A stretch of DNA of 45,449 bases from an uncultured Verrucomicrobia subdivision 3 bacterium (GTDB taxonomy: Bacteria > Verrucomicrobiota > Verrucomicrobiia > Limisphaerales > UBA11358): assembly GCA_903827955.1 (NCBI GenBank), contig CAIKKJ010000023.1, positions 1 to 45,449 on the forward strand, in the 5' to 3' direction. Under the pieces are notes generated by a model. That model ran no database searches and was not told where the DNA came from. It saw nothing but the letters and a program-made list of their open reading frames with translations. Made by a program: the position numbers and the translations under genes. Shown here piece after piece: positions 1-45,449 of the stretch; within the stretch, counting starts at the first letter, position 1; each line of letters begins with the position of its first letter.

Positions 1-2
1 GG

Positions 3-150
3 ATTAAAGATCGGTGTGCCCGCCAACCACGCAAACTGGGCAAACGAAACTGTGGTCAACGCCTGTGACGCGGGCGCGACGCCGGTGTTGTTCGTCGGGT
101 TCGGATCCAGCGTGTCGGCGATGGCCGAGGCGATGTTCGTGAACGTGCCG
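3..150 (-). pseudogene. Out-of-frame 3' continuation of the giant DUF11 repeat gene, cut by the left edge
   Basis: This is a short stretch in a different minus-strand frame from the giant ORF. It is open from the second copy of the 23-bp duplication to the window edge. It reads on exactly where the giant protein loses its homology: TNIASAIADTLDPNPTNN, then an A/V-rich link and AQFAWLAGTPIFN. The DPNPTNN end is the one closing most DUF11 units of this protein, so this is the genuine continuation. The stop of the giant ORF at 56-58 is therefore a consequence of the duplication. The rest of the protein, including its true C-terminus and any anchoring signal, lies outside the window. The frame assignment was checked codon by codon; its biological meaning is inference. 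Confidence 0.6.
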
Positions 151-3100
151 AGGCGATGTTCGTGAACGTGCCGAGGAACGGTGAGTTGACCGTGATGAAA
201 TAATTCGACGTGCTACCGACGTTGAGGAAAGCAATCTTCGGCCAGTGCACGATGCCGTTGCTGAACACGCCACCGCTCGTCGCGCTGACGAACATGAAAT
301 TCGTCGGCAACTGGTCGCTGGTAATCGCGTTGGACGCCACGCTCGGCCCGGCGTTGCTCAAGATGAGCGAATAGACAAAGTTGCTGCCCTGCACGGCGTT
401 CGTCGGACCGAACAACAGCACGATCAAGTCGGCGGACGGAACCACTTTCGTCGCCACACGCGCCTTGTTAAGCGAGCCGTTGTTATTCGTGAGATTCGGG
501 TCCGGCGTCGGCGAGGTCGCCAGCGCGATGTTGGTGAACTGGCCGCTCGCCGGTGCGGTGAGCGCGATAGTGTAGTTGACCGACGCGCCATTCGTCAGCG
601 TCAGCGCGCTCCACGTCACGACGTTGTTGCTGAATGTGTAGCTGCCGCTCGCCGTCTGAAGCGTCGCACCGGCGGGCAATTGATCTTTCACCACCACGTT
701 CGTCGCGGTGGACGGTCCGGCGTTCGTGGCGGTGATAACGTAATTCACCGTGCCACCGGCGGCGACATTCGTGCCACCGTCTTTGAACACTTGCACATCC
801 GCGGTCGCGGCGATGACGGTGCGCACCTGCGAGTTTGTCGCCGTGCCGTTGTTGTTCGTCGGGTTCGGGTCATACGCGTCGGAAGTCGCCGTGGCGAAGT
901 TCGTGAACGTGCCGCCTTCCAGCGAGACTGCGGTGAGCGTGAAGTTCGTCTTCGCATTCGCCGCGAGTTTGAAGACCGCCCAGCTCACGACATTGCTGAC
1001 CAACGAGGAGTTCGGCGGCGTCGCGCTGATGAAGGTGAAACCCGCCGGCAAAGTGTCGCTCACGATCACATTCGTCGCAGCAAACGTGCCGAGGTTCGTC
1101 ACCGTGATGGAATAAACGAGGTTCGAGCCAGCCGTGGAATTGGTCGGACCGGTCTTGAACACCGCGAGGTCGGCAATGACCGGCGTGCCAACGGTAATGC
1201 TGACCGTGGCCGTCGCGCTGTTTGCCGCGCCGTCGTTCACGCGGAAGGTGAACGTGTCGGTGCCGGTAAAATTATTTGCCGGCGTGTAAGTCACCGCGCC
1301 GGTGTTCGTGTCCAGCAGGCTCAATGCGCCGTTCCCCGGCGAACTGATGATGATGAACGTGAGCGGATCATTGTCTGGATCGCTGCCGGTAAGTGTGAGC
1401 GGCTTGGCGGTGTTGAACGGCGTTGAAGTGCTCTGCGCGTTCGCCACCGGCGGGCGATTCGTGACGTTCACGGTGATCAGCGCTGAATTCGTTCCACCAA
1501 ATCCATCGGTGATAGTGTAACCAATGAACGCCGTGCCGCTGAAATTATTTGCCGGTGTAAAGATCACGTTCGTGCCACTGATGTTGGCCGTGCCGTTCGT
1601 CGGGCTGACGGAAACTATCGTGAGCGCATCGCCGTCCAAGTCTGAATCATTCACCAAAACCGGCACGGTGATGGCAACATTTTTCGGCGTGCTGCCGGAG
1701 TCATCCACCGCGAGCGGCGGGCGGTTCGTGATGCTCGTCACGACCGGCGGACTGGTGTTGTTCGTCGGCGTGAGGTCAACCGTCGGCCCGCCAACCGTGG
1801 CGAAATTCGTCACTGCGCTGCGCGTCACGGCCTTGACCGTGAGCGTCAGATTGGTCGTCGCATTCAATGCGAGTGTGCCGAGGTTTGTCCAGATGACTTG
1901 GCTCGATGCGTTCGTCGTCACGAGCGGAACGGAACTCACAAAAACTATTCCCGCTGGCAAACTGTCCGTCACTGCGAAGTTCACGGCGCTGGACGGCCCA
2001 AGGTTCGTCACGGAAATCGTGTAGGTGAAGTTCAAGCCGAGCGCGCTGCTGGCCGCGCCGGACTTGCCGACTGCGAGATCCGCAATCGTCGTCACGGTGG
2101 TGGTCACCGGCGGCGTGACGTTGTTCGTTGGCACCGGGTCAGGTGTCGGCGAGCCGATGCTGGCGATGTTTGTCAGCGAACCGCTCGCTGGCGCAATCAC
2201 GGTGACGGTGAGATTGCTCGTCGCGCCGTTGGCCAGCGTGCCGAGGTTCCATGTCACGAGATTTCCATTGGTCGCGCCGTTGCCGCTGGCGCTGACGAAC
2301 GTGACGTTCGCCGGGAGCGAGTCGGTCACGATGACTCCCGTCGCGGTGGACGGGCCGCTGTTCGTGACGCTGAGGTTGTAAATCACGCTGCCGGTGGCGT
2401 TGACATTCGCGGGGCCGGTCTTCGTGATCGCCAGATTTGCGGAAGCGGCGACGGTGGTGATAACTTGCGCATTTGTCAGCGACCCGTTGTTGTTCGTCGC
2501 GTTCAAGTCGAGCGTCGTGTTGCTGCCGGAGGCGAGGTTCGTGAATGTGCCGCCTTCCAGCGCGAGCAGCGTGACCGTGAGATTCGTCGCGCCGTTCGCG
2601 GGCAGAACTGGAATTGTCCACGTCACCAAATTTCCATTCGTCGCGCCGTTGCCCGATGCACTAACGAACGTGTAGCCCGCCGCAATTTGGTTCGTCACAA
2701 CGACATTCGTCGCGCTGGCCGGGCCGAGGTTTGTGACGGCCACGGTGAACACCAAATTATTTCCGGCCACGCCGCTCGGCGGGCCGGACTGCTGCACGAG
2801 CAAGTCGGCGGTCGGTGTGACGCTGATGGTGATGGTGGCGTTCGAGCTGTTGTTCACGCCATTGTTGACGCGGAATACGAACGAGTCCGTGCCGGTGAAA
2901 TTATTTGTCGGCGTGTAAATCACCGCGCCGGTGTTGGTGTTCAGGCCAGTCAACGTGCCGCCGCTCGGCGCACTCACGATGATGAACGTCAGCGGTCGGC
3001 TCACCGGGTCAACGCCCGTGAGCGTGATGGGCAGCGCAACATTTTCTGTCGTGGACAACGTTTGCGGGAACGCGATCGGCGACTGGTTCGTGACGGTGAC

Positions 3101-6100
3101 GGTGATGACGGAAGAATTCGTGCCACCGATACCATCCGTGATCGTGTAACCGATGGTCGTCACGCCGACGAAGTTCAGCGTCGGAACGAACGTGACGTTC
3201 GTGCCGTTGATGTTAGCTGTGCCGTTCGTCGGACTAACCCCGATGATGCTCAACGTCCCACCCGGCGTGCGGACAACGTCGTTCGCCAGCGGCGATAACG
3301 TGTTCGTCGTATTCTCCGCCATGCTGGACGCGTCGGGATTCGCGAGCGGCGGAATGTTGGTGACCGTGACCGTGGCGACGGACGAATTCGTTCCGCCGAT
3401 GCCGTCGGTGATGGTGTAACCAATCGTGGCTGTGCCAAGGAAGTTCAACGTCGGAACAAACACGATGTTCGTGCCGTTGATGCTCGCCGTGCCGTTCGTC
3501 GGCGTGACGGAAACAATCGCGAGCGTTCCGTCCGGCGTGATGACCAGATCATTCACCAACACCGGCAAGGTGTTCGTGGTGTTCTCGGTCATGGCGTAGC
3601 TGTCCGGATTCGCGACCGGCGGACGGTTGGTCACGTTGATGGTGATGAGCGACGAATTGGTTCCGCCAATGCCATCCGTGATCGTGTAGCCGATGGTCGC
3701 TGTGCCGAGGAAATTCAGTGTCGGTGTGAAGATGACGTTCGTGCCACTGATGCTCGCCGTGCCGTTCGTCGGATTCAAACTCACGAGACTCAACGTGCCG
3801 CCGAGCGTGCGGAGCGTGTCGTTCGCCGTCGGGCTGAAAGTGTTCGTGGTGTTCTGCGCCATGCTGTAGCTGTCGGGATTCGCAATCGGCGGAATGTTCG
3901 TGACTGTCACGGTGATGACGGAGGAATTTGTGCCGCCGACGTTGTCGGTGATCGTGTAGCCAATCGTCGCGATACCAACGAAGTTCAGCGTCGGGACGAA
4001 AATCACGTTCGTGCCGCTGATGCTCGTCGTGCCATTGGTCGGCGTGATGGAAATAATTGTCAGCGAGCCGCCGGGCGTGCGGACAATGTCATTCACCAAC
4101 GGACTCAAGGTGTTCGTCGTGTTCTCGGTCATGCTCGCGCTGTCGGGATTCGCCAGCGGCGGGAAATTGGTGACGACTGTCACGACCGGCGGCGTGACGT
4201 TGTTTGTCGGCGTCGGGTCAGGCACCGGGCTGCCGCCGCTTGCGAAGTTTGTGAGTGAACCGCGCAGCGTGGAGATCACGGTCAGTTGTAAGTTGCTCGC
4301 GGTGTTCGCCGACAAATTTCCCAAATTCCAAATCACCTGGTTGCTCGCGTTCGTGGTTGTCAGCGGAGTGGAAGTCACGAACACCAAACCAACCGGCAAG
4401 CTGTCCGTCACAATCAAACTCGTCGCCGTCGAAGGCCCGCCGTTGCTCACGGTGATTTGATAATTGTAGTTCGTGCCAAAGATAATTCCCGCCGGGCCGG
4501 TCTTCAAAACACTCACGTCCGCCACCGGCGTCACCGAAGTGACGACGGGTGGCGACGTGTTGTTCAGCACGTTCGTGTCGCCCGTGGGCGAACTCACGTT
4601 CGCCACGTTCGTCATCGTCGTGCCGTTGTTCGGCGCGATCACAGTCAGGGTGAGGTTCGTCGCCTGTGACGCCGTCATCGTGCCGAGATTCCAAATCACA
4701 TTGCCGCCCAGATTCGCACCGCCTGCGGACGCGTTCGAGAAAGTGATTCCCACCGGCAGCGTATCCGTGACCGTCACGCTGTTCGCGCTCGACGGGCCGA
4801 AGTTTGTCACCGAGATCGTGTAACTAAACGTGCTCGCGGCACTCACCGAGACCGGCCCCGTCTTCGCGATCACCAAATCTGCCAACGGCGTCACCGTCGT
4901 GATGACCGGCGGCGTCACGTTATTCGTCGGCACCGGGTCAGGCGTCGGCGAGCCAGTTCTGGCGAAGTTCGTCAGCGAACCGCTGGCGGGCGCGGTCACA
5001 ATCAATGTCAGATTCGTCGTCTGCGCTGCAGCCAATGTTCCGAGTGACCAGATCACGTTGCCACCATTCGTCGCGCCGTTGCCGCTCGCGCTCACGAACG
5101 AAACTCCAACAGGCAACGCATCCGTCACCGTCACGCTGCTCGCGCTCGACGGACCGAAGTTCGTCACGGAAATCGTGTAGGTCAGATTGCTCTCCGCCAA
5201 CACGGAGGCTGCGGCGGTCTTGCCGATCCCGAGGTCAGCCACGGAGCTGACGTTCACTGTGATGACCGCACTCGAACTGCCGCCGCGTCCGTCGCTGATG
5301 GTGTAATTGATCGTCGTCGAGCCGTTCGTCGGCGTGAAAACCAGATTCGTCCCGCTGCCGCCGACGCTGACGATGCCGTTCGTCGTCGTCGCGGACGTGA
5401 TTGTCAGCGCGTCGCTATCCGGATCCGTGTCGTTGACGAGCGGAAGAATGGTCTGCGCTAAACCGTTCGTGCCGGACGCGGAGTCGTTGTTCGCCACCGG
5501 CGGACGGTTCGTGACGCTGATGAAAATAATTGCGCTAGCCGTGCCACCATTGCCGTCGCTGATCGTGTAGCCAACGGTCGCCGTGCCGAGGAAGTTTGCC
5601 GTGGGTGTGAAAAGCACATTGGTCGGCGTGAAACTCGCCGCGCCGTTCGTCGCGCTGGCGGCGGTGACGAAGAGCGCGTCGCCATTCGTGTCGAAGTCGT
5701 TGCCGAGCGGGAATACGGTAACGGCCACGTTGACCGGCGTGCCGGCGAAATCATCTTGCGCGACCGGCGCGAGGTTCAGCACGGTCGTCGTGACCGGCGG
5801 CGTAACGTTGTTCGTCGGAACTGGATCGCCCGTCGGCGAACCGGCGCTCGCGGTGTTCGTGACGCTGCCGCGCAACGGCGCGGTGACGGTGAGGCTCAAG
5901 TTCGTCGCGGCGTTCGCCGCGAGCGCGCCGAGATTCGTCCAAATTAACTGGCCACCGTTCACAATAAATCCGGTGGTCGCGGAGACCAACGTCACGTTCG
6001 CGGGCAGCGAATCGGTCACGGACAAATTCTGTGACGACGACGGGCCGCTGTTCGTCACGACGAGGTTGTAGATAAAATTCGTTCCCGGTGTCACGGTGGC

Positions 6101-9100
6101 CGGCGCAGTTTTCACGAGGCTCACATCGGCGAGCGGCGTCACGGTCGTCGTTACCGGCGGCGTGGTGTTGTTCGTCGGATTCGGATCATTCGTCGGCGGG
6201 CCAACGCTCGCGACGTTGGTCACGGAACCGCTGGCGGGCGCAATCACGGTCACGGTAAGGTTCGTCACCTGGTTGTTGCTCAACGTGGAAATGTTCCAGG
6301 TCACGATGCCGTTGTTGGTCGCGCCATTGCCGCTCGCGCTGACGAACGTGATGTTCGCCGGCAACGTGTCGGTCACGATAATGCTGCTCGCAGAAGACGG
6401 CCCGAGGTTCGTCACGGAAATGTTGTAGGTAAAGTTCGTCGCGGCGTTCACGGTGGCCGGGCCGGATTTTACAATCGCCAAATCAAATTGCGGCGTCACG
6501 GTCGTGATGACTGGCGGCGTGGTGTTGTTCGTCGGGTTCGGATCGTTCACCGGCGGACCGACGCTCGCGACGTTCGTCAACGAACCGCTCGTCGGCGCGG
6601 TCACGGTCACGGTCACATTCGTCACCTGATTGCTGTTCAACATCGCGATGCTCCACGTCACGATGCCGGAGTTGTTCGCGCCGTTGCCACTCGCGTTGAC
6701 AAACGTCACGCCGCTCGGCAACGCGTCCGTTACCGTCACGCTGCTCGCGCTGGACGGACCGAAGTTTGTTACGCTAATCGTGTAAGTAAGGTTGCTCACC
6801 GCCAGCACGGAAGCCGCGCCAGTCTTGCCGATTTGCAAATCAGACTGTGGTGTCACCGTCGTGATTACCGGCGGCGTGGTGTTGTTTAAGATGTTGGTGT
6901 CGAGCGTGGGCGAACTCACGTTGGCGACGTTTGTCAGCGTGCCGCTGGTCGGAGCCGTCACCAGAACAGTGAAGTTGGTTGCCTGATTGGCGGCCAAAGT
7001 GCCGAGGCTCCACGTCACGAGGCCGGAGCTGTTCACGCCACCGGCGGTCGCGCTCACGAAGAAAACGGTCGCCGGCAACGTGTCCGTGACCACGACGCTG
7101 CTCGCGAAAGACGGGCCGAAGTTGGTGACGAAAATTGAGTAAGTCAAATTGCTCGTCGCAATGACCGATGCAGGCGCGGTCTTGGCGATGACGAGATTTG
7201 CAATCGGTGTGACGGACGTGAACACCGGCGGGCTAGTGTTGTTCGTCGGATTTGGGTCACTCGTCGGCGAACCGGCGCTCGCGAGATTCGTGAGTGTTTG
7301 CAAGGTCAGCGGCGCAGTCACGGTGACGGTGAGCGTGGTGGCGGCGTTGGCGGCGAGCGAGCCGAGATTGGTCCAAACGAGCTGGCTACCGGTGAGCGTC
7401 GCGCCGGCGGTCGAGCTGACGAAGGTGGCGGTTGCGGGCAAATTATCCGTGACAGATAAATTCGCCGCGAGGCCGGGGCCGAAGTTGGTCACGTTGATGG
7501 TGTAATCAAAATTGGTCGCCGCATAAACGCTCGGCGCGCCGGTCTTGGTTACCGCGATGTCCGCCAAGGCTTGCACGTTCACAGTGATGACGGTGGAGTT
7601 CGTGCCGCCAATCCCGTCGGTAATCGTGTAGCCGATCGTCGCCGTGCCGGTGAAGCCGGGCGTGGGCGTGAAGATAATGTTCGTGCCACTGATGCTCGCT
7701 GTGCCGTTCGTCAGCGATACAGAAACGATGCTTAACGTGCCGCCGGGTGTGCGAACAATGTCATTTGTAAGCGGGCTGAGTGTGTTCGTGGAGTTCTGGA
7801 AAATCGTGTAGCCGTCTGGATTTGCGACTGGCGGAATGTTGGTCACAGTCACGGTGACAACAGTCGAATTCGTTCCGCCGATGCCATCAGTGATTGCGTA
7901 ACCAATCGTGGCCGTGCCGAGGAAATTCAGCGGAGGCGTGAACACGATGTTCGTCCCGCTGATGCTCGCCGTGCCGTTCGTCGGCGTGACGGAAACAATC
8001 GCGAGCGTTCCGCCCGGCGTGATGACCAGATCATTCACCAACACCGGCAAAGTGTTCGTCGTGTTTTCCGTCATCGTGTAAGTGTCCGGGTTTGCCAGCG
8101 GCGGAACATTGGTCACGTTGACCGTGATGACTGAATTGTTCGTGCCGCCGATGTTGTCGATGATGGTGTAGCCGATCGTGGCCGTGCCGATAAAATTGTT
8201 TGCCGGCGTGAACAGGACGTTGGTGCCGCCGATGATGGTCGCGGTTCCGTTCGTCGGACTGATGCTGACAATGCCGAGGACGCCGCCGATGGTGCGCACG
8301 ATGTCATTCAACAACGGCGTCAGCGTGTTGGTGGTGTTCTCCGCGACGCTGTAAGTATCCGGCAACGCCAGCGGCGGGACGTTCACGACGTTGATCGTGA
8401 TGTTGGTGCTGCTCGTGCCGCCGATGCCATCGGTGATGGTGTAAATCAACGTAGTAGCGCCGAGGAAATTTGTGGTTGGCGCGAACAACACCTGGTTGCC
8501 GGACACGGCGACGTGGCCGTTGGTGGTCGTGACGCTGACGAGACTCAAGGTTCCGCCGGGCGTTTGCACCAAATCATTCAGCAACGGACTCAAACCGTTG
8601 GTTGCGGCATTTTCGGCAACAAAGTAAGTGTCGGGATTCGCGAGCGGCGGAATGTTTGTCACCGTCACCGTGGCGACGGATGAATTCGTGCCACCGATGC
8701 CATCCGTGATCGTGTAACCAATCGTGGCCGTGCCGAGGAAGTTCAGCGTCGGGGTGAAGATGATGTTCGTTCCGCTGATGCTGGCCGCGCCGTTTGTCGG
8801 CGTAACGGAACTAATTGTCAGCGTGCCGCCGGGAGTGACGACGATGTCATTCACAAGCACCGATAAGGTATTTGTGGTGTTCTCCGTCATCGCGTAGCTG
8901 TCTGGATTCGCCACCGGCGGACGGTTCGTCACGCTGATGATGATGACGGCAAAATTCGTGCCGCCAAAACCGTCCGTGATGCCATAACCGACAGTTGCAG
9001 CGCCAAGGAAATTTGTGGCCGGCGTGAAGATTACATTTGTGCCATTGATACTGGCCGTGCCATTTGTCGGCGAAACAGAAATGATCGTGAGTGTATCACC

Positions 9101-12100
9101 GTCCGAGTCGGAGTCGTTCACCAAGACCGGAATCGCCACCGCGACATTTTCCGGCGCACTGGCGGAATCGTTTCCTGCCACCGGCGGACGATTCGTGACC
9201 GTGATCGCGATGAGCGCGAACGCCGTGCCGCCAGAGCCGTCCGAAATCGTGTAGCCGATGAACGCCGTGCCGAGGAAATTATTCGTCGGTGTGAACACCA
9301 CGTTTGTCCCACTGATGACGGCGAGGCCGTTCGTCGGACTAACAGAAATAATCGTCACCGCATCACCATCCGGGTCACTGTCGTTCACCAGCACCGGAAT
9401 CGTCACACTGACATTCTTCGGCGTGCTGCCGGAATCATTGACAGCGACCGGCGCACGGTTTGTCACCAAGATGCTGATGAGCGCAGAGTTTGTGCCGCCA
9501 AATCCGTCACTGATCCGATAGCCGATGAAAGTCGTGCCGAGAAAATTATTCGTCGGCGTGAACACCACGTTCGTGCCGACAATGTTCGCCGTGCCATTGG
9601 TCGGACTGACGCCAACCAGCGAAATCGGATTGCCGTCCGGGTCGCTGTCATTTGCCAGCGCGGGAATTGTGACCGCGACATTTTTTGGGGTGCTACCAGA
9701 GTCGTTCACCGCGACCGGCGGACGGTTCGTCACGCTGACGGTGATGGTGGAACCGGCCGTCCCGCCGATGCCGTCTGAGATCGTGTAATTTAGCAGCACC
9801 GTGCCGATGAAATTATTTGCCGGCGTGAACGCCACGGTCGTCGCGGTGAAACTGACGAAGCCGTTCGTCGTCGTCGCGCCAGTGACGATCAACGTTCCGC
9901 CGGGTGTCTGCACAGAGTCGTTACCGAGCGGGCTGAAGGTGTTTGTGGTGTTCTGCGCCATGCTGCCACTATCGGGATTCGCGAGCGGTGGAATATTCGT
10001 CACGGAAATTGTGATGAGTGATGAGTTGGTTCCGCCCACGTTATCCGTAATCGTGTAGCCAATCGTCGCCGTGCCGGTAAAATTCGCCGTGGGCGAGAAG
10101 CTGAAGTTAGTTCCGCCAATCAAGTTCGCCACGCCGTTCGTCGCGCTGAAAGAAACAATTATCAGCGAACCGCCGGGCGTGCGGACGACGTCATTCACCA
10201 GCGGCGCCAACGTGCTGCTGGTATTCTCGGTCATCGCGTAGCTGTCGGGGTTTGCCAACGGCGGGAAATTGGTGACGAGCGTCACGACTGGCGGCGTCAC
10301 GTTGTTCGTCGGCGTTGGGTCAGGTGTCGGACTGCCGCCGCTCGCGAAGTTCGTCAGCGATCCGCGCTGCGTCGAGATGACCGTCAACGTCAGATTGCTC
10401 GCGGTGTTCGCGGCCAAGCTGCCGATATTCCAGACGACCTGGTTGCTCGCATTCGTCGTTGTCAGCGGCGTGGAAGTCACGAACGCCAAACCCACCGGCA
10501 AACTATCGGTGACAATTAAACTCGTCGCCAGCGAAGGCCCGGCGTTACTCACGGTGATTTGATAATTGTAGTTCGTGCCGAAAATAATTCCCGCCGGGCC
10601 GGTCTTTGTGATGCTTACATCAACCAGCGGCGAAACGGTAGTGATGACGGGCGGATTGGTGTTGTTTAAAACATTCGTATCACCGGTTGGCGAACTCACA
10701 CGGGCAAGGTTCGTCAGCGTGATGCTGTTCGCCGGCGCGATCACGGTCAGCGTGAAATTCGTGGCTTGCAAGGCGGCGAGCGTGCCGAGATTCCAGACGA
10801 TATTGCCACCGAGGTTCGTGCCGCTGGCGGTGGCGTTCGAGAACGTCACACCATTCGGCAGGGCGTCCGTCACCGTCACGCTGCTCGCGGACGATGGGCC
10901 GAGGTTCGTCACCGAAATCGTGTAGCTGAAATTGCTCAACGCGTTCACCGACGCCGGGCCGGTCTTCGTGATCAACAAATCCGCCAGCGGCGTAACACTC
11001 GTGATGACCGGCGGGGTGACATTGTTTAACCCATTTGTGTCGGCAGTCGGCGCACCGACGCTGGCCGAGTTGGTCAACGTGCCGCTCGCGGGTGCAGTCA
11101 CCGTGACCGTCACGCTACTCGTCTGATTACTATTCAAAGTTCCAAGATTCCATGTCACCAAGCCGTTGTTATTCGTGCCGCCGCCAGTGGCGCTGACGAA
11201 GGTGACGTTGTTCGGCAACGTGTCCGTGACGGTCACGCTGCTGGCGGACGACGGACCGAAGTTGGTAACGGAAATCGTGTAAGTCAGGTTGCTCACGGCC
11301 AGCACGGAGGCAGGGCCGGTTTTCGCGATGCGCAAATCGGCGACAGGCGCGACGGTGATGGTGATAAGCGAGGTGGAAGCGCCGTTCACATTCGTCACGG
11401 TGTAACCGATGGTCGCGGTGCCGACGAAATAATTTGCAGGCGTAAACAAAATGTTCGTTCCGCCGATGATGCTCACGGTGCCGTTCGTGGCGGCGGCGTT
11501 CGTGATGGTCAGCGCGAAGCCACCAGGCGAATTGTCATTCAGCAACGGCAGGATGACGACCGGCACATTTTGCAAAGTGTTGGTGAAATCCGGCACGGCC
11601 ACAGGGGGGCTGTTGGTGTTGCCAAGACCGAAATAAAAATCAAAAAAGTTGTTTCCGTTAGTCGTCACGCCATTGCCAAGATTGACGGCGATCTGGTTGT
11701 CGTTCGTGCCCTGCGTGTCGCCAGTGCTGATGTAACCGGGCGAGTCAATTTCGCGGAGGACGTAGCGGCCGGGGGCGACGCCGGAGAAAAAGTAAGCGCC
11801 GTTCGTGGAGGTAAAGACGCTTTGCACGGCGGTTTCACCTGCATCCACGATGCCATTGGTGTTCAAGTCCTGGATGAGATCAACTTGCACGTTGGTCAAG
11901 CCGGTGTCGCCAGCCTGAAAAAAGCCGACGCCGTTCACATCATTCCAAACCGTGCCGTTGACGGTGGCGTAGTTCGCGGCAGGAATCTGATACTGGAAAA
12001 AATTTTGATTCGTGGCTGCCGTCAGTGAAGAGATGGTGACGGCCAGCCGGTTGTTCGCCGGGGCGGTTCCGGTATAGCCGGGCAAAATGGTTTCCACCAC

Positions 12101-14704
12101 GACGTAGGCACCGGTGCTCAAGTTGAGCAGTTCGTAATAACCGTTCGCATCGGAGCCGATCATCTGCAACAGCGTGCCGTCGGCGGGATTGCCGTCGGCG
12201 TTCGGATCGGTGTAGAGCGAGAGCGTGACGTTTTCCAGCGGCGCATCGCCGGCCGTCAGCGAACCGCTCTGGTCGGGGTCGGCATAAACTTTCCCGGAAA
12301 TCTGTCCAGCCGCAGTGTTCACGCCAACGACACTGGAGGCAGGCGCAACGGCGGCATTGTTGACGTCCACCGCGAAATTCGCAGCCGCCAGGTTGTTGGC
12401 AGGTGTGGCACCGCCGACAACTTTCATCGTGACATCGTTCGTGATGGCCACATTCGTAGCCATGCCGGATGCGCCGGCGAGGTTCGTCCAAAACAAATCG
12501 CCGGGCGCAATAGAATTCGGCGCGATGGCAGCGCTGACGTATTGCAGATAACTGGCGCTGTAAGTGTCTTCAAACGGGAGGTTGGTGATGGCCAGTTGCC
12601 CGGTGTTCCGGATGACGATGCGGAAGACGAGGTTGCTGCCCAGCGGCACGGGCTGGTTCGTGGGGCTTAACACGGTCTTGTTCACAGACAGGCCGCTGCG
12701 GGAGATTTGCAGCACGGCGCTGTTGGTGTTGGTGGCGCCGCCGACAGATGTTGCGATGGCGAAGTTGGTGACCGACGCGGAATAATTCGTGACGATGAAG
12801 TTGACGGCGATGTTGGTAATCTGGCCGACAGCGAACGTGCCGAGGTTCGTCCACGTCAGGCTGTTCGTGGTGACGACATTGGGCGTGACGCTGGCGGAAA
12901 TGAAGCTGAAATTTGTGCGGGGAAAACTGTCCGTGAGCGCAAGGTTGGTGAGTGCAAGGTAGCCGCTGTTGAACACCTGCAAGTTGAACGACACCGTCTG
13001 GCCAATGCCCGCCTGCGAACCGGCGGGGGCGGTGATGGTCTTGTTCACGGTCACGGCGGCGACAGGCGCAGCGATGTTCGTGAACGCGACAGTGCCGGTG
13101 TTGGTGGTGTTGCCCGGCGACGCGGCGATGGCAAAATTCGTTGCCAGCGCCGAAGTGTTCGTGACGAGCAGCGAGATGATCAGGTTGGTGTCCGCGCCGA
13201 TGGCGAGCGTGCCAAGATTGGTCCAAGTAATCTGGCCGTTGCCCGCCGTGTTTGGTGTGATATTGGCAGAAACGAAGCTGAACAGGTTCGAGGGATAATT
13301 ATCCGTGACGGAAACATTCGGCAGCGGGACGTTGCCGTTGTTGATGATTTGCAGATTGAATTGCATCGCCTGGCCAACGCCCGCAACGCCGGAGGCGGGC
13401 GACAAAATGCTTTTGCTCACGAAAAACGACGGCGCAGGCGCGATGGCCGGAACGGTGTTCGTAACCGTGATGTTGTAACCGGGCACACCGGCGGCGTTGA
13501 CGATGCTGCCGGCACCGACGATGACGGCCTTGTATTGAAATACGCTCGTGCCGCCGCTCAAGATGATGGGGATGGTGTAGCCGGGCGTGTCGAGCGGGAA
13601 CGCAGTGCCGCTAGCGCTGTCTGGAATGGATGAGCCATTGTAGCTGGTGCTGTTGGAAATGTAGCTCAAGGTGGCGGGCGGCGCGTCCACCACGACGGTG
13701 TTGCCAAGCGGGAGCAAGCCCTTGTTGTCCACCTGCACGGTGTAAAGCAACGTGTCGCCGATGCTCAAGCCGGCGGGCGGCGCATCGGTGATGATCATGG
13801 CAGACTTCGTCAGCTTCGGCACCGGGAATGGCAGCACAGGATTGCCGAGGTCGAGATAGGGATTGCTCGCGTTCGCCACGGCGGGATCTTCGCCCCACAC
13901 TGCGCTCAACAATGTCCCGTCCGTCGTATAAATCCGCAGACCGGTCTGGTCGTTCGTGCCCGGCACATAAATTGTCTTGGACTGGAACACCGTCAGGTCA
14001 AAATTCGTGTCGTATTTATTACCGTTCGGGTCGGTCAACGGCCCGGCATGGTCGCCATGATAATCCACATAAATGCGTGTGTTCGCCGTGGGCGTGACCC
14101 AGACCGGACTGCCGTTGCCGGTGTAATCCGACGTGCCCGGCGCCCAGCCCGCGACCGCTTCCGTCGTCAAACTTCCCTTGGGTAATGGCGTGAAACCCCA
14201 GTTGTATGACGTGTCATCCGCCGGCGCACCCGCCACGGTGGAAAGTGTCGTAAATTTTTCCCCACCCGCGCTGGCGAACACCGCGCCGGAACTTTGCGGC
14301 ATCAAAAATTTATACCCGCCGTTCGCCGGCAGGATGAAATTATTCGTCGCCACCAAGTTCGTATAAAAAATTGTGATCGGCGCAGTGCTATTATTGAAGA
14401 AATACATGTAGGTCGAGAACGTCGTGAAGCTATGCACCGTCGTCGGCACCGGCGTGTAATACGTCCCGCTCCAGTCGGATTGCGGATACAACGTGAACCA
14501 GTCAATCGCGTAGGTCGATACCGTATCGCCACAGACCAAATCCGCCTCAACCGGCTTGCTTGAATTAATACTCGCACCGCGCCGCACGCCGCCCGGATAA
14601 AACCATGACTCGCCCTGGTTCAACGTGTTCGTCACCGCCAGCAACGGCCCGGTGCCATCCGGGTCAATGATGACCATGGTGTTGTTCTGCGATGCCATCA
14701 CCAA
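56..14704 (-). CDS. Giant secreted DUF11 / cadherin-like repeat protein (main part, frame-disrupted at both ends)
   Basis: The ORF has 4,882 codons and opens with a TTG that is not its real start: the signal peptide lies upstream in another frame (see 14664-15302). Residues 1 to about 300 form a unique N-terminal region. About four DUF11-like units follow, then two SdrD-B-like (CNA-B fold) units with D-N-G-rich loops (ISGKVYADPDQSGS and VNGTVWNDVNGVGFF starts). The rest alternates blocks of DUF11 units (ADLxIxKTGPASV... to DPxPTNN) and Big_9/cadherin-like units (PPVANPDS... to TIGYTITDGIGGTNS). By eye there are about 20 of each, arranged as 1 Big_9, 3 DUF11, 10 Big_9, 5 DUF11, 2 Big_9, 3 DUF11, 5 Big_9, 3 DUF11, 2 Big_9, 3 DUF11. 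It is rich in Thr, Asn, Ser and Val and nearly free of Cys, as in extracellular stalk or adhesin proteins. No catalytic domain is visible. Function is unknown; cell-surface adhesion or matrix is the best guess. Confidence 0.9.
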   Translation of the reverse strand: MVMASQNNTMVIIDPDGTGPLLAVTNTLNQGESWFYPGGVRRGASINSSKPVEADLVCGDTVSTYAIDWFTLYPQSDWSGTYYTPVPTTVHSFTTFSTYMYFFNNSTAPITIFYTNLVATNNFILPANGGYKFLMPQSSGAVFASAGGEKFTTLSTVAGAPADDTSYNWGFTPLPKGSLTTEAVAGWAPGTSDYTGNGSPVWVTPTANTRIYVDYHGDHAGPLTDPNGNKYDTNFDLTVFQSKTIYVPGTNDQTGLRIYTTDGTLLSAVWGEDPAVANASNPYLDLGNPVLPFPVPKLTKSAMIITDAPPAGLSIGDTLLYTVQVDNKGLLPLGNTVVVDAPPATLSYISNSTSYNGSSIPDSASGTAFPLDTPGYTIPIILSGGTSVFQYKAVIVGAGSIVNAAGVPGYNITVTNTVPAIAPAPSFFVSKSILSPASGVAGVGQAMQFNLQIINNGNVPLPNVSVTDNYPSNLFSFVSANITPNTAGNGQITWTNLGTLAIGADTNLIISLLVTNTSALATNFAIAASPGNTTNTGTVAFTNIAAPVAAVTVNKTITAPAGSQAGIGQTVSFNLQVFNSGYLALTNLALTDSFPRTNFSFISASVTPNVVTTNSLTWTNLGTFAVGQITNIAVNFIVTNYSASVTNFAIATSVGGATNTNSAVLQISRSGLSVNKTVLSPTNQPVPLGSNLVFRIVIRNTGQLAITNLPFEDTYSASYLQYVSAAIAPNSIAPGDLFWTNLAGASGMATNVAITNDVTMKVVGGATPANNLAAANFAVDVNNAAVAPASSVVGVNTAAGQISGKVYADPDQSGSLTAGDAPLENVTLSLYTDPNADGNPADGTLLQMIGSDANGYYELLNLSTGAYVVVETILPGYTGTAPANNRLAVTISSLTAATNQNFFQYQIPAANYATVNGTVWNDVNGVGFFQAGDTGLTNVQVDLIQDLNTNGIVDAGETAVQSVFTSTNGAYFFSGVAPGRYVLREIDSPGYISTGDTQGTNDNQIAVNLGNGVTTNGNNFFDFYFGLGNTNSPPVAVPDFTNTLQNVPVVILPLLNDNSPGGFALTITNAAATNGTVSIIGGTNILFTPANYFVGTATIGYTVTNVNGASTSLITITVAPVADLRIAKTGPASVLAVSNLTYTISVTNFGPSSASSVTVTDTLPNNVTFVSATGGGTNNNGLVTWNLGTLNSNQTSSVTVTVTAPASGTLTNSASVGAPTADTNGLNNVTPPVITSVTPLADLLITKTGPASVNALSNFSYTISVTNLGPSSASSVTVTDALPNGVTFSNATASGTNLGGNIVWNLGTLAALQATNFTLTVIAPANSITLTNLARVSSPTGDTNVLNNTNPPVITTVSPLVDVSITKTGPAGIIFGTNYNYQITVSNAGPSLATSLIVTDSLPVGLAFVTSTPLTTTNASNQVVWNIGSLAANTASNLTLTVISTQRGSLTNFASGGSPTPDPTPTNNVTPPVVTLVTNFPPLANPDSYAMTENTSSTLAPLVNDVVRTPGGSLIIVSFSATNGVANLIGGTNFSFSPTANFTGTATIGYTITDNVGGTNSSLITISVTNIPPLANPDSGSMAQNTTNTFSPLGNDSVQTPGGTLIVTGATTTNGFVSFTATTVAFTPANNFIGTVLLNYTISDGIGGTAGSTITVSVTNRPPVAVNDSGSTPKNVAVTIPALANDSDPDGNPISLVGVSPTNGTANIVGTNVVFTPTNNFLGTTFIGYRISDGFGGTNSALISILVTNRAPVAVNDSGSTPKNVSVTIPVLVNDSDPDGDAVTIISVSPTNGLAVISGTNVVFTPTNNFLGTAFIGYTISDGSGGTAFALIAITVTNRPPVAGNDSASAPENVAVAIPVLVNDSDSDGDTLTIISVSPTNGTASINGTNVIFTPATNFLGAATVGYGITDGFGGTNFAVIIISVTNRPPVANPDSYAMTENTTNTLSVLVNDIVVTPGGTLTISSVTPTNGAASISGTNIIFTPTLNFLGTATIGYTITDGIGGTNSSVATVTVTNIPPLANPDTYFVAENAATNGLSPLLNDLVQTPGGTLSLVSVTTTNGHVAVSGNQVLFAPTTNFLGATTLIYTITDGIGGTSSTNITINVVNVPPLALPDTYSVAENTTNTLTPLLNDIVRTIGGVLGIVSISPTNGTATIIGGTNVLFTPANNFIGTATIGYTIIDNIGGTNNSVITVNVTNVPPLANPDTYTMTENTTNTLPVLVNDLVITPGGTLAIVSVTPTNGTASISGTNIVFTPPLNFLGTATIGYAITDGIGGTNSTVVTVTVTNIPPVANPDGYTIFQNSTNTLSPLTNDIVRTPGGTLSIVSVSLTNGTASISGTNIIFTPTPGFTGTATIGYTITDGIGGTNSTVITVNVQALADIAVTKTGAPSVYAATNFDYTINVTNFGPGLAANLSVTDNLPATATFVSSTAGATLTGSQLVWTNLGSLAANAATTLTVTVTAPLTLQTLTNLASAGSPTSDPNPTNNTSPPVFTSVTPIANLVIAKTAPASVIATSNLTYSIFVTNFGPSFASSVVVTDTLPATVFFVSATAGGVNSSGLVTWSLGTLAANQATNFTVLVTAPTSGTLTNVANVSSPTLDTNILNNTTPPVITTVTPQSDLQIGKTGAASVLAVSNLTYTISVTNFGPSSASSVTVTDALPSGVTFVNASGNGANNSGIVTWSIAMLNSNQVTNVTVTVTAPTSGSLTNVASVGPPVNDPNPTNNTTPPVITTVTPQFDLAIVKSGPATVNAATNFTYNISVTNLGPSSASSIIVTDTLPANITFVSASGNGATNNGIVTWNISTLSNNQVTNLTVTVIAPASGSVTNVASVGPPTNDPNPTNNTTPPVTTTVTPLADVSLVKTAPATVTPGTNFIYNLVVTNSGPSSSQNLSVTDSLPANVTLVSATTGFIVNGGQLIWTNLGALAANAATNLSLTVTAPLRGSVTNTASAGSPTGDPVPTNNVTPPVTTTVLNLAPVAQDDFAGTPVNVAVTVFPLGNDFDTNGDALFVTAASATNGAASFTPTNVLFTPTANFLGTATVGYTISDGNGGTASAIIFISVTNRPPVANNDSASGTNGLAQTILPLVNDTDPDSDALTITSATTTNGIVSVGGSGTNLVFTPTNGSTTINYTISDGRGGSSSAVITVNVSSVADLGIGKTAAASVLAESNLTYTISVTNFGPSSASSVTVTDALPVGVSFVSASGNGATNGGNVIWSLGTLAAAQTTNLTLIVTAPASGSLTNFARTGSPTPDPVPTNNVTPPVITTVTPLADLVIAKTGPVSVSAASTFSYTISVTNFGPSSANSVTVTDTLPVGITFSNASAGGANLGGNVIWNLGTMTASQATNLTLTVIAPNNGTTMTNVANVSSPTGDTNVLNNTSPPVVTSVTPVADVSVLKTGPAGIIFGTNYNYQITVSNGGPSTATSLIVTDSLPVGLVFVTSTPLTTTNASNQVIWNLGNLSANTASNLQLTVISTLRGSLTNFASGGSPVPDPTPTNNVTPPVVTVVTNFPPLANPDSASMTENTTNTLSPLVNDIVRTPGGSLTIISITPTNGTTSISGTNVIFVPTLNFVGIATIGYTITDNVGGTNSSVITVTVTNIPPIANPDSYSMAQNTTNTFSPTANDTLRTLGGTLSLVSLNPTNGTASISGTNVIFTPTLNFLGTATIGYTITDGIGGTNSSLITINVTNRPPVANPDSYAMTENTTNTLPVLVNDLVITPDGTLAIVSVTPTNGTASINGTNIVFVPTLNFLGTATIGYTITDGIGGTNSSVATVTVTNIPPLANPDASSMAENTTNTLSPLANDVVRTPGGTLSIIGVSPTNGTANINGTNVTFVPTLNFVGVTTIGYTITDGIGGTNSSVITVTVTNQSPIAFPQTLSTTENVALPITLTGVDPVSRPLTFIIVSAPSGGTLTGLNTNTGAVIYTPTNNFTGTDSFVFRVNNGVNNSSNATITISVTPTADLLVQQSGPPSGVAGNNLVFTVAVTNLGPASATNVVVTNQIAAGYTFVSASGNGATNGNLVTWTIPVLPANGATNLTVTLLALEGGTFTNLASGSNTTLDLNATNNNGSLTNAQVITTVAASANLAITKTGPANVNATGSVIYNLSVTNSGPSTATGVIVTDSLPANVTFVSASGNGATNGNLVTWNLGTLANGATSNLTVTVIAPASGSLTNIASIGSPTPDPVPTNNVTPPVTTTVTTIADLAVGKSGAASSALGLNFTYTISVTNLGPSSAVNFAVTDSLPAGIVFVSSVPLVTTNASSQVIWTNLGTLALNATTNLTLTVKAVTRSAVTNFATVGGPTVDLTPTNNTSPPVVTSITNRPPLAVDDSGSTPKNVAITVPVLVNDSDLDGDALTIVSVSPTNGTANISGTNVIFTPANNFSGTAFIGYTITDGFGGTNSALITVNVTNRPPVANAQSTSTPFNTAKPLTLTGSDPDNDPLTFIIISSPGNGALSLLDTNTGAVTYTPANNFTGTDTFTFRVNDGAANSATATVSITVGTPVIADLAVFKTGPTNSTAGSNLVYSITVTNLGTFAATNVIVSDTLPAGFTFISATPPNSSLVSNVVSWAVFKLAANAKTNFTLTAVSLEGGTFTNFATATSDAYDPNPTNNNGTATNSQVRTVIAATADVQVFKDGGTNVAAGGTVNYVITATNAGPSTATNVVVKDQLPAGATLQTASGSYTFSNNVVTWSALTLTNGASVNYTIALTAPASGQFTNIALATSPTPDPNLTNNNGSLNKARVATKVVPSADLIVLLFGPTNAVQGSNFVYSLILSNAGPSVASNAITSDQLPTNFMFVSATSGGVFSNGIVHWPKIAFLNVGSTSNYFITVNSPFLGTFTNIASARSRTSPRPSPTRWIRTRRTTPASRPRHRR
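125..176. repeat. 23-bp tandem duplication (two full copies plus 6 bp)
   Basis: Positions 125-147 and 148-170 are identical 23-mers, followed by the first six bases of a third copy at 171-176. Because 23 is not a multiple of three, the duplication shifts the minus-strand reading frame. Upstream the giant protein reads GTFTNIAS. After the junction it becomes an Arg/Thr/Pro-rich tail typical of a wrong frame and stops at 56. Removing one copy restores a DUF11-like end. It may be a recent slippage mutation or an assembly artefact near a repeat-rich end. Confidence 0.9.
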
Positions 14705-15302
14705 AAAACCTGTATTTAAAGAGGTTTTCCGTCATATCCTGTCCAATCGGGCTGACGTAATTTGTTCCCCAGTCAATCGTCGGCTGCACCACCGCCGAAC
14801 CACCGAACACCGGCCCCGTGGGCGAAGGCCAACCCGCACGCGTCACCACCAACGCCTTGTTCGCCGCGAGCCGGTCGCGCCCGTCAAAGTAAGTCTGTGC
14901 TGGATTGCGTGGCGAACTCGGCACCGAGTTAGACAAGATGAGCACCGTGCCCGTCGGCAAACCCGCTGGATCATGCACAAAGCCCGGCGCGATGCCGTTG
15001 GCGTCGCTGCCGTCGCCCCAGATTTGTGTCGTCGGTTGCGTGGGTAGGCTCAAGTTCGTCTCATAACCATCTTCCCACTGGTCATAATAAATCTGTGTCC
15101 CATCGCCGGTCACCAGAATGGATGTGATGGCCGCGAAGTTCGTGTCTGAAACCGCCGGCGTGATGGATTTGCAGGCCTGCAACACCTGCGCCTCCGGCAG
15201 CGGCAGATAAAATTCCTCCACCAGATTGACGGCGCGCGTCATCGTCGTGGAGTTTAAAAGAAAGAAACTTGTCACCAGCAGTGCTAAAACACGCCGGCTC
15301 AT
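14664..15302 (-). CDS. Signal peptide and N-terminal part of the giant repeat protein (frameshifted 5' fragment)
   Basis: The start chosen is the ATG at 15302, giving MSRRVLALLVTSFFLLNST, a basic end followed by a hydrophobic core. An earlier in-frame ATG at 15329 would add nine residues. Neither has a well-placed Shine-Dalgarno. The mature part begins VNLVEEFYLPLPEAQ and reads like an extracellular domain (TSILVTGDGTQIYYDQWEDGYE, then VVQPTIDWGTNYVSPIG). Near 14705 the sequence continuity passes to the frame of the 4,882-codon ORF. The last dozen residues of this fragment (GDGIAEQHHGHH) are out of frame. The two ORFs overlap by about 40 bp. This is best seen as the 5' end of one disrupted gene, not a separate protein. 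Confidence 0.8.
   Translation of the reverse strand: MSRRVLALLVTSFFLLNSTTMTRAVNLVEEFYLPLPEAQVLQACKSITPAVSDTNFAAITSILVTGDGTQIYYDQWEDGYETNLSLPTQPTTQIWGDGSDANGIAPGFVHDPAGLPTGTVLILSNSVPSSPRNPAQTYFDGRDRLAANKALVVTRAGWPSPTGPVFGGSAVVQPTIDWGTNYVSPIGQDMTENLFKYRFFGDGIAEQHHGHH
14703..14708. other. Six-base homopolymer at the frameshift of the giant gene
   Basis: The plus strand has A6 (T6 in the coding strand). Upstream the frame reads ...GQDMTENLFKYRFFGDG and soon stops. Downstream the other frame reads FLVMASQNNTMVIIDPDG, which continues the same protein. Deleting one T gives an uninterrupted ...LFKYRFLVMASQNN.... A single-base homopolymer error or a real slippage mutation are both possible. Confidence 0.7.
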
Positions 15303-15793
15303 TCCCACACATCGCAAATATTGAATCATTTAAAAAAAAGCAGTTGCTATCAACAAGCAGCCGCCTGTCGACGAACCTTTGCGGTGTGAGGAACCGGTAT
15401 GTTGGCAAACTAAATCTGAAACCAGTCTGCCAAGACGGATACTGACAACCGCCTAGAAAATTGCAAGCAGAATTGTGAATAACTTGTGAATTGCCACCAC
15501 AACCACTTGTAAACCAATGGTTCGCCATTGAGAAGAACTCTACCAGACCATCCTTTACCTTGAGCCATGCCCAACAAATATCGAGAACTAACCGAATGGG
15601 CAGAATTTTTTACACCTAATCGTAATTCTAATTCTCCACGTTCCGATGATGACAATCAAGAGCCGGATTGCCGAATCATGCTCCCGTTTAACCACCCGGC
15701 AATCAATTCAGGGTAACAATGTATGTAAGTCCCCAAATTAGGATACTACCAACCGGCGCAGCAACCGGTAACAGGTCTATTTGAATTGCTCGT
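15303..15793. other. AT-richer intergenic region upstream of the giant gene
   Basis: About 490 bp without a well-supported gene. It is more AT-rich than its flanks and should hold the promoter of the giant gene on the minus strand, but I see no convincing -35/-10 pair. An eight-base inverted repeat (GATTGCCG / CGGCAATC, 25-nt spacer) lies near 15667-15707. A small ORF on the plus strand is listed separately. Confidence 0.4.
15567..15716 (+). CDS. Possible 49-residue small protein (tentative)
   Basis: An ATG-to-TAA frame starts MPNKYRELTEWAEFFTPN, continues with an Asn/Ser/Asp-rich hydrophilic middle and ends PFNHPAINSG. Its composition is normal for protein and unlike the Arg-rich shadows seen opposite real genes here. 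There is no gene on the other strand. No Shine-Dalgarno, no recognised family, no membrane segment. It could equally be chance in AT-richer DNA. Confidence 0.2.
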   Translation: MPNKYRELTEWAEFFTPNRNSNSPRSDDDNQEPDCRIMLPFNHPAINSG

Positions 15794-16171
15794 TTAGTCC
15801 CAGATGCGAAAGGTGAGCCCCTGCTTTTCCATGAAGTTACCGCAACGCGGGCAACGGCCCGGTTCTTTCCACACCTCCACAAAATGACCGGGTTGCACCG
15901 GACAGGCGGGCGTGAATTTTTTCCAGACCAACCGCACAGGTTTGCCTGTGCACAAAACCACGGGCGGAACTTCCGGCCGGAAGAAGCCAGGAAACTTAAC
16001 CTTGTCCACCGCGCCGGCCGGCCGGCGCAGGCGCACATAGACATCGAACAGTTCCCGGCAGTCGCGGCACCACACGGTCTGCACCTCGCAATGCAGCCCA
16101 CCATCCGCCCCGCCGGAAACCTTCGCGCGATACTGGCAGTGCGGACATTCAAAATGGTAGGTCTTGCCCAC
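15794..16171 (-). CDS. Small zinc-ribbon protein of unknown function
   Basis: The protein has three CxxC knuckles: CPHC near residue 10, CRDC near 36 and CPRCG near 108, plus a lone Cys between the first two. It ends KQGLTFRIWD. The first two knuckles probably form one zinc ribbon; the third probably needs a partner elsewhere in the fold. I chose the GTG at 16171 because it places MGKTYHFECPHC directly before the ribbon. It also leaves about 145 bp between this gene and the divergent regulator. The frame stays open to a GTG at 16348, but the added 59 residues look non-conserved and overlap the regulator's start. No catalytic motif is visible. A nucleic-acid or protein-binding role is only inferred from the fold. 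Confidence 0.65.
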   Translation of the reverse strand: MGKTYHFECPHCQYRAKVSGGADGGLHCEVQTVWCRDCRELFDVYVRLRRPAGAVDKVKFPGFFRPEVPPVVLCTGKPVRLVWKKFTPACPVQPGHFVEVWKEPGRCPRCGNFMEKQGLTFRIWD

Positions 16172-16316
16172 ATCCTTCAAATACAGCCGCGCCGCCGGAA
16201 TTTCAAGCCGCACCCACCAGCGGCGGCAAAAAAAGAAACCATTGCAATCCCTTTCCCCGCCCTCTAAAAATAAAGCGCACCGGATTGAACCGGCCAACTG
16301 CTCCCACTTTTTTCCA

Positions 16317-17306
16317 TTGCGCGACACCTCCAAAACCACGGTTCCCACTTCCCGCCCGCCGCTGGAGCGGATGCTCCAGATCCATCAGGCGCTGGCGGCG
16401 GAAAAATTCCCCAACACCGTCTCGCTCGCCCGCGAGCTGGAGGTCACCTCCAAGACCATCCAGCGCGACCTCGATTTCATGCGCGACCGGCTGAATCTGC
16501 CGGTGGAATTCGATTATTTCCGCAAAGGTTATCATTACACCGGCGAGGTCAGCAGCTTTCCCACGATGCAGATCACCGAGGGCGAAATCTTCGCGCTCGT
16601 CGTCGCGGAAAAAGCCTTGCAACAATATCGCGGCACCAGTTTTGAAAAACCCCTTTTGAGCGCGATCAAAAAAATGGAGCAGGCGCTCCCGGACACCATT
16701 TCGTTAAATCTCGCGGACATCGAACAGACGATTTCCTTCCGCACCCGCGCCGAGCCGATTCTCAACCTGGAAATTTTCGACGTGCTCGCCCGGGCCGTTG
16801 CGCAACGGCAGCAGTTGGAACTGCATTACCGCAAGCCCGGCCAACCCGCCGAGCCGCGCCTCGTGGACGCGTATCATTTGGCGAACATCAACGGCGAATG
16901 GTATCTTTTTGCCTACGACCACGCGCGCAAAGACCTCCGCACCTTCGTGCCCGCGCGCATCCAGTCCGCACGTGCCACGGGCAAGACATTTGAACGCACG
17001 CAGAAATTTTCGCTGGAGAAACGCTTGCGTGACAGCTTTGGCGTCCACGCCGGCGCGGGGAAATTTGAAGTCGTCCTGCGCTTCACCCCGCGCGCTGCCG
17101 ATTACATCCGCGAAAAAAAATGGCATCCGTCGCAGACCTTGCGCGACTTGAAAGACGGCGGCGCGGAATTGAAAATGAAACTCTCCAGCCTCGCTGAAGT
17201 GCAGCGCTGGGTCTTGAGCTGGGGCGGCGAGGCGAAAGTTTTGCAGCCGAAGGAACTGGCGGAATCGGTTCGTGAAGCCGCGCAGAAAATGTTGCAAGCC
17301 GCGTAG
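16317..17306 (+). CDS. HTH/WYL-domain transcriptional regulator
   Basis: The N-terminal DeoR-like winged helix-turn-helix reads LERMLQIHQAL...SLARELEVTSKTIQRDLDFM. A linker (PTMQITEGEIFALVVAEKAL) leads to a WYL domain with LELHYRKPG and the INGEWYLFAYDHARKDLRTFVPARI core. A C-terminal WCX-like region follows (VVLRFTPRAADYIREKKWHPSQ, then LSSLAEVQRWVLSWG). WYL regulators sense small ligands or nucleotides and may repress or activate. I prefer the TTG at 16317, which gives a short basic leader before RPPLERM. The ATG at 16371 has a close GGAG but would cut into that block. An in-frame start at 16164 would run through the zinc-ribbon gene's promoter. It is divergent from that gene, which is a possible target. 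The ligand is unknown. Confidence 0.85.
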   Translation: MRDTSKTTVPTSRPPLERMLQIHQALAAEKFPNTVSLARELEVTSKTIQRDLDFMRDRLNLPVEFDYFRKGYHYTGEVSSFPTMQITEGEIFALVVAEKALQQYRGTSFEKPLLSAIKKMEQALPDTISLNLADIEQTISFRTRAEPILNLEIFDVLARAVAQRQQLELHYRKPGQPAEPRLVDAYHLANINGEWYLFAYDHARKDLRTFVPARIQSARATGKTFERTQKFSLEKRLRDSFGVHAGAGKFEVVLRFTPRAADYIREKKWHPSQTLRDLKDGGAELKMKLSSLAEVQRWVLSWGGEAKVLQPKELAESVREAAQKMLQAA

Positions 17307-17323
17307 CGAAGGCGGCCAGCATG

Positions 17324-17386
17324 GTAGGGCGACGCTGCCGCGTCGCCTTTCCCCCCGCGTCCGGCAAAGCCGAAGCTTTGCCCTAC
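17324..17386. repeat. REP-like double-hairpin element
   Basis: The element is bounded by GTAGGGC and its complement GCCCTAC. Inside are two perfect 8-bp stems with 4-nt loops: 17328-17335 with 17340-17347 (GGCGACGC) and 17363-17370 with 17375-17382 (GGCAAAGC). It lies just after the regulator's stop codon and before the DUF1080 gene. Two stems within inverted ends match the build of REP/BIME elements. It may also stop transcription of the regulator, although no long T-run follows. Confidence 0.7.
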
Positions 17387-17447
17387 TAGACTAGATGAAT
17401 TCCCCGTTTCCCTCGCGGGCCGGACGCGGTAATCTTCCGCAATTCCC

Positions 17448-18110
17448 ATGCGCAAAATCTTTTTCTGCCTACTCCTGCTGGCGTCCGCCTTTGGCTGCGC
17501 GCTGCCGAAATTTTCGGCGCATAAAAATTCGCCACCGGGCTTCACCCAAATTTTTAACGGCACGAATCTCAACGGCTGGGCCGGGCCGCTAGATTGTTGC
17601 GCGGTGCAGGATGGAGCCATCGTCTGGCAGCCCAAGAAAGGCGGCACGATTTATACGCAGGCGGAGTTCACCAACTTCATCGTGCGGCTGGAGTTCAAGC
17701 TGCCGCCCGGCGGCAACAACGGCCTCGCCATCCGCTATCCCGGCATCGGCGACACCGCCTACACCGGCATGTGCGAATGTCAGGTGCTCGATGACAACTA
17801 CGAAAAAAACACCGGGCAAAAAATTGATCCGCGGCAGGCGCACGGCTCGGCCTACGGCATGGTGGCGGCCCGGCGCGGTTTTCAGAAACCCATCGGCGAA
17901 TGGAATTTTGAGCAGGTCACCGTGGACGGCTCGCGCATCAAAGTGGAATTGAACGGCACGGTCATCCTGGATGCGGATTTGGCGGACGTAAAAGCATCAC
18001 TCGCGAACAAGGAACATCCGGGCAAGAACCGCGCGGCCGGCCATTTTGGTTTCGCCGGCCACAACGACCCGGTCGCGTTCCGAAATATTTTCATCCGGTC
18101 GCTGCCCTGA
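17448..18110 (+). CDS. DUF1080 (3-keto-disaccharide hydrolase-type) secreted lipoprotein
   Basis: A signal sequence MRKIFFCLLLLASAFGC ends in a Cys at residue 17, suggesting a lipoprotein, though the lipobox (AFGC) is imperfect. The remainder shows the DUF1080 pattern: FTQIFNGTNLNGW at the start, VRLEFKLPPGGNNGLAIRYPG, YTGMCECQVLDD, GEWNFEQVTVDGSRIKVELNG, and a C-terminal GHFGFAGHNDPVAFRNIFIR. This is a concanavalin-like beta-sandwich. Some members hydrolyse 3-keto-glycosides; many are uncharacterised and occur in quantity in Verrucomicrobiota and Planctomycetota. At 220 residues it is a single domain. Location is probably periplasmic or outer-membrane-anchored. The substrate cannot be told from sequence. 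Confidence 0.85.
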   Translation: MRKIFFCLLLLASAFGCALPKFSAHKNSPPGFTQIFNGTNLNGWAGPLDCCAVQDGAIVWQPKKGGTIYTQAEFTNFIVRLEFKLPPGGNNGLAIRYPGIGDTAYTGMCECQVLDDNYEKNTGQKIDPRQAHGSAYGMVAARRGFQKPIGEWNFEQVTVDGSRIKVELNGTVILDADLADVKASLANKEHPGKNRAAGHFGFAGHNDPVAFRNIFIRSLP

Positions 18111-18120
18111 CCGACGGAAG

Positions 18121-19491
18121 TTAGATAAATTTTCCCGGATTCAAAATGCCGCGCGGGTCGAGCGCGTGTTTGACGCGACGATGCAGCACGTTGGATTCCT
18201 TTGAAACGGCTTGCGGCCACCAGCGTTTTTTCGCGAGGCCGATGCCGTGTTCGCCTGTGATGCTGCCGCCGGACGCAATCACCCAACGGAACAAATCATC
18301 CAGACATTTTTCCGAGCGCGTCTTTGCGCCGGGCTGATTGTAGTCCACCATCACATTCGTGTGGATGTTGCCGTCGCCCGCGTGACCGAAACAGGCAAGT
18401 TGCAGTTTGTGCTTCTTTTGCAACGCGGCGGCAAATTTGAATAGGTCTTCCAGCCGTCCGCGCGGCACAACGATGTCTTCGTTCAACTTCGTCAGTCCGG
18501 TGTCGCGGAGCGCGTAGGAAAATTCGCGGCGGATCTGCCACACGGCCTCGCATTGTTCCGCACCAAAACCGCGCTCGACGAACAGCGGCTTTTGCTGGCG
18601 GATAATTTTTTCAACGGCAGATATTTCTCCGCGCACGGAATTTTCCTGTCCGTCCAGTTCCACAATCAGATGCGCCTTGCAGCCGAGGAGTCGCGGACTC
18701 TTTGTTCTTTTCGCTGCCGCTGCCAATGTAAATTCATCCGCCAACTCGGCGGCGCACGGAAGAAAACCAGCGGCAAAAATGCTTTGCAACGCGCGCACGG
18801 CGGCGCTCATGGAATTGAATCCCACCGCGAGGTTCGCGCGGAAGGGCGGGAGCGGAATCAATTTCAACGTCGCCTCGGTGATCACACCGAGCAAACCTTC
18901 CGAGCCGACGAAGAGGCGATGCAGGTCGAAGCCCGTTTTGTTTTTGTGCGTGCGTCCGCCGAGCTTGACGATGTCGCCGTTGGTGAGCACGACTTCCAGA
19001 CCGAGAACGTAATCGCGCGTGACGCCGTATTTCAGGCAACGCGGGCCACCAGCATTCGTGGCGATGTTGCCGCCGAGGGAATTGTTCGCGCGGCTGGCAG
19101 GATCGGGCGGATAGAACAGTTTTTGTTTTTCCACCGCCGCCTGAAATTCCGCCGTGTTCACCGCCGGTTGCACGACGGCGACAAAATCCTTGGCGTTGAT
19201 TTCCACAATTTTTCCCATGCGCTCCGTTGAAAGCGCGATGCCGCCGTGCAGTGGCACGCAGCCGCCGACGTAGCCGTGGCCGGCGCCGCGCGGCGTGACG
19301 GGAATTTTACGCTCCTGCGCAAACCGCAAAATTTTGGAAACCGATTTGGCCGAGCGCGGCAGGGCGACGGCGTCCGGCTGGTGCGTGGCGAACCATTTGT
19401 CGCCGGCATATTTTTCCAGCGTGGCGGGCTGGAGAAAAATTTCGCCGGGCAGAAGTTTTTTCAACTGCGCGAGGTGAGCTTGAAATTTCAT
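18121..19491 (-). CDS. FAD-binding oxidase, GlcD / D-lactate dehydrogenase family
   Basis: The 456-residue protein has an N-terminal FAD-binding_4 (PCMH) domain. Visible are VALPRSAKSVSKILRFAQ, IPVTPRGAGHGYVGG, ANNSLGGNIATNAGG and FVGSEGLLGVITEATLKL. The FAD-oxidase C-terminal domain carries the histidine motifs CFGHAGDGNIHTN and GSITGEHGIGLAKK. Such enzymes oxidise 2-hydroxyacids such as glycolate or D-lactate; which one is not decidable here. The length fits a single-subunit GlcD-like protein, and no glcE or glcF is present in the window. It is the last gene of a compact run: its ATG overlaps the stop of the DUF2007 gene by four bases. It converges on the DUF1080 gene, 10 bp away. Confidence 0.9.
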   Translation of the reverse strand: MKFQAHLAQLKKLLPGEIFLQPATLEKYAGDKWFATHQPDAVALPRSAKSVSKILRFAQERKIPVTPRGAGHGYVGGCVPLHGGIALSTERMGKIVEINAKDFVAVVQPAVNTAEFQAAVEKQKLFYPPDPASRANNSLGGNIATNAGGPRCLKYGVTRDYVLGLEVVLTNGDIVKLGGRTHKNKTGFDLHRLFVGSEGLLGVITEATLKLIPLPPFRANLAVGFNSMSAAVRALQSIFAAGFLPCAAELADEFTLAAAAKRTKSPRLLGCKAHLIVELDGQENSVRGEISAVEKIIRQQKPLFVERGFGAEQCEAVWQIRREFSYALRDTGLTKLNEDIVVPRGRLEDLFKFAAALQKKHKLQLACFGHAGDGNIHTNVMVDYNQPGAKTRSEKCLDDLFRWVIASGGSITGEHGIGLAKKRWWPQAVSKESNVLHRRVKHALDPRGILNPGKFI

Positions 19492-19694
19492 TCGGCGGGC
19501 GAGTCGATGAATGTTCTGACCTCGGCGAATTCCGATTCGGGCACTTGCACACGGATGCTGACTGCGCCGCCCACGATGTTTGCTGCCGTGTATTCATCCG
19601 CCACGAACGGATGAAATCCAGCGGCTTCAAGGCGCGAGGCCATCATCTGCGCGTCAATCGAGGTGAAGGCTTTGTAGGCGGTGACGAGTTTCAT
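19488..19694 (-). CDS. DUF2007-like small protein
   Basis: A 68-residue protein starting MKLVTAYKAFTSIDAQMMASRLEAAGF, followed by a NIVGGAVSIRVQVPESEFAEVRTFI strand-helix pattern. This is the usual DUF2007 outline, described as a putative signal-transducing domain: residues selecting among membrane-protein sources, then a ferredoxin-like strand and C-terminal helix. It is cytoplasmic with no signal. It overlaps the genes on both sides by four bases, so the three are surely co-transcribed and perhaps translationally coupled. The function of the family is not established. Confidence 0.75.
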   Translation of the reverse strand: MKLVTAYKAFTSIDAQMMASRLEAAGFHPFVADEYTAANIVGGAVSIRVQVPESEFAEVRTFIDSPAE

Positions 19695-20722
19695 TTGGCG
19701 ATCGCCGATGTTCCATTTCCATTGCGCGCCTCGGCGAAAACCAAAACGCCCGCGCCGGTTTGCACGGTGCTCTGGACATGCGCGTCAATCTGCTGGCCGA
19801 TGTGTGGCTGGCCGTTGTTGACAATGACCATCGTGCCGTCCGGCAGGTAGCCGATGCCCTGCCCTTTGTCGCGGCCTTCGCGGACGATTTTCAGGCTGAT
19901 GTTTTCGCCGGGAATCATCGCGGCCTTCATGAACTGCGCAACTTCGTGGAGGTTCACGCAAACGACCTGTTGCAAGCTGGCAACTTTCGCGAGGTTTGAA
20001 TCATTCGTGAACAGCTTCGCGTTCAGGTTGCGCGCGAGACGCACGAGCTTGGCGTCTACGCCGTTTTCCTCGGGAAAATCGCCGTCGTGAATGCGCACTT
20101 CAATCTTGGTGTTGTGCTGGAGGCGGTTCAACATTTCAAACCCGCGCCGACCGCGCGCGCGCTTGATCTCGTCGGCGGAATCGGAAATCTGCTGCAGTTC
20201 CAACAGCACGAAGCGCGGCACGACGATGAGACCTTCGAGAATTTTCGTTTCAATCAAATCCGCGATACGGCCATCAATGATCACGCTCGTGTCGAGCAGG
20301 ATGAAATTATCCGGCTTGTTTTGCGGCGAGAAGCGGACGTAGGGAATGATGAGCGAAAAATCTTCCTTGTTGCTGCGCATCGCGAGCACCATGCCGATGT
20401 AGCCGAAGCCGAGGAAGAGGCCGATGCGGATGAGCTGGTGCTGCTGGTCGTCCGCGTTTTGAAACAGGCCGGAATGGTCAACGATGATTGCGACCGCCGT
20501 GCCGAGCAGCAGGCCGAAGGTCGTGGCGGAAAACGCGCGCAGCGAAAAACTTTTCAACATCTCGTCCACCGCGATGAGCAGGCCGCCGAAGCCGAAGCCG
20601 ATGACCATGCCCAAAAACCCCGCGTGCGCTTCGCCCACATATTCCGGCGCCTGGCTCACGGCGTAGCCGCCGACGATGCAGAGTCCGAGAAATAAAATCC
20701 GTATGGCCCAGAGCGGTGTCAT
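19691..20722 (-). CDS. Membrane-anchored PIN/TRAM-domain protein (YacL-like)
   Basis: Four hydrophobic segments (about residues 5-23, 34-53, 66-84 and 98-115) precede a PIN nuclease-type domain starting near 140. PIN acidic residues are visible: Asp144 and Asp150 in LLDTSVIIDGRI, Glu in LLELQQISDS, and Asp in VDAKLVRLA and TNDSNLAKV. A TRAM RNA-binding domain follows near 270-330 (GENISLKIVREGRDKGQGIG, then VQTGAGVLVFAEAR). The order matches the YacL family; the RNA target and cleavage activity are unproven. The four-helix part places the nuclease domain at the inner membrane. The gene begins 3 bp after mlaD and overlaps the DUF2007 gene by four bases. Confidence 0.85.
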   Translation of the reverse strand: MTPLWAIRILFLGLCIVGGYAVSQAPEYVGEAHAGFLGMVIGFGFGGLLIAVDEMLKSFSLRAFSATTFGLLLGTAVAIIVDHSGLFQNADDQQHQLIRIGLFLGFGYIGMVLAMRSNKEDFSLIIPYVRFSPQNKPDNFILLDTSVIIDGRIADLIETKILEGLIVVPRFVLLELQQISDSADEIKRARGRRGFEMLNRLQHNTKIEVRIHDGDFPEENGVDAKLVRLARNLNAKLFTNDSNLAKVASLQQVVCVNLHEVAQFMKAAMIPGENISLKIVREGRDKGQGIGYLPDGTMVIVNNGQPHIGQQIDAHVQSTVQTGAGVLVFAEARNGNGTSAIAK

Positions 20723-20725
20723 TGA

Positions 20726-21691
20726 TTAGCGCGTGGTTTTGGAAACAGTGTTCGTCGCCGGTGATTTTTGCGACCACAGGATGCCCCACAACCCGGCGCG
20801 ATTCAAGTTGCTCGTGGTGATGGCGAGGTTCGCGGCAATGGCCTGCACATTCGTCGCCAGCTCCTGATTTTGCAACACCGCCCCGGCCAACCCGCGCCCG
20901 GCCTGCAGATCGGCGGCGACTTGTTTCAACGTCACCGTGATGTCGTCAATGTTCTTCGTGGCGGTGGAAATGTTCACGCTGTTCGTGGCCAGAATTTCGC
21001 CGGCGGCAACACCGAGCCGGTCCAGCTCGCTGGAAAAGATGACGAGGTTGCTCACCGCCGCGCTGACCTGCGTGCCGTTGGTGGCCACGAGCGATTTGAT
21101 ATCGCTCACCGCGCCGAGCGCCTGCTCGGTGAAAGCCCGCATGTTCGTCAGCGCCACGCCGAAGCTCGAGAGCGTCTGCGCGTTCAAAACTTGCGCGCGC
21201 AAATCCGTGATGGACGCATCGAGTTTTTGCGCTGTCTCGTCCATGCGCTTGATGAAACCCGCCGCGCCGCGCGCGACTTCCTGCAAATCGAACGGTTCCT
21301 GACATTCCACTTCCGCACCGTCGGCAAACACCGGTTCCGTATTTGCCGTTGGAATCACCGAGACATATTGGTCGCCCAGAAAACCGGCGGACTCGATGAC
21401 GAACCGTGCGTCGTGATAAATCGGATAGTCTTTGTAAATCTCCAGCACGATCGTGATGCTTTTCCGGTTCGGTGCGAGTTCGATTTTTTTTACCGCCCCG
21501 ACCTGATAGCCGGCGAGCAGCACACTGGCGCGCTCCTTGAGACCGCCGACGTTCGACGCATGTAGCTTGAGCGCGTAAGTGCCGCGAAACGCGCTCGTGC
21601 CCTTGCTGAACTGCACCAGCATCACCGTCAACAGCGCGAGGCCGATGAAGACGAACAGACCGACTTTGATTTCGAGCCGTGATTTTTCCAT
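20726..21691 (-). CDS. mlaD: MlaD-type MCE-domain lipid transport protein
   Basis: The start chosen is ATG at 21691 (MEKSRLEIKVGLFVFIGL); a TTG two codons upstream would overlap the mlaF stop. A single N-terminal membrane segment (about residues 10-28) is followed by the MCE domain (LKLHASNVGGLKERASVLLAG, GFLGDQYVSVIP). A long C-terminal helical region of about 180 residues follows. MlaD hexamers bind the MlaE/MlaF transporter and carry phospholipids through the periplasm. E. coli MlaD is about 180 residues, so the long helical tail resembles MCE proteins that form extended channels. It is co-transcribed with mlaF and mlaE. No mlaA, mlaB or mlaC is in the window. Confidence 0.88.
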   Translation of the reverse strand: MEKSRLEIKVGLFVFIGLALLTVMLVQFSKGTSAFRGTYALKLHASNVGGLKERASVLLAGYQVGAVKKIELAPNRKSITIVLEIYKDYPIYHDARFVIESAGFLGDQYVSVIPTANTEPVFADGAEVECQEPFDLQEVARGAAGFIKRMDETAQKLDASITDLRAQVLNAQTLSSFGVALTNMRAFTEQALGAVSDIKSLVATNGTQVSAAVSNLVIFSSELDRLGVAAGEILATNSVNISTATKNIDDITVTLKQVAADLQAGRGLAGAVLQNQELATNVQAIAANLAITTSNLNRAGLWGILWSQKSPATNTVSKTTR

Positions 21692-21693
21692 GT

Positions 21694-22440
21694 TCAAATA
21701 AGAGTTTCTTTCAAGTCCGCCACGCCGTCAATGAATTGCCGCACGATGGGGTCTTGCGAACTGAAAATTTCCTCCGGCGTGCCGTGGACGTAGATTTTCC
21801 GTTCGTGCAGGAGCATCACATGGTTGCCCACGCGCCGCGCGCTCCGCATGTCGTGCGTGACGACGACGCTGGTGACTTTCAACTGGTCGCGCACGCGGAT
21901 GATGAGCTGGTCAATGCAGTCAGACATGATCGGGTCCAGCCCGGTGGTCGGCTCGTCGTAGATCACAATCTGCGGTTCATACACGATGGCGCGCGCCAGG
22001 CCCACGCGTTTCCTCATGCCGCCGGAAAGTTCCGCCGGTTTTTTCTTCTGCGTGCCGGGCAGATCCACCATGTCCAAGGCCGCGGACACGCGCTGGTCAA
22101 TTTCTGCGGCGGTGTATTTCCCCTTGCGTTCCAAGGGAAACGCCACGTTCTCCGCCACGGTCATGGAGTCGAACAGCGCCGCGCCCTGAAAGACCATGCC
22201 GAATTTTTCGCGCACGCGCAGGAGCTGGCGTTCGTTCATGCGGGAAATTTCCTCGCCATCCACCGTCACGCTGCCGCTGTCCGGTTGCAGCAGGCCGATG
22301 AGGTGTTTCAGCAAAACGCTTTTGCCGCCGCCGCTGCGCCCGATGATGACGACGGATTCGCCGCTCTCAATGCGCAAGTCCACACCGTCGAGAATCAACT
22401 GCGGACCGAAGCTTTTTACCAATGCGCGCGTCTCAATCAT
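21694..22440 (-). CDS. mlaF: MlaF-type ABC transporter ATP-binding protein
   Basis: The protein starts MIETRALVKSFGPQLILDG at the ATG at 22440. The frame stays open further upstream, but that stretch is His/Arg-rich shadow of mlaE and is rejected. Walker A is GRSGGGKS (residues 34-41), the Q-loop region is GMVFQGAALFDSMTV, the signature is LSGGMRKRVGLARA, Walker B is IVIYDEPTTGLDP and the H-loop VVVTHD. At 248 residues it has the usual length. It powers phospholipid transport with MlaE and MlaD. Its start overlaps the mlaE stop by four bases (ATGA), and its stop lies two bases before the mlaD ATG. Confidence 0.92.
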   Translation of the reverse strand: MIETRALVKSFGPQLILDGVDLRIESGESVVIIGRSGGGKSVLLKHLIGLLQPDSGSVTVDGEEISRMNERQLLRVREKFGMVFQGAALFDSMTVAENVAFPLERKGKYTAAEIDQRVSAALDMVDLPGTQKKKPAELSGGMRKRVGLARAIVYEPQIVIYDEPTTGLDPIMSDCIDQLIIRVRDQLKVTSVVVTHDMRSARRVGNHVMLLHERKIYVHGTPEEIFSSQDPIVRQFIDGVADLKETLI

Positions 22441-23222
22441 AGGCCGAGGATGACGCAGAGCCGTTGGAGGGTGATGGTCAGGAAAAAGTTCGTGATGAGG
22501 ATGCAGATGGACGCATAGACCACCGCCTCGGTCGTCGCCTTGCCCACGCCTTCCGCGCCGTTGCCGCAGCTCAAGCCCTTGTAGCAGCCGACGAGCGCGA
22601 CGATGCCGCCGTAGATGAATGATTTCACCAGGCCGATCATCACGTCGGCGATGGTGGAATATTTCAGCATGTTCCACCACGCGTAAGCCGGGTCAATGCC
22701 CAGCAAAAAAACCGCCACGACATAGCTCGCCGTAATGCCGATGAACATGGCCTCTACCGTGAGCAACGGCAGCGCGATGTTCGCGGCCATTAGGCGCGGC
22801 ACGACGAGGTAATCCACCGGGTGCGTGGCCAATGTGCGCAGCGCGTCAATCTGCTCCGTCACTTTCATCGTGCCGATTTCCGCCGCGATGGCCGCACCGA
22901 CGCGGCCGGCGACCATCAGCGCCGTCAGCACCGGGCCGAGTTCGCTGCACATTGAGACGCTGACGACCGCGAGCGTGGCGGTGTCCATCTTGATTTTGTG
23001 AAATTGAAAATAGGTCTGCGCCGCCAGCACCATGCCGGTGAACGCGCCGGTGACGATGACGACCGACTGCGATTTGATGCCGATGAAATAAATCTGGTAG
23101 AACAAATCGCGCCGCGAAAATTTGAAGGTGAGGCACGACGCGATGGCCTCGCGCGACAGCACAGCGATGCGCCCCAGCCCGATGAGCCAGACTCCCACCC
23201 AGGTGCTTGCCAGAAAATTCAT
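22437..23222 (-). CDS. mlaE: MlaE-type ABC permease
   Basis: The start chosen is ATG at 23222 (MNFLASTWVGVWLIGLGR); a TTG six codons upstream is possible. Family hallmarks are IGIKSQSVVIVTGAFTGMVL, the conserved ELGPVLTALMVAGRVGAAIAAE and MKVTEQIDALRTLATHPVDYLVVPR. Further membrane helices are ITASYVVAVFLLGI and the C-terminal ITNFFLTITL. It is the first gene of the six-gene minus-strand run and forms the membrane channel with MlaF and MlaD. At 261 residues the length is standard. Its promoter should lie in 23223-23571, the divergent region shared with fucI. Confidence 0.92.
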   Translation of the reverse strand: MNFLASTWVGVWLIGLGRIAVLSREAIASCLTFKFSRRDLFYQIYFIGIKSQSVVIVTGAFTGMVLAAQTYFQFHKIKMDTATLAVVSVSMCSELGPVLTALMVAGRVGAAIAAEIGTMKVTEQIDALRTLATHPVDYLVVPRLMAANIALPLLTVEAMFIGITASYVVAVFLLGIDPAYAWWNMLKYSTIADVMIGLVKSFIYGGIVALVGCYKGLSCGNGAEGVGKATTEAVVYASICILITNFFLTITLQRLCVILGL

Positions 23223-23300
23223 TCGGCCAAGACTAACCAACGCTGGCAGTTTTTGCCAGCAAGTAGAACAAAAGTTGGCAGTGGGACAGTTTGTTTTTGT

Positions 23301-23418
23301 CCCCTCGCCCCCTTGGGGGAGAGGGTTAGGGTGAGGGGGTGAGTCGTGGCCAATCGTTTGATTTCATAACCTGCCATGCCGCCCCCTCACCTCAATCCTC
23401 TCCCCCAAGGGGGCGAGG
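23301..23418. repeat. Imperfect inverted repeat in the mlaE-fucI divergent region
   Basis: A G/C-rich motif at 23301-23339 reads CCCTCGCCCCCTTGGGGGAG then a GGGTTAGGGTGAGGGG-type tail. It recurs in inverted orientation at 23382-23418 with a few mismatches, separated by 42 bp. Each arm also contains the small palindrome CCCCCTTGGGGG or its complement. Motifs of this kind are common intergenic repeats in many bacteria (from memory). The rest of 23223-23571 shows no gene; it should hold the promoters for mlaE and fucI. Confidence 0.7.
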
Positions 23419-23571
23419 AAGCCGGAACCCCAGCCCATTCATCGCAACCTCGGGAAACGGATTCCAAACTATACCACCACCCAAAAGTTGCTGGTGGATT
23501 CGCTTGCGCTGGCCGCCCGCGAAAAATTATTCTGCTGGCTCGTTCACGAACAATTTTAACCATCACGAAAC

Positions 23572-25353
23572 ATGAATCTCTCTGTCTTTAACGGTTCTCT
23601 TCCCAAGATCGGCATCCGCCCGACTATCGACGGCCGCCTCGGCGGCGTGCGCGAGTCGCTCGAAAAACAAACGATGGATCAGGCCAAGGCCGCCGGGAAA
23701 CTTATCTCCTCCACGCTCCGCTATCCGAACGGCGAACCCGTTGAATGCGTCATCGCCGACACTTGCATCGGTGGCGTGGCGGAAGCGGCGGCGTGCGCGG
23801 AGAAATTTTCCAAGGCCGGCGTCGGCGTGTCACTCACCGTCACGCCGTGCTGGTGCTATGGCAGCGAGACTATGGATATGTCGCCGCTGCCGAAAGCGGT
23901 GTGGGGTTTCAATGGCACCGAACGTCCCGGCGCGGTTTATCTCGCCGCCGTGCTCGCCGGTCATTCGCAGAAGGGCATTCCCGCGTTCAGCATCTACGGA
24001 CGCGATGTGCAGGACGGCACCGACAAATCCATTCCCGCCGACGTGCAGGAAAAACTTCTCCGCTTCGCCCGCGCTGGTCTCGCCGTCGCGTTGATGCGGG
24101 GCAAGTCTTATCTCGGCATGGGCGGCGTTTCGATGGGTATCGCCGGCTCCATCGTGGACCAGCCGTTCTTCGAAGATTACCTCGGCATGCGCGTCGAGAC
24201 GATTGACATGACCGAGTTCCTGCGCCGCATGGACAAAGGCATTTTCGATCAAGCCGAATACAAGAAGGCGCTCGCATGGACGAAACAGAATTGCCCCGAA
24301 GGCAAGGATTACAATTCGCCCAAGACCAAGCGCTCGCGCAAACAGCTCGACCGTGAATGGGAAACGTCCGTGAAGATGGCCCTCATCGCGCGCGACTTGA
24401 TGGTCGGCAATCCCGTCCTCAAAAAGATGGGCTTCGGCGAAGAAGCGCAGGGCCACAACGCCATCGCATCCGGTTTCCAAGGCCAGCGCCAGTGGACGGA
24501 TTATCAGCCAAACGGCGATTTTCTTGAAGCGATTCTCAATACGTCCTTCGACTGGAACGGCCTCCGCGCGCCCTACATCGTCGCCACGGAAAACGATTGC
24601 CTCAACGGCGCTTCGATGTTGTTCGGCCATTTGCTCACGAACACCGCGCAGATTTTTGCGGACGTGCGGACTTACTGGAGCGCGGATTCCGTGAAGCGCG
24701 TTTCCGGCTACACGCTCGAAGGCGCGGCGGCGAATGGCATTTTGCATCTCATCAATTCCGGCCCCGCGACGCTCGACGGCACCGGCCAGCAATCGCTCGA
24801 CGGCAAACCGGCGATGAAACCGTTCTGGGAAATTTCCAAAGCCGAGGCGCAAAAATGTTTGGACGCAACGACGTGGCATCCGAGCATCACGGAATATTTT
24901 CCCGGCGGCGGCTGGTCCACGCGCTTCCTCACCAAAGGCGGCATGCCCGTGACGATGTGCCGTCTCAACCTCGTCAAAGGTCTCGGCGCGGCGTTGCAGA
25001 TCGCCGAAGGTTACACCGTTGACCTGCCCTCAAAAGTTCACGACGCGCTCGACCAGCGCACGAACCCGACGTGGCCGACGACGTGGTTTGCGCCACGCCT
25101 CACCGGCCACGGCGCGTTCCGCGATGTCTATTCCGTGATGAACAACTGGGGCGCGAACCACGGCGCCATCAGCTACGGCCACATCGGCGCGGATTTGATT
25201 TCGCTCGCGGCGATGCTGCGGATTCCGGTTTACATGCACAACGTGCCCGCCGAAAAAGTATTCCGTCCCAGCAGTTGGGCCGCGTTCGGCACGGCCGACT
25301 TGGAAGGCGCGGATTATCGCGCTTGCAAAAACTTCGGCGCGCTCTACGCGTAA
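23572..25353 (+). CDS. fucI: L-fucose isomerase
   Basis: The 593-residue protein matches the usual length of about 591. It interconverts L-fucose and L-fuculose, the first step of fucose use, in the cytoplasm with a Mn2+ centre. Visible family blocks are [20 protein letters not shown], the [13 protein letters not shown] motif, and ATENDCLNG with Glu340. [15 protein letters not shown] carries Asp364, and [15 protein letters not shown] carries His530. These correspond to the metal ligands Glu337, Asp361 and His528 of the E. coli enzyme, by memory alignment. No fuculokinase, aldolase or fucose transporter is nearby, so the rest of the pathway must lie elsewhere. It has its own terminator at 25391-25422. 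Confidence 0.95.
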
Positions 25354-25390
25354 GTGCTGGCTCACGGCCACCGATTAAAATTGAAACATG

Positions 25391-25422
25391 AACGGCGCGG
25401 AAATTATTCCGCGCCGTTTTTT
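25391..25422 (+). terminator. Rho-independent terminator of fucI
   Basis: A 12-bp perfect stem (AACGGCGCGGAA with TTCCGCGCCGTT) closes a 4-nt loop (ATTA), and the downstream arm runs into a T6 tract. It lies about 38 bp after the fucI stop. The stem is symmetrical, so it could also help end transcripts arriving from the pseudopilin-like gene on the other strand. Confidence 0.9.
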
Positions 25423-25431
25423 ATGGTTAAA

Positions 25432-25845
25432 TCACGGTAGTTTGTGAGGACCGCGGCTAAAATAGTAAAAGAAATAATTAATTCGGATTTTGGTGATGGG
25501 ATTTGTTGCGAGCGAACATGTGGGGGCCATACCAATTGTTTGAACCACATACGTTCCACCGGCAGGACAAGATGGTATTTGTCCGTGACTATCCAATTTG
25601 ATGTATGGCGTAAGGTCGGAAAACGATACTAAATCGTCGGCGGGCTTATTATGTTCCAAGGCAAACTGATTAATTGCTGCATCAATCTGTCTCAAATTAT
25701 TGAGGCAAGCGTCTGCGGAAGAATTAGGACTATGCCAATTCGCGTAATACAAAACTACCGGCGGCCACATGAAGATGTAGGCCAGCACGCAATAGGTCGC
25801 CGCCGCGACCGCCAGTCCAATGCCAATTCGCCGTTTCAGTTTCAT
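25432..25845 (-). CDS. Pseudopilin-like single-pass membrane protein
   Basis: A basic start (MKLKRRIGIGLAVAAATYCV) leads into a hydrophobic segment at about residues 8-33. The periplasmic part has the pattern ACLNNLRQIDAAINQFALE...PYIKL...IPSCPAGGTYVV...TCSL. I recognise this as the C-terminal half of type II secretion-like pseudopilins of Planctomycetota and Verrucomicrobiota: an ACxxNLRxIDxA helix, then SCPAGGTY and a closing Cys. However, the prepilin cleavage motif (G/A-F-T-L-x-E) is missing. It may therefore be a standalone membrane relative and not an assembled pilin. At 137 residues, no other secretion genes are nearby. Confidence 0.6.
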   Translation of the reverse strand: MKLKRRIGIGLAVAAATYCVLAYIFMWPPVVLYYANWHSPNSSADACLNNLRQIDAAINQFALEHNKPADDLVSFSDLTPYIKLDSHGQIPSCPAGGTYVVQTIGMAPTCSLATNPITKIRINYFFYYFSRGPHKLP

Positions 25846-25905
25846 AACCGGAACCAGTTTGCCCGCACTTTATTTTGCCCGCCCCAGCCTGTCCAGCGCG
25901 TAGCT

Positions 25906-26988
25906 TCAAACTTTTTCACGCTGGATGCTGCCCGCCTGCACCGTCCAGCGTTGCAAATCGCGGCCCAGTTCGCTCGGCCAGTTTTCCTCGGTGCAGGTCA
26001 TGAAAACCTGCCCGCGCGTTTTGCGCGCGGATTCGAGCAGCGGCAAAAATCCGCTGCGCCGTTTCAAATCGAGTTCACCCATCACGTCATCAATCAATAA
26101 AATCGGCGGCGAGCCGTGGATGCCGGTGAGAAATTCCGCCTGCGCCATCTTCAGCGCAATCGCCAGCGTGCGCTTCTGTCCTTCGCTGCCGAACTGCGCG
26201 GCAGATTTTTCGTTCTGCAACAGTTGCAAATCATCGCGGTGCGGCCCGACGAGCGTGGCGCGAAACGATTTTTCTCGCGCGCGCGACGCCGCGAGTTCCA
26301 CCGCGAAATCATTTTTCACGCTCGGCAGATATTCGATGCGCAATTCCTCCGCATCATTCGAGATGCGGCGATACGCCAGCCGCGCGAGCGGGGAAAATTT
26401 TGGCACCAGCTCGCGACGGGCGCGGATGAGGTCGTTGCCGAGCTTCACCATTTCGGCGGAAAAACTTTCCAGCGCCGCCTCGTCCACGGTGCGTTGCTTG
26501 AGCAGCGCGTTACGGTTGCGGACGGCGTGCATGTAACGCTGGAGCAGCGGCAGATACCCCGGCTGCGTCTGCGCGAGCAGCAGATCAATGAAGCGCCGCC
26601 GTGAGCGCGCCGTGCCTTTGACGAGCTGCAAATCTTCCGTGCAAAAAATCACGGTGCGCAGCGCGCCGAAATAATCCGCGAGCTTTTTCACCGGCTGGCC
26701 GTCGAGCGCGAGCTTCCGTTCGCGCAAGGCCCAATACATTTTGATCTCGTGGTCGCCCTGCCCCACCACGTTGCCGCCGACAAAATAACCTTTCGCGCCG
26801 TGCCGAATCATCTGCGCGCCGCCGACGCCGCGAAAGGAACGCAGCGTGGCCATGAGGTAAATCGCTTCGAGGATGTTCGTCTTGCCCTGCGCGTTGTCGC
26901 CGAGCAGGACGTGGAAGCCCGGCGAAAAATCCGCGTCCAACCGCGCGTAGTTGCGGAAGTCTCGGAGTCGCAGATGGGCCAGATGCAC
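25906..26988 (-). CDS. recF: DNA replication and repair protein RecF
   Basis: RecF is an SMC-like ATPase that loads RecA at gaps with RecO and RecR. The 360-residue protein starts MHLAHLRLRDFRNYARLD and has Walker A GDNAQGKTN near residue 30. The ABC-type signature region reads SEGQKRTLAIALKMAQ and Walker B ILLIDDVMGELD. The RecF landmarks TEDLQLVKGTARSRRRFID, FSAEMVKLGNDLIRAR and LVGPHRDDL are present. The length is standard. It is not beside dnaN or gyrB, as it often is elsewhere. The upstream gene is a papain-like hydrolase 41 bp away on the same strand, so the two may be co-transcribed. Confidence 0.93.
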   Translation of the reverse strand: MHLAHLRLRDFRNYARLDADFSPGFHVLLGDNAQGKTNILEAIYLMATLRSFRGVGGAQMIRHGAKGYFVGGNVVGQGDHEIKMYWALRERKLALDGQPVKKLADYFGALRTVIFCTEDLQLVKGTARSRRRFIDLLLAQTQPGYLPLLQRYMHAVRNRNALLKQRTVDEAALESFSAEMVKLGNDLIRARRELVPKFSPLARLAYRRISNDAEELRIEYLPSVKNDFAVELAASRAREKSFRATLVGPHRDDLQLLQNEKSAAQFGSEGQKRTLAIALKMAQAEFLTGIHGSPPILLIDDVMGELDLKRRSGFLPLLESARKTRGQVFMTCTEENWPSELGRDLQRWTVQAGSIQREKV

Positions 26989-27029
26989 GCGCGGAAAATA
27001 GCCGCAACCGGCGCGGCGACGAAGTCTTT

Positions 27030-27743
27030 TCAGCGGCGCTTGATTTTTTCCAGCCGCGCGCGGACGCCGGTTTTGATTTTCTTCGCCAGCGCGGAAACTT
27101 TTTCGCCGGGCATTTCGCGCAGCAGCAAATACTTCGTGTGCGGCAGCGGCGAATTGGCGATGTCCTCCGGCGCGGTGTTTTTGCCAGCCACACCGGGAAC
27201 GAGGTCAATGCCCGCATGGTTAAAAAGCTGTTTCACGAACGCCGAACAATAAATCGAGCGTTCCTGCGCCAGCCGATTTTCCTGCGCGCGCAGCTCCGGC
27301 TTCTTCAGCACGGCAAGCGTGCCGAGCAGTTCGCGGATGGAATATTTTTCGCGGCTGGCGACGAGTTCCAAGCCTTCGCGCAACAAATTAGCAACTTGCG
27401 TTTCGTCCAAGCCGAAATCCAGCACGGCGAGCGTGGGAAACATTTTTTCGTCGAAATATTTTTCCGCGCGATTTTTCTGCGCGCCGAGCTGGATGTTTTT
27501 CCGCAAAATCTGGAGGTCGGATTCCAAAACCCAGTGCTGGCCGTCAATGCGTCTGCCCTCGAACAAAAATGCGTGCGACCAGTCGCTCCAGCGGCGTTCG
27601 GCGTGCAGATGCCGTTGCGCGAGGCGGATGGCGCTGTCCACCTTGGTGATGCCGCCGCACAGGCCGACGCGCCCCGGCGCGGCGTAACGCTCGATGAATT
27701 CGCGGTTGGAAATGCCGGTGACGGTGATGATTTTGGTTTCCAT
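27030..27743 (-). CDS. Predicted permuted papain-like (YiiX/NlpC-P60-type) cysteine hydrolase
   Basis: The start chosen is ATG at 27743 (METKIITVTGISNREF); the longer frame upstream is antisense to the next gene's start. Like YiiX-type permuted NlpC/P60 proteins, the histidine comes first: RWSDWSHAFLFEG with His57. WVLESDL follows, and much later IYCSAFVKQLFNHAGID with Cys166. Family members are thought to cleave amide or lipid ester bonds in envelope or membrane substrates. No signal peptide is seen, so this one may be cytoplasmic. The middle (about residues 80-160) is helical and charged. The assignment rests on these motifs only. Confidence 0.6.
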   Translation of the reverse strand: METKIITVTGISNREFIERYAAPGRVGLCGGITKVDSAIRLAQRHLHAERRWSDWSHAFLFEGRRIDGQHWVLESDLQILRKNIQLGAQKNRAEKYFDEKMFPTLAVLDFGLDETQVANLLREGLELVASREKYSIRELLGTLAVLKKPELRAQENRLAQERSIYCSAFVKQLFNHAGIDLVPGVAGKNTAPEDIANSPLPHTKYLLLREMPGEKVSALAKKIKTGVRARLEKIKRR

Positions 27744-27831
27744 ACCGGAATTTTTAACGGCGGTGGCGTGCGAAGCAAGCTGCGCTTTTGATTCCGCTTC
27801 AAACCTCCGGTCAAAAATGTTTTCATAGCGC

Positions 27832-29430
27832 ATGGTTCCGTGCGTCATTTTTGAAGACGAGCATCTGCTGGTGGTTTCCAAACCCGCCGGCTGGAACACG
27901 CACGCGCCGTCGCCCTACGCCGGTGAAGGCATTTACGACTGGTTGCGTCACCGCGAGCCGCGCTGGGCTTCGCTCGCCATCCTGCATCGGCTCGACAAGG
28001 AAACGAGCGGCGTGCTCGTCTTCGGCAAGACGCCGCTCGCCAACAAATCGATCACGGAACAATTCACCCAACGCCGCGTCCACAAAAAATATCTCCTGCT
28101 CACCGACCGCGCCGTGCCGGCGAATGAATTCACAGTGAAGACGGCGCTGCTGCGCGTCGGCGAAAAATATGCCAGCCGTCCCGGCGGCGAAGTAGCGGAA
28201 ACAAAATTCACGCCGGTGGCGGACGCAAAATTCGGGAATGGAAAATTGAAGATGGTTCACGCCGAACCGCTGACCGGTCGCACGCACCAAATCCGCGTCC
28301 ACGCGGCGGAAAATGGCTTTCCAATTTTGGGCGACACGCTTTACGGCGGCACAAATTCATCACGAGTTTTTCTGCACGCGGGGGAAATTTCGTTCACGCA
28401 TCCGGCCACGGACAAGCTCGTGAGATTTTTGTCGCCGCCGGATTTCGACTGCGAGCCGCGCCTGACGTTGCGCACCGCGGTTGTCGAACCGGAGCTAACG
28501 AATGCCTTCCGGCTGATTCACGGCGCGAGCGACGGCTGGCCGGGCTGGTTCGTGGAAAAGCTCGGTGACTTTTTGCTCTCGCAGGCGGACGGCGAATTGA
28601 ATCCGGCGCAACGCGCAGAACTCGCGCGGCTCGCAAAAAATTTTGGCTCGCGCGGCGCGTTTCACAAAATTCTTTCGCGCCACGTCCGCAAATCGAACGT
28701 GACCGACGCCTCGCCGCAGTTGGTGCTCGGCGAACCTGCGCCGGAGCGGTTTGAGATTTTGGAAAACGGCATCCGCTACGAGATGAGTTTCAACGAAGGC
28801 TATTCCGTCGGGTTGTTTCTGGATCAACGTGACAACCGGCGGCGATTTTTGGCGAATTATGTCGCAGCCGACTTCCCGTTTTTCCAATCGGAAATCGGAA
28901 ATCGGAAATCGGAAATCTTAAATTGTTTCGCCTACACCTGCGGCTTCTCGGTTTGCGCGGCGAAAGCGGGCGCGGGGACGACGAGCCTGGATCTCTCGAG
29001 AAAATATCTCGAATGGGGTAAACGCAATTTCGCGCTGAACGGCCTCGACCCGGCGGCGCACGATTTTATTTACGGCGACACGTTCGACTGGCTACGGCGG
29101 CTGGCCAAGAAAGGCCGCACGTTCGACGCCATCGTGCTCGATCCGCCGACATTTTCGCAGTCAAAGGAACACGGCACGTTCCGCGCAGAAAAAGATTACG
29201 GCCAGCTCGTCACCGCCGCCCTGCCCGTCCTAAAATCTGGCGGCTTGCTGCTGGCCTCGACCAACGCGGCGGATTTTCCGCCGGAGAAATTACTCGCGGA
29301 AGTGGCGACCGCCGTCCGTGCGGCGAACCGGAAAATCGTGAAGCAGCATTACGTCCCGCAGCCGCCGGATTTCCCGGTGAGCCGCGAGGAGCCGGCGTAT
29401 TTGAAAACAGTGTGGCTGAAAATTGGCTGA
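27832..29430 (+). CDS. Fusion of RluA-type pseudouridine synthase and RlmI-like SAM methyltransferase
   Basis: Residues 1 to about 215 form an RluA-family pseudouridine synthase: EDEHLLVVSKPAGWNTH, catalytic Asp55 in LHRLDKETSGVLVFGK, KKYLLLT, PLTGRTHQIRVHA and PILGDTLYGG. Residues from about 225 match the RlmI/RlmK class I methyltransferase: GWPGWFVEKLGDFLL, YSVGLFLDQRDNRR, LNCFAYTCGFSVCAAKAGA for SAM binding, DLSRKYLEWGKRNFALNG, and IVLDPPTFSQSK as the catalytic-loop motif. Both halves modify RNA bases, so one polypeptide may make two marks on rRNA or tRNA. The targets are unknown. Between the DQRDNRR motif and the SAM motif lies a 7-bp repeat tract (see 28887-28917). The gene is divergent from the papain-like gene, 88 bp away. 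Confidence 0.88.
   Translation: MVPCVIFEDEHLLVVSKPAGWNTHAPSPYAGEGIYDWLRHREPRWASLAILHRLDKETSGVLVFGKTPLANKSITEQFTQRRVHKKYLLLTDRAVPANEFTVKTALLRVGEKYASRPGGEVAETKFTPVADAKFGNGKLKMVHAEPLTGRTHQIRVHAAENGFPILGDTLYGGTNSSRVFLHAGEISFTHPATDKLVRFLSPPDFDCEPRLTLRTAVVEPELTNAFRLIHGASDGWPGWFVEKLGDFLLSQADGELNPAQRAELARLAKNFGSRGAFHKILSRHVRKSNVTDASPQLVLGEPAPERFEILENGIRYEMSFNEGYSVGLFLDQRDNRRRFLANYVAADFPFFQSEIGNRKSEILNCFAYTCGFSVCAAKAGAGTTSLDLSRKYLEWGKRNFALNGLDPAAHDFIYGDTFDWLRRLAKKGRTFDAIVLDPPTFSQSKEHGTFRAEKDYGQLVTAALPVLKSGGLLLASTNAADFPPEKLLAEVATAVRAANRKIVKQHYVPQPPDFPVSREEPAYLKTVWLKIG
28887..28917. repeat. Heptanucleotide tandem repeat inside the fusion gene
   Basis: Four perfect copies of ATCGGAA plus ATC. They encode SEIGNRKSEI at about residues 353-362, in a loop just before the SAM-binding motif. 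Because the unit is 7 bp, gain or loss of one copy would shift the frame and cut off the methyltransferase half. Confidence 0.9.
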
Positions 29431-29446
29431 AAAATCCGGCGGAAGT

Positions 29447-29522
29447 TGGTGGGCCTGCTCGGACTTGAACCGAGAACCAAAGGATTATGAGTCCTCTGCT
29501 CTAACCATTGAGCTACAGGCCC
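29447..29522 (-). tRNA. tRNA-Ile2 (anticodon CAU, lysidine type)
   Basis: The 76-nt gene has a perfect 7-bp acceptor stem (GGGCCTG/CAGGCCC), discriminator A and encoded CCA. The D arm is AGCTCAATGGTTAGAGCA, the anticodon loop CTCATAA (anticodon at 29487-29489) and the T arm GGTTCAAGTCC. CAU could mean Met or Ile2. The acceptor positions C4-G69 and C5-G68, known TilS identity elements, and the resemblance to E. coli tRNA-Ile2 favour Ile2, whose C34 becomes lysidine to read AUA. It is convergent with the fusion gene. Confidence 0.88.
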
Positions 29523-29589
29523 AAAATGTTGTAAATAAAGATTAAAACTGCGTTTTTGTTACTCGCATTTTCCTGATTGTATCCCGGCT

Positions 29590-30042
29590 TTGTATCCCGC
29601 AAAGCCAACGCGTCACGCACGACTTTTGCCGGATGGGAAGCGGCGCTCATTGCTCAAAGCTCCCAATTTATTGCAATACTTTAGCACGGGCACTTATTTT
29701 GGGCGGATTAACATTGAGGGCAAGGTTTTTCGGGAAAGCCTCGTAACTGATATATTCACAACCGCCAAGCTTCGTTTGGGCGACTTCATCAAAAATAGGC
29801 TTAAGCGCGTGGCGCAGCCGGTCGCTTGAACTTTCGCCACTGCCCGCCCCAGTTATGAGACCGAGCTAGACGCCGACCATACCTTGAGACCGGCTAGCAA
29901 ACTTTACCGGCATCGGTTGATCACCGCCCTTCTCAAATCATTGCCAGAACTTGATACTCTACACCCTGCTAAAATTTCCAAGCCTGACTGCCGCGCTTGG
30001 GCGCCGAAGTTCGCCGCCAGTTATAATAGGATAAGCGGATAA
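29590..30042 (+). pseudogene. Remnant of a tyrosine-type integrase (N-terminal part, in-frame stop, truncated)
   Basis: The frame reads LLQYFSTGTYFGRINIEGKV, then RESLVTDIFTTAKLRLGDFI, meets a TGA at 27-29 of line 29801 (29827-29829), then continues in the same frame: SYETELDADHTLRPASKLYR, HRLITALLKSLPELDTL, ISKPDCRAWAPKFAASYN, and stops at 30042. This order matches the arm-binding and SAM-like core-binding domains of integrases found in this phylum. The catalytic domain with its R-H-R-Y residues is missing. It is therefore a dead piece of an integrated element, next to the tRNA-Ile2 gene. The region 29523-30192 is also more AT-rich than its flanks. Confidence 0.65.
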
Positions 30043-30192
30043 AAACGACTGGCATACCAAATGAATTTTTGCCCCTGATGCTTTGGATCATCGAGCATCT
30101 TAAATAACCCACTTTTACAGAACGTTTGTCGGGTGGCCGAGGTTTTGAAGTTGGGTTAGATTGTGGGCATCTATCCCAAACCACTAATCACT

Positions 30193-33100
30193 ATGCATTC
30201 TTCACGGAACCAAGCAATCGCTTTATTCTGCGTGGCACTGGCTGTCATTTGGACTTCAGCAACCGCCTTAGCGCAATCATACGTGGCGGGTTCACCGCCC
30301 AACGACGCGACGGCGGCAAAATATTTTCCCTACCACTTCACAACCGTATCTAACATCAAATACGGCTCCGGTTCATCGCAAGTAGGCGACATCTGGCTGC
30401 CCAATTATTCCGGACAGCCCACGCCTGCCAACAGCACCAGTCGCCCGGCGGTCGTCGTCGTGCACGGCGGCGGGGGCACCAGCGGCAGCCGCAACAGCAC
30501 GCGGGAACTACAAATCAGTGGATTCTGTGCTTCGCACGGTTATGTGGCATTTAACATTGATTACCCGATTGGCGCGGTATATCCGCAGAACATTCAATCC
30601 TGGCGACTGGCGGTGAGGTTTCTACGGGCTAATGCTGCCACTTATGGCATTGATCCCAATCACATCGGCATCACCGGTGGTTCCTTTGGCGGTTATTGCA
30701 GTGGATTCCTGAGCGGCATTACGAACGGCCAACACACGATCGAGGCAGACAGCAACTCCAAATACAATAATGCGTCGCTTGATTTGGACAGCGCGGGAGA
30801 TCTCGCTGCTTACTCCGGCGATATTCAATGCGGGATTGATTTGTATGGCCCGATGGACCAAGTCACGTCCGGCAACGCGGGGGGCCAATATAGCAGCCCT
30901 ACTACGGCGACACTTTTTAATTCTTCCCCGGTCAATTACGTTCACGCGACGTCGGCTCCGCTGATGATTGCGCACGGCACCGCGGACACCACCGTCAGCA
31001 TTTCGCAAAGCAAGACGATGACCAATCGGCTGGGGCAATTGCATGTGCCCTACCAGTTCTGTGTGGTGCAAAATGCAGCACACACCTTTTACTATTACCA
31101 GAGCAGCGGCGGTTCATGGCCGCCGGGCAATTCGGCGCTCGACCTGCGCGCGACCGCCTTTGACTGGTTCGATAAATATCTGCTGGCGGCTGCAAATCCG
31201 CCGGTTATTTCCGTTCAGCCCACACCGCAATCTGGCTGTTCGGGTTATGCGGCCAGCTTTAGCGTGACTGTGACCGGCACTTCTCCGCTTCACTATCAAT
31301 GGTCTGGTCCCAGCGGCGTCATTGCCAACGCAACTAATGCCACCTATACGATCGCCAGCTTGAGCGGCGTAAACGTGGGAAATTATTTCGTCACCATCAC
31401 CAATAGCTTCGGCAGCGTGACGAGCAGCAGCGTCGCCCTCGTAGTTAACACGGCCACGCCACCGGGAATCACCGTGCAGCCGGCCAACACCTCTGTTTTG
31501 GCGGGCAATGCAACCAACTTGATTGTGGTTGCCACAGGTGATGCCCTGCAATACCAGTGGTCGGGGCCCAATGGTGTCATCGCCAACGCCACCAATGCGA
31601 CCTACACCATCACGAATGCGGCCAACAGTGACGCAGGGAGTTATTCTGTGGTGGTTTACAATTCCTGCAATGCCGTGACCAGCTCGAATGCAATCCTGAC
31701 CGTCAATGGTCCACCCAGCATTACCGGCCAGCCGCTTAGCGTCATCACCTGCACCGGCACCTCTGCCAGCTTGTTTGCCGCGGCAAATGGCACAGCACCC
31801 TTGAGCTATCAGTGGTATGGAGTCATTAACGGAATTATTTCCGGAGCCACTTCCAACAGTCTCACTTTGAATAATCTTAGCGTTGCTGATTCCGACAATT
31901 ATTACCTGGTGGTAACCAATGCCTTTGGTTCCGCCAACAGCAGCAACGCCTTGCTGACCGTCAGCGCCAATTCCAACGTGACCATTACCAGCGATGCCAC
32001 GAACACGGAAGTAGCGGCAGGCGGCACGGCGATTTTTAGCGTGAGCGTCAGCGGCGGCGGACCCTACACCTACGTTTGGCTAAAGAACGACTATGATACG
32101 ATCTCAAACAATCCGTCCGCCACAACCGCCACACTGGTGTTGACTAATGTGACCGCAGCGGATTCGGCCTATTATCATTGCTTCATCAATAACGATTGCT
32201 TCACCGCTTCGTCGACCAACGCCACCTTGGTCGTGGATGTGGCGCCGACAATCACGCAGCAGCCGCTGAGTAGCACTAACAATGTGAATGCCACCGTGAC
32301 GCTAAGCGTGACTGCCGACGGCACTTTGCCCATCAGCTATCAGTGGAGAACGAACGGTGTTAACTTGGCCAACGCCACCAACAGCACACTGGTGTTCAAT
32401 TCGATTCAGACTTTTAACGCCGGCGCTTATGACGTCATCGTCGCCAATAACTTCGGTTCCGTGACGAGCGCTGTGGCCAATGTGTCCGTGAATATTTCCA
32501 CCACTGGCTCGATTGCGTCGAGTAGTGCCGCCTCGGTGCAGAGCGCCGCCAACGCCGCCCTGGATATCGACGAGCAAACCGCCGGCTATGTCAAAGTTAA
32601 GTTTTCCACCGTCACCGGAACGGGAACGGGTATGGCCAAAGGATATTATGGATTTGATTTGACGGGTCAGAATCCGAATACGAACTCGCCGGCCACATTG
32701 AATGTTCCCTGCTTGTCGGCTTCCGGCGCAACTCACATTCAAGTTTGGGGCCTCCTCCAAGCTTACCCAGGAATGGCCAACAACATCACTTGGAACACGG
32801 CGCAAGCGAACGACACCACTACGAATGGAATGTTGACCAGCGGTGGTTTTACTGCCGCCACTATTGGAACCAACACGCCCTGTGCCGGCGGGGCCGTGAC
32901 CAATGTCATTACCCTACCAGCCGGCTGGGGGCAATTCATTGTAAGCAATAAATTGGTGTTGGTGCTAACGCCGGCCAATCCCACGGGCGATAGTGCGAAT
33001 GGCTTCCGCCCGAACATCACGAACCTACCCGTGCTAGCATTTAACTTGGCTGGTCAGATCACCACGCCAACCATCTCAACCCAGCCAAGCAGCCTGGCAG

Positions 33101-36100
33101 TGTGTTCCAATACCCCGGTCAACTTCACCGTGGTTGCCGGAGGTGCCCAGCCGCTGAGTTATCAATGGCAGTATGGCGGAGTGAATATTAATCCCGGCGC
33201 AAATCCTTCGGCTGCGACTGCGACCCTATCGTTAACCAGCCCAAGCCCCGCCAACAACGGTAACTATCAAGTAATTATCACCAATTCCTATGGTGCGGTA
33301 ACAAGCAGCATCGCCTCGTTGACGGTCAGCGCGGATCCGCCGGTTAATGTCATCACCCCGCCCGCGAATACCAGCGGAGTATTGGGTGGCAGCGCGAGCT
33401 TCACGGTCGCGGCCAACGGCGGCACTTTGACTTATCAATGGTATCAAGGCGCGACCCCGATTTCCGGCGGGACCAATGCCACCTTGAATTTAAGCAATTT
33501 GACCACCAACAGCGCCGGCAGCTATACGGTGTTGATCAATAATTCCTGCGGTAACGCCAGCCAGTCCGCCACATTAACCATCAACACACCGCCTGTCATC
33601 ACGCAACAACCGGCGAATCAAAGCGTTTTCGTCGGTGGCTCGGCTAGCTTCAGTGTCACGGCGACCGGGACCACGCCCCTGGTCTATCAGTGGCGCAGTA
33701 ATAGTGTTCCCATCAATGGGGCGAATAACATCACTTACACTTTGACTGGCGCAACCACGAATCAATCCGGTTATGCATTTGACGTCATCATTACCAATAA
33801 CTTTGGCTCGGTTACCAGTTCACCGGCTGCGACGTTGACGGTCTCTCCCATCACTTCTTCAGGAACCGTGGTGATTAGTGAAGTCTATGCCGGTGGTGGC
33901 AAGACGGGCGCACCTTACAAATATGACTATGTGGTTTTGAAAAACATCAGCGCCAATCCGGTGAGCATCAATGGTTGGTCGCTGCAACACGATAAAGTTG
34001 GTGTCTGGCAAACGCCTTTTGCCCTACCCAACGCCACATTACCCGCCGGCGGCTACTACCTGATTCAATGTTATAACGATGGAAGCGCTGGGACAAATGG
34101 TTCCAATCTGCCCGCTCCGGATGCCACCGCAACCCAGTCCAGCGTTTGGAACATGTCTTATGCCTCAGCAGATGCGGTAGCTCTGGTCAACAATACTACC
34201 ACTTTGACCTCGTGCTCATCCTCTAGTGTCGTTGACTTGGTTGGCGCAGGCACCGCCACCGGCAATTGCTATCTCGGATCCGGGGTCACGCCTGCCGGCG
34301 CTTCCGCAACATTGGCGATGACGCGCGCGGGAGGCGGATGTCAGAATATCGGCGACAACTCGATTGATTTCGCGACGGCGGCGCCCAGCCCAAAAAACAG
34401 TGCGACCACGCCCGTATCGTGTGCAATCCCAAATCAGCCGCCAACAATTACAACCCAGCCGTTGAGCCACGTGACTTCCGGCCCGACGACGAGTTTTAGT
34501 GTAGCCGTGGCCGGCACCGCGCCGTTTGCCTATCAATGGTTCGCCGGTGTTTCGCCGATCAGCGGAGCGACTAATATCAGTTATGTCTTGAACAATGTGA
34601 CCTCGAATAATTCTGGAAACACATTCTATGTTGTTGTGACCAATATTTATGGCGCGGCGACTAGTTCAGTTGCGGTTCTGACATTTAACCCATACTATAA
34701 CGAATTACTATCTTTGGAGGCGGTCAAATCGCATTATTATCTTCAAACCAACACGACGGCAGTGGATTTGCCGGTTGCCTCCGGCGGAACTTATTCCTGG
34801 GCCGCCGAAGCGCAAGGAATTTTGCCGGCGCAGATCACTGGCACGACGGTAAGTTATGCCGGAACCAATCTGCCGAATCCGTTTGTTCAGTCGGCGATGG
34901 ATGACACCGGTTTGGCGCAGGACGAACTGCTCTACGGCACGAAGAATGCCCTGGATGCCGCTTTCAACAATGGTAATTACCATTATGTCACGACGTTCGA
35001 CAGCGGAAACACTTACGTGAATGACCTGCCGCTCGGCACCAATGGCGATGCCTACCCGAATGTTCCGACCCTGACTGCGCCGGTTGGTGATTGGTCGGCA
35101 GGCAAATTGACGGTGCATGCGGTTACTGGCGGTTATGCGTTGAGTTGGGTGCCGCTGACAGCGCCGCAAGACCAGATCAATATTGCCATCAATGACGCCG
35201 CTGGCAATGCCATCACTGAATTGGATGGGTTGCCCGGCAACATCACGAATTATGTCTTGCCTGGAAGCATTTTGGATCCGAACAAGGATTACCAACTGGA
35301 GTTGACCTTCACGCACATGAATTATCGGGGAACAAATGCGGTCGGCACCATCTTGTATGGTTTGTTTGAAGCCAACAACGATTTCACGGTGCACACGGAC
35401 CCGACGGGCGTGGCTGGCGGCGTGCAGGCGACCAACTATGCAACCATTCGCAACGGAACCAACAGTTTGAACGACATCAACGAGCAAGCATTCGGTTACT
35501 TGATGGCCAAATACAGCACCAATGGAAGTTCTGCCAAGGCCTATCTGCAATTCAATTTGGCGGGGGCAAATTATGATGCGACCCAACCAGCCACATTGCG
35601 ACTGTATCCGGGCACTGGCGGTGGTTCGCAACGCATCCAAATCTGGGCGCTAAATCAGGCGTTTACCGCGCCAACAAATTTGAACAACCTCAATTGGAAT
35701 CAGGCTCCCGCCAACGATACCAATGGCAACAGTATGTTGACCAGTGGTGCCGCTACTGCCAGTTTGCTGACAGATGTGCAATTGGCGAATACAACCAACG
35801 AAATCATCATTCCTGCGCCATGGGGACAATTTGTCTTTAACAATCAAGTAACCTTGGTTATTGGAACATCGATCGCGATAGCCGGAGATGTCAACAGCAG
35901 CGCAGGATTCCGCGTAGCGGCGACGAACGGTGTTCCGTTGCCGACCTTGCGCTTTAGTTCCGGCCCGAATTACACCCAATTTCAACAGGCCTATGACGCG
36001 GGCCTCGGTTTGTTCGGCGGCGAGAATGTGATCTTCACGAACACCAGCGGCCTGACTTTTTATGCGTGGTCATCCGCCGATCCAACACTTCCGGTCTCGA

Positions 36101-37068
36101 GTTGGAATTTGGAAGGGACAATGAACGAGTTGCCGCTCGGCACTTCCGGCAATAGCCGCTTCGGCATCAATCTGAATCCGGGGGCGTCGCCGGTGTATTA
36201 CATCTTCGCAACCACCAACGCCGGCCCATATTTGGCAACGGAAAATCTCGCGTGGCTCACGACCGATGACTATGTCATTTTCAATGTCAATGGGACCAAT
36301 ATGCCCATTAGCACCAACGGGATCTTTGCTTTTGCACAGGCACCGACGATTTCGCAGAACCCAGTGGATCAAACCGTGGTTACTGGTGGCAATGCCAGTT
36401 TCAATGTGGTGGCCAGCGGGTCTGCGCCGTTGTTTTATCAGTGGCGCAAGGGAGGTTTCTCGCTCGCCGGTTCCACGAATTTAACCCTGCAAATTAATGG
36501 CGTCACCGCGCCGGATGCCGGGGCTTACGATGTGGTGGTGTCGAACTTCGTCGGCTCGGTCACGAGTTCGGTGGCGATGCTGATTATCAGCAATCCGCCA
36601 CCCGTCATCACGCAGCAGCCGACTGGCCGCACAGTGCTGGTTGGTCAAAGTGCTGGCTTCACCGTGAGTGCCACGGGAACCGGATTAGGTTATCAATGGT
36701 TATTCAACAGTTCCAACGTCGCGGGAGCAAACCTATCTAATCTTACATTGACGAATGTATCGTTGGCGCAGGCGGGGAATTATTCCGTTCGCGTCACCAA
36801 CACCTCGGGCGCAGTGACCAGCAGCAATGCGTTGTTGCAAGTTTCGTTACCGCCGCAACTGTCGGTGAGCAGCGGCTCGCCTGGGACGATTCAATTCAGC
36901 GGCAATTCCATCACGGGCCTGACCTATGTTGTGCAACAAAATACCAATCTGGGATCAGCCAACTGGGTTCCAGTATTCACCAACAACACGGGTGGCTCCG
37001 GCACCTACAACTTCAGCACGAACTCAACCGGCGCGACGAGCGTGTTCTATCGTCTGATGTTTCCCTGA
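30193..37068 (+). CDS. Large secreted esterase with Ig-like, DNRLRE and lamin-tail domains
   Basis: The start is the ATG at 30193 (MHSSRNQAIALFCVALAVIW), with signal cleavage after ATALA; an open frame from 30163 only adds ten residues. About residues 25-335 are an alpha/beta-hydrolase esterase: oxyanion motif VVVHGGGG, nucleophile Ser in TGGSFGGYCSG, Asp in IAHGTADTTV, His in QNAAHTFYY. Several Ig-like domains follow (YQWSGPSG...VTSSNA pattern), then a DNRLRE-type domain (about 770-955), more Ig, and a lamin-tail domain (about 1226-1415, VVISEVYAGGGKTG). After a unique region come a second DNRLRE (about 1743-1922), a module shared with the next gene (about 1933-2047), two Ig domains and the shared C-terminal module ending FYRLMFP. 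It is probably extracellular, perhaps removing acyl groups from plant or algal polysaccharide. The substrate is unknown. Confidence 0.88.
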   Translation: MHSSRNQAIALFCVALAVIWTSATALAQSYVAGSPPNDATAAKYFPYHFTTVSNIKYGSGSSQVGDIWLPNYSGQPTPANSTSRPAVVVVHGGGGTSGSRNSTRELQISGFCASHGYVAFNIDYPIGAVYPQNIQSWRLAVRFLRANAATYGIDPNHIGITGGSFGGYCSGFLSGITNGQHTIEADSNSKYNNASLDLDSAGDLAAYSGDIQCGIDLYGPMDQVTSGNAGGQYSSPTTATLFNSSPVNYVHATSAPLMIAHGTADTTVSISQSKTMTNRLGQLHVPYQFCVVQNAAHTFYYYQSSGGSWPPGNSALDLRATAFDWFDKYLLAAANPPVISVQPTPQSGCSGYAASFSVTVTGTSPLHYQWSGPSGVIANATNATYTIASLSGVNVGNYFVTITNSFGSVTSSSVALVVNTATPPGITVQPANTSVLAGNATNLIVVATGDALQYQWSGPNGVIANATNATYTITNAANSDAGSYSVVVYNSCNAVTSSNAILTVNGPPSITGQPLSVITCTGTSASLFAAANGTAPLSYQWYGVINGIISGATSNSLTLNNLSVADSDNYYLVVTNAFGSANSSNALLTVSANSNVTITSDATNTEVAAGGTAIFSVSVSGGGPYTYVWLKNDYDTISNNPSATTATLVLTNVTAADSAYYHCFINNDCFTASSTNATLVVDVAPTITQQPLSSTNNVNATVTLSVTADGTLPISYQWRTNGVNLANATNSTLVFNSIQTFNAGAYDVIVANNFGSVTSAVANVSVNISTTGSIASSSAASVQSAANAALDIDEQTAGYVKVKFSTVTGTGTGMAKGYYGFDLTGQNPNTNSPATLNVPCLSASGATHIQVWGLLQAYPGMANNITWNTAQANDTTTNGMLTSGGFTAATIGTNTPCAGGAVTNVITLPAGWGQFIVSNKLVLVLTPANPTGDSANGFRPNITNLPVLAFNLAGQITTPTISTQPSSLAVCSNTPVNFTVVAGGAQPLSYQWQYGGVNINPGANPSAATATLSLTSPSPANNGNYQVIITNSYGAVTSSIASLTVSADPPVNVITPPANTSGVLGGSASFTVAANGGTLTYQWYQGATPISGGTNATLNLSNLTTNSAGSYTVLINNSCGNASQSATLTINTPPVITQQPANQSVFVGGSASFSVTATGTTPLVYQWRSNSVPINGANNITYTLTGATTNQSGYAFDVIITNNFGSVTSSPAATLTVSPITSSGTVVISEVYAGGGKTGAPYKYDYVVLKNISANPVSINGWSLQHDKVGVWQTPFALPNATLPAGGYYLIQCYNDGSAGTNGSNLPAPDATATQSSVWNMSYASADAVALVNNTTTLTSCSSSSVVDLVGAGTATGNCYLGSGVTPAGASATLAMTRAGGGCQNIGDNSIDFATAAPSPKNSATTPVSCAIPNQPPTITTQPLSHVTSGPTTSFSVAVAGTAPFAYQWFAGVSPISGATNISYVLNNVTSNNSGNTFYVVVTNIYGAATSSVAVLTFNPYYNELLSLEAVKSHYYLQTNTTAVDLPVASGGTYSWAAEAQGILPAQITGTTVSYAGTNLPNPFVQSAMDDTGLAQDELLYGTKNALDAAFNNGNYHYVTTFDSGNTYVNDLPLGTNGDAYPNVPTLTAPVGDWSAGKLTVHAVTGGYALSWVPLTAPQDQINIAINDAAGNAITELDGLPGNITNYVLPGSILDPNKDYQLELTFTHMNYRGTNAVGTILYGLFEANNDFTVHTDPTGVAGGVQATNYATIRNGTNSLNDINEQAFGYLMAKYSTNGSSAKAYLQFNLAGANYDATQPATLRLYPGTGGGSQRIQIWALNQAFTAPTNLNNLNWNQAPANDTNGNSMLTSGAATASLLTDVQLANTTNEIIIPAPWGQFVFNNQVTLVIGTSIAIAGDVNSSAGFRVAATNGVPLPTLRFSSGPNYTQFQQAYDAGLGLFGGENVIFTNTSGLTFYAWSSADPTLPVSSWNLEGTMNELPLGTSGNSRFGINLNPGASPVYYIFATTNAGPYLATENLAWLTTDDYVIFNVNGTNMPISTNGIFAFAQAPTISQNPVDQTVVTGGNASFNVVASGSAPLFYQWRKGGFSLAGSTNLTLQINGVTAPDAGAYDVVVSNFVGSVTSSVAMLIISNPPPVITQQPTGRTVLVGQSAGFTVSATGTGLGYQWLFNSSNVAGANLSNLTLTNVSLAQAGNYSVRVTNTSGAVTSSNALLQVSLPPQLSVSSGSPGTIQFSGNSITGLTYVVQQNTNLGSANWVPVFTNNTGGSGTYNFSTNSTGATSVFYRLMFP
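35989..36333. repeat. Copy 1 of a 345-bp inverted pair encoding the shared YDAGLG module
   Basis: This stretch encodes AYDAGLGLFGGENVIFTN through STNGIFAF. It has an inverted partner of exactly the same length at 37547-37891. By eye the proteins share about 80% of their residues, and the DNA is clearly alike at both ends of the unit (for example GCGTGGTCATCCGCCGATCC in each). I know no named domain for it. Confidence 0.8.
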
Positions 37069-37078
37069 ACTTTCAGGG
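37063..37078. terminator. Small hairpin holding both stop codons of two convergent genes
   Basis: CCCTGA (37063-37068) pairs with TCAGGG (37073-37078) around a 4-nt loop. The TGA in the left arm is the stop of the esterase gene. The TCA in the right arm is the stop, on the other strand, of the autotransporter-strand gene. The stem is short and has no T-run, so a role in ending transcription is only possible. Confidence 0.4.
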
Positions 37079-39835
37079 GAACCTCAGACGGAAAAAACGA
37101 TTGGTGTCAGAATAAGAATTGGTTTGGAAAATCAGGTTTCCGCTGACACCAGTGTTATTTGTCCATACCGGAATCCAAGCTAGCATCGTGAGATCGGCTG
37201 TGCTTTCTACGACATAGGTTAGCCCGGTCAGTGAATTGCCCGTGATTTGCAAGCCGGAGGTGCTTGAAAAAATGGCAATCGCAGGCGGCAGGCTGACGCT
37301 TAGGGCGGCCACACTGCTAGTCGCTGATCCTAAATAATTGGTCACGACCACGAAGTATGTGGCCGCTTGCGAAGCGTTCACGTTCGTCAGAACCAATGCT
37401 GAGGCGCTCTCACTCGGGATGATTGAATTATTGAAAAACCATTGGTAGCTCAAGGTCGATCCGGATGCCGTCACAGAAAAATTGGCGTTTTGGCCGGCGA
37501 GCACTGATGTCGTTACTGGCTGTTGAGTGATGACTGGTGGAGTCGGGAACTGAAAAATGCCGTTGGTGGTGATGGGCGCGTTGGTGGTGGTCACATTGAA
37601 AATCACAAAGTCATCGGTGGTGAGCCAGGCGAGCGGCTCGGTGGGGTTGTAAGGGCCGGTGTTCGTGGTCCCAAAAATATAATAGGTTGGAGATACGCCG
37701 GGATTGAGATTGATGCCGTAACGACTGAAACCAGACGTGCCGAGCGGAAGCTCATTCATCCGGCCTTCCAAATTCCAAGTCGTGACCGGGATGGTGGGAT
37801 CGGCGGATGACCACGCATAAATGGGCGTGCCACTGGTATTAGTGAAAATCACGTTTTCGCCGCCGAACAAACCTAGGCCGGCATCATACGCGATGAAGAA
37901 TTGCTGCACGTTCAAATACAGTTTGCCACCGGTAATTTCCAATTTTGACGTGAGTCCGGGCGCAAGCCCCGCACCACTGATGACGACTGCGTTGGTAGCG
38001 TTGCCGGAAACGGAGCCACCAGCACTCGTGTCGGCGAGCAAGTAAAGTCCGTGGGGCAACGGCGAACCCAAAACTGTGATGGTGGCGGAGCCGCCGCCGA
38101 GCGTGAAATTTCCACCGGAAATATTCAGCGCGGGATTGCCGTTGGCGTATTCAAGAAATAGCGGGCTGGCGTTCCCCATTTTCAAACCGCCAATCGCACT
38201 GCAGTTGATATTTGCGGCAACTCCATTTTGGCTGGTGACGCGCAGGGTTTGTGAATTGGGTGTCGTCCAAGTGGTGTTCAACGCCGAGACATCGAACGTC
38301 ATCCCGCCCGGGATCACGAGGTTTGTCGCGTTGTTGAAAGAGCCGTTGCCGCTCAATGCGAGCGTGCCGGCGGCGATGATGACGGAGCCGCTGAAGGTGT
38401 TTGAGGCGCTTAAGACGAGTTTGCCCGGACCCTGTTTGACGATGCCGAGCGACGTTCCGGCGGCGTTCGTGATCACGCCCGCGAACGTCGTCGTCGCGGT
38501 GTTGCTGATGGTGAACTGCGTGAAGTTAGTGTGGATGAGGATGCGCCCGGCGAGCGTGAGATTTTGCGAACCTTTGATCTGAATGTTGGTGCAACCGAGG
38601 GCGGTCGAGGCGGAGCTGCTGTTCACGTCCACGAGAATGTCATTGGTCAAAATGCGCGCGGCGTCCACGGCGTAAAGTCCGATGGGATTGGCGTCCGTGC
38701 CGACAAGAATGTTGCCCGTGCCGAGACAATTATTTGCGCCGAGGCCAAAAAATCCAGCGCGCAGTTCCGTGCCGCCGGTGTAGGAATTGGCGTTGCTGAA
38801 AATCACATTGCCGCCGGGATTCACATCAATGTTTTTGTAAACCACGCCACCACCTTTGATGAGGCCGGTGAAAACGACGTCCGAGCCGCCCGCTGGATTA
38901 TTGGTGCAGAACAGTTCCAGGAACGCTTTGTCCGTCGTGCCGTTCGCGCCGAGCGTGAGGTTGCCCGCGTAATTGTAGCCGCCCGCGTAGAGCCGAAAAT
39001 GATTCGTGCCGACCGTGCCGGTGTTGGTAAGCATGAGGGTCGTGCCAGCGTTGCCGGTGAACGGCGATTCAAAATGCACCGTGCGCGTGGAGGTGGTCGT
39101 GGTGCGGATGATGGAGTTTGCCGTGACGTTGACCGGTGAGAGATAAGCGTTGTTGCGCCGCGGGGTGATGCTTTGCGCGGCGCGTTCGAACGTGCCGCCG
39201 GCGAGCACGAGCGTGGAATTATTCAGGTAAGCGCCATCGGTAAGTTGCAACACACCGGCGTTCAATGTTGTGTTGCCGGAATACTGATTGGACGCGGTGA
39301 GCGTCAAAAATCCCCCGCCAGTCTTGGTGAAGCCGTTGCCGGCGATGACCATGTAACTGACAATCTGCGAGGTTGCGTCAACGATGGCGTTGGGAAGCGT
39401 GTTGCTCAACACGAGCGGAAACGCCGGTGAAACTCCGAAGCCGTTCGAGATCACCAACGTGGTTGTGCCCAAACCGGCATTGCGCAAAATCGTGTTGGGA
39501 ATGCCGTTCACCATCGCGCCGTTCAGTTGCAAAATGCCACTGGCGGAACCGGTGTTGCCAAAAACCAGATTAGCGCTGCTGCGCGAACTCGTCACTTCGA
39601 TGGCTCCTGCCGACACCACGCCGCCGGCAGCAGTCAGGTTGATTCCCACGCCGACAGCACCAGTTGGTGTTGAGCTAAATTGCAGGTATTCCGTGCCGTT
39701 AGTTGGCGCGAGATTGGAATTCCAGTTGAGCGGATCCAGCCAGCCGGTAGCAGCGCTGGCATTGGTCCAAACTACCTGACCATGGAGGTTCGTCGCCAAC
39801 GCAACAAAAAGCAGGGGCATGAGAAAGCGGTTCAT
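37073..39835 (-). CDS. Secreted autotransporter-associated beta-strand repeat (PATR) protein with Ig domain
   Basis: The start is the ATG at 39835, supported by AAGGA five bases upstream (39841-39845); in-frame starts at 39871 or 39931 would add up to 32 residues before the signal peptide. The signal is MNRFLMPLLFVALATNLHG. About residues 20-640 form a repetitive beta-helix-like passenger: WTNASAATGWLDPLNWNSN, then PATR units such as FTKTGGGFLTLTASNQYSG and GIVKQGPGKLVLSASNTFSG. There follow the module shared with the esterase gene (about 648-762), one Ig-like domain and the C-terminal module ending FFRLRFP. No beta-barrel autotransporter domain is present, so secretion must use another route. 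It is probably an adhesin or extracellular matrix protein. The frame lies 4 bp from the end of the convergent esterase gene. Confidence 0.85.
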   Translation of the reverse strand: MNRFLMPLLFVALATNLHGQVVWTNASAATGWLDPLNWNSNLAPTNGTEYLQFSSTPTGAVGVGINLTAAGGVVSAGAIEVTSSRSSANLVFGNTGSASGILQLNGAMVNGIPNTILRNAGLGTTTLVISNGFGVSPAFPLVLSNTLPNAIVDATSQIVSYMVIAGNGFTKTGGGFLTLTASNQYSGNTTLNAGVLQLTDGAYLNNSTLVLAGGTFERAAQSITPRRNNAYLSPVNVTANSIIRTTTTSTRTVHFESPFTGNAGTTLMLTNTGTVGTNHFRLYAGGYNYAGNLTLGANGTTDKAFLELFCTNNPAGGSDVVFTGLIKGGGVVYKNIDVNPGGNVIFSNANSYTGGTELRAGFFGLGANNCLGTGNILVGTDANPIGLYAVDAARILTNDILVDVNSSSASTALGCTNIQIKGSQNLTLAGRILIHTNFTQFTISNTATTTFAGVITNAAGTSLGIVKQGPGKLVLSASNTFSGSVIIAAGTLALSGNGSFNNATNLVIPGGMTFDVSALNTTWTTPNSQTLRVTSQNGVAANINCSAIGGLKMGNASPLFLEYANGNPALNISGGNFTLGGGSATITVLGSPLPHGLYLLADTSAGGSVSGNATNAVVISGAGLAPGLTSKLEITGGKLYLNVQQFFIAYDAGLGLFGGENVIFTNTSGTPIYAWSSADPTIPVTTWNLEGRMNELPLGTSGFSRYGINLNPGVSPTYYIFGTTNTGPYNPTEPLAWLTTDDFVIFNVTTTNAPITTNGIFQFPTPPVITQQPVTTSVLAGQNANFSVTASGSTLSYQWFFNNSIIPSESASALVLTNVNASQAATYFVVVTNYLGSATSSVAALSVSLPPAIAIFSSTSGLQITGNSLTGLTYVVESTADLTMLAWIPVWTNNTGVSGNLIFQTNSYSDTNRFFRLRFP
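37547..37891. repeat. Copy 2 of the 345-bp inverted pair encoding the shared YDAGLG module
   Basis: Minus-strand counterpart of 35989-36333. It encodes AYDAGLGLFGGENVIFTN through TTNGIFQF. The two copies face each other about 1.2 kb apart around the shared gene ends, so they could form an inverted duplication or undergo gene conversion. Confidence 0.8.
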
Positions 39836-39888
39836 CAGATTCCTTATGACCTTACAGATGCCATTACTCATTTGATTTGAAAAGTTAT

Positions 39889-39900
39889 ATTTCCGGAAAT
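39889..39900. promoter_or_regulatory. Perfect 12-bp palindrome in a divergent promoter region
   Basis: ATTTCCGGAAAT lies 54 bp upstream of the PATR gene start and about 100 bp upstream of the sigma factor start, in the only non-coding gap between them. Its symmetry and place suit an operator for a dimeric regulator of either gene. Chance cannot be excluded from a single site. Confidence 0.3.
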
Positions 39901-39998
39901 GTCTGCCAGCGTCAAAAGGTAGGTTAAGCATCCTAAAATTGCTGTGTTTAGCGGGGCTGGCAAAGGCTGGAAATATCGCGTAGTTTGTATGCCAGCCA

Positions 39999-40556
39999 AT
40001 GAATGACTTAACCTTGGTTTTACAGGCGGTCGGTCGCGGCGAGCGGCAGGCTTCCGAAGAATTGCTGCCGCTCGTTTATGAAGAACTGCGCAAACTCGCG
40101 GCGGCGCGGATGGCGCGCGAATCGGCCGGGCACACTTTGCAACCGACGGCGCTGGTGCACGAGGCGTGGATGCGGCTGGTGCAGGACGGTTCGCGGACGT
40201 GGGAAAATCGCGCGCATTTTTTTGGCGCGGCGGCGGAAGCGATGCGGCGCATTCTCATCGAAAAAGCGCGGCGGCGGGCGCGGCTCAAGCACGGCGGAGG
40301 ACAGGAGCGCATTGAACTCGGAAATCTGGACGTGGCCGCCGCGATGCCCGATGAAAAAATTTTACTGATGGACGAGGCGCTCGAAAAGCTGAAGGTGGAA
40401 GATCCCGAAGCCGCGAAAGTGGTCGTCTTAAAATTTTTTGGGGGACTGACGAACGATGAGATTGTGCCGATTCTCGGCAGCAGTGACCGCACGGTCCGCC
40501 GACAGTGGAACTTTGCCAAGGCCTGGCTTTATGACTGCATCACAAAACAGCAGTAA
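39999..40556 (+). CDS. ECF-type RNA polymerase sigma factor
   Basis: The 185-residue protein has region 2 (LVLQAVGRGERQASEELLPL, HEAWMRLVQ, AHFFGAAAEAMRRILIEKAR) and region 4 (VVVLKFFGGLTNDEIVPILG, SSDRTVRRQWNFAKAWL helix-turn-helix). The AAxxMRRILIxxARRR stretch is typical of the ECF-like group common in Planctomycetota and Verrucomicrobiota (TIGR02999-type, from memory). This group is usually paired with a Ser/Thr kinase in place of an anti-sigma factor. The kinase gene follows 64 bp downstream on the same strand, which suggests an operon and phosphorylation-based control. Its target promoters are unknown; neighbouring surface-protein genes are candidates. Confidence 0.9.
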   Translation: MNDLTLVLQAVGRGERQASEELLPLVYEELRKLAAARMARESAGHTLQPTALVHEAWMRLVQDGSRTWENRAHFFGAAAEAMRRILIEKARRRARLKHGGGQERIELGNLDVAAAMPDEKILLMDEALEKLKVEDPEAAKVVVLKFFGGLTNDEIVPILGSSDRTVRRQWNFAKAWLYDCITKQQ

Positions 40557-40620
40557 TATTTATGCACCGGTTCTGGCCGAATCGCCCCAACTCCGGCGCA
40601 TTGCCATTTGAAAGCTTTGC

Positions 40621-42798
40621 ATGACAGCCGCGTTGCGAAACATTTTTGATACCGCGTTGGAAATCGCCGACGACGCCGAGCGGAAAGCGATGCTTGATCG
40701 TGCCTGTGCGGGGCAGTTGGAATGGCGCGCGCGCATCGAACAACTGCTTGCCGCCCACAAGCAAGCCGATGACTTTTTCTCCGGTTGCGTGACGGCGGTC
40801 GCCGGTTCGGTAAAGGAATTGACTCCGTCCAGCGATGTCGGCAACGAAGACCTGATCGGTTCAAGAATCGGGCCATACAAACTGCTTCAAAAAATTGGTG
40901 AGGGTGGCTGTGGTGCGGTTTTTATGGCGGAGCAGGAATTGCCGGTGCGCCGGCGGGTGGCGTTGAAAATCCTCAAGCTGGGTATGGACACCAAAAATGT
41001 CGTGGCCCGTTTCGAGGCGGAACGACAGGCGCTGGCGTTGATGGATCACCCCAACATCGCGCGCGTGCTTGATGCCGGTGCCACCAAAATCGGGCGACCG
41101 TTTTTTGTGATGGAGCTCGTGAGCGGCGTGCGCGTGACGGAATTTTGTGATGCCAACCGGTTGAACACGCGTCAACGCCTCGAACTGTTCATCCAGGTCT
41201 GTCATGCGATCCAGCACGCACATCAGAAAGGCATCATCCACCGGGACATCAAGCCATCAAACATTTTAGTCACGCAGATTGACGGAGTCGCGGTGTCGAA
41301 GGTGATTGATTTTGGGATTGCGAAAGTGCTCGAAGAAAAACTCACGGATAAAACGTTGTTCACGCTGCATGGCTTGTTCATCGGCACACCGGCTTATATG
41401 AGTCCGGAGCAGGCCCAGTTGAGCAGCATGGATGTGGACACGCGCAGTGACATCTACAGCCTGGGGGTGCTGCTTTACGAACTGCTTACCGGCAAAACAC
41501 CGTTCGACCAGAAACAGTTGCTGGCTTCTGGTCTGGACGAACTACGCCGCACATTGCGCGAACAGGAACCGCCGAAACCTTCCGCAAAAATCAATTCGCT
41601 GACGAAAGACGAACTCACCGCCACTGCCCAGCATCGTCACGTGGAAGCCCCCAAGCTGCACTCGGAATTGCACGGCGACCTTGACTGGGTGGTGATGAAG
41701 GCGCTGGAGAAGGATCGTCGCCGCCGTTACGAAACGGCGAATGCGCTGGCACAAGACGTAGCCAATTATCTGGCGAACGAACCGGTCTCGGCGCGGCCAC
41801 CCAGCCGTGTGTATCTGCTGCAAAAATTTGTGCGGCGGAACAAAGTCGTTGTCGTCGCCTCGGTGTTGACCTTTCTGGCATTGACCGCGAGCACCGTGGT
41901 TTCGAGCTGGCTGCTGGTGCGCGAACGCGAGGCACGGCATCAAGCCGTGACGGCGGAACAAAAACGCGCCACTCTGCAAAAAGAAGCCGTCAAGCTCCAA
42001 CAGACCGCCGAGGACGAGCAGAAATTCATGCGGGCCGAGGAAGCCTTTGAACAAGGCCATCGCGACGAGGCTGACGCCACGCTGGATGAAATCAAATCAT
42101 ATCAGGCGGGGATCGAACACGCTGCCTTGTTCCGCGCATTGGGTGACTGGCACATAGCCAATGGCCGTTCGGCCAAGGCGCTGGAACGCTTCGCACAATT
42201 GTTTCAAATCAACGAGACCGGACAGATGGAAGCGTCGCTCGACGATCAGCGTTACGCGGCGTTGCTCGTGGACCAGAACCGGATGGCCGATTACGATCTT
42301 TTCCGCCGGGCATTGATTGCGCGCGAGACGGGCACCGAAGACGCAGCTTCGGCGCAACGGACAATCCACTTCTGCTTGTTCGCGCCAGCGGAAGAACATT
42401 TTCTGAGCAGCCTCGATGAACTGGCTGGTTTGGTGGAAGATTCGCTCAAGCAGAATGGTGGCAAAATGTCATCCGCGAATGCCGAGAACTCCTGTTTCTC
42501 TCTGGCGTTGCTGGCCTACCGGAAAAATAATTTTGTGAAGGCCTTCGAGTGGTGCACGCGGGCGCAAACCTATCACGACGGCGTTCAGTCGCGTGATTTA
42601 AACGTGCGGTTATTGCTGGCCATGTGCCGTGAACATCTGGGTGAAAAGGATGCCGCGCGCACCGAACTGGATCTCTGCAAAAAAACCATTAGCGGCCGGC
42701 CCGCGAGTTCTGAAAGATTAAAGGGTCGTGCAAATACGTGGTTTTACTCCATGACCACCCGCATTCACCTGCGTGAAGCCGAAACAGTCATTAGATAA
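40621..42798 (+). CDS. Membrane Ser/Thr protein kinase with C-terminal helical (TPR-like) domain
   Basis: A helical leader of about 80 residues precedes the kinase domain (about 84-380). Visible are P-loop GEGGCGAV (93-100), Lys116 in VALKILK, catalytic Asp209 in HRDIKPSN, DFG at 230-232 and GTPAYMSPEQ in the activation segment. It should therefore be active. A membrane segment spans about 409-432 (VVVVASVLTFLALTAST). A coiled coil of about 35 residues follows, and then about 250 residues of helical, TPR-like sequence (RALGDWHIANGRSAKALERF) on the far side of the membrane, suited to sensing or protein binding. It follows the sigma factor gene by 64 bp and is probably its partner. The signal is unknown. 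Confidence 0.9.
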   Translation: MTAALRNIFDTALEIADDAERKAMLDRACAGQLEWRARIEQLLAAHKQADDFFSGCVTAVAGSVKELTPSSDVGNEDLIGSRIGPYKLLQKIGEGGCGAVFMAEQELPVRRRVALKILKLGMDTKNVVARFEAERQALALMDHPNIARVLDAGATKIGRPFFVMELVSGVRVTEFCDANRLNTRQRLELFIQVCHAIQHAHQKGIIHRDIKPSNILVTQIDGVAVSKVIDFGIAKVLEEKLTDKTLFTLHGLFIGTPAYMSPEQAQLSSMDVDTRSDIYSLGVLLYELLTGKTPFDQKQLLASGLDELRRTLREQEPPKPSAKINSLTKDELTATAQHRHVEAPKLHSELHGDLDWVVMKALEKDRRRRYETANALAQDVANYLANEPVSARPPSRVYLLQKFVRRNKVVVVASVLTFLALTASTVVSSWLLVREREARHQAVTAEQKRATLQKEAVKLQQTAEDEQKFMRAEEAFEQGHRDEADATLDEIKSYQAGIEHAALFRALGDWHIANGRSAKALERFAQLFQINETGQMEASLDDQRYAALLVDQNRMADYDLFRRALIARETGTEDAASAQRTIHFCLFAPAEEHFLSSLDELAGLVEDSLKQNGGKMSSANAENSCFSLALLAYRKNNFVKAFEWCTRAQTYHDGVQSRDLNVRLLLAMCREHLGEKDAARTELDLCKKTISGRPASSERLKGRANTWFYSMTTRIHLREAETVIR

Positions 42799-42857
42799 AA
42801 ATTTCATTCAGTTAAACCCAAATTTCTGACTCTTGACCACGTTAAAGCCTTGATTGG

Positions 42858-42877
42858 CCTGCCAAAAAGCCGGCAGG
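42858..42877. terminator. Hairpin between the kinase gene and the convergent Ig gene
   Basis: CCTGCC (42858-42863) pairs with GGCAGG (42872-42877) around an 8-nt loop. A second perfect palindrome, CCTTAA-A-TTAAGG, lies at 42892-42904. Both are in the 121-bp gap between two convergent genes, where terminators are expected. Neither has a strong T-run. Confidence 0.35.
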
Positions 42878-42919
42878 GTTGCTTAATATTTCCTTAAATT
42901 AAGGTAAACAAGTTTTGGC

Positions 42920-44836
42920 TTATGGAAATAACAGCCGATAATAAGCGTTCGGTAGGCTGGTAGAGTTGGTCTGGAAATTGACCACCCCGGAAGCGCCTGT
43001 GTTATTGGTCAGAATGGGCGTCCAGACCGATGTAGTCAGGTTGGTGTTGCGTTGCACGACGTAGGTCACATTGGTAAGCGTGGTTCCAGTCAACTGGATG
43101 TTGGCACCGGCAATGACCGATCCGATGGTGGGACGAACCCCGACGTTCAAAGCAGTGACGCTGCTCGTCACCGCGCCGGAGCCGTTGGTGATAACTACGG
43201 TGTAATTCCCGGTATTGCCAGTCGTAACCGAAGTTAGCGTGAGGTTACTCGTCGTTACCCCACCAAAGACACCGCTGTTGGCCAGGTTACCACTGCCGTT
43301 CCGCCACTGATATGCCAGTGGTGCCGTGCCGGTGGCGAACACCCCGATGGTGGAATTTTGTCCGGCAATCAAACTAAGGCCGGCGGGCGGTTGCGCGGTA
43401 ATGGACGGCGCAGTGCCGCCGCCCGCTACCGACAGGACCACCGGGGAACTGGTAACACTGCCCCAAAAGTTGGTGGCCACGGCAGTGTAAGTAGCGGCAT
43501 CAGCGCCAGTGACGCCGGTGAGCGACAGGCTGGCTACGAGAGAGTTGTTCGTATAGAGCGTGCCGGAGGATGGGTTCAACACCAGCGTGTTTGAGGCAAT
43601 CACCACGCCGTTCTTTAGCCAGAACACATTCGGCACGGCATTGGTCTGGTTCACGAAGTTGCCGTTGACGTCCAAACCGTAGCTGGCATCGAGCGTGCCA
43701 CGCACGTTGAGGTTGAAGGTCACGTTGTTCCCGGCGTTAATGTTGGTGGTGGCCGGAAGCTGGTTGGTGAAGGCCGGCAAAAACCCGAAGGAACAGTATG
43801 AATCATAATTTTGATTGACCACGATGCCGCCGCCCGCATTGGAGCTGCTCAAGGATACGGTATAGATACTACTTTGCGCCGGAATCACCTGGCTGGCGGT
43901 CAAAGACAGGGTGTTAGAGGTGCTGGCGGTCACACCGCCCTTTTGCCAAATATAATAGTTGGTGGTGGAGGTGGTATTATTAGTTAGCAAGCTGAACATG
44001 GTCAGAGCATTGGCAGCCGGGGCGTAATTAATATAATCTAGCGCGCTATAATTTGTGCCGCCAGTGATACAGACGGACAGATAACAGTTAGCTTTTGGCA
44101 ACAGGGCAAACGACTGACCGACGTTAGCCAAGTTGGAGGCGGTCAAGGTGTAGACACCCGCGTTGGTCAATTGGATATTGCTGAAACTGAGAACAGAATT
44201 TGTGGCCCCAGCAATAGGCTGGGCGTTCTGCCACCACTGATATTGTGGAATAGGATTGCCGCCGGCTCCGCCACTCAATTGCACGTCGGTGCCGACTTGC
44301 GCACAGGTATTCGGCGGTGCAGCACTGAGTGTCGGTGCGACCGTGCCGCCACCAGATGAACCAACGACCAGAGTAGTGGAACGCGTGTCGCTGTGACTGC
44401 CACTGCAACCGCTGCCGCTCCATACCTTGACCGAGAATAAGTAACTCGACGCATTGGTGGGTGTGCCTGAAACTGTTGCCTTGTTCCCCCCCCCATACAC
44501 GATAGTAAGACCATCCAGAAACGAGAACGCGCTTCCAATGCAGTTGTTGGAATAAGTCATCGAGTTGACTGAGCCGGCATGACCACCGGAATACGTAATG
44601 GTTCCGCTGTATAAGCTTCCCACTACGGCGTTGGCCGGTGAAATCGAAATGCTGGACGCCTGTGACACCGCGTCAAAGCCAATCAGGGCCACGGCGCCAA
44701 CGCCAATTTTCAGGACGATGGCCCAAGTTGATGGCGCAAGGCCTTGTTGCGCGGGTAAAATGGATCGCAGCAGCGGCGCAAGTTGCAACAGCGCCGCCAG
44801 CAAAACGGATAACATTTGGATGAGTCTGGTTTTCAT
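42920..44836 (-). CDS. Secreted Ig-like domain protein with cysteines and the shared C-terminal module
   Basis: The 638-residue protein begins MKTRLIQMLSVLLAALLQL and has two hydrophobic stretches (about 5-22 and 38-55). The second ends in DAVSQASS, so the long N-terminus may be an unusual signal sequence or anchor. A putative cadherin/Put_Ig-like domain follows (ISISPANAVVGSLYSGTITY). Several Ig-like domains come next (YQWWQNAQPIAGATNSVLSF; YQWRNGSGNLANSG), then the module ending YYRLLFP. It carries several Cys residues (in SNNCIGSAF, GSGCSGSH, PPNTCAQVG, KANCYLSVC, SYCSFG), more than the other surface proteins here. It lies 36 bp after the DsbD-like gene on the same strand. Function is unknown. 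Confidence 0.85.
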   Translation of the reverse strand: MKTRLIQMLSVLLAALLQLAPLLRSILPAQQGLAPSTWAIVLKIGVGAVALIGFDAVSQASSISISPANAVVGSLYSGTITYSGGHAGSVNSMTYSNNCIGSAFSFLDGLTIVYGGGNKATVSGTPTNASSYLFSVKVWSGSGCSGSHSDTRSTTLVVGSSGGGTVAPTLSAAPPNTCAQVGTDVQLSGGAGGNPIPQYQWWQNAQPIAGATNSVLSFSNIQLTNAGVYTLTASNLANVGQSFALLPKANCYLSVCITGGTNYSALDYINYAPAANALTMFSLLTNNTTSTTNYYIWQKGGVTASTSNTLSLTASQVIPAQSSIYTVSLSSSNAGGGIVVNQNYDSYCSFGFLPAFTNQLPATTNINAGNNVTFNLNVRGTLDASYGLDVNGNFVNQTNAVPNVFWLKNGVVIASNTLVLNPSSGTLYTNNSLVASLSLTGVTGADAATYTAVATNFWGSVTSSPVVLSVAGGGTAPSITAQPPAGLSLIAGQNSTIGVFATGTAPLAYQWRNGSGNLANSGVFGGVTTSNLTLTSVTTGNTGNYTVVITNGSGAVTSSVTALNVGVRPTIGSVIAGANIQLTGTTLTNVTYVVQRNTNLTTSVWTPILTNNTGASGVVNFQTNSTSLPNAYYRLLFP

Positions 44837-44872
44837 ATTGGTCAGGAGTTTTGGTTGGGGTCAGGGTTTAAT

Positions 44873-45449
44873 TCATTTGGCGGAAAGCACGAGATACGCT
44901 GGCAGGCCGACGATATTAAAATGATCCAGCAGCGCGCGCGCCGGTTCGGCATCCGGCTGCTCGGCAGCGTAACGAACGGCAACAAAATCTTTCAAACGAT
45001 TTTTAACTTCTTCGCGATTGAAAACCGTTTCGTCCATCGCGGAACAGTCCTTGCACCAGCTGGCGTGGAAATCTATGAACAACGGCTGGTTTTTATCCCG
45101 CGCCTGCCGGATGGCCAGCAGCAGTTCGCCATCAGATTCAACCGCCGCCGCTGGTGTGGCAGAACTTTTAGAGGCAAGCAGCTGCGTTGCCTGGTGTGCG
45201 TTCCAAGCCAGATGTGCGTAATAAACAGCAAAGCCGACGATGACCACGCCAAAGCAATGTTTAACACGCACCATCCATTTGCCCGGCTTGGGCATGAAGG
45301 AAAGTCCCGCCCCCGCAAACGGCCACGGCAGGGCCATGCCCACGCCCAAAAGAAACGGCAGCATCAGTCCGGCGGCATTTCCCTCGGCATAAAAATTTGT
45401 GGCGAGCAGCACCACGGAAATCACCACCGGCGCCACGCAGGCGCCCGCC
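44873..45449 (-). CDS. DsbD-like thiol:disulfide interchange protein (3' part, cut by right edge)
   Basis: The frame is open to the right edge, so the N-terminus lies outside. Visible first are the last membrane helices of a DsbD/CcdA-type domain (GACVAPVVISVVLLATNFYA with its conserved Cys, MLPFLLGVGMALPWPFAGAG, VIVGFAVYYAHLAW). A linker and a C-terminal thioredoxin domain follow: PLFIDFHASWCKDCSAMDET, with CxxC active site CKDC, then NIVGLPAYLVLS with its cis-Pro. DsbD passes electrons from cytoplasmic thioredoxin to the periplasm to reduce disulfides. The next gene downstream encodes a Cys-containing secreted protein, a possible client. Confidence 0.85.
   Translation of the reverse strand, partial: AGACVAPVVISVVLLATNFYAEGNAAGLMLPFLLGVGMALPWPFAGAGLSFMPKPGKWMVRVKHCFGVVIVGFAVYYAHLAWNAHQATQLLASKSSATPAAAVESDGELLLAIRQARDKNQPLFIDFHASWCKDCSAMDETVFNREEVKNRLKDFVAVRYAAEQPDAEPARALLDHFNIVGLPAYLVLSAK

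Follow-up and report, generated by a model that had tools for sequence, protein, structure and literature searches.

A predicted beta-sandwich module shared by two convergent secreted-protein genes of a Limisphaerales bacterium and related to a C-terminal domain of the order

Two convergent genes with a common block

The window, that is, the whole stretch of 45,449 nucleotides analysed here, carries two convergent genes for large secreted proteins whose stop codons are separated by 4 bases. The first encodes a signal peptide (recognised by eye), a BD-FAE/alpha-beta hydrolase esterase, many Ig domains, an LTD, the module discussed here, two further Ig domains and a terminal domain that we call the 'FYR' domain. 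In the second, a signal peptide (also by eye) is followed by PATR repeats, the module, one Ig domain and again a terminal domain. The coordinates are collected in Table 1.

Table 1. Positions in the window of the host genes, the module copies and the domains that follow them
Feature	Positions	Strand	Remarks
Host gene 1	30163..37068	+	2301 aa; BD-FAE esterase
Module copy 1, esterase gene	35980..36333	+	118 aa
Portion of module copy 1 matched independently by the terminal-domain profile	36031..36201	+	E 2.5e-5
Two Ig domains of gene 1, between module and terminal domain	36340..36858	+	approximate boundaries
Terminal 'FYR' domain, gene 1	36859..37065	+	terminal-domain profile
Host gene 2	37073..39931	-	952 aa; PATR
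Terminal 'FYR' domain, gene 2	37076..37270	-	terminal-domain profile
Ig domain, gene 2	37277..37540	-	approximate boundaries
Module copy 2, PATR gene	37547..37900	-	118 aa
Terminal 'FYR' domain of a third secreted-protein gene, without module	42923..43120	-	terminal-domain profile

An earlier note on this DNA described a block of about 115 residues, common to both genes at about 80% identity. The block is confirmed as an ungapped domain of 118 aa, with 79-80% amino acid and 73-76% nucleotide identity between the copies, the value of 73% being measured across all 118 codons. It appears in the DNA as an inverted repeat with arms at 35989-36327 and 37553-37891, each of 339 nt, gap-free and 76% complementary. 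A BLASTP E value of 5e-73 between the two genes shows that their similarity is not due to chance. The parts upstream of the module are unrelated, but the two genes do not otherwise differ completely, as had been stated, since the downstream Ig domains (56%) and terminal domains (49%) are homologous.

Occurrence of the module and its place in host proteins

Searches with single copies and with a 15-copy alignment returned no convincing family for the module in Pfam, NCBIfam, PHROGs or the PDB sequences, and no match to the Ig and fn3 models of Pfam. Isolated matches to nsp9 (E 0.0065), to DUF2782 (0.0011, in 2 of 15 members) and to virginiamycin B lyase (0.65) were taken as chance. Going by titles and abstracts, none of the papers returned by literature searches describes either the module or the terminal domain. 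The suggestion that the block may be a new cell-surface domain is thereby supported to the extent of an unnamed domain of secreted proteins that matches no curated library.

The proposed profile search did recover other copies, both in the same genome and in other genomes of the Limisphaerales. The source genome (G000) holds three. The third is split between two contigs, C158 and C210, whose ends overlap exactly over 141 bases within the module; they therefore most likely belong to a single gene broken by assembly. Within the genus, 7 of 49 genomes have full-length modules, as does one genome in each of two other families of the order; copies in other genomes number about 18, and genome G040 has at least eight among the matches listed. 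In a phylum sample of 387 genomes only the source genome matched at E 1e-6. Scanning genome contigs with a single sequence found nothing, and an alignment-based scan gave nine loci. Named relatives that carry the module are mainly MAGs of Limisphaerales or 'Verrucomicrobia subdivision 3'. Across 15 copies from several species, 15 alignment columns are invariant, including W30, W42, D6, E15, E50 and Y74. The module is a genuine lineage domain of the Limisphaerales.

Its hosts have N-terminal parts of the esterase, PATR, pro-kumamolisin, phosphoesterase and Gly-rich kinds. The usual place is upstream of the (Ig-)terminal domain end, tandem pairs are found in G013 and G040, and at loci L075 and L073 the module lies mid-protein. 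At locus L072 it sits right behind an apparent signal peptide, as judged by eye; in this locus (2-9706, minus strand) the module stands at the start of a giant ORF, of 5536 aa in the genome search, that is rich in Calx-beta-like repeats, also recognised by eye. On contig C31 of G040, two module-bearing genes (4785-8690 and 8771-13384 of locus L071) stand in tandem, 80 bases apart, an arrangement that recalls the pair in the window.

The esterases offer a closer view of how the module may have reached its hosts. Of the five in the clade, three have the module, at differing places, and two are without it. In the window esterase it follows '...TLRFSSGPNYTQ' ahead of the last two Ig domains. In the esterase of G046 it comes after the LTD ('...CATPATQ'), and at the counterpart of the window's insertion place the sequence runs directly into an Ig domain ('TLRYAAPQIVSGPPPVIAQQP') with no module. 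The esterase on contig C31 of G040 has it ahead of the last Ig domain, and both the nearest esterase, on contig C45 of G040 (79% in the catalytic part), and that of G041 are without it. An AU test rejected trees that unite the modules of the three esterases in one clade (p 2e-8), with groups set by domain content and not by the tree, and with a small esterase sample. Given the different places and this rejection, the evidence favours repeated insertion into esterases over one ancestral insertion. Had the module been inserted once and its copies then been converted within each genome, this would fit the module tree, in which copies tend to cluster by genome and most inner branches are weakly supported, but it would not fit the differing positions. 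As for the neighbouring LTD, it is also present in the G046 ortholog of the 30163-37068 esterase, and Pfam reported none in the ortholog on contig C31 of G040. The PATR gene differs in this respect: its full-length ortholog in G026 (63% over 915 aa) has a module at the same place.

Predicted fold and kinship with the terminal domain

The structure prediction that had been recommended yields a confident all-beta sandwich for the module (AlphaFold2, pLDDT 94.3, pTM 0.87), with strands at residues 5-9, 15-22, 28-32, 43-52, 58-65 and 72-77, plus 87-95 and 101-110. A Foldseek search of the PDB gave no significant match (best E 6e-3, TM 0.28). Across Foldseek and VIA only generic Ig, FnIII and CBM sandwiches resemble the model, with Z at most 5.8 and about 5 only for CBM-containing structures, so that the fold points to no ligand.

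The terminal domain is far more abundant. Its profile has 79 matches in the source genome at E <= 0.01, one of them the module itself and a few borderline ones possibly false, and the number of copies is about 75. In 20 of 20 sampled copies the domain, which ends in FYRxxxP, leaves 0-6 residues to the stop codon. Neither Pfam nor NCBIfam has a model for it. The predicted fold is FnIII-like; the model resembles the N-terminal domain of the pectate lyase PelI (Z 7.4, 68 residues, 2.3 A), and the profile weakly matches PDB 4zy9 (E 0.0017, 50 residues). Sorting tags typically keep to such a terminal position, and the domain is a candidate for C-terminal sorting or anchoring. Secretin genes are present in the source genome, and the export route of these proteins does not follow from them. 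The Por_Secre_tail profile of the T9SS CTD matched neither module nor terminal domain in the NCBIfam search; a search for the T9SS translocon SprA gave no signal in any control genome and hence says little on T9SS absence.

Several lines of comparison connect the two domains. Across the order, secreted proteins give weak matches to the module profile, at positions of about 13-77, in their terminal domain. In reverse, the terminal-domain profile finds the module at E 2.5e-5, and an iterated search picked up a module copy. Aligning the two alignments with hhalign gave a probability of 95% (E 2.4e-8), a level reached only with enlarged alignments, small seed sets giving mixed results (79% for a FYLLRQP-type set, and 0.5%, that is nothing, for a FYRLxFP-type set). 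In the controlled run (95.6%), the score was 47.3 over 58 columns; 100 column shuffles reached 18.5 at most, and an Ig control scored 11.2. The AlphaFold2 model of the terminal domain has strands at residues 5-8, 14-19, 25-31, 40-46, 52-56 and 66-70, and by the secondary structure of the two models the six-strand core has the same order in both. That the module is a relative of the terminal 'FYR' domain of the order is well supported. Judged from the models, it looks like the six common strands (residues 5-77) with a hairpin added (residues 87-110). The terminal domain is much more widely distributed, with matches at E 1e-6 in 29 of 145 genomes of the phylum, which suggests descent from terminal domain to module. 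Since the module is internal in every copy with a complete downstream end, away from the C-terminal position of the 'FYR' family, we regard it as a derived relative of that family and not as a member.

This kinship raises the question of whether the module could be a second sorting or processing signal, recognised by the export or anchoring machinery that reads the terminal domain. Its homology to a domain that was strictly terminal in all 20 samples, and its frequent position near the C-terminus, would agree with such a role. We nevertheless consider it improbable, as the module is internal in all copies, even just past an apparent signal peptide or in mid-protein at the loci mentioned above, and its hosts retain a terminal domain of their own.

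Age, possible function and known systems

The earlier note took the high identity of the two copies as a sign of recent duplication or gene conversion. The synonymous sites, however, are near saturation (pS 0.65, dS about 1.5), and the identity reflects purifying selection (dN 0.16). Of 90 codons with the same residue in both copies, 47 are identical, where 35 would be expected if saturation were complete (z 2.7). A recent origin is thus not supported, but comparison with the adjacent part does reveal an excess of shared sites bounded by the block. Within the module, 22 sites are common to both window copies against G026 and 6 to the PATR orthologs, whereas in the adjacent Ig and terminal part 13 sites unite the window copies and 15 the PATR orthologs (Fisher p 0.026 for the contrast; binomial p 0.004 for the module). 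A cruder difference-count test gave p 0.097, an AU test does not reject the PATR orthologs as sisters (p 0.11), and the sister grouping of the window copies has weak support (84/29). Because the excess is confined to the module, old copying or conversion within the genome is likely; that the module alone was copied or converted from one neighbour to the other, later than the divergence from G026, is moderately supported.

A recent event between the convergent genes, with no wider family behind it, would suit the inverted orientation of adjacent genes and the block-bounded excess, but near-saturated synonymous sites, the third copy in the genome and the roughly 18 elsewhere make it very hard to credit. 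It is refuted as a complete explanation, though an old conversion event is likely. What stands of the earlier reading is an unnamed domain with a block-bounded history; the recurrence in other genomes and the kinship with the terminal domain had been missed.

We propose that in the Limisphaerales large Sec-exported surface proteins carry the module as an autonomous beta-sandwich domain. It is a relative of the order's terminal domain, with the same six strands and an added hairpin. It has moved among unrelated host genes and entered related esterases independently; in the source genome it was probably copied once from one convergent neighbour to the other, with a long period of purifying selection thereafter. 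To this explanation as a whole, from the sandwich fold and terminal-domain kinship to shuffling, old within-genome copying and a binding role, we assign a probability of roughly 0.7.

Of its parts, function is the most tentative. The module may be an extracellular accessory domain that binds polysaccharide or the cell envelope and positions host enzymes or passengers, a role we put at slightly under even odds. It is suggested by the autonomous fold, the invariant aromatic and acidic residues, the fact that its hosts include a feruloyl-esterase-like enzyme as well as other exported proteins, and a lower divergence than in neighbouring domains. Between the PATR orthologs, identity is 66% in the module, 58% in the Ig and 51% in the terminal domain; the passenger equals the module at 66%, so no exceptional constraint acts on the module. 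A ligand-free spacer of the stalk, interchangeable with the neighbouring Ig sandwiches, is a less likely but serious competitor. The module always lies among Ig, Calx-beta or FnIII-type domains, its position and copy number vary (tandem pairs included) and its fold is generic, all of which a spacer would explain, while the 15 invariant columns and the divergence below that of the Ig and terminal domains argue against it. Going further, the FnIII-like terminal domain might be an export or surface-anchoring tag in Limisphaerales and related Verrucomicrobia, and the module its internalised, expanded derivative, spreading by repeated within-genome copying and now binding a ligand; this combined scenario is speculative and, on balance, doubtful.

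To our knowledge, export and anchoring of giant secreted proteins in soil and freshwater Verrucomicrobia are poorly described. The clear boundaries of the module and its mobility between hosts offer a profile for annotating uncharacterised proteins, and its terminal relative, in dozens of proteins of the source genome, is a candidate sorting tag.

Among known systems, fibronectin type III and Ig-like sandwiches share the general fold, and the terminal-domain model lies near PelI, but there is no Pfam fn3 or Ig sequence match and the structural similarity of the module is low. The CBM of a Paenibacillus chitosanase/glucanase (PDB 4zy9) is weakly matched by the terminal-domain profile over part of its length only, and not by the module profile. 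Like T9SS CTD, PEP-CTERM and MYXO-CTERM tags, the module's terminal relative stands at the very C-terminal end of exported proteins, here dozens of them, but it has no NCBIfam match and no terminal hydrophobic helix, and the module itself is internal. A counterpart in the same proteins is the terminal 'FYR' domain, which is widespread, measures about 70 aa and is strictly C-terminal, whereas the module is internal, has 118 aa, starts with DAGxGFFGGEN and has one hairpin more. Homology nevertheless extends across module residues of about 15-76, both have a G...W...G pattern, and the equivalent of W30 is present in some terminal domains (FTVWST).
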